Assembly: GCA_945787715.1 (NCBI GenBank)
Contig: CALZJE010000028.1
Span: 1 to 55,295, forward strand
DNA length: 55,295 nt
Reading direction: 5' to 3'
Origin: an uncultured Ectothiorhodospiraceae bacterium
Lineage (GTDB): Bacteria; Pseudomonadota; Gammaproteobacteria; S012-40
In this document: positions 1 through 55,295 of the stretch, one piece after another
Layout: every line of letters starts with the position of its first letter
How positions within the stretch are numbered: the first letter of the stretch is position 1
Notes under the pieces: model-generated
Database searches by the model: none
What the model was told of the DNA's origin: nothing
What the model saw: only the letters and a program-made list of their open reading frames with translations
Translations under genes and position numbers: made by a program

Positions 1-296
1 CCCCCTAACACTTGGGTTGCACGATTCAATGGCTTCTTTGTTTTACTAACGGATTTTTTTTCTGGTTCTGTTAAACGAACAATTTCTTTTCGAGTTAAAC
101 CTGTAAGCGTTGATACCCGAGCATAGGTTGTTTTTCGATTCGGGATGGAAAAATCATCATGGACCACTTTGACATAAACTTGTTTGGATAAATCAGAAAA
201 CTCACTGTGTGAAATACCATGACGAATCAACGTACGCACCAAAGGCGTTAAGATAGTGATTACAGCCTTAGCGATGTATGACTTAAATTCTTTCAT
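1..296 (-). CDS. DUF6502-like protein, N-terminal part (cut by window edge)
   Basis: Reading the minus strand from the ATG at 296 gives 98 open codons that run off the left edge. The peptide has the pattern LTPLVRTLIRHGISHSEF near residue 15, then a stretch ending LTGLTRKEIVRL around residue 70. This matches my memory of DUF6502 proteins, a family of about 280 residues with an N-terminal helix-turn-helix-like part and no established function. Basic residues follow the helical part. No partner gene is visible because the rest lies outside the window. Family assignment is from memory of its conserved N-terminus; no function is claimed. Confidence 0.75.
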   Translation of the reverse strand, partial: MKEFKSYIAKAVITILTPLVRTLIRHGISHSEFSDLSKQVYVKVVHDDFSIPNRKTTYARVSTLTGLTRKEIVRLTEPEKKSVSKTKKPLNRATQVLG

Positions 297-842
297 GTGT
301 AAATGATAGACGAGCAAATTGTCTCAATCAACAAAAAACGGAAAAAATTCCGTAAATAATTCCGGCAGACCTTAGGTTGTTTATTATTTGCTCTAAATAG
401 GCGTGAGTCATTGGAAGATGAGAAAATACAATTATATTGTGCTGCTTATAATATGAGCAGAATTAATGTTCTTAAATGTTAGCGTTATGCTGGTTTTATT
501 GTTAATGCCATTGTTTAGTGATTAATTTATTGAAGGGCTTTTTAAATATGCTTAACTTCATCTACTTCAAAAAGAGTATTGCTGCATTGTGTAAATTTCC
601 ATGTTAGAACAGGCCTCAAGGGAAAATGATAGCTTTTTCGATCGAAATTAAATTGCGTAATATTTTTCATTTTGTCTACGCAACATATATATTCCATCAT
701 TACTATTCTCTTTTTGAAGCTGTTGATCATTCATCTTTAACCACTGGATAGGCTGTAACGATTATAGAATTTATCTTGAAATATAATCCCTGTTGCGCGT
801 AGACTCTTTTAGTAAATTAATTATTTCTATCTCGGACTTATA
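297..842. other. 546-bp intergenic region, divergent promoters expected
   Basis: This lies between the divergent DUF6502-like and Sel1-repeat genes. It is AT-rich and contains a short palindrome, CGGAAAAAATTCCG, near 338. I see no convincing gene; a 62-codon minus-strand reading has no family resemblance or good ribosome-binding site. No terminator or RNA gene was recognised. Confidence 0.5.
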
Positions 843-3305
843 ATGAACGGACTTACCCTCGTTACCACTTTATTCTTATCTTTGATTGCAGTAAATGGCG
901 TTCCTCCTGCTGATTATCAGAAAGGTTTGGAGGCGGCAAACAAAGGAGATTTCGCTTCTGCGCTAAAACAGTGGAGGCCGCTTGCGGAGCAGGGACATGT
1001 TGGAGCATGTTACAGCCTCGGAATGATGTATAAACAGGGTAAGGGTGTAGCACAAGACTACAAGATTGCTATGAAGTGGTTTATGTTAGCAGCTGAGCAG
1101 AATGTTGCTGCTGCCCAATATAATATAGGAACTATGTATGAGGAAGGTGATGGTGTAACTCAAGACTTAAATATAGCCATAAAATGGTACAAACGAGCAG
1201 CGGAACAGGGATCTGTTCTTGCTCAGTTCTACCTTGGGCTGTTGTATGCAAAAGGTACAGGTGTAACACAAGACTTAAATGTAGCTCTAAAATGGTTCAC
1301 GCTTGCAGCGGAACAGGGAGATGCCGATGCTCAATTTTATCTTGGTTTTTTATACGAAAAAGGCGAAATTGTTGCACAAAATAACAGGACTGCTATTAAG
1401 TGGTACGAGCTGGCAGCGGAACAAAGGCATGTTAAAGCTCAGTTTAGTCTTGGGGCTATGTATGCACGTGGTAGAGGCGTAACACAAGACTACAAGGTCG
1501 CTATCAAATGGTACAAGTTGGCAGCAGAGCAAGGATACGTTGAAGCTCAATACAATTTGGGTTTAATGTATGGCGATGGCCGAGGTGTTTCACAGGATTA
1601 CAGTGTTGCTTTAAAGTGGTACAAACTGGCAGCTGAACAGGGAGATGCTCGTGCCCAGTATAATTTAGGGGCAATGTACATCAATGGCAATGGTGTAATA
1701 CAAAATAATAAAATTTCCTTTGAGTGGTACAAGCGAGCTGCTGAGCAGGGAGATGCTTATGGGCAGTTCAATATAGGATACATGTATGAAAATGGCGTAG
1801 GCGTAAAACAGAATAATGAGACTGCCATCAAGTGGTATAAGCTAGCTGCTGAACAGGGGCATGCTGATGCTCAGAAACACCTTGAGATTCTGCAATCAGC
1901 ATTAGATATTATGAACACGATAGACAAAGAAATAGCACAAAACACCAAGGATACTATCAAGCGTTACACGCTGGCAGCTGAACAGGGAGATCCTGAAGCC
2001 CAGTTCAATCTTGGATATATGTATTCAAAAGGCGAAGGTGTAAAACAAGACTATAAAACAACTATTCATTGGTACAAGTTAGCCGCCGAACAGGGGCATT
2101 CTATAGCGCAGAATAACCTTGGGATTATGTATTATGAAGGAAAAGGTGTAGTACAAGACTATAAAACTGCTCACCATTGGTACAAGTTAGCCGCTGAACA
2201 GCGATATGTCGTAGCGCAGTCCAACCTTGGAGTTATGTATGAAAGAGGTGTTGGTGTAAAGCAAGACTACAAGACTGCCTTCCAGTGGTTCAAGCTAGCG
2301 GCTGAACAGGAATATGCAAAAGCCCAGTTCAATCTTGGATTTATGTATGAGAAAGGTAATGGTGTTATTCAAGACTACAAAACTGCTATTTACTGGTACA
2401 AGTTAGCCGCTGAGCAAGGACATTCTATCGCTCAGAACAACCTTGGGGTTATGTATAATAAAGGTAATGGTGTCACACAGGACCACACGATTGCCATCCA
2501 GTGGTACAAGCTATCTGCTAAGCAGAATTATGCTAGTGCTCAGTTAAACCTGGGAATTATGTATGGAAAAGGTCAAGGCGTAATACAACATAAAAAGTCT
2601 GCTATTTTGTGGTACAAGCTGGCTGCTGAACAGGGGAACGCTCAAGCCCAGTTCAACCTTGGAGTTATTTATGCAAATGGTGAAGGTGTAACACAAGATT
2701 ATAATACTGCTATCCAGTGGTACAAGCTAGCTGCTGAACAGCAACTTGCTCAAGCCCAGTTCAATCTTGGCTATATGTATCACGAAGGTAATGGTGTAAA
2801 ACAAGACTACAAGATTGCCATCCAATGGTACAAGCTAGCCGCTGAGCAGGGATATGCTAAAGCCCAGTCTAAACTTGGGTTTATGTATGATGAAGGTAAG
2901 GGGGTAATGCAAGACTTCAAGGTTGCCACCCAATGGTACCAGCTAGCAGCGGAACAGGGAGTTGCTCGTGCTCAATTTTATCTTGGTGTTTTATACGCAA
3001 ATGGCGAAGGTGTTGCACAAAATAACAAGACTGCCATTAGGTGGTACAAGTTAGCCGCTGAACAAGGACATGCCTACGCTCAGTACAACCTCGGAGTTAT
3101 GTCTTATAGAGGTGAAGGAATTGTTCAGGATTATGCTACAGCGTATATGTGGTTCGATATGGCTGCATTCTATGGTGATAATAATGCGCAAAAAGCCATG
3201 GAAGTAGTGAAAGAAGTAATGACTGCCACACAAATAACAGAAGTAGAAAAACTAGCCAGAGAATGTGTAGTGAAGAATTACAAGGATTGCTATGGTATAC
3301 CTTAA
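843..3305 (+). CDS. Exported Sel1-repeat protein, 820 aa
   Basis: Residues 1 to about 20 are a hydrophobic signal-peptide-like segment. Nearly all the rest is about 20 Sel1-like (TPR-related) repeats of 36 residues, with the recurring helix pattern WYKLAAEQG and the turn pattern LGxMYxxGxGV. Sel1 repeats build solenoids that bind other proteins. In bacteria such proteins often act in the envelope, in signalling or in host contact, but no specific role can be read here. One unit near residues 345-380 has lost the turn and is replaced by a divergent helix, so the solenoid may have a kink. The C-terminal 50 residues have no repeats and end with two Cys. The ribosome-binding site before the ATG is weak. 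It stands alone, with no co-directional neighbour closer than 100 bp. Confidence 0.85.
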   Translation: MNGLTLVTTLFLSLIAVNGVPPADYQKGLEAANKGDFASALKQWRPLAEQGHVGACYSLGMMYKQGKGVAQDYKIAMKWFMLAAEQNVAAAQYNIGTMYEEGDGVTQDLNIAIKWYKRAAEQGSVLAQFYLGLLYAKGTGVTQDLNVALKWFTLAAEQGDADAQFYLGFLYEKGEIVAQNNRTAIKWYELAAEQRHVKAQFSLGAMYARGRGVTQDYKVAIKWYKLAAEQGYVEAQYNLGLMYGDGRGVSQDYSVALKWYKLAAEQGDARAQYNLGAMYINGNGVIQNNKISFEWYKRAAEQGDAYGQFNIGYMYENGVGVKQNNETAIKWYKLAAEQGHADAQKHLEILQSALDIMNTIDKEIAQNTKDTIKRYTLAAEQGDPEAQFNLGYMYSKGEGVKQDYKTTIHWYKLAAEQGHSIAQNNLGIMYYEGKGVVQDYKTAHHWYKLAAEQRYVVAQSNLGVMYERGVGVKQDYKTAFQWFKLAAEQEYAKAQFNLGFMYEKGNGVIQDYKTAIYWYKLAAEQGHSIAQNNLGVMYNKGNGVTQDHTIAIQWYKLSAKQNYASAQLNLGIMYGKGQGVIQHKKSAILWYKLAAEQGNAQAQFNLGVIYANGEGVTQDYNTAIQWYKLAAEQQLAQAQFNLGYMYHEGNGVKQDYKIAIQWYKLAAEQGYAKAQSKLGFMYDEGKGVMQDFKVATQWYQLAAEQGVARAQFYLGVLYANGEGVAQNNKTAIRWYKLAAEQGHAYAQYNLGVMSYRGEGIVQDYATAYMWFDMAAFYGDNNAQKAMEVVKEVMTATQITEVEKLARECVVKNYKDCYGIP

Positions 3306-3411
3306 TATGAATTATCACCATTTTTATTGTTATAAAATTAAAGATGGTCACTAAACTGCATTTAATCAGAAAATTTCTTCCGATATTAAAAAGCGATGCA
3401 GATTATCTGCG

Positions 3412-3858
3412 ATGCTAGTGTTAAGACAAATTATGGGCAGAGTAAACAATATAATTATTGGCTTAGAGATAATAGGCATTCTTTTTCCTGTTTCAATACT
3501 TCTGTTTTTTTTGGGGATTCCTGCAGCACTCAAGCAATCAATCTTTTTTTTCAATCTAGATGAAATATTGATAGTTTTAGTCTCTATTACCAGTGCTGCT
3601 GTTACCATCTCCGTTTGGTTATTAGCGATTAAATATCTTCGCGGAATATCAGTTATCAACAAACGACATATGGCACATTGGGCATTAGTAGTGACAGGAT
3701 TTATTATTGTGATAGCTGCTTTTCTTTTGAGTTATCTGATTCAGCCTAAGCCCTTTTCTGGGTTTTATGGTCAACTTACTATGTTCATTTTCGGTGCACC
3801 ATTGCTTGTGCCAGCGGTGCATGTTTTCATGTCAGCGTGGGTCAATGACAAACGATAG
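3412..3858 (+). CDS. Small four-helix membrane protein, unknown
   Basis: The 148-residue product has four hydrophobic segments at roughly residues 18-38, 48-70, 88-112 and 118-140, joined by short basic loops, so it is a predicted inner-membrane protein. I do not recognise a family. The ATG eight codons in (3433, MGRVNN) may be the true start, as it leaves a short N-terminus before the first helix; upstream ribosome-binding signals do not decide it. It is followed by one copy of a 210-bp dispersed repeat. It could be a degenerate gene, but the hydrophobic pattern is continuous. Confidence 0.6.
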   Translation: MLVLRQIMGRVNNIIIGLEIIGILFPVSILLFFLGIPAALKQSIFFFNLDEILIVLVSITSAAVTISVWLLAIKYLRGISVINKRHMAHWALVVTGFIIVIAAFLLSYLIQPKPFSGFYGQLTMFIFGAPLLVPAVHVFMSAWVNDKR

Positions 3859-3913
3859 TTAAAAGCTTTAATGGGTGACGGGTGAGAAGAAGGAATTTTT
3901 ACTGCACACCACA

Positions 3914-4122
3914 TACATTAGCGATATTCATGGAAGTGACAGAAAGTGATAGTAAAATCATCTCATCTTTATCTTGCTATTCTTTAATTGGCTGAAACAG
4001 GCTATAGTTTTTATACCATTTAAACTTTGTAGTTACTATTAATACATTGTTTCAATAAACCTCTAAGAAAATTGAAGATTTTCTACGCAAAAACGCCGAT
4101 GGCCCTAGCGTGAAAATGTAAA
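3914..4122 (+). repeat. Dispersed repeat, copy 1 (~210 bp)
   Basis: This stretch aligns end to end with 6523-6731 in the same orientation. Shared blocks include CTTTAATTG, CAGGCTATAG and AGCGTGAAAA, with scattered substitutions and one- or two-base gaps. It is non-coding on the plus strand. The two copies bracket the transposase relic and the higher-GC gene at 5023. Confidence 0.75.
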
Positions 4123-4127
4123 GGAGT

Positions 4128-4170
4128 CAGGTCTGCTTACTTGCACTATTAATGCATTTGAGCAGGCCTG
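4128..4170. repeat. Imperfect hairpin after repeat copy 1
   Basis: The arms CAGGTCTGCT and AGCAGGCCTG pair with one mismatch, with an inner TTGCA/TGCA pairing. The left flank GGAGTCAGGTC resembles palindromes often seen beside IS200-like or REP-associated tyrosine transposases. Such hairpins are the DNA targets of that enzyme class, and a transposase relic follows at 4605. Confidence 0.5.
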
Positions 4171-4358
4171 TCCCTGTTGTGCGCGAAACTTAAATCATTA
4201 ATTACGATTGATAGTTAGTTAACTAAAATAGTCGGGAGGATAAAGAGTGAATATGATACTTGATCCCTTTGCCATCTTGGATTATTAAAGAAATATAAAA
4301 ATTTATAGAAAGTTCTTCAAAAAAAAGGTGGCAAAATTTTACAGCCTTTTTATTTTTC

Positions 4359-4444
4359 CTAGGAGTCCGTCGGACTATGAGATTCGTCGTGAGCTGTTAT
4401 AGCGCCGGTACAGTAGAATCATCCATAGTCCGACAGACTCCTAG
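4359..4444. repeat. 86-bp inverted-repeat element (21-bp arms)
   Basis: Arm 4359-4379 (CTAGGAGTCCGTCGGACTAT and one more G) pairs with 4424-4444 at 20 of 21 positions. Pairing continues inward imperfectly through GATTC/GAATC. Outer ends are CTAG on both sides. The size and structure fit a miniature inverted-repeat element or the terminal palindrome of a transposon. No second copy was found in the window. Confidence 0.7.
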
Positions 4445-4547
4445 TCTACTTTTTAGATATGCTTGAGTGAATACTCAATGGCGCGAGAAAATGTGAACAT
4501 AGGGGCCTGGTATGGGTAATTGGATTATTGAGAATAGTGAGTACTAA

Positions 4548-4709
4548 ATTCAAAAGAGATCTGTAGCTAAACAGTTAACAGAGTTCAGTATAAACTACAA
4601 AAATCAAGATAAAGCCATTTTAAAAGCGTCAGAAAGTGGTGGTTATAGTATGAAGGAAATTGGTGAGCATTATGGATTGTACTATTCTACCGTGACCCGA
4701 TTCGTCTGA
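4548..4709 (+). pseudogene. C-terminal relic of REP-associated tyrosine transposase
   Basis: An open frame without a start codon ends at TGA 4709. It contains SESGGYSMKEIGEHYGLYYS followed by TVTRFV, the helix-turn-helix tail typical of IS200-like/REP-associated tyrosine transposases (RAYT). The catalytic HUH domain with its HxH and Tyr residues is absent and the frame is closed by TAA at 4545-4547. It is a decayed remnant, flanked by hairpins of the kind these enzymes act on. Confidence 0.75.
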
Positions 4710-4722
4710 CCAGCAGCACGCA

Positions 4723-4762
4723 TTCCCGCCTTACATTACCAGATGGTAATGTAAGGCGGGAA
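4723..4762. repeat. Perfect 18-bp palindrome, REP-like
   Basis: The arms at 4723-4740 (TTCCCGCCTTACATTACC) and 4745-4762 are perfectly complementary around an AGAT loop. It begins 14 bp after the transposase relic stop codon. This is the position and form of the REP sequences that flank RAYT genes. It could also act as a transcription attenuator, but no T-run follows. Confidence 0.75.
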
Positions 4763-5022
4763 ATCTAGCACTAGACTTAATTGTATCGCATCTCTTCGCC
4801 AATGAACCAAAGAACTGTACGGTGTACTCGACAGTCGGTGCGGGACTATTGTTGGATGCGATGTAGGACTAGTAACATAAGTAAGCGACTGCTTGCGTTA
4901 GTTTATGGGAGTCCCTGCGCGCTAGGATGCTTTCCGAGAATAGACAGCCTTTTAGTCGCATTTGTAACCATAACACCGACCAAGTCAATTAATGGAGAGG
5001 CTGAAATAATGGAGAAGCTGAA
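4763..5022. other. Non-coding stretch with 17-bp tandem repeat
   Basis: No gene is recognised. Immediately upstream of the next start codon, AATGGAGAGGCTGAAAT is followed by AATGGAGAAGCTGAAAT, so the GGAG ribosome-binding motif is present twice; the second copy is 9 bp before the ATG at 5023. An 81-codon reading from 4781 has no resemblance to any family. Confidence 0.5.
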
Positions 5023-6135
5023 ATGAAAATAACTCTGAAAAATGTACTTATCAATATCCTAGTCAGTGTCGTACTGAGCACTTCAACTTTGGTTGCCGCC
5101 AAAGACGAGGATGACGACAATCACGGCCAATTAACTGTTTGCAAGAAAAGCGCGAATCAAATGTTCAAGTCATGCCGCTTTGAGATAAATGAAGAGTTCT
5201 TCGCAACGAAAGCCAAATGCATCAATTTAGGTGATGCTGATGAACGAGAAGAATGCCTTGGAGGAGCGAAAGAAACGCATCGCGAAGATAGAAAAGTTTG
5301 CGGTGAACAAAGAGAAGCTCGAAAGGAGGTTTGCGAGTTGCTGGGTGAGAATCGTTATGATCCTGAGGGACTACTGGATAGCGACAATTTCGTTAAGAAC
5401 CCCGATGGTTCAAACCCATACTTTTCACTGGAACCAGGACATACCTATGTCGCGCGTGCCGGCGAAGATTTTGAGGAGACTATTGTCGTCACCGTAACAG
5501 ATAAAGTGCGTGAAGTGTTGGGTGTAAATTGCCGTATTGTGGTTGATGTCGTTCTGGTGAAAGAGGATGACAAATTCGTCGCGGTGGAGGTTACTGACGA
5601 CTACTATGCCCTAGCGCTTAACAGTGATGTGCATTACTGCGGTGAAGTTGCACGTAATTTTGAAGACGGTGCATTGGTTGACCTTGACGGCTCATTTGAA
5701 GCCGGTCGCGACCTTGCCAAGTCTGGTATCCTTATCAAAGCCCAACCCATTGCGGGCGACGCACACCGGCAAGAGTACCTACTTGGTGAAGCTGAAGACG
5801 TGATTCAATACGTCGCTGGGGTGGATAACTTGACCTCAGTGGGAGAAGGTGAGGGCGGTGAAAATCCCAACTTTCCCTGTGGCGGGAACTGCGTGAAGAC
5901 CGAGGAATTTATCCCGCCTGAACCTGATGCGGGCGAGTTTAAATACTTCATAGCTGGGACTGGTTTCGTGCTTGGTGTGAGTCTTGAAGATGGATTTCCT
6001 ACTGGTGAACGCGATGAAGTGTTATGTATCGGACAGTCACTGGATGTACTAGACAACCCAGATTGTGATATTGGCAATACGGAGGACTTATTGGCACAGT
6101 TATGTAAATTATCACCTATTGCATTTTGTAAGTAA
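5023..6135 (+). CDS. Secreted Cys-rich conserved protein, 370 aa
   Basis: Residues 1-26 are a clear signal peptide ending VAA, followed by an acidic DEDDD stretch, so the product is periplasmic or secreted. There are 14 Cys, several in pairs suited to disulphides. From about residue 125 the sequence NPYFSLEPGHTYVARAGED and then VTVTDKVREVLGVNCR opens a beta-rich domain that I recall from uncharacterised proteins of several phyla; it has no known function. The C-terminal 70 residues carry GEFKYFIAGTGFVLGV and further Cys. Base composition is visibly GC-richer than the neighbours and codons such as CGC and GGC are common, which with the flanking direct repeats suggests acquisition. The start is supported by GGAGAAGCTGAA before the ATG. 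Confidence 0.75.
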   Translation: MKITLKNVLINILVSVVLSTSTLVAAKDEDDDNHGQLTVCKKSANQMFKSCRFEINEEFFATKAKCINLGDADEREECLGGAKETHREDRKVCGEQREARKEVCELLGENRYDPEGLLDSDNFVKNPDGSNPYFSLEPGHTYVARAGEDFEETIVVTVTDKVREVLGVNCRIVVDVVLVKEDDKFVAVEVTDDYYALALNSDVHYCGEVARNFEDGALVDLDGSFEAGRDLAKSGILIKAQPIAGDAHRQEYLLGEAEDVIQYVAGVDNLTSVGEGEGGENPNFPCGGNCVKTEEFIPPEPDAGEFKYFIAGTGFVLGVSLEDGFPTGERDEVLCIGQSLDVLDNPDCDIGNTEDLLAQLCKLSPIAFCK

Positions 6136-6522
6136 AAATAACTAGGTAAAGCACCAGAATCTGGTGGTCTTTATATTTTCTTCAAAGAACTACCTAAAAT
6201 CTCTACAGCCTTCATATATCAAAGGCTGTAGAGATACTCTAATTTCGGAAATGCGTAACTATAATGAATCCGCTGTTAAATGTCCGTTGTATGCAATAGT
6301 TAGTAATAAGTACTATTCTGACTTACTTTTGCTTTCACAAATTGCTACAGGGGGCTTTACAACCGAGCAATCTGAAGCTAAACCAGTAAAATCATTTTAT
6401 ATGCAGACTGTGATTAAATTGTGTAACTGTCTATGGAAGCCGCGTTGAGCGCTGAACTCGGGTAGACGCCTTTAAAAAAAGGGAGGCCTTTTGAGGTGTG
6501 GTTTTTTTGTTGCATACTCTCT
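6136..6522. other. Intergenic region with 12-bp hairpin at 6201-6233
   Basis: A perfect stem pairs CTCTACAGCCTT with AAGGCTGTAGAG 66 bp after the secreted-protein gene. It may end that transcript, but no T-run follows directly. A 94-codon reading through this hairpin (6164-6448) looks random and was not accepted. Confidence 0.5.
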
Positions 6523-6731
6523 TACATCAGTGATATCCAAGGAAGTTACAGAAAGTGGTAGTGAAATTGCTTCATCTTTATCCTACTATTCTTTAATTGT
6601 CTGAAAACAGGCTATAGCGTTTATTCCATTTAAGCGTCACAGTAACCAATAAATCAATGTTTAATCAAACCTTCAAAAATATCGACGGATTTCTGTGCAA
6701 AAATACGGGTTGCCTCAGCGTGAAAACGTAT
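6523..6731 (+). repeat. Dispersed repeat, copy 2 (~210 bp)
   Basis: Second copy of the repeat at 3914-4122, same orientation, diverged by substitutions and small indels. It lies upstream of the HTTM partner gene and closes the 2.4-kb interval that holds the transposase relic and the GC-richer gene. Confidence 0.75.
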
Positions 6732-6784
6732 AAGCTATCTAATGTTAAAAATTCATTATTAAGAGATTAATAGTTTATTCAATA

Positions 6785-7252
6785 ATGAATATTTTTCATA
6801 CTCTAAAGTTACTACTCCCCGCTATACTTCCTTCTTGGAACTTTTTTGATGTCATTGCGCCTTCACCGCGTGTTCAATTTATATTGTTGAATAAGGAAAA
6901 CGAACCATTGGGTGAGTGGTAGGAATTTCGTCCGAGACCGAAAAACTTATCTTTTTTACAAATGTTACGACGAATATTTTGGAATCCAGAATGGAATGAA
7001 TCGCTATTTTTAGTGAGCTGTGCTGAACGCCTCATGCAAAACCCCACAGAATTCTCCGCCAAGCACAGTGAAGATGAGATATTGAATCGTATTATACGCG
7101 ATCTAAAAAATAACTCTTCAATACTCGACTTAGTGGCGGCTGAATATCTGCAGTTTCGCCTGATGTTTGTTTATAGAGAAGATTCACAGCTTCAACAGGA
7201 AATCACCTACCACTCACGCCTTCAATCGTTGGTTGTCGAGGATGTTGAATGA
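6785..7252 (+). pseudogene. HTTM-partner protein gene interrupted by in-frame TAG
   Basis: From ATG 6785 the frame reads 45 codons ending NEPLGEW, meets TAG at 6920-6922, and continues without a break as EFRPRPKNLSFLQMLRRIFW to 7252. Both sides form one protein of about 155 residues; I recall relatives encoded beside HTTM genes with a residue such as Tyr at the stop site (GEWYEFRPR). The stop fits one base change from a Tyr codon. The gene overlaps the HTTM gene by ATGA, so translation was coupled. A shorter product could start at ATG 6962. Alternatives are a sequencing error or readthrough. Function of the family is unknown. Confidence 0.75.
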
Positions 7253-8004
7253 GTCTCTTCCTTAATTTTGACCTCAACTTAGGCCTCAACTTTGGCCTTA
7301 ACTTAGGCCTCAACATTGACTTTATCGAAGCAATTCGATTAACAGAAGTATTGATGGGTTTTGCTTTCGCACAACAAAGTTTAGAGTATTTGAAATTTGC
7401 AGGGCGGGAGCGCATTTTATTTGTAGTACGCCTTGCATTAGCTATTTTGTTAGTCATAGGTTTTCAAAGCGCTTGGGTTCTAGTTTTGTTATTACTAATA
7501 GGGTTAGCGATGTTGCATCGTTTCCAAGGTCCATATAATGGCGGTTCTGATCGAATCGGTTTGTTGATTTTATGTTGTCTATGCTTGGTGCATTTTGCAC
7601 CCACACAATATTGGAAAGAGGTTGCATTTGGTTATCTCGCGCTACAAACAATTTTGTCGTATTTTATGTCAGGATGGGTAAAAATTGTTAATACAGAATG
7701 GCGTACTGGGCGGGCCTTATGTGATGTTTTTCAATTTTCAGCCTATCCGATTAGTGAGTCATTAAGAGGTTGCTCTAGCTCACCGAGGTTACTTTTTTTA
7801 ATGGCGTGGAGTGTCATGTTGTTTGAAATGCTTTTTCCTTTATCTCTATTTTCAGATGTTGGTTTAATCATTGCGCTAATCATAGCTGCCAGTTTTCATT
7901 TTACCAATGCGTGTGTTTTTGGTTTGAATAGATTTTTCTTAATCTGGATAGCTGCTTATCCATCTATATTGTGGCTTCAATCACGGGTTTTTACGACAAG
8001 TTAA
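7249..8004 (+). CDS. HTTM-domain membrane protein, 251 aa
   Basis: This polytopic protein has about six hydrophobic helices and the pattern FHFTNACVFGLNRFFLIW near its end, the signature I associate with HTTM proteins (relatives of vitamin-K-dependent gamma-carboxylase). The substrate of bacterial HTTM proteins is mostly unknown. The first 20 residues are an odd low-complexity run, LNFDLNLGLNFGLNLGLN, encoded by four 12-bp tandem units at 7267-7314, so the native start could be later. It overlaps the upstream partner gene by 4 bp, which indicates a two-gene operon. With the partner broken by a stop codon, the function of this copy is uncertain. Confidence 0.75.
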   Translation: MSLFLNFDLNLGLNFGLNLGLNIDFIEAIRLTEVLMGFAFAQQSLEYLKFAGRERILFVVRLALAILLVIGFQSAWVLVLLLLIGLAMLHRFQGPYNGGSDRIGLLILCCLCLVHFAPTQYWKEVAFGYLALQTILSYFMSGWVKIVNTEWRTGRALCDVFQFSAYPISESLRGCSSSPRLLFLMAWSVMLFEMLFPLSLFSDVGLIIALIIAASFHFTNACVFGLNRFFLIWIAAYPSILWLQSRVFTTS

Positions 8005-8135
8005 ACGGAGGATCGTGGGAAGGAGTAAAAGAAAGATTTGTGAAGTGATAAGAGGCCAGGTGGATAAGTTAAAAAGCGAAACAATTTTGGACTAATCTGT
8101 CGATGTTTTACTTGGCTGTTTTCTATAAATTTGAG

Positions 8136-8519
8136 CTAAAAGTCAACGACTGCTGTAAATGTCACTTGATCCCATCCATCAGCAGTTTTCATCGGAGAAT
8201 CTTCATCTGGAATATGAAATAAGGATAGGCTTGTCCTTATTTGCCAGCGATCGGTTATTTTGTAACTGGCATATGCGCTATGTATTTGATCGTTATATTT
8301 CCAGTCATAACTGGCAAAGTAAACGAGATTGATAAGTTTATTCATTATATTTTTAGATAGGCGTATCCCTGATTGTTGAGTTGAGCTGCTTTGTCCTAAG
8401 CTAAGTGTGGGAGGGTTGAGTAATTTTGAGTAGCTGGTTTCGAAAGTGATTAAATACAGCCCGTAGGCGTCATAGTCAAATCCAGCACCTATCGATATTA
8501 AATATAAAAATTCTCTAAA
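8136..8519 (-). pseudogene. C-terminal remnant of an outer-membrane beta-barrel protein
   Basis: About 127 codons are open on the minus strand with no start codon in a proper place and TAA directly upstream (8520-8522). The peptide alternates polar and aromatic residues (YASYKITDRWQIRTSLSLF) and ends in Phe after AVVD, as outer-membrane barrels do for BAM recognition. An internal ATG at 8345 could start only the last 69 residues. The missing N-terminal part is not found nearby. I cannot name the family. Confidence 0.55.
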
Positions 8520-8522
8520 TTA

Positions 8523-8861
8523 TTTATTCATATACTTATACTTCAAGCTTTAGCAGCTTAAAGTTCGAAAAATATTCTTCGACAAATGAAGTGGGAACAG
8601 TGGGAAAGCTAAAAGGACATAGCGCATTCAGATTCATTTCTTATGAGAAATACGCCAGATGTCGGAAATGATTTTATTATTATTATCCCATTAGTTATTT
8701 ATGAGGTGTATAATTGACCAACCATGTTGTTTTTCAAATAGCGATAATCAGAGGTGATTAACAAATACTATACAATATAATGTCGAATTAGCATAAAAAT
8801 TTTTTGACTAATTCTGAAAATATAAATATTCAGCTACTAACTCACCAGAATAAGTAAAAAT
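8523..8861. other. AT-rich intergenic region before the surface-protein block
   Basis: The last 150 bp are extremely AT-rich and probably hold the promoter of the ligase gene at 8862. No gene, RNA or strong hairpin was recognised. Confidence 0.4.
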
Positions 8862-10553
8862 ATGCTACGTATTATCTCTATAGCTAGAGCATTAACAACT
8901 ATCGAAAATCCAGGTTATTATTTTATACTGGTAACTGGCCTGTTTATATCGACTCTTCATTTCAATGTATTCTATTACAGCCATGACACGCCAAAATGGT
9001 TTGTGTTTGATATCGCCACTACCTTATTTGTTGCCTATTCGTTAAGAAATCAAAAACAGATTCAATTTTCCTACCTGGGTGCATTGGTTCTCACGCTTAT
9101 TTATTTGATGGTGATTAGTCTTTGGTGGGCGCCACATAAAGTGGCAGGTGTCGAGTTTATACTGCGATTCACAAATGCTGCTCTTGTTATTTATTGTTTG
9201 CTGAAGCGATACTCTCAAGAAAAGCTGCTGGAGATTGTTTTAAATACTATTTTTATATCTGCATTGGGTTTTAGCTGTCTCTTTATACTTGAACGATACA
9301 TTCTCGAACTATCATTCAATGTGGGTACATTTTCCCCCATCGGTTTTATTAATAATACTTCAGCGGTGTTCAATATCTGGGTACCTGGTCTGGTAATCTA
9401 TGCCGTAACTTATCAAAAAAATCGGACAAAACTCGTATTAAGTATTTTTACATTATTGGTTGTTATCAGTGTGCTTATGGAAGCGGGTACAAGAGGGGCG
9501 ATTCTTGGTTTAAGTCTCAGTGAACTAGTTATTTTCTTAATAGTTTTGCGTAAGAACGCTAAACAGGCAGTTGCATTCTTAACCATTACTGCGTTGTTGC
9601 TATTAGGCATCGGGATTTATAACGTCTCTGATTCACTGCAAAACGGTCGCCTGGATGCTAAGTTGAGCGTTATGAAAAATAGTATCGGTCAGGCAGGGGA
9701 GTCTCGAATTAACATGCTCCAGAATACCTGGCAGATGACTCTAGATAATCCGTTTGGTGTTGGCGTCAATAATTTCGAATATATACACCCTAAATATGCG
9801 CAGGTTGGTACTCAAGGGGCTTCTTCTTTTGTCAATGAAAATCAAATTTTACGTACACCGCACAACATATTAGTTAAGATTTTTAGTGAATTAGGCCTCA
9901 TTGGCGGTTCACTTTTTACTATATTAATCATTTTTTGTTTTTTTGTAGCAATTTATAATGCGTTTAAGGGCTGTTACATCGATAAATGGCTGTTTGTAGG
10001 AGTATCTGCCACGTTATTTCATACCATGGTTAGTGCTGTATTGTTAACGCCAGCGAGTTTGTTCTTCTTTGTGTTATTAATGACGGCAGTAATTAAGCGA
10101 TCTATGCTTCAGAATAGAGTTGAACGTAGGTTTAGATTGCGGCTTCCATTAATAATTAAAGGGTCGTATTTAACAATTATTATTTTTTCTTGCTCAATGG
10201 TTTTTTCAGAGTACTTTGCGTTTAAAGGGCGTACAGATTACGATGGGGATTACCTGATTGAGGCTGTGAAGTTTAATCCTCAAAATGATAGAGCTTTGCT
10301 GAATCTTTCTCAATATTATTATTATAGAAACAAAGACTTAGAAGCCAGCCTGGATAGCATAGATCGTTTTTTAAGCCTATACCCTTACCATATTGCTGGG
10401 TTAATGATGAAAGCAGAGCGTCATTACCAGCTTGAAAATATGAATGAAGCTAAAAAAACCTTGGATAAACTGTTGGATATTTATCCGGGTTATAAAAAGG
10501 CTAACAGGCTTGAACAGCTGGTTAGTATAAAAACAAAGCGGCAATCAAATTAA
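8862..10553 (+). CDS. O-antigen ligase / Wzy / PglL-like membrane enzyme with TPR tail
   Basis: The 563-residue product has about twelve membrane helices. The motif GTRGAILGL (about residue 210) precedes a large periplasmic loop, and RTPHNILVKIFSELGLIGG (about residue 328) closes it; this is the arrangement of the Wzy/WaaL/PglL superfamily, which moves lipid-linked glycans onto lipid A, polymers or proteins. After the last helix, residues 460-560 form two or three TPR-like helices (ALLNLSQYYYY..., MMKAERHYQLE). Which acceptor is used cannot be told. No other glycan genes are near, but three giant exported proteins follow on the same strand, so an O-oligosaccharyltransferase role is a reasonable guess. 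The gap to the next gene is 46 bp. Confidence 0.8.
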   Translation: MLRIISIARALTTIENPGYYFILVTGLFISTLHFNVFYYSHDTPKWFVFDIATTLFVAYSLRNQKQIQFSYLGALVLTLIYLMVISLWWAPHKVAGVEFILRFTNAALVIYCLLKRYSQEKLLEIVLNTIFISALGFSCLFILERYILELSFNVGTFSPIGFINNTSAVFNIWVPGLVIYAVTYQKNRTKLVLSIFTLLVVISVLMEAGTRGAILGLSLSELVIFLIVLRKNAKQAVAFLTITALLLLGIGIYNVSDSLQNGRLDAKLSVMKNSIGQAGESRINMLQNTWQMTLDNPFGVGVNNFEYIHPKYAQVGTQGASSFVNENQILRTPHNILVKIFSELGLIGGSLFTILIIFCFFVAIYNAFKGCYIDKWLFVGVSATLFHTMVSAVLLTPASLFFFVLLMTAVIKRSMLQNRVERRFRLRLPLIIKGSYLTIIIFSCSMVFSEYFAFKGRTDYDGDYLIEAVKFNPQNDRALLNLSQYYYYRNKDLEASLDSIDRFLSLYPYHIAGLMMKAERHYQLENMNEAKKTLDKLLDIYPGYKKANRLEQLVSIKTKRQSN

Positions 10554-10599
10554 GCAACACTTAAATTTAAAAATAACATCAACAGAGCGTGATTTAAGA

Positions 10600-13500
10600 A
10601 TGAGAATGAATAAACTAGTTAATATTGCATTTTTTTTATTAATGGTATTGAGTTTCAATGCAGTTCTTCATGCTGACGAAACCTGTCAAAAAACAGTGAA
10701 TATGGGAGATTCTCTCGTTGATGCTTGGAACGGGAGTTGTGAATCAATCAATCGCAAGGATTATTACGACCCCTATAATCCCAAAGCAATTCCCGCGAAG
10801 TTTTATACGTTTACGCTTGACCGCCAAGCAGATGTTAAAATCACACTCAATCTTAGTTATAACGTTATTATATATTTGCTTGATGGTGCTACTAAAAATG
10901 GAACCATACTTAAACAAGTGAATGGCAAGACGCTTGAAAGCTATTTACCTGCAGGAACATATACGCTTGAAGTTACCTATCCTTTTTTCTCTTCTTTTAC
11001 ATTAAGTCTGACGTATAACGATGTCGGAAATACTGAATGTGTTCAGAGTCTAGTTGCGGGAACAACTATATCTGACGGCTGGGTTCCAAGCTGTGAATCA
11101 AATAATAGAAATATTGCTGATCCTTATAGTCCCTATCCTGATCTAGGATTTCGCGCAAAATATTTTACGTTTACTCTCGCAGAAGATTCAGATGTTAATA
11201 TTAAAGTGACATCAGAGGAAAACGCGTATCTCTATTTATTGAGCGGTCATGGTGAATTTGCTACACCACTTTTGGAATTTGATAAAAACGATGTTTTAAC
11301 GCCATTACCTGCGGGTGATTATACCGTTGAATTAACAACGAATGATCGTTATTCCCCCGGCAATTTCACGATTCTTTATTCCGTACTGAGCAATGACGCT
11401 TTATGTTCACAAGAACTTGTATTTGATGAAACCATAGAAGGCAATTGGTCTAATAGCTGTTTAATTCAAACCTGGGATAACTCTAATAGTGATCCTTATG
11501 CCGGGGTGAATCCTGAGCGCGCCATGTACTACACATTTTCGCTACAAGAGACAACAGATTTTCGTTTTAATGCAAACAGCACTAATCCAAAACTCGTATT
11601 GAATTTGTATCACGGTAATGATTACAGCAATCTGGTTAAAACAAATTTGAAAGGTGGCTACTGGTATGGATCAACGGATGCGATTATAGAAGCGACCTTG
11701 GCCCCGGACACTTACATATTGGAAGTAACAAGTTATAACCAACTTGCTGTTGGGAACTATTCATTTCAAGCTAAAATTCTTGGTGCTAGTGTCTGTAGTC
11801 AATCGATATCAGTAGGTGAGTATTACACAGGTCTGTTATCAAGCAATTGTATTTCGCAGTATCGTGAAGGTGTCAATAACGATCCTTATGCGCCACAACC
11901 TGGGGACTATTATGCGAGACGTTTTGAGTTCGAGTTATCAGAACCCCAAGTGATTAAGATTGATGCAAGCCTAGCTTCCAGTTCTGTATTTTTGTATTTA
12001 AGCCAAAAAAATACCTCGGGTAATACTTCTTTACTTGAAGAAACAGAATTCAATTATTGGAGTTATGAAAAAAGTCAAAGTATGTCTCGAGTGTTGGATA
12101 GTGGAAGTTATGTCGTTGAATTAACGTCTGCACAACCTTTTCAAAGTAGTTCGTACTCCCTATCTGTTCAACCAGTACGCAGTTCTGCTTGTGAAATATT
12201 TTTAAAGACGGATGAATTATTAACGAGTTATGTCTCAAGTTATAGTTGCCCTTCAAGTTTTAAAGAGAGTTACCAAAACCCAGACCCTTATGGTTCACCG
12301 CCACAGTTTGTTTTTAATTCGAAAGCAATCACCTTTAAAGTCGAAGAAGCAGGTGATATTACTTTTGATATTTCTGCCACTGGATTTATTCCTCATCTAT
12401 TTTTAGTGTCAGGTATTAATCGTGATGAGCAACTGATAATTGAAGAGCGAATGGGTTCTCGCTCTGGAAAGATCACGAACCTCCTTGAGGCAGGTTTTTA
12501 TACCTTAGAAATAACCAGTGCTGAAACTTCCACTTATGGTTCATTTTCAATAAAGATATTTGACCCTAATTTACAACCTCCAGAAAACGAACCAAAGCCA
12601 AATATTCCTCCAACAGAATCGTTATCGTGTGAATATGAATTGGCGAAGGTGAGTGAACAAACTATAACTGGTGAATGGTCGACAGATTGCATTTTTGATC
12701 ATTCAGTGTTCTATAAATTTGAATTAATGCAAATAGAAAAAATCGAGGTCTCTCTTAAAACTGAAGTAGATGCAAGTATAGCCGTACAAAAATTTGAAAG
12801 TGATAGATGGGAGGCAGTTACGGGTTCTGCGCGAATCGATGGAGGGGTTATTGAGCTATCTCACTTGTTCGATGTTGGTCTGTATCGTATAAAGCTCGAT
12901 CGTGCATCTTCAAATTCATCGGCTGATAGTTTTGAATTAAAAATACGCGGTAATTTGGGGCCGGATTCAGATAATGATGGCGTAGGTGATGATATAGATT
13001 TATTTCCACAAGATGGGACACAAGTTGGTGATGCGGATAAAGATGGCATAGATGATATTTTTGATAATGACTTTGATAACGATGGCGTTTTGAATTCCAA
13101 TGATGAATTCCCTCATAATCCATTAGAGTCTGAAGATGATGATTACGATGGTATCGGTAACAACAGTGATGATACTCCAATGCCTGAAGAAGGCGTTGTA
13201 CAATTGAATCAATCGGAATACACAGTAAGTGAAAGTGATGGCGCAATAACTGTTTTATTGAATCGATCTGATTATGTCATTGGTGAAACGCAAGATGACA
13301 ATTCTTCTGTGCCGAATTATTTGTTTATTAGAACCAATGATAAATCTGCAAAAACAAATCATAATTTTAAGGTAATTAGTGAAGTTGTAACTTTTGAAGC
13401 TGGCGAAACGTCAAAAGAGATAACCATTGAAATTCTAGACAACAATCTGTTCGAAGGAAATAAATCATTTGAAATTGAGCTGCTTTACCCACGAAGTATG

Positions 13501-15444
13501 AAGTTGGGTTTAAATAAAAAAGCAACTGTTCATATAACTGATGATGAAAAATTGCCAGAAGCTGGACTCATTAGATGGGAAACACTAGAGGAAAGTATCG
13601 AAGAAGCTAACAGTACTTATTCCTTTGAATTATTACGAGAAGGTGATTTAAAAGGTGAGGTTTTAGTTCATTACGCGATAAGAGATGAAACTGCACTTGC
13701 TTCTATCGATTATCAAGCAAGAAGTGGCACTGTCAAATTTTTAGACGGCGAGTCTAAAAAACAAATTCAAGTTTCTATATTCGACGATGACAAGCCAAAT
13801 GCGAATAAATCTTTTTCAATTGATTTAACTTACACAAGTGCCGGGATACTTTCTGATAATCCCGCTAAAACTATAACGATTTTTGATAACGATGTTGATC
13901 CTTCTTATAGTTTGATCTCTTTTAAAGAAGATCAAATTGAAATCGATGAGTATCACGGTAATTTGGGTATCGAAGTTGTTAGAACAGGCAACCTTTCTCT
14001 TTTATCAACATTCGAATGGCGAACTTTGTCAGGTACCGCAATCGATGGTACGGATTTCAAAAATTCCAGTGGTATTCTGCAGTTTGCTGAAGGTGAAAAA
14101 TCAAAATGGCTTTTTATTAAATTGCTGGGTGATTTTGAATCTGATGGTGTAAAAACACTTTCACTTGAATTGTTCAATGCAAGTCAGCATACCGCAATTA
14201 TGAGCGCTCCGTTAGAAGTCACGGTTGAAGATATTAGGTTAGATGGCAGGATAGAGTTTTCAAGTGATGAATATCAAATCCCGGAAAATGCGGGGACTTA
14301 TGAAGTAGCAATATTACGTCCCTTTGTTCGTTATTCAAACCTATTGGTTGAATATATCGTAACAGTGAAATCTGCAAATGCAGATCTTGATTTTGTTGTT
14401 TCCCAGGGAGTATTAAAATTTTCTGGAGAATATGATGGTAGTTTTTTGGGCGGCGTTGGAGATGTGTCGCAGTCGATTAAAGTTGAAGTTTTAGATGATG
14501 ATGTTTATGAAGATCTGGAATATTTTGAGATAGAACTGATAAGCGTAAAGGAAGAAGATTATAAGGGGGAATTTATTATCAATGATGAATTTCTTGATAA
14601 ACAAACCCTAACAAAGGTTTACATTATTGATGACGATGTACCACCTGTTTCTGGTACGTTAAAATTTAATCGCGAAAAATACACTTTTCCTGAAGCTCAA
14701 AGTAAAGCCACTATCACTATTCAAAGATTAAATGGCTCTAAAGGTGAGGTAAGTGTCGATTACACCACATCTGAAAGTACCGCATTGGCAAATCAGCATT
14801 TTGATACTGCAGCAGGGACTCTCACTTTTGCTGATGGTGAAACATCAAAAACCATTGAAATTGACATTATTGATAATTCGCTGGATGAAGATAATAAGTC
14901 GTTCGAAATAACGCTATCCAATCCTGTTGGTATCAATATTGTTAATCCACTTAGCGCAAAAATAGAAATCCAGGATGATGATATTACGTTACTTGGTGTC
15001 ATTTCATTAGAAAACACGACATACGACATAACTCGATCAGACGGTATGGTTAGTATTGAGCTGAAACGTGCTGGAGGAACCGAAGGTGAAATTAGCGTTG
15101 CTTATCGAGTTAATATCATTAATGGAAACGTTGAACAATTCAAGAATGTAATCGGTACTGTTGTTTTTGCTGATGGAGAAGATACAAAAGTAATCGAAAT
15201 TAATTTCAATGAAGAGATAGCGGGTGATAGTGAGTTTCAAGTAGTACTAAGTGGTACTGGAGATGCGCAGTTCAAGGGGGAATCCACGGTCACGGTTAAA
15301 GTTATTGATGATGTTGAAATTGGTGAGACTTCTGAGAATAATAAGTCAACATTGTTTGGTTCTATGAGTTTGTGGTTATTGTTGGTGACAGGTGTGTTTT
15401 TACTTTTACTATCGCCTCGACGGAAGCAAGAGGCTAAGTTGTAA
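10600..15444 (+). CDS. Giant surface protein: PPC-like repeats, thrombospondin-3 and Calx-beta domains, C-terminal sorting signal
   Basis: A signal peptide (residues 1-26, ending LHADE) leads into five units of about 120 residues, each starting with Cys and carrying SC...DPY...YFTF and later LxAGxYTxE; these resemble bacterial pre-peptidase C-terminal (PPC) domains. A diverged sixth unit follows. Residues about 786-865 are Asp-rich thrombospondin-type-3 calcium repeats (DSDNDGVGDD, DADKDGIDD). Residues about 866-1577 hold six Calx-beta-like domains with ADGETSKTIEI-type strands. The C-terminus has FGSMSLW, a hydrophobic helix, then SPRRKQEAK, a tripartite anchor similar to GlyGly-CTERM tails cut by rhombosortases. 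Calcium-stiffened adhesion is the likely role. Two start codons (10600, 10606) are possible. The stop overlaps the next start by one base. Confidence 0.85.
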   Translation: MRMNKLVNIAFFLLMVLSFNAVLHADETCQKTVNMGDSLVDAWNGSCESINRKDYYDPYNPKAIPAKFYTFTLDRQADVKITLNLSYNVIIYLLDGATKNGTILKQVNGKTLESYLPAGTYTLEVTYPFFSSFTLSLTYNDVGNTECVQSLVAGTTISDGWVPSCESNNRNIADPYSPYPDLGFRAKYFTFTLAEDSDVNIKVTSEENAYLYLLSGHGEFATPLLEFDKNDVLTPLPAGDYTVELTTNDRYSPGNFTILYSVLSNDALCSQELVFDETIEGNWSNSCLIQTWDNSNSDPYAGVNPERAMYYTFSLQETTDFRFNANSTNPKLVLNLYHGNDYSNLVKTNLKGGYWYGSTDAIIEATLAPDTYILEVTSYNQLAVGNYSFQAKILGASVCSQSISVGEYYTGLLSSNCISQYREGVNNDPYAPQPGDYYARRFEFELSEPQVIKIDASLASSSVFLYLSQKNTSGNTSLLEETEFNYWSYEKSQSMSRVLDSGSYVVELTSAQPFQSSSYSLSVQPVRSSACEIFLKTDELLTSYVSSYSCPSSFKESYQNPDPYGSPPQFVFNSKAITFKVEEAGDITFDISATGFIPHLFLVSGINRDEQLIIEERMGSRSGKITNLLEAGFYTLEITSAETSTYGSFSIKIFDPNLQPPENEPKPNIPPTESLSCEYELAKVSEQTITGEWSTDCIFDHSVFYKFELMQIEKIEVSLKTEVDASIAVQKFESDRWEAVTGSARIDGGVIELSHLFDVGLYRIKLDRASSNSSADSFELKIRGNLGPDSDNDGVGDDIDLFPQDGTQVGDADKDGIDDIFDNDFDNDGVLNSNDEFPHNPLESEDDDYDGIGNNSDDTPMPEEGVVQLNQSEYTVSESDGAITVLLNRSDYVIGETQDDNSSVPNYLFIRTNDKSAKTNHNFKVISEVVTFEAGETSKEITIEILDNNLFEGNKSFEIELLYPRSMKLGLNKKATVHITDDEKLPEAGLIRWETLEESIEEANSTYSFELLREGDLKGEVLVHYAIRDETALASIDYQARSGTVKFLDGESKKQIQVSIFDDDKPNANKSFSIDLTYTSAGILSDNPAKTITIFDNDVDPSYSLISFKEDQIEIDEYHGNLGIEVVRTGNLSLLSTFEWRTLSGTAIDGTDFKNSSGILQFAEGEKSKWLFIKLLGDFESDGVKTLSLELFNASQHTAIMSAPLEVTVEDIRLDGRIEFSSDEYQIPENAGTYEVAILRPFVRYSNLLVEYIVTVKSANADLDFVVSQGVLKFSGEYDGSFLGGVGDVSQSIKVEVLDDDVYEDLEYFEIELISVKEEDYKGEFIINDEFLDKQTLTKVYIIDDDVPPVSGTLKFNREKYTFPEAQSKATITIQRLNGSKGEVSVDYTTSESTALANQHFDTAAGTLTFADGETSKTIEIDIIDNSLDEDNKSFEITLSNPVGINIVNPLSAKIEIQDDDITLLGVISLENTTYDITRSDGMVSIELKRAGGTEGEISVAYRVNIINGNVEQFKNVIGTVVFADGEDTKVIEINFNEEIAGDSEFQVVLSGTGDAQFKGESTVTVKVIDDVEIGETSENNKSTLFGSMSLWLLLVTGVFLLLLSPRRKQEAKL

Positions 15445-18400
15445 TGATCATGAAGCGTCTTATTATCTTTTTTACACTTTTCCTTATTGTTTCTAGTATA
15501 GAGGCTAAGCCTTATTTTTGGGAGTTGGAAGGTGGGAGCAATCCTGTTGATCTAGTGGAGCGCCAAGATTATCGTCTTGGAAATTTAATACTTGCAGACC
15601 TTGATGGTGATAACGATATGGATCTTATTATCCCTGGTCGTCGAGATTACCCTAATAGTCCCACGCAATACTACCGTTTTTTTAAAAACACTGGCACCGT
15701 AACTAATGCGATATTTTCAGAACAAGTAGGTAATAATAATCCACTGGATCAAATTGAACGCCAGGATTATCGACTGGGAAACCTGATGCGTTTTTTTAAA
15801 AATACTGGCACCGTAACTAATGCGATATTTTCAGAACAAGTAGGTAATAATAGTCCACTGGATCAAATTGAACGCCAGGATTATCGACTGGGAAACCTGA
15901 TGCTTGCAGACCTGGATGGTGATAACGATATGGATCTTGTTGTCCCTGGACGACGCGACTATCCTAATTCACCTACTCAGTATTTTCGCATCTTTCAAGA
16001 TAATAGAAATAATCCCTCACATTTCATCAACACCTACCCCAAAGGCTCAAACGCAACTTTAGATGGCTTCACAATAAACATCCAACTCAACAAACCAGGA
16101 AAAGCCTATTATATAGTTGTAGATAATGAAAGCTCAGTTCCTTCAGTAGCAGAAGTAAAAGCAGGCACAGCAGCCGGAAGCTTAGCAGCTTTAGCGAGTG
16201 GCACCGTCAACGTTAATGAAGAACAAAAAACTTATGTTGCCATTATTAGCGGATTAATCGAGTCAACAGATTATGATATTTATGTTGTCGCCGAAGATAA
16301 TGAAGATCCAATACATATCCAACCAACAGTAACAAAGCTTGATTACTTCACAGCATCAGAGCCTACGAATATCTTACTTTTACCCGCTGAGATAGTAGAA
16401 AACACAATAACAGGAACAACAATCGGGTTGTTCACTTCTGAGGATCGAGGAAGCAATACCCATACTTACACACTGGTGGCAGGTGAGAGCGCTACTGATA
16501 ATGCTGCATTTGCGATTAGCGGCAATAGCTTGCAATCTGCTCATGTGTTCGATTATGAAACTATGTCTTTATACAATATTCGGGTACGAACAACTGATCA
16601 AACAGGATTGTTTTTTGAGAAGCCATTCGAAATTTCTGTGACAGACATCGATGAAATCTCTCCAGTATTTGAAAGTGGATTTCCAAAAATATCTAACATT
16701 ACTCAAGAAACTGCGCAAATTCGTGTGAAGATGAACGAGTTAGGTAAGATGTTCTATGTTGTTCTACCCGCTGATGTAACTGCACCTTCAGTACAACAAA
16801 TTATAAATCATCAAGATGGGAATGGGAGTAGCGCCCAAGTTTCTGGAGTGATGGAAATCGAACGTGCTGCACCGACAATCACATCTACTACGTTGGCGTT
16901 GTCACATTCTACTCATTACATTGCTTATTTAGTCGCACAAGACAATCAGGCTATTCCAAACTTACAAACAGTTGTTACCGCTATTGAATTTAGCATGCCA
17001 TTTACCCCAACAGCTATCAACTTGTCATCCGCTAGTATTCTTGAGCTTAATTACGCAGGTGAGACGATTGGTGCGTTGAGCGCTACTGATGAAGATTCCA
17101 ATGAGCATGTTTTTGAGTTAGTGACCGGTTCAGGTGATAACGATAATGCAAATTTTTCTATTGTCGGCAATACACTGAAATTTGAATCTGTTTCGGATTA
17201 TGAAGCTCAGAAACAATACTCAGTGCGCATACGTAGCACTGATGACAAAGGATTATATGCAGAACAAGTGCTGACAATTGATGTGACCGATGTGGATGAT
17301 ATGCCGCCGGTATTTGAAAACAATTATCCAGTTGTAGAAAACATCACATCGAGTTCGTTAGATCTATCGGTTAAGATTAATGAAAGTGGTAAAATCTATA
17401 TAGCGATTTTAGCTGCCGATGCTGTCGAACCAAGTTTGGAAGAAATGGTTTCAGGTATTACGCAATCAACTGCGTGGTTAGGTTATCAGGTTGTGGAAGT
17501 TACCGATACAACTATAGTGTACACAGTTTCGTTTACTGAACTTACACACTCCTCAATGTATAAACTTGTACTATTCGCTGAAGATGATTCCATTAATAAC
17601 AATCAACAAATTACTTTAACAACCTATCTTACAAAAACATTTGGCCCACCTAAATTTATCGAGGAATATCCGAAAGTGAGTGTGGGGGACGATAATGTAT
17701 TTAAGTTGGAAGTTAAAGTCGATCGCGTAGGAACCGTGTTTTACGCAGTTGTTGAAGAAGGGGAGAGCGCTCCGACTATTGACGATATTATTAGTACCAA
17801 AGAATTAAAACGTGATTTCATTGACAGCGGTCAGGTAAATGTAACAGATATTAAAGAATTGTTGGTTGCGGAAATTAAAAACCTTGATGTCAATAAATCT
17901 TATGATTTATATCTTTTTGCAGAAGATGATGGTGTTACTCCGTTAGCTCAACACGAAGTGTCTAAAATAGATTTTAGTCTTTCACCATCAGTGCCTGTGT
18001 TAGTTTCTCCCCTAAACGGTTCTGAAACTATCGCACTAGATACAGTATTTCAATGGAAGCCATCTACAGATCCAAATGGCGATGAAATAAGTTATGAGCT
18101 TTATGTTTGTATTACCGAGTCCTTCGATGATTGTGACCCACAGAATATGACGCCAAGTTTAATCGCGCTCAATATTAGTTTAATCGGATTTTTACCAGCG
18201 GCTTTAGCGTTCATATTATCACCTCGCCGAGAAAATAGATTGAAAATCAAACACGCGGTATTTATTCTGATTGCTTTTTCGCTGTTGACGTCTTGTGATC
18301 AAAATAAAAAATCTGATGAAAAAGATGCTGATAAAATCATAGTCGATACCAATATATCCCAATCAACTAAACAATCGATGTTACAAACAGAGACCATATA

Positions 18401-18476
18401 CTATTGGAAAGTAGTTGCAAAAGATGGGAAAGGTGGAGTAACTGAAAGCGAAGTATGGAGTTTTACAACGCAATAA
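15444..18476 (+). CDS. Surface protein with FG-GAP/VCBS and cadherin-like domains, internal membrane/lipobox insert
   Basis: A signal peptide (to IEAKP, about residue 23) precedes FG-GAP/VCBS-type calcium loops (ADLDGDNDMDL, twice). Residues about 190-850 alternate cadherin-like domains (FDYETMSLYNIRVRTTDQ) with Fn3-like modules (YDIYVVAEDN). The last 150 residues are an Fn3-like domain ending YYWKVVAKDGKGGV...WSFTTQ. It is interrupted at about 902-975 by a hydrophobic helix ending FILSPRR, then KIKHAVFILIAFSLLTSC, which looks like a lipoprotein signal, and a DEKDADK spacer. A 114-bp tandem duplication lies at 15675-15902. It is translationally coupled to the preceding gene (TAATG). Adhesion or matrix binding is likely; localisation is unclear because of the internal membrane segments. 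Confidence 0.8.
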   Translation: MIMKRLIIFFTLFLIVSSIEAKPYFWELEGGSNPVDLVERQDYRLGNLILADLDGDNDMDLIIPGRRDYPNSPTQYYRFFKNTGTVTNAIFSEQVGNNNPLDQIERQDYRLGNLMRFFKNTGTVTNAIFSEQVGNNSPLDQIERQDYRLGNLMLADLDGDNDMDLVVPGRRDYPNSPTQYFRIFQDNRNNPSHFINTYPKGSNATLDGFTINIQLNKPGKAYYIVVDNESSVPSVAEVKAGTAAGSLAALASGTVNVNEEQKTYVAIISGLIESTDYDIYVVAEDNEDPIHIQPTVTKLDYFTASEPTNILLLPAEIVENTITGTTIGLFTSEDRGSNTHTYTLVAGESATDNAAFAISGNSLQSAHVFDYETMSLYNIRVRTTDQTGLFFEKPFEISVTDIDEISPVFESGFPKISNITQETAQIRVKMNELGKMFYVVLPADVTAPSVQQIINHQDGNGSSAQVSGVMEIERAAPTITSTTLALSHSTHYIAYLVAQDNQAIPNLQTVVTAIEFSMPFTPTAINLSSASILELNYAGETIGALSATDEDSNEHVFELVTGSGDNDNANFSIVGNTLKFESVSDYEAQKQYSVRIRSTDDKGLYAEQVLTIDVTDVDDMPPVFENNYPVVENITSSSLDLSVKINESGKIYIAILAADAVEPSLEEMVSGITQSTAWLGYQVVEVTDTTIVYTVSFTELTHSSMYKLVLFAEDDSINNNQQITLTTYLTKTFGPPKFIEEYPKVSVGDDNVFKLEVKVDRVGTVFYAVVEEGESAPTIDDIISTKELKRDFIDSGQVNVTDIKELLVAEIKNLDVNKSYDLYLFAEDDGVTPLAQHEVSKIDFSLSPSVPVLVSPLNGSETIALDTVFQWKPSTDPNGDEISYELYVCITESFDDCDPQNMTPSLIALNISLIGFLPAALAFILSPRRENRLKIKHAVFILIAFSLLTSCDQNKKSDEKDADKIIVDTNISQSTKQSMLQTETIYYWKVVAKDGKGGVTESEVWSFTTQ
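15675..15902 (+). repeat. 114-bp tandem duplication inside the surface-protein gene
   Basis: 15675-15788 and 15789-15902 differ at only two positions that I can see. Each copy encodes 38 residues running from RFFKNTGTV to DYRLGNLM. The length is a multiple of three, so the frame is kept. The first copy joins directly to the second where a calcium-loop half (LADLDGDNDMDL) would be expected, so a full repeat was shortened by recombination. Confidence 0.9.
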
Positions 18477-19258
18477 AGTGAGAGGTATGGATCTCACAGA
18501 ACTCCATTAACGCTATTTGATTTTGCCTATGGTTGAGTATTGGTTGTTTTCTCTTGAAGGCACTAAAAAATTATATCTGAGTCATCATATGCTATGAACG
18601 TGTAGTTGTATTCATTGAGTTTAATTTTATTAAAAGTTAAACAGTTACTTAATAATATTGAACAGTATGATGAGAAAGGAGTCATCGCGGCAAGCGAAGA
18701 ATGGATTGATTTCAACAAATATATAAAATTTGATGCTCCCGGCTTCCCAAATCTTAGTGAACCGTTTCTTGATGTGAATGAAAATCGTATTTTCAATAGC
18801 GGTGTTCTGCACGTCGATTCAAACATTAATAGTGTATATAAGGTAGAAAGTGATAGCAAGCCATATGATATAGTGTGTCAGTATAAAACTTATTGTTCCT
18901 CCTAAATATTTTATACTCAAGCAACTGCAATTATTGTCGTGTCTGGATCCAACAGTTAATTTTATGATTCCTATTACTCAATTTCAGAAATTACCTGCTA
19001 TTATTACAACAAATTACTGAGTTTCGCTTGCTAATATGTGAGTGAAGTTAATGCATTATTCTGTCTTATTCTTGATTTTCTTTTCTCATAGCAAACTTCT
19101 GTTTACCTCGATTAATCTAATTAAGACCGTCATCACATATTTAATATGTCGGTGTTCAATTACTGTTAAATTTACCAGAGTTCAAATCATTGAATGCGCA
19201 AAGGTATTAAATTCGGTCGATAAGTATCAAGTATATATTGCATTAAATGGACACGACC
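18477..19258. other. 780-bp gap between surface-protein genes
   Basis: Apart from the relic at 18606-18905 this stretch is AT-rich and shows no gene. An 80-codon reading at 19042 looks random. The promoter of the lipoprotein gene probably lies in the last 150 bp. Confidence 0.4.
18606..18905 (+). pseudogene. Relic of a secreted calcium-loop protein
   Basis: The frame, which begins only with TTG after a stop, contains EEWIDFNKYIKFDAPGF and then SEPFLDVNENRIFNSG followed by VDSNINSVY. This reads like eroded repeats of the form EPFIDxNxNGxFDxGE found in large exported proteins of the surrounding type, with several Gly/Asp ligands replaced. No signal peptide or full domain is present. I interpret it as the remnant of another surface-protein gene; it may alternatively be a short expressed protein. 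Confidence 0.45.
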
Positions 19259-22633
<3,375 letters not shown>

Positions 22634-22866
22634 ACATCACCTGACTTAATTTCTCATACCATTAATGGAGAAAGTGGTATTTCCTACAATCAACGTTATT
22701 AATACACCCAGTATTACTCTATTTATTTAGAGCCTTTTATTGATATTTAGATGTTATATCACTGCAAGGTCGTGACTTCAATGCTAGTATCATAAGACAT
22801 AGGAATGGGGTTAAAGGGGAAATCGTTTGAATAAGGAAATGTTGTAATTTTATAGTGGGAATACAA

Positions 22867-23070
22867 TTGAAAACTGTCTATTCAATGATCTTGTTATCTT
22901 CATATTTTCTGTTTCAAAATGGAGCATTGGCGTGTTCTGATTTGCTAGATGTTAACGTACGTACCCCGGGCAAATAATGAACAGGTACATTTAGGTGAAG
23001 CATATAAAGGTAAGGTGTTGATCATTGTAAATTCCGCGCGTAAATGGCAATGTATTCTCGTAAAGTTTTA
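22867..23070 (+). pseudogene. Decayed glutathione peroxidase gene
   Basis: From TTG 22867 a signal-peptide-like start leads to ALACSDLLDVNVRTPGK and then TAA-TGA. Shifting frame at that point gives NNEQVHLGEAYKGKVLIIVN and then SARK. Together these match the opening of exported glutathione peroxidases (ACPxLL..., HLxxAYxGKVxLVVNTASKCG). The catalytic Cys region after TASK is lost and the frame ends within 15 codons. One frameshift plus truncation makes it non-functional. Confidence 0.8.
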
Positions 23071-23143
23071 TTAGTCTATTGTTCTATCCCTTCTAAAGAT
23101 ATAATCTTTCAAAATTATTTTATTGCTAATAACAGGCGATTCA

Positions 23144-23605
23144 TTGAAAATTCTAAAACTAAAAATTCTACCCGCATTTCAAGTCCTAATTTACGGTTCT
23201 ATAATCTGGCTGCTGGGTGAATACTATCCAATGGCAACTATTAATTTACCTTCAAATTCGCTGGTTGCGATTGTTTTAATTGTTCTCGGTGCGTTTATGG
23301 TGCTTATCGGTGGCATTGCTTTTCGCAAGGCTAGAACAACTGTGGATCCACGAAATCCCCATAACAGCAGCTCATTAGTCATTGTTGGAATTTATCGATA
23401 TACACGAAATCCCATGTATGTGGGGATGTTAATGTCACTACTGGGGCTCGTGGTGTACGTTGGTAACGTATCTGGTGTTTTTGTGTTGCCATTTTTTATT
23501 TGGAGTATGAATGAACTTCAAATAAAATGGGAAGAAAAAGCATTGTTAGAAAAATTTGGTGAATCCTACAGAGAATATAAGAACAGAGTGAGGCGGTGGG
23601 TGTGA
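23144..23605 (+). CDS. Isoprenylcysteine methyltransferase-family membrane protein
   Basis: The protein has four to five hydrophobic helices and the family hallmark GIYRYTRNPMYVGM, followed near the end by EEKALLEKFGESYREYKNRV. The family (ICMT/PEMT-like) uses S-adenosylmethionine to methylate isoprenylcysteine or phospholipid head groups; bacterial substrates are mostly unknown. There is no ATG in a suitable place: TTG at 23144 is preceded by ACAGG at a good distance and TTG at 23123 is the alternative. The product is about 153 residues, normal for short members. It directly follows the glutathione peroxidase relic. Confidence 0.85.
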   Translation: MKILKLKILPAFQVLIYGSIIWLLGEYYPMATINLPSNSLVAIVLIVLGAFMVLIGGIAFRKARTTVDPRNPHNSSSLVIVGIYRYTRNPMYVGMLMSLLGLVVYVGNVSGVFVLPFFIWSMNELQIKWEEKALLEKFGESYREYKNRVRRWV

Positions 23606-23700
23606 ATTCACCAAAGAGTAATTATCGAGTCATTGATGAGGTTTGAGTAAAACCGATCCACAAATGAATTACAAGAAATCGAAGTAAACAAGGAAAGATA

Positions 23701-24453
23701 TTGAATAAGTTAGTCAAGGTTACATTTTGTTGGATTGTTTGTATATTACCAATAAACTTGTACGCAGCAGTTCAACTTGAAGTTAAAAATAATAATGTTA
23801 AAGAAACTATCTGGAGCGATGGTAACAGTCTCCATGTGAAAAGTAGTGACGAGCTGGGATATATTCTAACGAAAGCCAGTAACAGACAATTGTTTACGGT
23901 TAACACAAATGAAAAGCAAATTATTAACTTAAGTGATAAAGTGGAAAAAGCACCAATTATTCCTAAAATGGAGGGTGTTTTTATTGAGTTTGTGCACCAT
24001 GGCGCAGGACCAATCATGCATGGTTTTAATACTAAATTATATCTATTAAAAGTTAATGGCGAAATTTGCCGTAGTGAATATTTAATAAACACCGATGCTG
24101 AATTGACTAATGTATTATCAGGCCTGGAACTTATGACTGAGTACCGAATTAATACAACTTTTGGATCAATGCCTGCCCAGTTGGATTTATGTTTTGTTGC
24201 AGAACATCTAACCTATAAACGTCATAGTAAGCATGGTTTTCCGGTGAAATCAGAAAATCAATATGGAAAAACAGAGTTTGAATTAATCAGTATAAACAAG
24301 GATGCTGCGAATCCCACCGATAATTTCATGTTACCTGAAGGCTATACCGTTATCAGTTACGAGGAAATGATGAATTCATCGGGTATCGCTCCCGAGAGTA
24401 ATGCTAATGAGATGCATCCCCCGGCAGTTAGTAAAGATTTATTTTTACACTAA
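23701..24453 (+). CDS. Secreted protein, unknown function, TTG start
   Basis: The start is TTG at 23701, supported by AAGGAAAGAT just before it. Residues 1-23 (MNKLVKVTFCWIVCILPINL...) form a signal peptide ending YAA, so the 250-residue product is periplasmic or secreted. It is beta-rich with the pattern NRQLFTVNTNEKQIINLSDK near residue 60, which resembles proteins that bind or sense small ligands in the periplasm (DUF4412-like), but the match is weak. Two Cys near residues 117 and 162 could pair. It stands 95 bp after the methyltransferase gene on the same strand and may be co-transcribed. No function is proposed. Confidence 0.7.
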   Translation: MNKLVKVTFCWIVCILPINLYAAVQLEVKNNNVKETIWSDGNSLHVKSSDELGYILTKASNRQLFTVNTNEKQIINLSDKVEKAPIIPKMEGVFIEFVHHGAGPIMHGFNTKLYLLKVNGEICRSEYLINTDAELTNVLSGLELMTEYRINTTFGSMPAQLDLCFVAEHLTYKRHSKHGFPVKSENQYGKTEFELISINKDAANPTDNFMLPEGYTVISYEEMMNSSGIAPESNANEMHPPAVSKDLFLH

Positions 24454-24575
24454 ATAATTTGAGAATGTTTTGTAACTACCGACGTTATATGGATTTTTAT
24501 TCTTTGCTGAAATTGAATGGGGAATCATGGAAAAATCAGCGTTATCCTGGAAGGTGAATTGCATTTTAAGATCAT

Positions 24576-25409
24576 ATGAAAATAGCGGTTTTATCTGACA
24601 TCCATGGCAACGTACCTGCTTTAACTGCGGTTATTGATGACATTCTTCGCTGGCAGCCTGATCAGATCATAGTCAATGGTGATGTGGTTAATCGCGGGCC
24701 GTACAGTAAAAAAGTACTTGAAATGCTGCAATCTGAAATTCCGAAAGCCACATTATTATCCGGTAATCATGAATCGTTTGTTATTCACTGTGCAGACAAT
24801 ATATATGATCCTGAGCATGAAAAATATGACATGCAGTGCTTTGCTCAATGGAGCGCAGAACAAATTGGATCGGAATGGATCGAAAAGATTAAGCAATGGG
24901 GTAATCATGTAGACCTTAACGACCTAGAAGGCGGTAGTTCGTTTCATGTGACGCATGGATCGCGGATTGGCAATCGCGATGGTATCAGTGCCAGAACAAA
25001 CGACGAAGACCTACCCGCAAAACTTGGTGAGCCACGAGATTTATTTGTTGCTTCACATACACATAAAGCGATGGTTCGTTATTTTAATGGCAACATTGTT
25101 GTCAATACTGGATCAGTCGGACAACCTTTGGATGACGATGCACGCGCTTCTTACGGGAAATTCACGTTTATCCAGGGTAAGTGGCAAGTTAATATTGCCA
25201 GAGTTGAGTATGATAAAGTACAAGCGGAAAAAGATTTTCATGAAAGCGGATTTCTTGAAGCAGGTGGGCCGTTAGCTCAGTTAATGTATTTGGAACACCA
25301 AAACAATACCATGTACGTTGGGCCTTTTATGCGAAAGTATTCAGATCGTATCAAGGAAAATCAAATTACTTTGGCGAATGCTGTTAAGGCATTTTTATCA
25401 GATAGCTAA
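24576..25409 (+). CDS. Calcineurin-like metallophosphoesterase, 277 aa
   Basis: All metal-ligand motifs of the family are present: LSDIHGN (Asp8, His10), NGDVVNRGP (Asp36), SGNHE (Asn64, His65), VTHGS and SHTHKA, and the NTGSVGQP motif common in the YfcE/MJ0936-type branch. The enzyme should be a cytoplasmic two-metal phosphodiesterase or phosphatase; the substrate is unknown. Extra C-terminal helices (residues 215-277) fit the domain seen in members that act on small molecules. It is convergent with the lipase gene 64 bp downstream. Start ATG 24576 begins directly with the first beta strand. Confidence 0.9.
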   Translation: MKIAVLSDIHGNVPALTAVIDDILRWQPDQIIVNGDVVNRGPYSKKVLEMLQSEIPKATLLSGNHESFVIHCADNIYDPEHEKYDMQCFAQWSAEQIGSEWIEKIKQWGNHVDLNDLEGGSSFHVTHGSRIGNRDGISARTNDEDLPAKLGEPRDLFVASHTHKAMVRYFNGNIVVNTGSVGQPLDDDARASYGKFTFIQGKWQVNIARVEYDKVQAEKDFHESGFLEAGGPLAQLMYLEHQNNTMYVGPFMRKYSDRIKENQITLANAVKAFLSDS

Positions 25410-25473
25410 AAAGTATTAGGTGTTGAACTCGTGCTCTCATGGATAGTCCCTTGGGTATCTGAGAAATACTTCT

Positions 25474-26352
25474 TTAAATCACATCCCTTGTTCCTAACAT
25501 ATAAAATAACGGTGAATGATCAATAATATCTAATTTAAAAGCATCTCCAAGAAATTCAAAGGGGCTGTTGTGTTTTTTGAGTTTAATTGGTTTTTCCTGG
25601 CCAATATGTTGGTATTCCGACATAAATCGTGGCATGACTGAAACCACAAAATCATTTTCGTTAACATAGCGAAATATTTTATCAGGGAATTGTTGAGAGC
25701 AATAAGTTGATAGTTCATCTCCGCCAACACAAGGCATGCCGTAACTATAGAGTGCTTTGACTCGATGTGTGAGTCTTATTGCCGCTATGGTGGATATAGC
25801 ACCGCCCATGCTATGCCCGGTTAACCAAAGTGGCTTGTCATTTTTATCGATCACTTGTTTAAGCGTCTTCCAAACTTCTTTCAAAGCATCATGAAAGCCT
25901 TGATGTACTGCGATATCTTTGTTGACAGAATCAGTGATCTTAGAACATTTAAGATCAGTTATTAAATCGTTGCAGGTGCTTCTCAAGCGAGAAAATGTCA
26001 ACATACGAGGTGTATAAAACTCAGTACCCCTGAAGGCAATAATATAACAGTCATCTAGTTCTAAAATCACACCTTGTGTATCAGTTTTGGGATCACAAAG
26101 CCAGGTAATATTGTTATCACCAATCGCGAATACTTGCTTGAGTTGTTGACGTACAAATGCCTCGTTGTTATAAATCAAGCTAGATAGCTCTGCCAACCAC
26201 CACGCATTATTATTATCGTGGGTGACTGCAGTAGTGTTAAATGGGAAAAGAGAATATTGATCGAAATAGTGATAGTTTTTAATGGGAGTGAATAGCTTCA
26301 AAATATTAAATGGATTAGCAAGATTAGGAATCTTGTTGCTGCTAGTTGCCAT
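25474..26352 (-). CDS. Class 3 lipase-like enzyme, no signal peptide
   Basis: From ATG 26352, which has AAGGAGAG just upstream, the product is 292 residues. It shows the oxyanion motif IIAFRGTE (107-111), the nucleophile elbow TGHSMGG with Ser181, a likely acid in NENDFV (Asp234) and a likely His in EYQHIG (His249), i.e. a complete class 3 (fungal-type) lipase triad. Expected activity is hydrolysis of glycerides or phospholipids. No signal peptide or membrane anchor is visible, so it is cytoplasmic or exported by a non-Sec route such as type VI secretion. It is the last gene of a minus-strand group with a peptidoglycan-active enzyme, a lipoprotein and a membrane protein. An ATG nine codons further upstream lacks a ribosome-binding site. 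Confidence 0.85.
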   Translation of the reverse strand: MATSSNKIPNLANPFNILKLFTPIKNYHYFDQYSLFPFNTTAVTHDNNNAWWLAELSSLIYNNEAFVRQQLKQVFAIGDNNITWLCDPKTDTQGVILELDDCYIIAFRGTEFYTPRMLTFSRLRSTCNDLITDLKCSKITDSVNKDIAVHQGFHDALKEVWKTLKQVIDKNDKPLWLTGHSMGGAISTIAAIRLTHRVKALYSYGMPCVGGDELSTYCSQQFPDKIFRYVNENDFVVSVMPRFMSEYQHIGQEKPIKLKKHNSPFEFLGDAFKLDIIDHSPLFYMLGTRDVI

Positions 26353-26405
26353 ATTCTCTCCTTGGATGGCGATCCTCACTGATAGTTATCAATAAGTCGG
26401 ACACA

Positions 26406-26501
26406 AACGATAACTACTGAATTATACACACTGCTAATATTTCCCGATAAGCTTGATGGTAGTGCCCTTGCTGCCAACAGCACAATTCAGTAGCTATCGT
26501 T
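26406..26501. repeat. Inverted repeat between lipase and transglycosylase genes
   Basis: AACGATAACTACTGAATT at 26406-26423 pairs with 26484-26501 at 17 of 18 positions across a 60-bp spacer. It lies in the 162-bp gap. It could be a small mobile element or a structured transcript end; no T-run is seen on either side. Confidence 0.65.
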
Positions 26502-26514
26502 CGTTTCCAATTCG

Positions 26515-27420
26515 CTAGTATTTATTTAATATCGCACAGAAACTTACATCAGGGATTGATTCGATTGAATTGTAATAACGTACACAATCGTTAAACCAAT
26601 GTACAAACCTGTCGGCATGTTCGCTTGAATTAATGGGGTACTGGCGCATCTTCCATCGGTTTGCATCACCTCTGTTTCTGTATACACCTCCTGCGTTATA
26701 TGCACAGGCAACTTTAGGTGGGTCAAAATCGGTTTTTTTCCATTGGCTAGCGATATATGCAGTGCCAGCTCGAATGGCGTTATCAGCCGTTAGCAACCAG
26801 GCACGGTCTATTGTATTGTCTGCTAAAACTTCACGTGCGGTAGATATTAGTGTTTGTGTAATTCCTGGGGAGACTTTGTTCGGAGTTGCTTCATCTGAAA
26901 TATATCCCGGCTCTTCGCGTACTGCGCTAGGGTCACCACGAGTTTCTGTGCAAACGGTAGCAACAATTAACTCTGCTGGAACACCAAATTTTTCACTCCA
27001 ACGGCTAATGGAATCTCCATAATTTTGCCAAACACGGGCCACTGTATCAGGCTGACCACCTGTATCTTCGGGTGGATTTCCCTCAATGGATATTCCATTA
27101 TTTCCCAGTGACCAACTAACTCCCTCAAATACATTATGAGGTACCTTAAGCGAATCTATGGCTTGATTAATTTTTTCCTGGGCTGGATTACTTATTTCAG
27201 TGAAGGCTTCGGTCCATGTCATCGGGCCGACAATACCATCGATTGTCAAACCACGAGACTGCTGAAACATTTTGACTGCTTCACCGGTCTTCGCGCCAAA
27301 GATTCCATCTACCTGACCTGCTTGTACAAACGACAATTGATGAAGTCGTCGTTGCAATTCAAGAACATCTTCGCCGCGAAGAAATGGTAATTGATATTTT
27401 AATGCTCTAGTGTATGCCAT
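26515..27420 (-). CDS. Peptidoglycan-binding lytic transglycosylase-like protein, no signal peptide
   Basis: Residues 14-72 are a PG_binding_1 domain (VLELQRRLHQ, VDGIFGAKTGEAVKMFQ, IDGIVGPMTW). Residues about 125-285 are a transglycosylase-like lysozyme fold: ATVCTETRGDP gives the catalytic Glu159, SPGITQT the usual second motif and ACAYNAGG the substrate-binding motif. It should cleave the glycan strand of peptidoglycan. No signal peptide precedes the binding domain, unlike housekeeping transglycosylases, so it may be exported by another secretion system or released on lysis, as for phage endolysins or type VI effectors. It is 301 residues long. A lipoprotein gene lies upstream and a lipase gene downstream on the same strand. 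Confidence 0.85.
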   Translation of the reverse strand: MAYTRALKYQLPFLRGEDVLELQRRLHQLSFVQAGQVDGIFGAKTGEAVKMFQQSRGLTIDGIVGPMTWTEAFTEISNPAQEKINQAIDSLKVPHNVFEGVSWSLGNNGISIEGNPPEDTGGQPDTVARVWQNYGDSISRWSEKFGVPAELIVATVCTETRGDPSAVREEPGYISDEATPNKVSPGITQTLISTAREVLADNTIDRAWLLTADNAIRAGTAYIASQWKKTDFDPPKVACAYNAGGVYRNRGDANRWKMRQYPINSSEHADRFVHWFNDCVRYYNSIESIPDVSFCAILNKY

Positions 27421-27497
27421 TTTATGTATTATCGTGTTTGTTGGTTGTAAATTGTGTATTCAATTTGAATTACTTACCTCTAAACCAAACTCAGCAT

Positions 27498-27619
27498 TCA
27501 GTGGATTCACCGGAGGTTGGGGTCGATTTTGAAGACACAATATCCATCCATGGTGTTTGACGCCAACATCCCTGTTGGCGACACTTTAAAATCGATCCCA
27601 ACCTCCAGTGAATCACTGA
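27498..27619. repeat. 122-bp inverted-repeat element with inner hairpin
   Basis: Arms of about 35 bp at 27498-27533 and 27585-27619 match with few mismatches (shared GGAGGTTGGG and TCGATTTT). Inside, CGCCAACA-TCCC-TGTTGGCG forms a perfect 8-bp stem at 27561-27580. The element resembles miniature inverted-repeat elements of gammaproteobacteria. It fills the gap between the transglycosylase and lipoprotein genes. Confidence 0.75.
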
Positions 27620-27672
27620 CTTAAAAATTTTACTGGTTTTTGTTTAGAGGCAAGTTAAATTAAAAGGCTTAC

Positions 27673-28344
27673 CTATGGACAATTTTCAAGTCCGGATTTC
27701 GCCCCTTCTACATCTGCGATCAGACGTGAATAATTTGCGGCATATTTGCTACTTGCTGCCTTTACACTCACTGCTTTTAAATTTGATATGATATGGTTCA
27801 CGGCAGCACAAACTTGGGTGTCTCCGGGTGCTGAGAGTATAGGGCCGCGTAGTAAAGTGAATTTCGCACTATTATTGAAATAAAGTGCTGCCAAATTCCC
27901 CGGTAATGCTTTCTCAAAGTTTTCTGAAGTTTCGAGCAAACGTCGTGTAAAATTTTCTGCTTCGCTACCCTTGCTCAAGTCTTGTCTTTCACGTAATGAT
28001 TCACTCAAGTTTTCGTAAGTTTGATCTTGTTTAAGGTTTAAGTCGCCAAGTTTCCATTTACTTGTTAATTTTATACCCTTGTCTAAATGTACAATAGCGC
28101 AGTCAAAATGTTTGATAGGTTCTTTTCCCTGTTTTCCTAATCGATAACAAGCATCACCTTTAATCAAATGCAATTGGTTACAGGCTTTATCACTCGCCTT
28201 ACATTTAATATCGGTTTTTACGATCGTTTCATAGTGACCTTTCTCGTGCTCACTCTTCAGGTTTTTTAACTCTGATATTGATCCGCAAGCAATTAATGAA
28301 ACAAGAAAAGTAAACCACAGTGTAACCTGGAATAGTTTTTTCAT
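27673..28344 (-). CDS. Lipoprotein, 223 aa, unknown
   Basis: The N-terminus MKKLFQVTLWFTFLVSLIAC is a lipoprotein signal with Cys20 after SLIA; Gly21 at the +2 position suggests outer-membrane sorting by the Lol rule. The rest is helical, with three Cys between residues 48 and 81 (KCKASDKACNQ, FDCAIVH) and two near the end. Residues about 45-100 look like TPR-type helices. It overlaps the upstream membrane-protein gene by ATGA and is therefore translated with it. A periplasmic guard or immunity role for the neighbouring hydrolases is possible but unproven. No family was recognised. Confidence 0.75.
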   Translation of the reverse strand: MKKLFQVTLWFTFLVSLIACGSISELKNLKSEHEKGHYETIVKTDIKCKASDKACNQLHLIKGDACYRLGKQGKEPIKHFDCAIVHLDKGIKLTSKWKLGDLNLKQDQTYENLSESLRERQDLSKGSEAENFTRRLLETSENFEKALPGNLAALYFNNSAKFTLLRGPILSAPGDTQVCAAVNHIISNLKAVSVKAASSKYAANYSRLIADVEGAKSGLENCP

Positions 28345-29744
28345 TCTTCTAATCCCTCACTGGCTTTTTTAAACACTTCAACGACGGGCTCACCTTCATT
28401 TTGGAGATTCTCTGCCACGGTCACCAAGGCATCAAGATCCGCAAGTGCTTTGTTGTCAGTATGTATTCTGTCGATCATACCAATAAAGGCGTCATATCCA
28501 CCAATTGCAGAAAAAGCACTGTCGTCAATAAACTCCTTCAATTCTCGATCCGCCGCGTTGTGGCGAAATTCAATTAATCCCTGTTCAAATAATTCTCGGG
28601 AATCGAAATGATCTTTATATTTTGTGTAGATTGCATTGGTGTCTGATTCTTTAATACACAAATCAATCATCGATTGCATAAAGGGACGGTCGTTATCTTG
28701 CAACTCTTGCATAAATGCTTTTTTAAAGATTGGACTAGCAACCAATAAACTAAATCCTGTGTTGGCATCAATGGTTTTCAAAGGTAATTCCGCTGGAGAA
28801 AAGGGAGCGTGTAATATGCGTGCTTTCCACTTTTGATAGGCTAAACCTGCTAATCCTGCACCAACACCTACCACAGTGGTAATCAGTGCAACTTGTGGTA
28901 GCGATACACCTAAAGCAAGTTTGAAGGATGCGGCTGCTTTTTTAATAAGATCTTTAACTGGATTTTCGGTAACAAAGTCTTTAAATGTTTCTTGCGCCTT
29001 ATTTACCGCATCGCTTACCATACCCGACTTGTTTAATTTTTCGGCGACATCCACGCCTTGTTCTAATTTTCCAACTAATTTTTCGTACTTTTTCTGATGT
29101 TCTTCAGGCAAATATTTGAGTACTTTTTTTGTTAGCGATACTCCTTTTTTCGCTTTTTTTAACAGCTCATTAGCTTTGTCACCATCTTTTTCAGCGACTG
29201 CTGTGTCACGCTGCTGTTTCATTTCATTGACCTGTTTTAGCATGCCCGAGTCAGCAGGCCCACTCGAACGGCTTCCAAAATAAAAACCGATAACTGCGCC
29301 CAACAGTGAGCCTAATGCTTCAGGAAAGCTAGTTTCTACGACACCCAAGACCTGGAGTGAAATAAAATAGAGCGACAATATAACAACGGAAAAAGCAATC
29401 ATTGAGCGGATGGTGCCGGTTGGCAATCCAGCGGGACTTTGCGAGAACAAGGTCATTTGTTTTTCATCTTTACAACCCGAAAAATATCGGCGCTGCAAAG
29501 CCCACATATACCCAAGCATACCTGCAATAATTATCACCAAAATTGCCAGTGTCCCATAGGTTACGTTTTTATCCTTGGCTTCCTGTTGATCTTTGGTTTT
29601 ATTTTCTAGTTGTTCAGGAGTTTGAGCACTGTCTACTGACACTTCAGCGTATGCTGTACCGTCAATAGATAAAAGTGGCAATGAGGAATAAAAGAGGACG
29701 CCCAGTAAAAGCATCATCAAAAAGCTAACACCCTGTCTTCGCAT
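28341..29744 (-). CDS. Membrane protein with YFGSR-type helix pair, 467 aa, unknown
   Basis: A signal-peptide-like segment ends TAYAEV near residue 34. Membrane helices follow at about 61-83, 109-132 and 139-157, the last ending GAVIGFYFGSRSS. I recall this helix pair from short uncharacterised proteins near phage-like or envelope loci. Residues 165-265 are Lys/Glu-rich helices, another hydrophobic stretch (about 280-300) contains VVGVGAGLAGLAY, and the C-terminal 160 residues are soluble and helical. The start has GGGAGAGAG upstream. It is the first gene of the minus-strand group and probably carries its promoter upstream of 29744. The role is unknown; a membrane platform for the other three products is conceivable. 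Confidence 0.7.
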   Translation of the reverse strand: MRRQGVSFLMMLLLGVLFYSSLPLLSIDGTAYAEVSVDSAQTPEQLENKTKDQQEAKDKNVTYGTLAILVIIIAGMLGYMWALQRRYFSGCKDEKQMTLFSQSPAGLPTGTIRSMIAFSVVILSLYFISLQVLGVVETSFPEALGSLLGAVIGFYFGSRSSGPADSGMLKQVNEMKQQRDTAVAEKDGDKANELLKKAKKGVSLTKKVLKYLPEEHQKKYEKLVGKLEQGVDVAEKLNKSGMVSDAVNKAQETFKDFVTENPVKDLIKKAAASFKLALGVSLPQVALITTVVGVGAGLAGLAYQKWKARILHAPFSPAELPLKTIDANTGFSLLVASPIFKKAFMQELQDNDRPFMQSMIDLCIKESDTNAIYTKYKDHFDSRELFEQGLIEFRHNAADRELKEFIDDSAFSAIGGYDAFIGMIDRIHTDNKALADLDALVTVAENLQNEGEPVVEVFKKASEGLEE

Positions 29745-30326
29745 TATCTCTCTCCCTAACGTTTATAATACTCAGTTATTGTATGCTTGCTTTGGTGTAT
29801 TTGCGTATTGTCATTCATCAAACCGAACAACTGGAACTATGAGGAAAACTAGATGGTTAAAAAAACTAATCATCGACACTACATAACAGTGCCGGTTAAT
29901 ATCTAATCAACGCAATAACAAATATTACACTCTTATGATGTTAAGTCATTGGTTTAAATTAAGTATAGACCACTTTTATCTAACAATCTAAAAATACTCT
30001 ATTGGATTAGATATAAGCAAATGCCATGACTCGATAAAATATTTAGCTTATCGAAATGCTTTTTAATTTTGAGACTAATCTTACATTGATGTCCGTCGAA
30101 AATTAGACATTAGCAATATATCTGTTGATTGTGTTGCTCGATTAAAGAGTAAGGTGTCTGTGGAAGGGGTAGGGAACCAGGAGGCCAACTGTTAAAGTAC
30201 TTTTTCTTCAACAAGCAAGAAAAAGTACTTTATTGTATTGTAGGGGGATCCCAATTAAAGCCGAAAAGATTTGTTAAATGTAGCTTTCCGGCAGCGGGTA
30301 TTCAGAGTATGAAGAAAAACTGATCC
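29745..30326. other. 580-bp intergenic region with 15-bp hairpin at 30194-30231
   Basis: No gene is recognised. A perfect stem AAAGTACTTTTTCTT / AAGAAAAAGTACTTT with an 8-base loop lies 96 bp past the yeeN stop codon (minus strand) and could end that transcript, though no T-run follows it. The rest is AT-rich and probably holds the promoter of the membrane-protein gene. Confidence 0.55.
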
Positions 30327-31049
30327 TTATTCTTCAATCTCCGCGTTATGATAGATGTCTTGAACATCATCACAATCATTTAGCATGTCGATAAATTTCT
30401 CAAACTGAGGAATATCGTCACCGCTGATTAATTTGGTGTCTTGCGGAATGAAGCTGATTTCATCAACATCTAATTCTATTTCTGGTATAGCTTCAAGTAG
30501 GGTATTTTTCGTTTTAAAGAATTCATTGGCTGGTGTTAATACGGTGATGACACCTTCATCACATTCAATATCGCTTACATCAACATCAGCTTCCATTAGT
30601 GCATCCAGTACTGCTTCTTCATCATCACCTTTGAATTGGAATATGGCGCGATGATCAAACATGTGAGCGACAGCGCCTTGGGCACCGATTTTAGCTTTAG
30701 TTTTGGTGAAACATTGGCGTACATCACCAAAGGTACGATTGTTATTGTCTGTTAGGCAATCAATAATTACCATGCAACCGCCAGGACCAAATCCTTCAAA
30801 ACGTACAGTGACAAAATCTTCTCCACCACCACCTTTGGCTTTGTCGATGGCTTTATCAATAACGTGAGTGGGAACCTGGTCTTTTTTTGCTTTGTCTATC
30901 AAACGTCGTAGGGCTAAATTTCCATCAGGATCTATACCGCCATTCTTAGCACAGACATAGATCTCACGTCCGTATTTGGAATAAACTTTAGCTTTTGCAT
31001 CTGATGTTTTTGCCATCGATTCTTTTCGATTCTGGTAGGCTCTACCCAT
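30327..31049 (-). CDS. yeeN: YebC/PmpR-family protein, YeeN type
   Basis: The 240-residue length and the sequence fit the family throughout: [33 protein letters not shown], the [14 protein letters not shown] helix, [10 protein letters not shown] and the C-terminal [10 protein letters not shown]. The start [12 protein letters not shown]... without the usual KWANI segment places it with the YeeN branch. Family members bind DNA as transcription regulators or aid translation of proline stretches; which applies to YeeN is not settled. It is cytoplasmic, acidic and a single-gene unit, divergent from the cation-efflux gene. Confidence 0.9.
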
Positions 31050-31124
31050 GTAAATGTTCTCTTATTCGGTTATTGAAATTTGATATCGACATATTTTACT
31101 AAAATAGCATAAATCACGTCTACG

Positions 31125-31169
31125 TTTGATGCTGAATGATTTGATACTGAATGGTTTGATACTGTGCGA
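31125..31169 (+). repeat. Three 15-bp tandem repeats between divergent genes
   Basis: TTTGATGCTGAATGA, TTTGATACTGAATGG and TTTGATACTGTGCGA follow each other in the 292-bp gap between yeeN and the cation-efflux gene. They may be a regulator-binding array or a slippage product. Confidence 0.6.
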
Positions 31170-31341
31170 ATAATTTAAAGAAGACGGGTAATAAATCTCA
31201 GTATAATATATGATCGATTAATTGCAGGAAGTATAAATGGCAACGGCAATGAAGAACACACAGCCACTATAATATAAAAGGGTAAAACGGCTGATATCAC
31301 TGAATACAGAGCGAACCAGTGAACTAATTGAAGGAAGTTAT

Positions 31342-32229
31342 ATGAGTAAAATTGATAACCCTTTACGCGACAAATATGTACAGCGTGTTATATTACTTGA
31401 GGGTTTTGCAAATCTCGTCGTGTTAACCATCAAAGCGATTGTAGGATTTTCAACCGGTTCAATGGCAGTGTTGGCAGATGCCATTCATTCTCTGACTGAC
31501 ATATTCAATAATATAGTTGCGTGGATTGTTGTTCGTCAATCAGCAATGCCTGCTGATCGTGAGCATCCTTATGGGCATCGTAAGTTTGAGACTTTAGCGG
31601 TTTTTGGTTTGGCTTCCTTGCTGGTGGTTCTTGCCTTTGAGATTGCATCCGGTGCCGTAAGTCAGGAAGAAGCAGTGGTGGAAAGCGAACCCTGGGCACT
31701 AGGGTTAATGATTTTTGTCTTGGTAGCAAATATTACGATTTCATCTGTGCAGCGATATTGGGCACGTCGTTTGAATTCTGATCTCTTGTTGGCTGATGCG
31801 AGCCACACGTTTTCCGATGTGTTGATAACACTTATTGTTATAATTGGCTGGCAACTTTCAGCAATGGGGTATGTATGGCTGGATAGATTGTGTGCGCTAG
31901 GTGTTGCTGGGTTAGTCTTTTATTTGGCGTATTCTCTTTTTAAACGTGTTATTCCCGTACTGGTTGATCAATTTGCGGTCGACCCGGTACTGTTAAATAA
32001 AACTATACACAGCGTCCACGGAGTTTGTGATGTTGTTAGGGTTCGTTCTCGATGGATTGGATCTTCTTGTGCTGTCGATATGATTATTACCGTTGATTCT
32101 ACATTATCAACCGAGGCTTCGCATAAGATAGCCGATAATATTGAAAAACTAATTGAGGAACAATTTCAGGTAACGGATATATCTATCCATATTGAGCCAG
32201 AAAGTAGTAATCAATTAGCTGCGGATTAA
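31342..32229 (+). CDS. Cation diffusion facilitator (CDF) metal efflux protein
   Basis: The 295-residue protein has six hydrophobic helices. The transport-site ligands are ADAIHSLTD (Asp46, His49, Asp53) in helix 2 and ADASHTFSD (Asp152, His155, Asp159) in helix 5, i.e. HxxxD in both rather than the DxxxD seen in many Fe/Mn exporters. The conserved HPYGHRKFE loop follows helix 2. The C-terminal 85 residues form the cytoplasmic metal-sensing domain (VDPVLLNKTIHSV..., ISIHIEPE). It exchanges Zn, Co, Fe or similar divalent cations for protons at the inner membrane; the metal cannot be told. GAAGGAAGTTAT precedes the ATG. Confidence 0.92.
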   Translation: MSKIDNPLRDKYVQRVILLEGFANLVVLTIKAIVGFSTGSMAVLADAIHSLTDIFNNIVAWIVVRQSAMPADREHPYGHRKFETLAVFGLASLLVVLAFEIASGAVSQEEAVVESEPWALGLMIFVLVANITISSVQRYWARRLNSDLLLADASHTFSDVLITLIVIIGWQLSAMGYVWLDRLCALGVAGLVFYLAYSLFKRVIPVLVDQFAVDPVLLNKTIHSVHGVCDVVRVRSRWIGSSCAVDMIITVDSTLSTEASHKIADNIEKLIEEQFQVTDISIHIEPESSNQLAAD

Positions 32230-32408
32230 AATGTCTTGCGAGCATTCACTGCTTGAATAATTATTTGATCGAGTCAGACGCTATAAAATATAAATATCAG
32301 CGATTTAAGATCAAATTTAATGGTTTATTTATTAAACCTCACGATAAAATTACATATGCAATGACCTCACTTATCTCAGATAGATTGGTGAATAAAATAT
32401 TTTAATAT

Positions 32409-34088
32409 ATGAATATGAATTACCTCACTTATTTTACTTCTCCCATATTAGATAACACCCTCCCAGCTGTTTTTCCAACACCATTTACTAATATGCCACA
32501 CCCTATTGCTAAACTTGCTTGTGAACAGTTGCAGGAATTCTTAGTCTCCCAATCTGAATGGAAGCATGACTTCGACTCACGTGATGGTGGGAAAATGTTT
32601 GGCGTGCTTGTTGTGAAAGACAGTAACGATAATATTGGTTTTCTCTCTGCTTTTTCAGGCATGTTAGCGGGGCAATGGCAGTTGTCGGGATTTGTTCCGC
32701 CAATATTTAATGAGGTAGAGAGAGGTGGTTTTTTACCTGAAGGTGAATCTGAAGTTGCAGCGCTATCTGTAAACATTCAGGCTTTAAGTGAGAGTGATGA
32801 GTATAGTGAATTGGAACAAACTCTCCTTTCTCTCCAGAGACGACATCAAGATGAGTATCGAAAGTTAAAAGCCGATCATAAATCGAATAAAACACTACGG
32901 CAGCAAAAGAGAGTCGACATAGAAAAATTATTCGAAATTGATGAGTCTGTTGCTTCCATGGAGAAACAGCTGATTAAATTGTCTTTTGAAAGTCAACAGG
33001 ACAAAAATGAACGTAAAGTATTTAATAAATATTGGAACGAGCAAATAGCCGATGCCAGGAAGAAAGTGGGTAACTATGAAGCTAAGATTGAAAAAATAAA
33101 AAAAGAGCGTGCAGATAAATCTAGGAAGTTACATCGTAAGGTTTTTTCTACTTATAATTTAAGCAATAAGCTGGGGGAACAGGAAAAGATAAGCCAGTTT
33201 TTTGAAGATAACCGTCCACCCGGTGGAGCAGGGGACTGTGCAGCGCCAAAGCTATTACATTTTGCAAATCAACATAGTCTCACGCCTATAGCGTTAGCAG
33301 AATTTTGGTGGGGTGCACCGCCGTCAGAAGGTGTAAGGCATCATAAACATTTTTATCCAGCCTGTCGTGGAAAATGTCGGCCAATACTGCCATTCATGTT
33401 AAAAGGCTTATCCGTTCAAGCGCCACCTAAACATGGGTTTGCATTCAAAGACGATGACGCGCCTTATACGGTCTATGAAGATAAAAACCTGGTCGTCGTC
33501 AATAAACCAGAAGGATTGCTCTCCGTGCCAGGTAAAGAAGTCAAAGACTCTGTGCAAACACGAATGCAAAAGCGCTATCCTGAGGCTACCGGCCCGCTAT
33601 TGGTGCATCGATTAGACATGGCAACATCCGGCTTATTGTTAGTTGCAAAAAATCTCGAAACTCATAAAGCTTTGCAAAGTCAATTTATCAAACGTATCGT
33701 CGAGAAACGTTATGTGGCTATTCTTTCCTCAGGAATATCATTGGGTACGAGTGGTGATCAAGGCGTTATTGAACTTCCGTTAAGGGTTGATCTGGAAGAC
33801 AGACCGCGTCAGGTTGTCTGTTACGAACATGGCAAGAAAGCCAAAACTCATTGGGAAATTATTTCGCAAGAAGAGGGTAAAACAAGAGTTTACTTCTATC
33901 CTCATACAGGTCGAACTCATCAGCTTCGCGTACATGCATCACACATAGACGGTTTAAACGCACCTATTTTAGGTGATAAGTTGTATGGTGAAAATGCCGA
34001 ACGCTTATTTCTGCATGCTGAGTGCTTACGTTTTATCAATCCAGTAACCGGTGAGAAAATGGAAGTTGTTGTGCCTGCACCTTTTTGA
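32409..34088 (+). CDS. RluA-family pseudouridine synthase with long N-terminal extension
   Basis: The catalytic part is in residues about 345-559: YEDKNLVVVNKPEGLLSVPG, then VHRLDMATSGLLL with the catalytic Asp403, and HTGRTHQLRVHA near residue 500. It isomerises specific uridines in rRNA or tRNA. The first 340 residues are the extension of the large (about 560-residue) RluA subgroup: an N-terminal domain (FPTPFTNMPHPIAKLA..., FLSAFSGMLAGQW) and a charged coiled coil at about 135-255. PPGGAGDCAAPKLL precedes the synthase domain. The target base is unknown for this subgroup. It is followed by a strong terminator-like hairpin. Confidence 0.92.
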   Translation: MNMNYLTYFTSPILDNTLPAVFPTPFTNMPHPIAKLACEQLQEFLVSQSEWKHDFDSRDGGKMFGVLVVKDSNDNIGFLSAFSGMLAGQWQLSGFVPPIFNEVERGGFLPEGESEVAALSVNIQALSESDEYSELEQTLLSLQRRHQDEYRKLKADHKSNKTLRQQKRVDIEKLFEIDESVASMEKQLIKLSFESQQDKNERKVFNKYWNEQIADARKKVGNYEAKIEKIKKERADKSRKLHRKVFSTYNLSNKLGEQEKISQFFEDNRPPGGAGDCAAPKLLHFANQHSLTPIALAEFWWGAPPSEGVRHHKHFYPACRGKCRPILPFMLKGLSVQAPPKHGFAFKDDDAPYTVYEDKNLVVVNKPEGLLSVPGKEVKDSVQTRMQKRYPEATGPLLVHRLDMATSGLLLVAKNLETHKALQSQFIKRIVEKRYVAILSSGISLGTSGDQGVIELPLRVDLEDRPRQVVCYEHGKKAKTHWEIISQEEGKTRVYFYPHTGRTHQLRVHASHIDGLNAPILGDKLYGENAERLFLHAECLRFINPVTGEKMEVVVPAPF

Positions 34089-34150
34089 AGTCATTATTGA
34101 AAATATTTGAGAGAGATGGCTAATGACTTTATGCTGCTACATCCTTATCA

Positions 34151-34184
34151 AAAAAAACAGATTCATTGATAGATCTGTTTTTTT
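34151..34184. terminator. Bidirectional rho-independent terminator-like hairpin
   Basis: AAAAAAACAGAT pairs with ATCTGTTTTTTT around a 10-base loop, giving an A-tract on one side and a T-tract on the other. It lies 63 bp after the pseudouridine synthase stop codon and would end that transcript. Confidence 0.75.
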
Positions 34185-34719
34185 TATAAAAAGGGGGAGG
34201 TTGCGTCCTCTTTTTTTGTTTTTTAGATTGTGACATAAGTACAGTAAAGCAAGTCTGATATCACCATTCACCATATGGACGGCTCCCGCATCAGAAGTAA
34301 ACTTCGAAAAGCTAACAATATTGTTCACTTATACCCAATATAGACGTGTTTTATAACCCATCGCGTCTTTCCCCTGAAAGTCCGGCATATCTCCTACATT
34401 TTTAGTCATTATGTAATTTAAAGTCCATCTGGGAAGTGTCGCTAACCTATTGAATATGCGGAAGGTAATAGTATTAAACTGTCGTTTTATAGTGACAGTG
34501 GAGAGCCTGCATGAGGTGATCAAAGGAGCCTAGGAAAGGGCAAGAAAATACCGCTCTACCTTTTAGTACTAAACCTAGAAGATGGTAACTACATGAGGTT
34601 AGTAAAAAAATAAAACACCATATTGAGCAGTGGTGCCAATTTTACTGTGACCAAATCAACGTTTAATGTTTTTGCTTTGGTTTACAATTTGATTTCACTT
34701 ATTGGAGATTTTTAACAAC
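34185..34719. other. 535-bp region before the stator-like pair
   Basis: No gene was accepted. A 64-codon minus-strand reading (34329-34523) has some protein-like character but no recognised family and may be a relic. The last 100 bp are AT-rich and likely contain the promoter of the stator-like operon. Confidence 0.4.
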
Positions 34720-37434
34720 ATGCTTTCCGAAAAATCAGCAGAATCCAAATCGCAAACAGCAGAGGCATTAGTGCCTTTGATTGATTTGTTTGCCGTTTTG
34801 GCGTTGGTTTTCATGCTTTACTCCAGTCAGGAAATCATTGAGGTAAAACAGGAAACGGAAGAGCAGATTCAGGAGTTTGCTGCCCAGGTAGAAATTGAAA
34901 AAAAGGAGGAGGTGAAACGAAGAGCTTTAGCAAAAGAGTCTAATTTAACGCTGGAGACGATTAAGAAACGTCAAGAGGAACAGGCCAAGAAATTGATGAA
35001 AAAGTTTGCACAAATGTTGGCGATTGAACAAACCAAATTTACTGCTGAGTATGAAGATCTTGTCGTTGATATCGAAGATAAGAATGCCAAGCAGCGCGAA
35101 GCGCTAGAAGAAAAACGTAAACAACAGTTGGCGCAGGCAGAGAAGGAGTACGAAGAATCGCTTGTTGCTAAAAAACAAGAGTTGGAAGAACAAAAACACC
35201 GAGCATTGGCCGAAGCAAAACAACGATACACTGAAAATTTAGTGACGCAGCAAACACGATTGGAAGAGCAGAAGCGCCAAGAGTTGGAGTTGGCACGTGA
35301 GGCACTTAAAAAGGCACTTGCTTCTCAGGAATCGGAATTGACAGAAAGTAAGCGGCGAGCGCTAACAAAAGCAGAGCGAGAATATGCCAAGGCAATCACT
35401 GATCAGAAGACAGCTTTGGAACACAAAAAACTTCAAGAATTAGCAAAAGCACAGCAAGAATTTGACGATGCACTGAAGTCAAAAACAAAATCCATTGCGA
35501 ATACAAAACAAAGGGCTTTGGAAAAGGCAAATGTTGAATATACCAAAGCACTGTTAGCACAAAAAACAGCTTTAGAAGGACAAAGGCAGCAAGAGCTAAA
35601 GCAGGCTGAACAGGAGTATCAAAACGCGCTCTCTTCACAAGAGTTTGAACTTGCGAAGGCGAAACGGAAGGCGTTAATCAAGGCACAGAAAGAACACGCT
35701 GAGTCTTTAACGGCACAAAGAACATCATATGAGACACAAAAACGCAGAGAACTGGCGAAAGCTGAAGCTGAATTCAAGGTGGCAATAAAGAGTAACGAGT
35801 CACGTTTAATAAGCGCGAAACAACAAGCATTGGATAAAGCTCAACAACAATATACTAACGCTTTGGCGGTGCATAAAACGGCGTTGGAATCCGAGAAGCA
35901 GCAGGCGCTGAAGCAAGCATATAGTGAATATCAAGATGCGGTTAAATCAAAAGAATCAAAACTCACTGCGGAGAAGAAATTAGCCTTATCAAAAGCACAA
36001 CAGGAGCATGCGAGTGCTCTAATAGATCAAAAGACGGCTTTAGAAGCGCAGAAACGGTCGGAACTTGAGCGAGTTGAGAAAGAATATCAGAATGCGATTA
36101 CGTCTAAAGAAACATCGTTGACCGCAGAAAAACGACAAGCTGTGTCTAAAGCAAAGGATGATTATTCAAAGGCACTAATTGCACAAAAGTCCGCATTAGA
36201 AGCACAGAAACAGCAAGCATTAGCTCAGGCCCAGCAAGAGTACAGCGAAGCATTAAATTCAAAGCAGTCTCAATTAATGGCGGCCAAACAGGAGTCATTA
36301 GCCAAAGCTAAGCAAGAACATAGTGATGCATTGGCCGCACAAAAATCTGCCATGGAATCGCAGAAACGTGAAGAATTGTCCCGTGCACAACAGGCATATG
36401 ATAAAGCACTAGCGTCGAAAAAATCGGAACTCACTGCGGCAACAAAAGATGCATTGGCGAATGCGCAAAATACTTATAATAAAGCGCTCTCAGCACAAAA
36501 AGTAGCTTTGGAAGGTCAGAAGAAGCAATCCCTTGAACAAGCCAAGCATGAATACGAACAGGCGCTAGCATCTCGCGAATCAAAACTCTCTGCATCAAAG
36601 AAAGCAGCGTTGGATAAGGCTCAGCACGAATATGCAAAAGCGCTTGAAGAACGAGTAGCCAGTGTGGAAGCCAATAAGCAAAAAGAGCTTAGTAAAGCGC
36701 AGAAATCCTTTACCGAAGTATTGGCCGCCAATACAGAACGGTTGGCTGGAGAGAAAGATAGAGCGTTGTCAAATGCTGAGAATGACTTTGCCAGAAAATT
36801 GGGTGAAGAAAAAGCGAACGTCGGCAAATTAAAGGGTGAGCTAGATCAATATCTGAAAGCGGTGGAGGCAAAGGAAAAAATTGTCACTCAGCTTAAAGAC
36901 AACTTCAAAAACTTTAATTCTTCATCGGTTGAAGTTGATAGTAAAACTGGGAAAGTCAAATTGCACTTTCAGCAATCCTACTTTAAACGTGGCCGCGGCG
37001 AGTTAACAGATGAAATGAAGGCAATTCTAAGAACTATGATTCCCAAGTACGCAGAAAGTATATATGGCAATAAAGAGGCTGCAAAACAAGTGGGTTCGCT
37101 AAAGATTACTGGTTTAACATCTCCTGTTTACAAAGGACGATATATTGATATAAACGACGATTCAAAAGAAACAGAAAAGGCTCGTAAATTCAACATTAAA
37201 TTAAGTAATGAGCGTGCCTTAGCAATGTACAACTTTGTTTTCAATGATCCAGCGATGAAGGACTTTCCTTTTCGAGACAAATTAAAGAAAGACATGGGTA
37301 TATCTGCCCAGGGTTTTTTGAATTCACAACCAGTGCCCAAAGAACTAGTGGGTCAGAAGGCACGCTGTGTTAAATATGATTGTAGTCAGGAGCAAGCGGC
37401 TGTACTGCAATTTCAAATGAATATGGGTCAATAA
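34720..37434 (+). CDS. MotB/ExbD-like protein with ~600-residue helical repeat rod and OmpA-like C-terminus
   Basis: The N-terminus has one membrane helix (residues 18-36) starting LVPLIDLFAVLALVF; Asp22 is where MotB and ExbD carry their proton-binding Asp. From about residue 120 to 720 the protein is a Lys/Glu/Ala/Gln-rich helix of about 23 repeats of 26 residues, alternating two types: ALExQKxxELxxAxxEYxxAL and KxSxLxxxKxxALxKAxxEY. Residues 730-904 form a mixed domain with ELTDEMKAILRTM and LSNERALAMYNFVF, similar to OmpA/MotB peptidoglycan-binding domains, with two Cys near the end. By analogy the membrane helix is N-in, so the rod would be periplasmic. ATG 34720 is chosen because a TTG 18 bp upstream overlaps the GGAG ribosome-binding motif. 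The MotA/TolQ-like partner follows after 48 bp. Confidence 0.8.
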   Translation: MLSEKSAESKSQTAEALVPLIDLFAVLALVFMLYSSQEIIEVKQETEEQIQEFAAQVEIEKKEEVKRRALAKESNLTLETIKKRQEEQAKKLMKKFAQMLAIEQTKFTAEYEDLVVDIEDKNAKQREALEEKRKQQLAQAEKEYEESLVAKKQELEEQKHRALAEAKQRYTENLVTQQTRLEEQKRQELELAREALKKALASQESELTESKRRALTKAEREYAKAITDQKTALEHKKLQELAKAQQEFDDALKSKTKSIANTKQRALEKANVEYTKALLAQKTALEGQRQQELKQAEQEYQNALSSQEFELAKAKRKALIKAQKEHAESLTAQRTSYETQKRRELAKAEAEFKVAIKSNESRLISAKQQALDKAQQQYTNALAVHKTALESEKQQALKQAYSEYQDAVKSKESKLTAEKKLALSKAQQEHASALIDQKTALEAQKRSELERVEKEYQNAITSKETSLTAEKRQAVSKAKDDYSKALIAQKSALEAQKQQALAQAQQEYSEALNSKQSQLMAAKQESLAKAKQEHSDALAAQKSAMESQKREELSRAQQAYDKALASKKSELTAATKDALANAQNTYNKALSAQKVALEGQKKQSLEQAKHEYEQALASRESKLSASKKAALDKAQHEYAKALEERVASVEANKQKELSKAQKSFTEVLAANTERLAGEKDRALSNAENDFARKLGEEKANVGKLKGELDQYLKAVEAKEKIVTQLKDNFKNFNSSSVEVDSKTGKVKLHFQQSYFKRGRGELTDEMKAILRTMIPKYAESIYGNKEAAKQVGSLKITGLTSPVYKGRYIDINDDSKETEKARKFNIKLSNERALAMYNFVFNDPAMKDFPFRDKLKKDMGISAQGFLNSQPVPKELVGQKARCVKYDCSQEQAAVLQFQMNMGQ

Positions 37435-37482
37435 ATTTTCATGTTATTTAATCACGTTTAGAGATAAACGATTGAGGTTGCT

Positions 37483-38517
37483 ATGTTTAAGTTTCTTTTT
37501 TTAGTTAGTATTTCACTTGCAGTAGGCGCTGCATATTATAGTGAAATTGAGATAAGCAATGCGCAAATTGGGACTATATTTGTCGTTGGCATTCTGAGCG
37601 TCTTTTTGATATTCATATTATTTAAGTTTGGATTGCATTACAAAATACAAGCCCTAAATAAATTTTGTTTAGCTTTCTACTATTCTGTTTTTGAATATAA
37701 GAAAAAATCACAAAAAAGCCTGAGAAGTGTCAATTATGCCAATAGTGTAAGAGAGCAAGCGGAAGTAGCAATTTCCGCAAATTTTGACCCGAAAGTGGCT
37801 AAAGTGGCTAAAGTGGCTATGAAAGTGCCCGTATCAATGTACACAAAGGATAGTGCCTACATGCCTGTATTGCGAGCGCGTATTCAGGAAGCTGAACGAT
37901 TAAAAATCGAGGCACGAGAACTTGAAGGTCAAGCATCCAAAATTATTGAAGAGACCGAAGAAATATTGGTTGATAAAAAAATAAAAGAAAAATCAAAGAA
38001 AGGATCTTTACTGGATTCCATGTTTGGTATCCAGGAGGGGGTACAGAATATGATTGATTTGACTGTGAGTGAAATTACAGACCAGGATTATAGCGCAGCG
38101 CCGGATTATGAAATAATTACAAATATCGCCCTAGATAATAATCCGTATTTTTCGACTGTCTTAAAGTCTTTTAATATGGAAAATGTGTCGGCTATTATAA
38201 ACAGAGCACCATTTATGATAATTTTGATGGGGATTATAGGTACATTTGCTGGTTTCTTTCTTGCGCTTAGTGAAGGCGGCGATATAAAAGCAGGGGCGGC
38301 AGTAGCAATTGTCAGCTCTTTGGTTGCACTTCCAGTTTCGCTAGCGGTTGACTATATTAACACCCTGTATCCCGATGGAGAGCGTTATCAACATGCATTT
38401 AACCGTTATAAATTAAGTTTGGAGATTCTCTTTAATCATGAGAAAGACCGCTATCCAAATAGAATGGGGCGGCGTAAAGATGATATATCAGAATTTGATG
38501 ATGACATTGAAGATTGA
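37483..38517 (+). CDS. MotA/TolQ/ExbB-like proton-channel protein, 344 aa
   Basis: Four hydrophobic helices are seen: about 1-20, 28-50, 241-262 (APFMIILMGIIGTFAGFFLA) and 271-293 (AAVAIVSSLVALPVSLAVDY). The last two, with GIIGTFAGFF and a small-residue helix containing Ser and Pro, fit the MotA/TolQ/ExbB superfamily channel core. The 190-residue cytoplasmic part between helices 2 and 3 contains a charged helix (RIQEAERLKIEARELEGQA). The C-terminus is acidic. GAGG precedes the ATG. It follows the MotB-like gene and should form with it a 5:2 stator-like, ion-driven complex; TolQ or ExbB partners TolR/TonB are absent here. A 9-bp repeat AAAGTGGCT occurs near 37794. Confidence 0.8.
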   Translation: MFKFLFLVSISLAVGAAYYSEIEISNAQIGTIFVVGILSVFLIFILFKFGLHYKIQALNKFCLAFYYSVFEYKKKSQKSLRSVNYANSVREQAEVAISANFDPKVAKVAKVAMKVPVSMYTKDSAYMPVLRARIQEAERLKIEARELEGQASKIIEETEEILVDKKIKEKSKKGSLLDSMFGIQEGVQNMIDLTVSEITDQDYSAAPDYEIITNIALDNNPYFSTVLKSFNMENVSAIINRAPFMIILMGIIGTFAGFFLALSEGGDIKAGAAVAIVSSLVALPVSLAVDYINTLYPDGERYQHAFNRYKLSLEILFNHEKDRYPNRMGRRKDDISEFDDDIED

Positions 38518-38853
38518 GCTAAAAATTATGTGTGGAAAGGAAAAGAACAAACTTCACCATGGCAGATACTAAAAAATGGAATTTACTTTGCTTCTGGTTA
38601 ATTACTATTCGACACCATATTCAAGATAATACAGCAATCTGAATTTCAATGGTATAAACGTTAGTATGCCGATTCAAAGGTACAAAATATGTAAGTTATG
38701 CTATAGTTTTCGCTAACACGGGCGCTCAACAATGTCAGAAAACAATGACAGAATCGGCCTCAAAATATTTGACAACCTCCTAAATCAAACTCAGTAATCA
38801 AACTCAGAGAGGTAAATGGATACTTATCTCGAAAGTGGAAATAAAATTAATTT
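38518..38853. other. 336-bp intergenic region
   Basis: No terminator or gene was recognised. A 27-codon reading from ATG 38559 lacks a convincing ribosome-binding site and any resemblance. A 13-bp direct repeat (AATCAAACTCAGT type) occurs near 38783-38805. Confidence 0.4.
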
Positions 38854-39144
38854 ATGACAATTGAAGTTACTACCCTGCCCAAAACCGACGTGACGTGTGC
38901 AAACTGCGAGGCCTGCTGTTGCCGATTGAAAGTCATGCTCATTACTGATACTGGAGTGCCTGATCATTTTATAGAGACTGATAAGTTCGGCGGGAAGAGC
39001 ATGGCACAGCTAGATGATGGCTGGTGTGCGGCTTTAGATCGAAATACCCTGACTTGCATGATTTACGAGAAACGGCCACTAATCTGCCGAGAGTTTGAGA
39101 TGGGGGAATACGAGTGTATTGTTGAACGAGACGCCAACATGTAA
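38854..39144 (+). CDS. YkgJ-family cysteine-cluster protein
   Basis: The 96-residue protein has Cys at 15, 18, 21-23, 58, 68, 78 and 88, in the YkgJ/CxxCxxCC pattern, with the family motif YEKRPLICREFE. Such proteins are thought to bind zinc or an iron-sulphur cluster; their biochemical role is not established. It is cytoplasmic and short, as expected. The ribosome-binding site is weak, and the gene stands alone 336 bp after the stator-like pair. Confidence 0.88.
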   Translation: MTIEVTTLPKTDVTCANCEACCCRLKVMLITDTGVPDHFIETDKFGGKSMAQLDDGWCAALDRNTLTCMIYEKRPLICREFEMGEYECIVERDANM

Positions 39145-39380
39145 GCCTTCATTGAGCAGAGTACATTAGTTACTTATATAAGCCTCTGCCATAATGAGAG
39201 TGAGCAAGTTTAATGTACATTACAAGGTGTGCGGCTGTTGATCTTCTCTCTAACTTTCCGGCAAACAAAGTTGTGATGTAGTTATTGCGTCCGTTGTACA
39301 TTCACGCCTCTAAACAGAAGCCACAACACAACTAGTAGAAATAATCCAATATATGAAATATACCGAAGAGGGTAGAGTCT
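39145..39380. other. Intergenic tail with possible continuation of truncated gene
   Basis: On the minus strand, in a different frame from the small gene at 39381, YISYIGLFLLVVLWLLF can be read near 39310-39360. It resembles the second membrane helix expected of that family, so this stretch is probably a frameshifted remnant of it. Nothing else is recognised. Confidence 0.4.
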
Positions 39381-39509
39381 TCATAAGACTTCAATACACG
39401 AATCTTTCGGAAATTGTTTTGATAAAAAAACGATAACGAAAATTGCGAACCCAGTTCCAGCACCAAAAATAAGACCGGTAAAGTGCGTTAACAGCTGCAA
39501 ATCTCTCAT
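39381..39509 (-). pseudogene. Truncated small membrane protein (first helix only)
   Basis: From ATG 39509, with CAAGG eight bases upstream, 42 codons encode MRDLQLLTHFTGLIFGAGTG followed by FAIFVIVFLSKQF and then a stop. This is like the first helix of a family of about 150-residue uncharacterised membrane proteins (LLxHFxGLxxGxGTGFA). The remaining helices appear downstream only in another frame, so a frameshift or deletion has broken the gene. It might still be expressed as a one-helix peptide. Confidence 0.5.
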
Positions 39510-39825
39510 GTAAAATACCTTGATATATTGATTAAATGAACGTTAATTGAAAACTAACCAATCAGCATTCAGAGAATAGTGTACTTGATTAATGACAGGA
39601 AAATAATGGCTATTTACATCAAGTACTGTCATATCCCACTTGTAGTGTTTTTGGCACTAAAATCTCACTCGATTTTACATGAGCAAAAAAAATCGTTCTA
39701 AATAGATCACAAATTGTTAAAATACAGTTTTAAACACGTGGTGTGATGAGCGTTCTATCAACACAGTTGTGCAATATAATCAATGTTAATAAACTACAAT
39801 TACAACGTACAGGAAAGGATATATC

Positions 39826-40230
39826 GTGTTAAGTGAGGTATTTGTAAACAAAATCTCTGAAATTGGGAATGATAAACAATCCCTGGTTACATTGATGAGT
39901 GAAATTGATGAAAATAAACGTCAGGTTAGTGCTAGGTTAACTGCAGTCTCCAGTGGCAGAAAAGAAGTCACCGAGATGACTACCCAGGAACGAAGATCTC
40001 AAATAAAGATGATGCAGGATAAGATGATTTACCTTGCTGAGGAACGAGAATATATACGATCCAAAATTGCAGAAATTAATAGCGATTTAAGGGCTTTGAA
40101 TAGAGCTGTTAATGGGCGGAATGGAAAATTTTGTCACGCTTTTGTTGCTGCCGCTGAAAGGCTGCTTGATGAGGAAGTTTTCCTGGAGTTGGAAAGTCGG
40201 GCTGCTTCAATTCTTTCGATTAAAGTGTGA
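39826..40230 (+). CDS. Small helical protein, unknown, GTG start
   Basis: The GTG at 39826 is preceded by AGGAAAGGAT, a strong ribosome-binding site, so this start is preferred. The 134-residue product is charged and mostly helical: residues 15-90 look like a coiled-coil hairpin (TTQERRSQIKMMQDKMIYLA, EEREYIRSKIAEI), followed by a helix CHAFVAAAERLLDEEVFLEL. No signal or membrane segment is present, so it is cytoplasmic. I do not recognise a family. It stands alone between relics. Confidence 0.65.
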   Translation: MLSEVFVNKISEIGNDKQSLVTLMSEIDENKRQVSARLTAVSSGRKEVTEMTTQERRSQIKMMQDKMIYLAEEREYIRSKIAEINSDLRALNRAVNGRNGKFCHAFVAAAERLLDEEVFLELESRAASILSIKV

Positions 40231-40375
40231 TGGTTAAATTTTGTTGCATCTTAATTAGGTGAAATCAATTTTATATCGTCAATGTATTTAGCACCCTGCC
40301 GCCGATTAAAGGGGAAAGCTTCGCTAATCTCTCCTAATGGATGGGAGTTTGCACAAATACCCTCAGTATTTTTAA

Positions 40376-40691
40376 AATTGTTTTATTAATAAAGAAACAA
40401 ATGGATTGGATGTTCGGGCTTTCTTAATGTATCAGGATAAAGATGCAGTCATTGATAAAGATAGCAAAAGAATGATCGGTAATTTACCGATTTATCAGCT
40501 CTCTGTTTCAGAGATCGAAGAGAAAAACAGCATTAGAGTTTGAGAATACTATTTATGAATATAATCCTTTATTGTATCGAGTAAGTGAAGAAGCTAAAAA
40601 AGCACTTAAAATAGGTAAGTTTCCAGTCCGAATTGAAATTGATTCAACGGTAGACATTCAAGATAAAGATACACCAAGGATTTATATTTAA
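40376..40691 (+). pseudogene. Frameshifted gene remnant
   Basis: An open frame ends with DVRAFLMYQDKDAVIDKDSK through LPIYQLSVSEIEEKNS and a TGA near 40542. A shift at the AAAAAC run continues it as TALEFENTIYEYNPLLYRVS to EIDSTVDIQDKDTPRIYI and TAA 40691. The two parts read as one soluble protein C-terminus of about 105 residues broken by a one-base indel. No start codon or signal sequence is found upstream. The family is unknown. Confidence 0.5.
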
Positions 40692-40697
40692 GATTAA

Positions 40698-40952
40698 CTA
40701 TAAATCTGCTACAGCAATAAAATATTCAAACTCTTTATTGTCTAAATTTCCATCTTTATTTTTATCAACTTTATCGAATTCATTCGCTAAAAGTGATTGT
40801 TTGTTAATTTCTTTGCGATTGATATAGCCGTCATTATCTTGATCCATTTGTTTAAATAGAGAGTCGATGGGGAGGAGTTCTGCATTAACTGATGATAAAG
40901 GTATTAAGAATGCCGTTGCTAGCAATAACGAAATATTTTTTTTCTTGTTCAT
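40698..40952 (-). CDS. Exported EF-hand calcium-binding protein, 84 aa
   Basis: Residues 1-24 are a signal peptide (MNKKKNISLL..., ending VNA). Two canonical EF-hand loops follow: DQDNDGYINRKE (37-48) and DKNKDGNLDNKE (63-74), with ligands at positions 1, 3, 5, 7 and 12. It should bind two Ca ions in the periplasm or outside. Small EF-hand proteins like this are common next to surface or motility genes but their roles are mostly unknown. A GGGGGG stretch lies before the ATG. It is divergent from the flagellar operon. Confidence 0.88.
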   Translation of the reverse strand: MNKKKNISLLLATAFLIPLSSVNAELLPIDSLFKQMDQDNDGYINRKEINKQSLLANEFDKVDKNKDGNLDNKEFEYFIAVADL

Positions 40953-41447
40953 AATTTCCCCCCTGGGTTTTCCGAGTCTTTGAATCTATTTTACGACAGG
41001 TTATCTAAATTAATTTCTGGACCAAAAACACATCAGGCCAGTTGTTTATGTCAAAGTGAGTGCATGATTTGACATTAATGCTAATGAAAGTTGCATGCCA
41101 ATTTCGAAACCTTGCGCAAACAGTACCTTACCTACAAAATTCAAAAAAATATGAGAAAAAATCTGTGTGTTTTGTCTGTTGTCCACGACGATATATGCTT
41201 CCGATTATGTCGTATTTGTAACAATGAATGGTGATTAGTTCGCCTAAGGCTTTTCGAAAATTGTTGTTCAAACTAATTTAATTTGTTGACAGTGAATCGT
41301 ACTTGATATCGTGTCAATTACTTGTCTCGTGGCAATTTAGCAACGTTAAATGATTGAAATTTTGGTGATTTATGCGAATTTTCACTGGCATGTGTCTTGC
41401 TCGATTGAAGTGCGGACGGTAATGCATATGGTGTAGAGGAAAAGCTA
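40953..41447. other. Divergent upstream region of the flagellar operon
   Basis: This 495-bp region separates the EF-hand gene from fliL. It contains the sigma-54-type promoter at 41386. No gene is recognised in it; the AT-rich parts further upstream may bind an activator such as FleQ, but no site was identified. Confidence 0.5.
41386..41401 (+). promoter_or_regulatory. Sigma-54 promoter for fliL operon
   Basis: TGGCATGTGTCTTGCT matches the RpoN consensus TGGCACG-N4-TTGCW except for one base, with the required 10 bases between the GG and GC elements. It lies 46 bp upstream of the fliL ATG. In polar flagellar systems such operons are driven by RpoN with FleQ/FlrC-type activators. Confidence 0.8.
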
Positions 41448-41969
41448 ATGGCAGAAGAAACGGAAGTTGCGCTTAAAGAAGGTGGAAAAGGATCATCCAT
41501 GAAAATCGTTTTGGTGATGGTCGTTGGCGGGATTCTGTTAGTCGCTGTTAGCATTGGCGGTGTTTTTTTTGGAATGAAGCATTTCGGTATGTTAGATGGC
41601 GGTGGTGGTGGTGGAGGGCATCAACAGCCAGTAGATCCACACGCTCATGCACCTGCGATTTATTTCCCGCTAGAACCAGCATTTGTTGTTAACTTTAAAG
41701 ACCGAGGTAGAACACGGTTTCTGCAGGTTACAATGGAAGTTATGGCGCGTGACCCCCAGATCATTGAAGATATTCAAATGCACATGCCTCTCATTAGGAA
41801 TAATATTCTTTTGTTACTGAGTAATCAGGACGCAGAGAAATTACACAGCTCCGAAGGTAAAGAAGAGATCCGAAAAACAGTATTGGAAGAGATGATCGCA
41901 ATTTTGGCAGAAGAAACAGGTAGGGTTAAGGTAGAGGGTTTGTATTTCACCAGTTTTGTAACGCAGTAA
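41448..41969 (+). CDS. fliL: Flagellar basal body-associated protein FliL
   Basis: One membrane helix (residues 18-42) is followed by a Gly/His-rich linker and a periplasmic domain with FPLEPAFVVNF and RTRFLQVTMEVMARD, then the conserved helix AEKLHSSEGKEEIRKTVLEE. FliL surrounds the MotAB stator units and supports torque or stator retention. The 173-residue length is normal. It is the first gene of the operon, 46 bp after a sigma-54-type promoter, with GAGG before the ATG, and is followed 10 bp later by fliM. Confidence 0.93.
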   Translation: MAEETEVALKEGGKGSSMKIVLVMVVGGILLVAVSIGGVFFGMKHFGMLDGGGGGGGHQQPVDPHAHAPAIYFPLEPAFVVNFKDRGRTRFLQVTMEVMARDPQIIEDIQMHMPLIRNNILLLLSNQDAEKLHSSEGKEEIRKTVLEEMIAILAEETGRVKVEGLYFTSFVTQ

Positions 41970-41979
41970 GGCTATATAT

Positions 41980-42975
41980 ATGAGCGGACCAGATATACTT
42001 TCGCAGGATGAAATCGATGCTTTGTTACATGGTGTATCCAGCGGAGACGTAGATACCTCGGGTGATGAGTTTGATGAAGATTTAAGTAATTATGACTTTG
42101 CTAGTCAGGATAGGATTGTACGTGGGCGTATGCCTACGTTGGAAATGATTAATGAACGTTTTGCCCGTTTTTTCCGCGTGAGTTTATTCAACAAAATACG
42201 CCGCTCTGCAGAGATTTCGGTTGAAGGCGTACAGATGATGAAATTTGTTGAATATGTCCACGGTTTATATCTCCCCACCAGTTTGAATATGATTCGCATG
42301 GGTCCACTACGTGGCACTGGGCTTTTCGTTTTTGATCCAAAGCTAGTATACATAATTGTAGATAATTATTTTGGCGGCTCAGGTCGTTTCCATACAAAGA
42401 TAGAAGGGCGTGAATTTACACCAACAGAACTACGTATCGTTGAGAATGTGCTTGAGCGAGTGTTTGAAGATTTAAAAGAAGCATGGGCGCCTGTACTCGA
42501 AGTCGACTTTGAGTTTTTGAATTCTGAAGTGAATCCACAATTTGCAAATATTGTAAGCCCAAGTGAAGTAGTGGTGGTAAGCACATTCAATATTGAGCTA
42601 GATGGTGGAGGAGGGGAGATGCATGTTGTATTTCCTTATCTTATGCTGGAGCCGATCAGGGAGCTACTAGATGCGGGTGTATTGAGTGATAGTGTGGAGA
42701 TGGATGATCGTTGGTCGCAAGCCTTACGAGAAGAAATTCTTGATGCCAATCTGGAAATTAACAGTATTTTAGCGGCAGCGAAATTAACATTACGTGACGT
42801 GAAGAATTTGGATATAGGCGATGTTATTCCCATAGAATTGCCAAAAAATGTGAGGTTAAACGCAGCGGGCATACCAATATTTCAGTGTGAATATGGTGCA
42901 CACAATGGTAAAAAATCACTAAAAGTCGAAAAAAGAGTTCCCCTTCATGTATCACAACACGCTAGTGAACAGTAA
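41980..42975 (+). CDS. fliM: Flagellar switch protein FliM
   Basis: The N-terminus MSGPDILSQDEIDALLHGV is the CheY-binding peptide. The middle (residues about 45-230) is the CheC-like fold (RGRMPTLEMINERFARFF, GLFVFDPKLVYIIVDNYFGG), and the C-terminal part is the SpoA domain (RDVKNLDIGDVIPIELP) that packs on FliN. It forms the C-ring at the cytoplasmic base of the motor and reverses rotation on CheY-P binding. Length 331 is typical. It lies 14 bp before fliN. Confidence 0.96.
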   Translation: MSGPDILSQDEIDALLHGVSSGDVDTSGDEFDEDLSNYDFASQDRIVRGRMPTLEMINERFARFFRVSLFNKIRRSAEISVEGVQMMKFVEYVHGLYLPTSLNMIRMGPLRGTGLFVFDPKLVYIIVDNYFGGSGRFHTKIEGREFTPTELRIVENVLERVFEDLKEAWAPVLEVDFEFLNSEVNPQFANIVSPSEVVVVSTFNIELDGGGGEMHVVFPYLMLEPIRELLDAGVLSDSVEMDDRWSQALREEILDANLEINSILAAAKLTLRDVKNLDIGDVIPIELPKNVRLNAAGIPIFQCEYGAHNGKKSLKVEKRVPLHVSQHASEQ

Positions 42976-42989
42976 AGAGATAATTTGAT

Positions 42990-43427
42990 ATGGCAGATAG
43001 CGAAATTCCAAATGAAGAAGATCCATGGGCAGACGCCCTAGCAGAGCAAGCTGATGTAGAAGGCAAAAGCGAAGCAGATCTCAGTGCCGCTGAAGCGATT
43101 CAGGCCGCAGGACTAAGTGAACTTGTAAATGCCTCTGATATTAGTGAAGAGTTAGGCGGTGAAGAATCGGTTAATTTGGATATGATCCTGGATATACCTG
43201 TTGTTATTTCGATGGAAATAGGTAGAACTCAGATTAGTATTCGAAACTTACTTAAGTTGAATCAAGGTTCGGTTGTCGAGCTAGATAGACTTGCAGGTGA
43301 ACCTTTAGATGTGTTGGTTAATGGAACATTAATCGCACATGGTGAAGTCGTAGTGGTTAACGAAAAATTCGGTATTCGTTTGACGGATGTCATCACTGCG
43401 ATGGAGCGGGTTAAAAAATTAACATGA
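42990..43427 (+). CDS. fliN: Flagellar switch protein FliN
   Basis: The C-terminal SpoA domain (LDMILDIPVVISMEIGRTQI ... VNEKFGIRLTDVI) is canonical; the first 60 residues are an acidic extension (NEEDPWADALAEQ) common in gammaproteobacteria. FliN forms the lower C-ring with FliM and binds the export chaperone FliH. Length 145. Its stop overlaps the fliO start by ATGA. Confidence 0.95.
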   Translation: MADSEIPNEEDPWADALAEQADVEGKSEADLSAAEAIQAAGLSELVNASDISEELGGEESVNLDMILDIPVVISMEIGRTQISIRNLLKLNQGSVVELDRLAGEPLDVLVNGTLIAHGEVVVVNEKFGIRLTDVITAMERVKKLT

Positions 43428-43864
43428 TTAAAATGCTGTTCTATTCCCTTCTGCTAGTGTCAATATTTAGCGCAGATCCCATCTTCGCTGAGGGCGTAAA
43501 AACAAGCTTGGAAGTTGGGGCGCCATCTCAAGATCTCACCGCAAGTATGTTTAAAGTTATTGGTGGTTTGCTTGTTGTTATTTTAGCAATATTTGCATCA
43601 GCTTGGTTTTATCGACGTTTTGCTAATATGCAATCAATTGGTAGTGAATCGTTAAAAATTCTTGGTGGGCTTTCAATTACCCAGAAAGATAGGGTGATAC
43701 TTTTGCAAGTTGGTGAAGAGCAGTTACTGGTTGGCGTGTCTCCCGGTAGAATTCAAACGCTTCATGTACTCAATAAACCGCTCGATATCGAAGAAAGTGG
43801 AGAACAAGACAAACAAAAGTTTTCCTCACAACTTAACCGCGCTATAAAGAACTGGAAATCATGA
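43424..43864 (+). CDS. fliO: Flagellar biosynthesis protein FliO
   Basis: A signal-like first segment (to IFAEG) and one membrane helix (about residues 40-62, ending WFYRRF) precede a cytoplasmic domain with [20 protein letters not shown] and [16 protein letters not shown], the FliO pattern. FliO is an assembly factor for the FliP ring of the export gate. It overlaps fliN and fliP by 4 bp each. Confidence 0.92.
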
Positions 43865-44616
43865 TTGTAAAAAAGGCAGTACCCTACCTGTTTTTGTTGG
43901 TAGTCTGTCTTACACCGATGATGGCAAGTGCAGCAGATTTAGGAGTGCCTGCATTAACGGTGCAAACACAACCTGATGGTTCTGAAGCTTATACGTTAAG
44001 CATCCAAATTGTCATATTGATGACATTGATTACATTGTTGCCTGCTGGGTTAATGATGCTAACAGCTTTTACTCGAATTGTTATAGTGCTCTCGATTCTT
44101 AGACAAGCGATCGGGCTGATGCAGGCGCCTTCTAGCCAAGTTTTAATCGGATTATCTTTGTTCTTAACATTTTTTATCATGGCACCTATTTTCAACAAAA
44201 TTTATGACGAAGCGTTACTTCCTTATATGGAAGAGAAGATAGAGATGCAAGAGGCGTTTAACATTGCACAAGCACCCGTCAGAGAGTTTATGATTGCTCA
44301 AACGAGAGAAGTTGACTTGAAGATGTTTGCTGAAATATCGGGTAATACAGAGATTCAGTCACCAGAAACTATACCATTTTCAATTTTAGTACCTTCGTTT
44401 ATAACGAGCGAGCTGAAAACAGCATTTCAGATTGGTTTTCTTATTTATATTCCTTTTCTGGTAATTGATTTGGTAGTGGCGAGTGTATTGATGGCGATGG
44501 GTATGATGATGTTATCTCCTATGATGATTTCTCTGCCGTTTAAAATTATGTTGTTCGTTCTCGTTGATGGCTGGTCGCTCATCATGGGAACATTAGCATC
44601 GAGTTTCTACGTATGA
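43861..44616 (+). CDS. fliP: Flagellar export gate protein FliP
   Basis: A signal peptide (ending ASAADLG) precedes four membrane segments. Family signatures are [39 protein letters not shown] and the C-terminal [20 protein letters not shown]. FliP forms the five-subunit core of the export gate with FliR and FliQ. Length 251 is normal. It overlaps fliO and fliQ by ATGA. Confidence 0.96.
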
Positions 44617-44882
44617 CACCTGGTGTCGTCGTCGACGTTTTCCAAAATACGCTGTGGCTTATTGTGCTCTTGGTCTCTATAATTTTATTACCAGCGCTCG
44701 CGGTTGGTTTATTGGTTGCTGTTTTCCAAGCGGCTACATCTATTAATGAAATGACCTTAAGTTTTATTCCAAAATTGTTGGTGACGATTTTTACATTAAT
44801 GTTCGCAGGCCCCTATATGTTAAACATATTGTTGGAGTATATGCATAAAACTTTTGCAGATGTCCCATTCCTAATCGGATAA
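44613..44882 (+). CDS. fliQ: Flagellar export gate protein FliQ
   Basis: The 89-residue two-helix protein has the family pattern [20 protein letters not shown], then [10 protein letters not shown]. Four FliQ subunits wrap the FliP/FliR core of the gate. It is overlapped by fliP and separated from fliR by 14 bp. Confidence 0.95.
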
Positions 44883-44896
44883 CTAAGGCGATCTAG

Positions 44897-45673
44897 ATGC
44901 TTTTTACCGGTGAAGAACTAAGCACTATGGTTGCCGCCTATTTCTGGCCGTTTGTGAGAATCGCTGCGATGATAAGTGCAATGCCAGTTTTTAGTTCCAA
45001 CTTTATTCCAGTGCGAGTTCGTTTAATCCTTGCGATTGCTTTAACTGTTGTAATCGCACCAGTTATTCCATCTGTTCCAGTAATTGATGCACTTAGTCTT
45101 AACGGCGTTCTTCTCATTCTTCAACAATTGCTCATTGGTGTTTCCATGGGCTTTATATTTCATATAGTGTTCGCGGCATTCACCATCGGTGGTCAAATTA
45201 TTGCCATGCAGATGGGCTTAGGATTTTCAACGATGGTAGATCCTGTTAACGGGTCACATACGCCTGTACTCAGTATGTTTTATATTTTGTTAGTGACATT
45301 ATTATTTTTTATTTTGAATGGACATTTGGTAATGATAGCGGTAATTGCCCAAAGTTTTAATGCTATGCCTATCGGTGTTTCTGGGATGGCTGCCACCACC
45401 TTTTGGGATATTGTTATTTGGGGAAAAATCATGTTTGCCGGTGCTATTCTTATTTCATTGCCCGCTGTTACTGCATTATTGTTCGTAAATATGTCTTTAG
45501 GGCTTATTGGTAGGGCTGCGCCACAATTAAACATTTTTGCAGTTGGCTTCTCTATAACAATAACGGCTGGATTTTTTGTACTGATGATGTCTATGCCTGT
45601 TGTAGTGACACAGTTTGAAAACATTACGCTTGACGCATTTAAAATGGTTAAGTCTATTCCGGGAATTAGATAA
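44897..45673 (+). CDS. fliR: Flagellar export gate protein FliR
   Basis: Six membrane helices with FliR signatures FWPFVRIAAMISAMPVFSSN, GEQI-like GGQIIAMQMGLGFSTMVDP and a C-terminal NIFAVGFSITITAGF. A single FliR closes the FliP5-R gate spiral. Length 258. It is followed two bases later by flhB; in some bacteria these are fused. Confidence 0.95.
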   Translation: MLFTGEELSTMVAAYFWPFVRIAAMISAMPVFSSNFIPVRVRLILAIALTVVIAPVIPSVPVIDALSLNGVLLILQQLLIGVSMGFIFHIVFAAFTIGGQIIAMQMGLGFSTMVDPVNGSHTPVLSMFYILLVTLLFFILNGHLVMIAVIAQSFNAMPIGVSGMAATTFWDIVIWGKIMFAGAILISLPAVTALLFVNMSLGLIGRAAPQLNIFAVGFSITITAGFFVLMMSMPVVVTQFENITLDAFKMVKSIPGIR

Positions 45674-45675
45674 GT

Positions 45676-46812
45676 ATGGCCGAGAATGAACAAGGTCAAG
45701 AAAAGACTGAAGACGCGACGGAGAAAAAGCAGAAAGACACGCGTGAAAAAGGGCAGGTTCCGCGGTCTCGGGAGTTTAATACTTTTTTTATGATGTTGGC
45801 TTCAGGAGTTGGGCTGATATATCTCGGTAGCGACATTATAGACGGGCTTCTTGGAGTATTAAAAGATAATTTTATCGTTGGTCGAAATGATATCTTTGAC
45901 AAAAATTTTATGCTCAATTCCTTCTGGGAGAGTGTAATTTCATCCTTAAAATCACTTATTCCATTATTTATCTTGTTAGTTTTTATTGCTATCGCATCAT
46001 CTCTCACCATTGGCGGATGGAATTTTTCTTGGAAAGCAATCACCCCGAAAGGAAGTAAGCTCAATCCCTTATCCGGATTAAAGCGGATATTTGGTTCCCG
46101 TGGATTAATGGAGTTGGGTAAAGCATTGGCAAAATTTTTTGTCGTTGCTATTGTTGCGTCACTATTGCTTTATCACAATGCAGAGAAGCTGATGATTGTT
46201 GGTCGTCAGAGTGTTGAAGTTGCATTGGCAAATGTTGGTGGCGAGCTACTATGGTATTTTTTACTCTTGAGTTTAAGTTTGTTGGTAGTCGCCGCAGTCG
46301 ACGCTCCTTTTCAGATTTGGGATAACAAGCGAAAGATGAAGATGAGTAAAGATGAGGTTAAACAAGAGTTTAAAGGCCAGGAGGGTAGCCCAGAAACTCG
46401 TCAAAGGATTCGTCAAGCGCAACGAGACATAGCCATGAAACGTATGATGGCTGACATTCCAGATGCTGATGTTGTCATAACTAATCCGACTCATTACGCG
46501 GTAGCTATTAAATACGATCCTGATGGTGGTGCTGCACCTCGTGTTGTTGCCAAAGGTTCAGATCTAATTGCAGCTCGCATCCGGTTAATTGCAGCAGAAA
46601 ACAATGTTCCTCTTTTGTCTTCTCCAGCGCTCGCACGGGCAATTTTTTATAGCACCGAGTTAGATCAAGAGATCCCTGCTGGATTATATATGGCAGTGGC
46701 TCAAGTTCTTGCATTTATCTTTCGATTGAAAGACAAACCTGGTACAGATTTTTCAAGTCCCCTTACGTTAGACGATGTTCCTATTCCAGACGATTTGAAA
46801 CGTGATGAGTAG
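45676..46812 (+). CDS. flhB: Flagellar export switch protein FlhB
   Basis: The N-terminus AENEQGQEKTEDATEKKQKD and four membrane helices precede a cytoplasmic domain with the autocleavage motif NPTH (Asn270-Pro271), in VVITNPTHYAVAIKY. Cleavage there switches export from rod/hook to filament substrates. Length 378 is normal. A 241-bp gap then precedes flhA, in which I see no gene. Confidence 0.96.
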   Translation: MAENEQGQEKTEDATEKKQKDTREKGQVPRSREFNTFFMMLASGVGLIYLGSDIIDGLLGVLKDNFIVGRNDIFDKNFMLNSFWESVISSLKSLIPLFILLVFIAIASSLTIGGWNFSWKAITPKGSKLNPLSGLKRIFGSRGLMELGKALAKFFVVAIVASLLLYHNAEKLMIVGRQSVEVALANVGGELLWYFLLLSLSLLVVAAVDAPFQIWDNKRKMKMSKDEVKQEFKGQEGSPETRQRIRQAQRDIAMKRMMADIPDADVVITNPTHYAVAIKYDPDGGAAPRVVAKGSDLIAARIRLIAAENNVPLLSSPALARAIFYSTELDQEIPAGLYMAVAQVLAFIFRLKDKPGTDFSSPLTLDDVPIPDDLKRDE

Positions 46813-47053
46813 GTAGAACCCGGGTAATTCATAAAATATCCGGATTAATTTTTGTGGTTTCATTTAACCTAGAAAAAGTAGTTGATCCGTGTAATATAAC
46901 TCAGCCTCTTGTTTCACCTAGCTATATGATTAAAGCTTGCTTCATCAACCCGGTGAAAAGAACTTTTTCCATCGCGCTATTTAAAACAATAGTCAACGTT
47001 CTATTTCCACGTCCAACTGATTTTTCTAGATTTAATAATATACGTAGGATTTT

Positions 47054-49153
47054 ATGGCTGGATTATCTGTTCCTCAGAACCCTGTTTTTGAACGTATAAA
47101 AGTTATTTTAACATCTGAATTAGCAATTCCGATTCTTATCTTGATGATGTTGGCAATGATGATTTTGCCAATGCCTCCATTTCTCCTGGATCTACTTTTC
47201 ACCTTCAATATATCGCTGGCTCTCATTGTTTTGTTGGCGTCCATTTATGTCGAAAGGCCACTAGATTTTTCAGTTTTTCCGACCATGTTATTAGTCGCTA
47301 CTTTGCTACGATTGGGATTGAATATCGCCTCTACTCGTATAGTTCTTCTTGAAGGTCATACAGGTACGGACGCTGCGGGGCAGGTTATAGAATCATTTGG
47401 TGATTTTGTTGTTGGAGGAAACTATGCAGTAGGTATTGTAGTTTTTGCCATATTGGTCATTATCAATTTTGTTGTTGTTACAAAAGGCGCAGGTCGAATT
47501 TCTGAAGTCAGTGCGCGGTTTACGCTTGATGCAATGCCGGGTAAACAAATGGCCATCGATGCGGATTTAAATGCAGGCATGATTAGCCAGGAAGAAGCAC
47601 AACAACGACGAGCTGAAGTAGTTCAGGAAGCCGATTTCTACGGTTCCATGGATGGTGCAAGTAAATTCGTTCGTGGGGATGCGATTGCTGGGATACTTAT
47701 ACTGTTTATTAATATCATTGGTGGCCTAGCCATTGGAATGCTTCAACACAACATGCTCTTTGCTGACGCGATTGAAAATTACACTTTATTAACCATCGGG
47801 GATGGGCTCGTTGCCCAAGTTCCTTCGCTCTTGTTATCAACTGCCGCTGCAATAATCGTTACACGCGAATCTAAGTCAGATGACATGGGCTCTAAAGTCT
47901 ATGATCAGCTTTTTGCAAATCCAAGAACCTTAATGGTTTCAGGCGGTGTGATCGGCGTAATTGGTTTAATACCCGGTATGCCAAATTTTGCGTTTCTACT
48001 ATTAGCTGCAGTTTGTTTCGGTGCCGCCTATATGGTTTCGCGTAAGCTGAAAGCGCCTAAGGTAAAACCTGAGGAGCAGTTACAGACCACCGAAACGCAG
48101 ACTGAGCCACCTAAAGAATTAAGTTGGGAAGATGTCGTACCAGTTGATCTTGTTGGTTTAGAAGTTGGGTATCGGCTAATCCCATTGGTGGATAAAAGCC
48201 AGGGCGGACAACTAATGACGCGTATTAAAGGAGTGAGAAAAAAACTGACCCAAGAGTTAGGCTTTCTCGTTCCTTCTGTTCATATTAGGGACAACCTGGA
48301 GCTTAATCCCAATGCTTATCGTATTACGTTGCATGGTGTCCCCGTTGGTGAGTCAGATATTTTTCCTGATCGAGATCTTGCCATTAATCCGGGTCAAGTA
48401 TTTGGCGCTCTTCAAGGTGTCAAAGGACGAGATCCTGCATTCGGATTAGAAGCCGTCTGGATCGATCCAATGCAAAGAGACCATGCCCAAACATTGGGTT
48501 ACACTGTTGTTGATACCAGTACTGTAGTAGCTACGCATCTAAGCCAAATTTTACAGGCTCATGCACACGAATTATTGGGTCGTGAAGAGACACAACAGCT
48601 TCTCGATAATTTGTCAAAAACTGCTCCTAAACTTGTGGAAGAATTGGTGCCCAATATGCTTCCGTTGGGAGTAGTTCAAAAAGTTCTACAGGCTATGTTG
48701 GAAGAGTCTGTCCCTATCCGAGATATTCGAACAATAGCAGAAACTCTTGCAGAACATGCACCTGCAACACAAGATCCTACATTGCTCGGAACGTTTGTAC
48801 GTGAAGCGTTAGCGCGCTCTATAGTGCAAAGTATTGTGGGAATGGAGGAGGAGATACCTGTTATTACGCTTGATATTTCACTGGAACACATATTGCAGCA
48901 GTCTGTACAAGTTTCCAGCGAAGGTGGAGCGAGTTTAGAGCCAGGTTTAGCTGAAAAATTATTGTCATCTTTGCAGGATGCGAGTCAGCGACAGGAGATG
49001 GCAGGGCAAGTTGCAGTATTACTTGTTTCATCGATTATACGCCCGATGTTAGCCCAATTCACAAAACGAACAATACCAAATTTACATGTGCTTTCGTTTA
49101 ACGAAATACCGGATAACAAACAAATAAAAGTGGTTTCCACTGTCGGTCAATAG
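47054..49153 (+). CDS. flhA: Flagellar export protein FlhA
   Basis: The first 330 residues carry eight membrane helices, with RLGLNIASTRIVLLEGHTG and the FHIPEP-type cytoplasmic loop RFTLDAMPGKQMAIDADLNA. The rest is the four-subdomain cytoplasmic ring part (VPVDLVGLEVGYRLIPLVD). It forms the nonameric ring that docks substrate-chaperone complexes and couples proton flow to export. Length 699 is typical. The start has TAGGA upstream. Confidence 0.96.
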   Translation: MAGLSVPQNPVFERIKVILTSELAIPILILMMLAMMILPMPPFLLDLLFTFNISLALIVLLASIYVERPLDFSVFPTMLLVATLLRLGLNIASTRIVLLEGHTGTDAAGQVIESFGDFVVGGNYAVGIVVFAILVIINFVVVTKGAGRISEVSARFTLDAMPGKQMAIDADLNAGMISQEEAQQRRAEVVQEADFYGSMDGASKFVRGDAIAGILILFINIIGGLAIGMLQHNMLFADAIENYTLLTIGDGLVAQVPSLLLSTAAAIIVTRESKSDDMGSKVYDQLFANPRTLMVSGGVIGVIGLIPGMPNFAFLLLAAVCFGAAYMVSRKLKAPKVKPEEQLQTTETQTEPPKELSWEDVVPVDLVGLEVGYRLIPLVDKSQGGQLMTRIKGVRKKLTQELGFLVPSVHIRDNLELNPNAYRITLHGVPVGESDIFPDRDLAINPGQVFGALQGVKGRDPAFGLEAVWIDPMQRDHAQTLGYTVVDTSTVVATHLSQILQAHAHELLGREETQQLLDNLSKTAPKLVEELVPNMLPLGVVQKVLQAMLEESVPIRDIRTIAETLAEHAPATQDPTLLGTFVREALARSIVQSIVGMEEEIPVITLDISLEHILQQSVQVSSEGGASLEPGLAEKLLSSLQDASQRQEMAGQVAVLLVSSIIRPMLAQFTKRTIPNLHVLSFNEIPDNKQIKVVSTVGQ

Positions 49154-49472
49154 AGTAAATAATTCTGGGATTACTCAAGGAGGCTGCCAGCGAATTATAG
49201 GTTTACTGTGGAAAAGCAATTTTGATCATCTAATTCGATATTTTTTGCTGAATAGCTACGGCTAATTGGCTCAAACGATTAAAAAACTGATCTAAAATTG
49301 CTTTCCAGTGTTACGGCTTCTATTCTCCGGCAACCTCTTAGTATGAAAATTGCGTCAAACTAGCGCATTCAAGTGAGTTCATTTGATACGTATATTTTCT
49401 AAGATGGTATGGCAACGTGTGATAACAGTAGTAAGAGTGTAGGTTTGCTCGTGCAATAAAAGGTTGGGTATT
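49154..49472. other. 319-bp gap between flhA and flhF
   Basis: Contains the imperfect inverted-repeat element at 49178-49341 and about 130 bp before flhF with no recognised promoter. No gene is present. Confidence 0.5.
49178..49341. repeat. ~160-bp imperfect inverted-repeat element
   Basis: TGGAAAAGCAATTTTGATCA (49209-49228) pairs with 49288-49307 apart from a one-base gap on each arm. Pairing extends outward through AGGAGGCTGCC and GGCAACCTCTT with gaps, giving arms of about 50 bp. This resembles a miniature inverted-repeat element inserted inside the flagellar cluster. Confidence 0.65.
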
Positions 49473-50870
49473 ATGAAGTTGAAACGTTACACCGCACCTG
49501 ATATCAGGCAAGCAATGACAAAAGTCCGGGATGAGCTTGGCCCAGACGCAGTTATTCTCTCAAATAGAAAAATTGACAATGGCATTGAGATTATTGCAGC
49601 TACGGACTATGACGATGCAATAGTCAATGGAACATCAATTCAGGAAAAGCCAAAACAATCAGAACTGGTTAAACCGGCAAACTCGAAAAAACTTGCTGAC
49701 CAACTCTCCAAAACGTTTGACATCGAAAGCAAAGAAGCAACTTGGAAGCAAGCGCTGGCGGATACTTATACGATGGAAAGTGAGCCAAGGGCTCAAGCAG
49801 AACAAAAACCAAAAAAAATCACAAAAAATACGAGTCAGGTTTCCAATGAATGGATAAACCGATTTAATTCTTCTGTAGAAGAAGATGTGCAGAGTAATCC
49901 TTCCCTACCAACATCGACTGTTCATCCCACAGACTCTGAGATTAAAAATGTACGAGATGAGCTTAGTAATCTTCGAGGTCTGCTTGAGACTCAGCTTTCT
50001 TCACTTGCTTGGGCAGATATTACTAAACGAAATCCACAAAAATCAAAAGTTTTAAAACATCTGCTTGAGTTAGGTTTAACACCTGAAATGAGCTATTCAC
50101 TACTTTCAAAAGTCGATAATAAACTGGATTTTGAATCGAGTTGGCGAAAGTGTCTGGCGTTGTTTGCGAGACAATTACCAGTGGTTGATGATGATGTTAT
50201 TAAGAAAGGTGGTATCTTCGCGCTGATTGGACCTACTGGTGTTGGTAAAACAACAACGATTGCCAAAATGGCTGCGCGTTATGCTTTATCACATGGTACA
50301 AAAGGTATAGCACTGGTTACTACTGATAATTATCGTATTGGCGCACAGGAACAACTAAGAACATACGGTAGGATTCTGGGTACTCCTGTAAAAGTAGCAA
50401 ACGATGCGGAGGAACTGCGTAAAATTCTGAAAAGTTTGTATGACAAGGATCTAGTTCTTATTGATACGGCAGGAATGAGTCAACGTGATATTCGATTAAC
50501 GGAACAATTCTCGATGTTAAGCGAAGGTTCAAATCTCATAAAAACTTTTCTTGTGATGTCAGCATCCTCTCAACAGAATGTATTGGAGGAGACAGTTCAA
50601 GCCTATAAAAAAGCCTTTCTTGATGGTTGTATTCTCACCAAATTGGATGAATCCATCGTATTAGGAGGTGCATTATCAACCATTGTTAAAAATCAAATCC
50701 CCATCGTTTATGAAAGTGATGGTCAAAGGGTGCCTGAAGATTTACACAAACCAGAGGCCGTAGAGCTGATTAAAAAAGCAGTGACAATGATGAATGACTC
50801 TCAAATAAAATTCGATGAAAGTGTTGTCGAGCTTGCATTTGGGGGGTTAGCCGCAAATGATCTCAGCTGA
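49473..50870 (+). CDS. flhF: Flagellar SRP-like GTPase FlhF
   Basis: The N-terminus MKLKRYTAPDIRQAMTKVRD is canonical. After a variable linker, the helical N domain and the GTPase domain follow: GPTGVGKTTT (Lys259), TTDNYRIGAQEQL, DTAGMSQRD and TKLDE. FlhF places the flagellum at the cell pole. ATG 49473 is preferred over TTG 49464 because AAAGG then lies at a suitable distance. It overlaps fleN by 14 bp. Confidence 0.95.
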   Translation: MKLKRYTAPDIRQAMTKVRDELGPDAVILSNRKIDNGIEIIAATDYDDAIVNGTSIQEKPKQSELVKPANSKKLADQLSKTFDIESKEATWKQALADTYTMESEPRAQAEQKPKKITKNTSQVSNEWINRFNSSVEEDVQSNPSLPTSTVHPTDSEIKNVRDELSNLRGLLETQLSSLAWADITKRNPQKSKVLKHLLELGLTPEMSYSLLSKVDNKLDFESSWRKCLALFARQLPVVDDDVIKKGGIFALIGPTGVGKTTTIAKMAARYALSHGTKGIALVTTDNYRIGAQEQLRTYGRILGTPVKVANDAEELRKILKSLYDKDLVLIDTAGMSQRDIRLTEQFSMLSEGSNLIKTFLVMSASSQQNVLEETVQAYKKAFLDGCILTKLDESIVLGGALSTIVKNQIPIVYESDGQRVPEDLHKPEAVELIKKAVTMMNDSQIKFDESVVELAFGGLAANDLS

Positions 50871-51744
50871 TATTCAATTTGACCAAGCATCGGGCCTTCG
50901 TGCATTAAAACGAACTAAACCAGTCAGAGTTATTGCGGTGACTGGTGGTAAGGGTGGCGTGGGCAAAACTAATGTATCCGTCAATCTTTCTATTGCCATG
51001 TCCGCATTAGGTAAAAAGGTTATGTTGCTAGATGCAGACCTTGGCATGGCTAACATTGATGTTTTACTTGGATTACATCCTAAGTACAATTTATCGCATG
51101 TTATTGAAGGTAATCGTACTTTAGAGGAAATCATGTTGCCAGGGCCAAGTGGGATTCAAGTAGTTCCTGCAGCTTCAGGTGCGCAGATGATGTCGCAGTT
51201 GAGTGAAGCGCAGCACATTGGATTGATACGTGCGTTTAGTGAATTAAAACATAATGTTGACGTATTAATGATTGACACTGCTGCAGGTGCAAGTGACAGC
51301 GTTGTGAGTTTTTGCAAAGCCGCACAAGAAGTGTTGGTCGTCGTATGCGATGAACCTGCATCCATAACTGATGCCTATGCACTCATTAAACTTCTGAGTC
51401 GTGATCACGGTATACAACGTTTTCATATTTTATCAAACATGACAAATAGCGTTCAAGAAGGGCGTCAACTCTTTGAAAAATTAGTTAAAGTAACAAACCG
51501 TTTTTTAGATATTACTCTAAATTATTACGGGGTTTTGCCGTTTGATGACTATCTTCGAAAAGCTGTTCAAAAACAAAAATCTGTGGTTGATGCATTTCCA
51601 CGAAGCCGATCAGCAATTGCGTTTAAGAATCTTGCGCAGAAAGCCGATAAGTGGCCGATGCCCTCTAACGCGAATGGGCATTTGGAATTTTTTGTCGAAA
51701 GATTAATACACGCTAGTCAATTAGACTTGGAGGCATCAATATGA
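50857..51744 (+). CDS. fleN: MinD-like flagellar number regulator FleN/FlhG
   Basis: Deviant Walker A GKGGVGKT (residues 31-38) and the switch region LLDADLGMANIDVLLGL identify a MinD/ParA-type ATPase; DTAAGASDSVVSF is the second switch. FleN (FlhG) limits flagellar number by antagonising FleQ and stimulating FlhF GTPase. Length 295, with a 20-residue lead before the ATPase. It overlaps fliA by ATGA. Confidence 0.95.
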   Translation: MISADIQFDQASGLRALKRTKPVRVIAVTGGKGGVGKTNVSVNLSIAMSALGKKVMLLDADLGMANIDVLLGLHPKYNLSHVIEGNRTLEEIMLPGPSGIQVVPAASGAQMMSQLSEAQHIGLIRAFSELKHNVDVLMIDTAAGASDSVVSFCKAAQEVLVVVCDEPASITDAYALIKLLSRDHGIQRFHILSNMTNSVQEGRQLFEKLVKVTNRFLDITLNYYGVLPFDDYLRKAVQKQKSVVDAFPRSRSAIAFKNLAQKADKWPMPSNANGHLEFFVERLIHASQLDLEASI

Positions 51745-52484
51745 ACGGAATCACAGCATATGCGGACGCTAAAGAACAAGAGCTCAAGCACAAAAATGAT
51801 AGTGCTGTTGTAGCAAAACATGCGCCCCTTGTTAAAAGAATTGCTTATCACTTAATTAGTCGACTCCCACCAAGCGTTCAACCCGATGATCTTATTCAAG
51901 CTGGAATGATTGGCTTACTTGAAGCTGCAAGAAATTATGACTCTACCCAAGGCGCCAGTTTTGAAACGTATGCGGGAATTCGGATTCGTGGTGCAATGCT
52001 TGATGAGATTCGACGGAGCGACTGGGCACCTCGATCAGTTCATAAAAAAGCAAGAATTGTCGCCGAGGCGGTTAGAACAATAGAAAATGAGACGGGTAGA
52101 GATGCTCGAGACCATGAAGTGGCAAAATGCCTCGATCTTAGCCTTGATGATTATCATCAGATGCTTCAATCTGCTAGTGCGTATCGAGTAATGAGTTTTG
52201 AAGATATTGGCCCGGGTGATGACTCCTATTCAGAAAGCTTTACTGATGAGCGCGGAACGCCTCTTGATGGATTACAAAAAGAGGATTTCAAAAAAAGTCT
52301 GGCCGATGCAATAGCCAGTTTACCCGAGCGGGAGCGATTGGTTATGGCCTTGTATTACACTGAAGAACTAAATTTACGCGAGATAGGCGAAGTGCTAGGT
52401 GTGAGTGAATCTCGTGTGTGTCAGATTCATAGTCAAGCGGTGATAAGACTTCAAGCGAGAATGTCAAATGTGACACTTTCATAA
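51741..52484 (+). CDS. fliA: Flagellar sigma factor FliA (sigma-28)
   Basis: Region 2 (VKRIAYHLISRLPPSVQPDD, LIQAGMIGLLEAARNYD), region 3 (RSDWAPRSVHKKAR) and region 4 (LPERERLVMALYYTEELNLR, GVSESRVCQIHSQA) are complete. FliA transcribes late flagellar and chemotaxis genes and is held by FlgM until the hook is finished. Length 247 is typical. Confidence 0.96.
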   Translation: MNGITAYADAKEQELKHKNDSAVVAKHAPLVKRIAYHLISRLPPSVQPDDLIQAGMIGLLEAARNYDSTQGASFETYAGIRIRGAMLDEIRRSDWAPRSVHKKARIVAEAVRTIENETGRDARDHEVAKCLDLSLDDYHQMLQSASAYRVMSFEDIGPGDDSYSESFTDERGTPLDGLQKEDFKKSLADAIASLPERERLVMALYYTEELNLREIGEVLGVSESRVCQIHSQAVIRLQARMSNVTLS

Positions 52485-52539
52485 TTGATAGTTGTTAAAT
52501 GGAATTAATAGATAGTTTACTTCGATTCTGGAGGTTACC

Positions 52540-52929
52540 TTGAAAAAAGATATGAAAATCCTTATTGTAGATGATTTTTCTACAATGCGTCGGATTATTA
52601 AAAATCTTCTGCGTGATTTGGGATTTACAAATACAACGGATGCTGATGATGGAAACACAGCGTTGCCGATGTTGCAATCGGGTAAGTTTGATTTTCTTGT
52701 TACTGATTGGAATATGCCGGGCATGTCAGGAATAGATCTTTTAAAGGCTGTTCGTGCTGATCCAAATTTAGCGCATTTGCCTGTGTTAATGGTCACCGCA
52801 GAACAAAAACGCGAGCAGATTGTTGAAGCAGCTCAAGCAGGAGTGAATGGGTATATTGTTAAACCATTTACGGCAATTACACTAAAAGAAAAAATTGACA
52901 AAATATTTGAGCGAATTGACGCAAATTAG
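52540..52929 (+). CDS. cheY: Chemotaxis response regulator CheY, TTG start
   Basis: Receiver domain of 129 residues with acidic pocket VDDF (Asp11, Asp12), phospho-acceptor Asp56 in VTDWNMPG, Thr86 in MVTAE and Lys108 in VKPF. CheY-P binds FliM to switch rotation. The start is TTG 52540, directly downstream of GGAGG; ATG 52552 is possible but has poorer spacing. It is 55 bp after fliA and 17 bp before cheZ. Confidence 0.95.
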
Positions 52930-52946
52930 TAAGTGAGGTAATAGTC

Positions 52947-53708
52947 ATGACAGACAATGTGGAAGTTGATCAAGACAGCCTCGATCTTGCTAAGAAATTT
53001 GTTGAACAACTTGAGCAAGGCAATCAACAAGAGGCAGATAATTTGTTAACTGAGTTAACAAATTTGCGAGAAACTGAGTTGTTTCAGGAATTGGGAAAAC
53101 TTACCAGAGAATTTCATGAAGCAATAAATGGATTTAATTCTGATGACCGAATGTCAGCAATAGCACAAGATGACATTCCTGATGCCAGAGAACGCTTAAA
53201 ATACGTCATCGAAAAAACAGACGAAGCAGCGCATAAAACTTTAAATGCGATTGAGGAAGTTACACCAATCGTTGAGACCATAGAATCCCAGGTTTCTCAG
53301 CTAGGTGTTGAGTGGGAACGATTTTTAAAGAAAGAGATGAATCCCCAAGAGTTTCGAGATTTATCACAGAAAATTAAGGAATACTTTTTCTCTACTGAAG
53401 AAAACTTGAAAATTATTAAAACAAATGTGAATGATATTTTAATGGCTCAGGATTTTCAGGATATCACCGGACAAATTATAAAAAGGGTTATAACTCTGGT
53501 TGGCGAGGTAGAAAAAAATCTCGTTAATTTGGTTAAGTTGGGTGGTGGAGTGCCTACTTCAGAAAGCGAAGATGTAACTATTTCAAAGAAAGTTAAGACA
53601 AGTACGCCAGGCGAGCTTGAAGGACCTCAGATTCCCGGTATGGAGTCAGATGAAGCCGTTAGTAGTCAGAATGATGTCGATGAACTTCTGTCAAGTTTAG
53701 GTTTTTAA
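52947..53708 (+). CDS. cheZ: CheY-P phosphatase CheZ
   Basis: The long helical hairpin contains NDILMAQDFQDITGQIIKRV, giving the catalytic Gln171 and Asp169 equivalents. The C-terminal DVDELLSSLGF is the CheY-binding amphipathic helix. It removes the phosphate from CheY. Length 253. GAGG precedes the ATG. Confidence 0.95.
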   Translation: MTDNVEVDQDSLDLAKKFVEQLEQGNQQEADNLLTELTNLRETELFQELGKLTREFHEAINGFNSDDRMSAIAQDDIPDARERLKYVIEKTDEAAHKTLNAIEEVTPIVETIESQVSQLGVEWERFLKKEMNPQEFRDLSQKIKEYFFSTEENLKIIKTNVNDILMAQDFQDITGQIIKRVITLVGEVEKNLVNLVKLGGGVPTSESEDVTISKKVKTSTPGELEGPQIPGMESDEAVSSQNDVDELLSSLGF

Positions 53709-53718
53709 GGATAGCAAG

Positions 53719-55295
53719 ATGTCTTTTGAAGAAGATGAAGAAATAGTCCAGGACTTCCTTGTAGAAGCAGGGGAGATACTGGAACAGCTGGGTGAACAAC
53801 TCGTCTCTCTGGAGCAATCTCCCACTGATAATGATTTGCTAAATGCAGTTTTTCGAGGCTTTCATACCATAAAAGGTGGTGCTAGTTTTATCGCTTTAAC
53901 GGCTTTAGTTGAAGTTTGCCACGTTGCAGAAGATGTTTTTAATCAACTAAGGCAAGGCGAACGGGATGTTGACGCTCACTTGATGGATATTATTCTTCAA
54001 GTATTGGATGTTCTTAATGAGATGTTTGATTCTGTTCGAGCGGGAAGTAACCCGGAATCGGCGAGTCCTGAATTGCTTGAGGGTTTGCGATCTTTGTTGG
54101 TGGGGAAGGCGGCTCCCCCGCCTGAAGTTGTACCAGAGCCTTCGCCAGAATCAACCGCTCCTGAATCAGAAACTGTCGCTTCAAAGCAGCAACCTGAGCC
54201 TAATGGCGATACCCCCTCTTCGGCTAGCGATGACATTACCGATCAAGAATTTGAACAACTACTTGATGCACTCGATGGTCAAGAAAGTCAACCAGGCTCA
54301 ACGTCTGAACCAAGCGCAAAAAAAGAAATCGCTGAAACCCCCACTAGCAATTCCAGTGAAGATATATCAGAAAATGAGTTTGATGAATTACTCGATCAAC
54401 TTCACGGCGCAGGAAAGTCTCCAACCACAGCAAATCCGCTTGCTCAAGCAGCTGCAACGGCTACTGTTAGTTCGGATAGCGATGATATAACAGATAACGA
54501 ATTCGAAGCGCTACTGGATGATTTGCATGGTAAAGGTAAACATAGTACAGCTACCACGGAACCGTCACCATCAGCAGTTGTGCAAACAGCGCCAGAACCC
54601 GTGGCAGATAAACCGCCTGCTGTCGCTGAACCAACGCCTGCTGTCGCTGCACCAACGCCTGCCATATCGCCTAGCAAGGTTGAAAAACCTAAAGCAGCAA
54701 AAGAATCGCCAAGTAGTGCTCAAGGTGATACAACCGTACGTGTCGATACAAAACGGCTTGATGACATCATGAACATGGTTGGTGAGCTAGTATTGGTAAG
54801 AAATCGTATGGTTACATTGGAGGCAACACTCGGTAACGAAGAAGTGTCGCAGGCAACAAGTAATTTAGATTTAGTGACAGCCGATTTACAAACTGCAGTG
54901 ATGAAAACGAGGATGCAGCCAATCAAGAAAGTGTTTGGTCGCTTTCCTCGTGTTGTACGTGACCTAGCACGTAGTTTGAAAAAAGACGTTAACCTTGAGT
55001 TGGTTGGTGAGGAAACTGATTTAGATAAAAATTTGGTCGAAGCGTTGGCCGATCCATTAGTGCATTTAGTACGAAATGCAGTAGATCACGGCATAGAAAT
55101 GCCAGATGTGCGTGAGACGAATGGCAAAGTTCGTGAAGGTACTGTACTGCTTGCCGCAGAGCAAGAAGGTGATCATATTTTATTAACCATCAAAGACGAT
55201 GGTGGCGGGATGGATCCCAATAAATTGCGGCAAATCGCGGTAGATAAAGGTGTAATGGATAAAGACTCTGCTGCTCGTTTGGAAGATAAAGAAGC
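53719..55295 (+). CDS. cheA: Chemotaxis histidine kinase CheA (cut at right edge)
   Basis: The HPt domain (1-105) has the phosphorylated His49 in FHTIKGGASF. A 230-residue Pro/Ala/Ser/Glu-rich linker follows, with three repeats DDITDQEFEQLLDAL (171-185), EDISENEFDELLDQL (214-228) and DDITDNEFEALLDDL (256-270). No typical P2 domain is visible. Dimerisation (TTVRVDTKRLDDIMNMVGEL) and the start of the ATPase domain (LVHLVRNAVDHGIE, DDGGGMD) come next; the window ends at about residue 525, so the rest of the ATPase and the CheW-like domain are missing. CheA phosphorylates CheY and CheB. It is 10 bp after cheZ. Confidence 0.95.
   Translation, partial: MSFEEDEEIVQDFLVEAGEILEQLGEQLVSLEQSPTDNDLLNAVFRGFHTIKGGASFIALTALVEVCHVAEDVFNQLRQGERDVDAHLMDIILQVLDVLNEMFDSVRAGSNPESASPELLEGLRSLLVGKAAPPPEVVPEPSPESTAPESETVASKQQPEPNGDTPSSASDDITDQEFEQLLDALDGQESQPGSTSEPSAKKEIAETPTSNSSEDISENEFDELLDQLHGAGKSPTTANPLAQAAATATVSSDSDDITDNEFEALLDDLHGKGKHSTATTEPSPSAVVQTAPEPVADKPPAVAEPTPAVAAPTPAISPSKVEKPKAAKESPSSAQGDTTVRVDTKRLDDIMNMVGELVLVRNRMVTLEATLGNEEVSQATSNLDLVTADLQTAVMKTRMQPIKKVFGRFPRVVRDLARSLKKDVNLELVGEETDLDKNLVEALADPLVHLVRNAVDHGIEMPDVRETNGKVREGTVLLAAEQEGDHILLTIKDDGGGMDPNKLRQIAVDKGVMDKDSAARLEDKE

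Follow-up and report, generated by a model that had tools for sequence, protein, structure and literature searches.

Results

A gene pair with a giant rod on the B subunit

Here we report a two-gene operon that encodes a divergent ZorAB-like unit and carries a giant helical rod on its B-like subunit. We consider it likely that the pair is a free-standing ZorAB-related 5:2 ion motor, in which a dimeric B subunit would send out a periplasmic coiled-coil tether of 45-100 nm ending in a domain of the wall-binding type. The operon lies in the window that we analyzed, a stretch of 55,295 nucleotides from an uncultured Ectothiorhodospiraceae bacterium. A preliminary description of this DNA had proposed a two-gene stator-like unit with the rod on the B-like subunit; the ORFs are as it described them, and the pair is strictly conserved. 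Its features are as follows.

34188..34217, + strand: terminator-like stem-loop with a T run, separating the pair from the RluA-type gene upstream (pattern match only)
34720..37434, + strand: B subunit gene, 904 aa, MotB/ZorB-like with a giant rod (ORF; conserved in related loci)
34768..34830, + strand: B transmembrane helix, residues 17-37, with invariant Asp22
34855..35106, + strand: B juxtamembrane helical region, residues 46-129, conserved, outside the clear 26-aa repeat
35107..36822, + strand: rod core of 22 tandem 26-aa helical repeats, residues 130-701 (repeat analysis)
36865..37431, + strand: B C-terminal ZorB/OmpA-like domain, residues 716-904
37366..37383, + strand: invariant cysteine pair C883/C888 of B
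37483..38517, + strand: A subunit gene, 344 aa, ZorA/MotA/TolQ-like channel protein (ORF with ATG start)
38206..38367, + strand: TM3-TM4 pore hairpin of A, residues 242-295, containing GIIGTFAGFF (starting at G250) and the conserved T254/S279 (columns invariant; a low-confidence model gave the helix limits)

The B gene has an ATG start and a GGAG ribosome-binding site. It precedes the A gene on a common strand, with 48 nt between the two ORFs. Since the terminator-like stem-loop separates B from the RluA-type gene, the pair is probably its own operon. An RNA family search gave no match near the operon. The 96-aa CxxCxxCC gene downstream of the pair was found within the genus only.

The B subunit combines an Asp-bearing membrane helix with 22 helical repeats in register

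The Asp-bearing N-terminal helix noted earlier in B is indeed present: Asp22 sits in EALVPLIDLFAVLALVFMLYS, the sole hydrophobic helix at the N-terminus. Every homologue with an intact N-terminus keeps the motif A[LI][VI]P[LM][IV]D, and with it Asp22. The juxtamembrane region follows, and the N-terminal part is 44-45% identical to distant members of the family. Beyond it, the repeat units stand in perfect register. The self-identity of the rod at lags of 26, 52 and 104 residues is 0.28, 0.37 and 0.40, respectively, compared with 0.11 on average across all lags. Thus, the helical repeat that had been put at about 600 residues lies far above chance, although the rod as a whole is nearer 670 residues of helix.

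Analyzing the hydrophobic period of the rod, we find 3.715 residues per turn (26/7) and no proline. A right-handed coiled coil is expected to have this period, which suggests that the two B chains may pair in this manner. Across the family, the rod spans 299-675 residues. Its length is identical within the genus, and in one relative (L007) it is shorter by exactly 130 residues, or 5 x 26. Full extension at 0.15 nm per residue would give it a length of about 100 nm here and 45-100 nm across the family. The earlier statement that it exceeds the width of the periplasm therefore stands. Such a rod cannot be upright in the periplasm, so it would have to run along the wall, penetrate it or double back on itself. 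The helical domain II of TolA is predicted to form a 22 nm hairpin (PMC8928145), and a similar fold in B would halve the length of the rod.

The position of the rod relative to the membrane can be judged from the sequence. A periplasmic rod and domain are favored by the positive residues behind TM2 of A and the acidic ones behind the B helix, as well as by the OmpA-like end and the invariant cysteine pair. In an inverted arrangement, the rod of B would be cytoplasmic and would mimic the cytoplasmic tail of ZorA. The cytoplasm could easily accommodate a length of 100 nm, and ZorA itself has a long cytoplasmic rod (PMC11890865). However, Asp22 stands at the N-side of its helix as in ZorB and MotB, acidic residues follow the helix, and the C-terminal end has an OmpA-like domain of the wall-binding type and an invariant cysteine pair, all of which point outward. 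We thus regard the inverted arrangement as highly improbable and take the rod to be most probably periplasmic.

The C-terminal domain of B resembles ZorB

The preliminary description had assigned an OmpA/MotB-like C-terminus to B. An AlphaFold2 model of this domain (pLDDT 81) predicts an OmpA/MotB-like fold, in agreement with that assignment. The best fold matches of the model are the ZorB chains 8vvi (8vvi_B, Z 18.5) and 8vvn (15.5), followed by MotS, PomB and MotB, and part of this score gap is due to the helix that precedes the domain. Profile comparisons also led to ZorB (8vvi ZorB, E 2.3e-5; ZorB profile, prob 98.6, E 5e-16). The PADLOC ZorB1 model matches the domain with an E-value of 9e-21, which alone does not place it because this model is promiscuous, with matches in 276 of 369 genomes.

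All 21 sequences compared, among them the distant L037 pair, share the cysteine pair C883/C888, which may form a disulfide. The wall-contact residues are partly retained. The arginine of the LSxxR motif is present, the GHTS of ZorB is changed to G(L/M)TS, and no clear counterpart was seen for the distal ZorB arginines. The replacement of the ZorB histidine by Leu/Met makes peptidoglycan binding by B uncertain.

The A subunit is a divergent member of the 5:2 motor superfamily

The GIIGTFAGFF core reported for the channel protein was located at residues 250-259 of A. In the homologue alignment T254 and S279 are invariant, which agrees with the polar ring of Ser/Thr described for ZorAB (PMC11890865). 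A probably has four TM helices and ends about 50 residues after TM4, without a long C-terminal tail.

Searches with Pfam, NCBIfam and PADLOC gave no usable match to A, and PF01618 missed it while matching 14 places in the same genome. When the family profile of A was compared with the PDB, the best match was ZorA (8vvn_C, E 1.4e-5). A match to the cytochrome oxidase 8iuf in the same search was dismissed as one of membrane composition. By hhalign, A matches ZorA with prob 81, MotA with 23 and TolQ/ExbB with 10. Undetected by PF01618 and yet matching ZorA by profile, A is a divergent member of the 5:2 motor superfamily. Its AlphaFold2 model, made with 22 homologues, was poor (pLDDT 44) and was left out of the fold claims; we therefore assume a pentamer of A from the family.

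The pair is conserved as a unit in scattered marine and sediment gammaproteobacteria

Scanning the GTDB collection, we find the pair in 27 contigs from 26 genomes. It occurs in 4 of 13 genomes of the order and in 3 of 369 sampled genomes of the class, one of them a distant relative. Nearly all carriers are uncultured bacteria recorded as Gammaproteobacteria or Proteobacteria, and the pair is free-standing in scattered marine and sediment gammaproteobacteria. On every contig that carries both genes, B is immediately upstream of A. The distances of A and of the B C-terminal domain co-vary (r = 0.94, Mantel p = 0.0005). Comparisons within the genus gave dN/dS values of 0.08 (A) and 0.03 (B C-terminal domain); the rod shows a pN of 0.18 against a saturated pS of 0.82. 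The pair is thus a two-gene operon under purifying selection. Asp22 and the C-terminal domain of B, whose loss in homologues would have spoken against a stator, are invariant or nearly so, as is the GT core of A.

The search for homologous pairs and their neighbors that had been suggested earlier revealed no mot, tol, exb or zor genes as conserved neighbors across the loci. Neither a recurrent neighbor family nor a third linked gene was found in these loci. LysM-M23 (nlpD-like) genes upstream of the pair in L017, L019 and L024 were considered as a partner and rejected, as they look like a shared insertion place.

A second pair was found in genome G370 (L038, 7407-10768). Its B has a TM Asp, an SMC-like coil of about 560 residues and an OmpA-like end with a cysteine pair, and is followed by A. 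The repeats of this B differ from those of the main family, and its A is shorter and looks three-TM. By hhalign, the L038 A matches the A profile of the main family at 98% and ZorA at 95%. As L038 has the same plan, the rod-on-B design may be an unrecognised branch beside Zorya.

The pair is related to ZorAB but is not a Zorya system

The nearest relative of both subunits is ZorA/ZorB by profile, and for B also by fold, which makes the pair a divergent ZorAB-like unit. Like the ZorA and ZorB of the anti-phage system Zorya, types I and II (PDB 8vvn, 8vvi, 8qyd), it has an A pore hairpin with GxxGTFxG and conserved Ser/Thr, and a B with a TM Asp and a ZorB-type OmpA-like domain (PxY...GxTS...LSxxR). 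The differences are equally clear. The rod of Zorya is on ZorA and cytoplasmic, whereas here it is on B and probably periplasmic, and the long C-terminal cytoplasmic tail of ZorA is absent. A probably has four TM helices, unlike in Zorya, and the cysteine pair of B has no counterpart in most sampled ZorB. The sampled ZorAB loci (L039-L047) have the order A-then-B, in contrast to B-then-A here. According to a survey of stators (PMC12505986), most genomes have B downstream of A, which makes the order of our pair unusual. No zorC/D, zorE or zorF/G effector genes were seen near the pair among the best 25 families of the neighbor scan. With the ZorA tail, the effector genes and the A-B order all absent, the pair is not a Zorya system. 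The earlier view that it fits no named system therefore holds in this respect, but not in that both subunits have ZorA/ZorB as their nearest relatives.

The relationship to ZorAB raised a question of whether the pair is a minimal Zorya-like defence unit that works without zorC/D/E. In that case, the B tether would sense phage damage to the wall and cause ion leakage or recruit a distant effector. The patchy distribution of the pair in the class would suit a defence role, as would the kinship of both subunits with ZorAB and a Wadjet jetABC operon 0.8 kb from the pair at L023. However, the latter is the one clear defence neighbor among about 26 loci, and we found no general enrichment of defence genes near the pair. 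The neighbor scan showed no ZorC/D/E-type match at E below ~3e-16, and the plasmid, phage and viral collections that we searched for mobile-element carriage gave no match. Moreover, the ZorA tail that is absent here is required for protection by Zorya I and II (PMC11890865). Thus, we consider a minimal defence unit unlikely and favor a free-standing motor.

Comparison with flagellar stators and other 5:2 motors

The preliminary description stated that no flagellar gene is adjacent. This is incorrect: fliL begins at 41448, 2.9 kb downstream of the pair, and is followed by fliM, fliN and further fli/export genes (fliM and the later fli genes were named from sequence, without a profile search). 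This fliL-fliM-fliN operon and the MotB-like fold of the B domain would fit an accessory or alternative flagellar stator. However, the fli neighborhood is not conserved in the homologues, three ordinary A-then-B stator pairs of the flagellar type (L106, L107 and L108) lie elsewhere in the host genome, and the profiles are nearer to ZorA/ZorB than to MotA/MotB. A flagellar role for the pair therefore has a very small probability.

Compared with MotAB/PomAB more broadly, the pair shares an A of the four-TM type with a large cytoplasmic loop, and a B in which a single Asp helix is followed by a linker and an OmpA-like domain. Unlike in MotAB/PomAB, the gene order is reversed and the pair has no conserved tie to flagellar or chemotaxis genes; the profile similarity is weak (MotA, prob 23; MotB, prob 1, with only two MotB sequences). 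The linker comprises about 50 residues in E. coli MotB and 299-675 residues here.

TolA of Tol-Pal also has a long Ala/Lys/Glu/Gln-rich helical periplasmic segment behind one TM helix, and the rods of the shorter homologues look TolA-like. However, TolA is a separate third protein, whereas here a rod of 299-675 residues is within B, the axle subunit. TolQR and ExbBD have a small B with an ExbD/TolR-type domain, in contrast to the 904 aa and the OmpA/ZorB-like domain here. In GldLM, the motor of type IX secretion and gliding, the B-like subunit likewise carries a long periplasmic part that passes force outward; GldM has beta-sandwich domains and outer-membrane ring partners, while in our B a helix of repeats leads to an OmpA-like end. 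SiiAB of Salmonella SPI4, a non-flagellar proton channel, shares the order of a MotB-like gene before a MotA-like gene. Unlike SiiAB, our pair has no conserved adjoining type I secretion operon, and SiiA is not known to have a long rod.

Discussion

We propose the following mechanism for the pair. Five A subunits would form a pore ring in the inner membrane, each with a four-helix membrane part, a cytoplasmic loop of about 190 residues and a short tail. Two B subunits would thread this ring with one helix each, Asp22 facing a polar ring that includes T254/S279. Outside the membrane, the two B chains would continue in the periplasm as a right-handed coiled-coil rod of 45-100 nm. The rod would end in a disulfide-stabilised ZorB/OmpA-like domain that may hold peptidoglycan or another wall-associated ligand. 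Most likely, the rod is a long tether that lies along the wall or is woven through it, so that the motor would be anchored and gated remotely by wall strain. Once the tether is engaged, ion flow would turn A relative to B, and the force may pass to the envelope or to a cytoplasmic partner of the A loop. In Zorya, the ZorB domain is thought to grip peptidoglycan and thereby open the channel, so that rotation is powered by the flow of ions (PMC11890865). The weakest step of our proposal is the cell function, for which envelope mechanics or a response to wall damage like that of Zorya appears most likely.

Searching the open-access literature, we found no earlier description of such a pair, and the rod-on-B motor pair appears to be undescribed. 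Among the known 5:2 motors, Mot and Zor act via a short linker of B, Tol via a separate rod protein and Gld via a shaft of beta domains. There is about an even chance that the pair represents a new motor family whose axle subunit runs on as a rigid periplasmic coiled-coil rod of 45-100 nm, which would serve within the Gram-negative cell wall as a sweep arm, a strain gauge or a tether of long range; the sequence-divergent L038 pair suggests a wider design. If this is true, a B subunit with a helical rod of 300-675 residues would mean that 5:2 motors can work across several periplasm widths, and the pair would be a natural system for how such motors sense or pull the wall. A ZorAB relative placed beside Zorya and free of defence genes would also bear on the origin of Zorya.

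Genes around the stator-like pair

The preliminary description had stated that no flagellar gene is adjacent to the rod-bearing pair. Inspecting the downstream region, we find a flagellar operon 2.9 kb away, which contradicts that statement. The features of the window, and one of L023, a locus in another genome that carries a homologue of the pair, are as follows.

Window 843-3305: Sel1-type repeat protein (820 aa), its start resembling a secretion signal
Window 10600-18476: two large surface-type proteins, side by side, one of 1614 aa with six Calx-beta domains and one of 1010 aa with cadherin/FG-GAP domains
Window 27673-29744: two genes, one for an uncharacterised 467-aa membrane protein, the other for a 223-aa protein that resembles a lipoprotein
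Window 41448-46812: fliL-fliM-fliN-fliO-fliP-fliQ-fliR-flhB-type flagellar operon
L023 1864-7386: Wadjet jetABC operon, adjoining the homologous pair in one MAG

Beside the genes for the 467-aa and 223-aa proteins lie one of peptidoglycan-binding/lysozyme-like type, at 26515-27420, and another that resembles a lipase gene; the 27673-29744 region gave no clear family matches.

Other stator-like pairs

The window's own genome has a further A-B pair (contig C15, locus L109, 1525-3308), in which a MotA/TolQ-like protein (335 aa) precedes a B-like protein with one transmembrane segment. The outer part of the latter resembles a von Willebrand A domain (LMIDASGSMHG) in place of the OmpA-like domain.

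A second stator-like pair in B-A order was observed in genome G370 (locus L038, 7407-10768). Its B protein (about 820 aa) has the Asp helix, an SMC-like coil and an OmpA-like end, its A protein is 299 aa long, and the pair is only distantly related to that of the window. The design with the rod on the B-like subunit may thus extend beyond the window-pair family.
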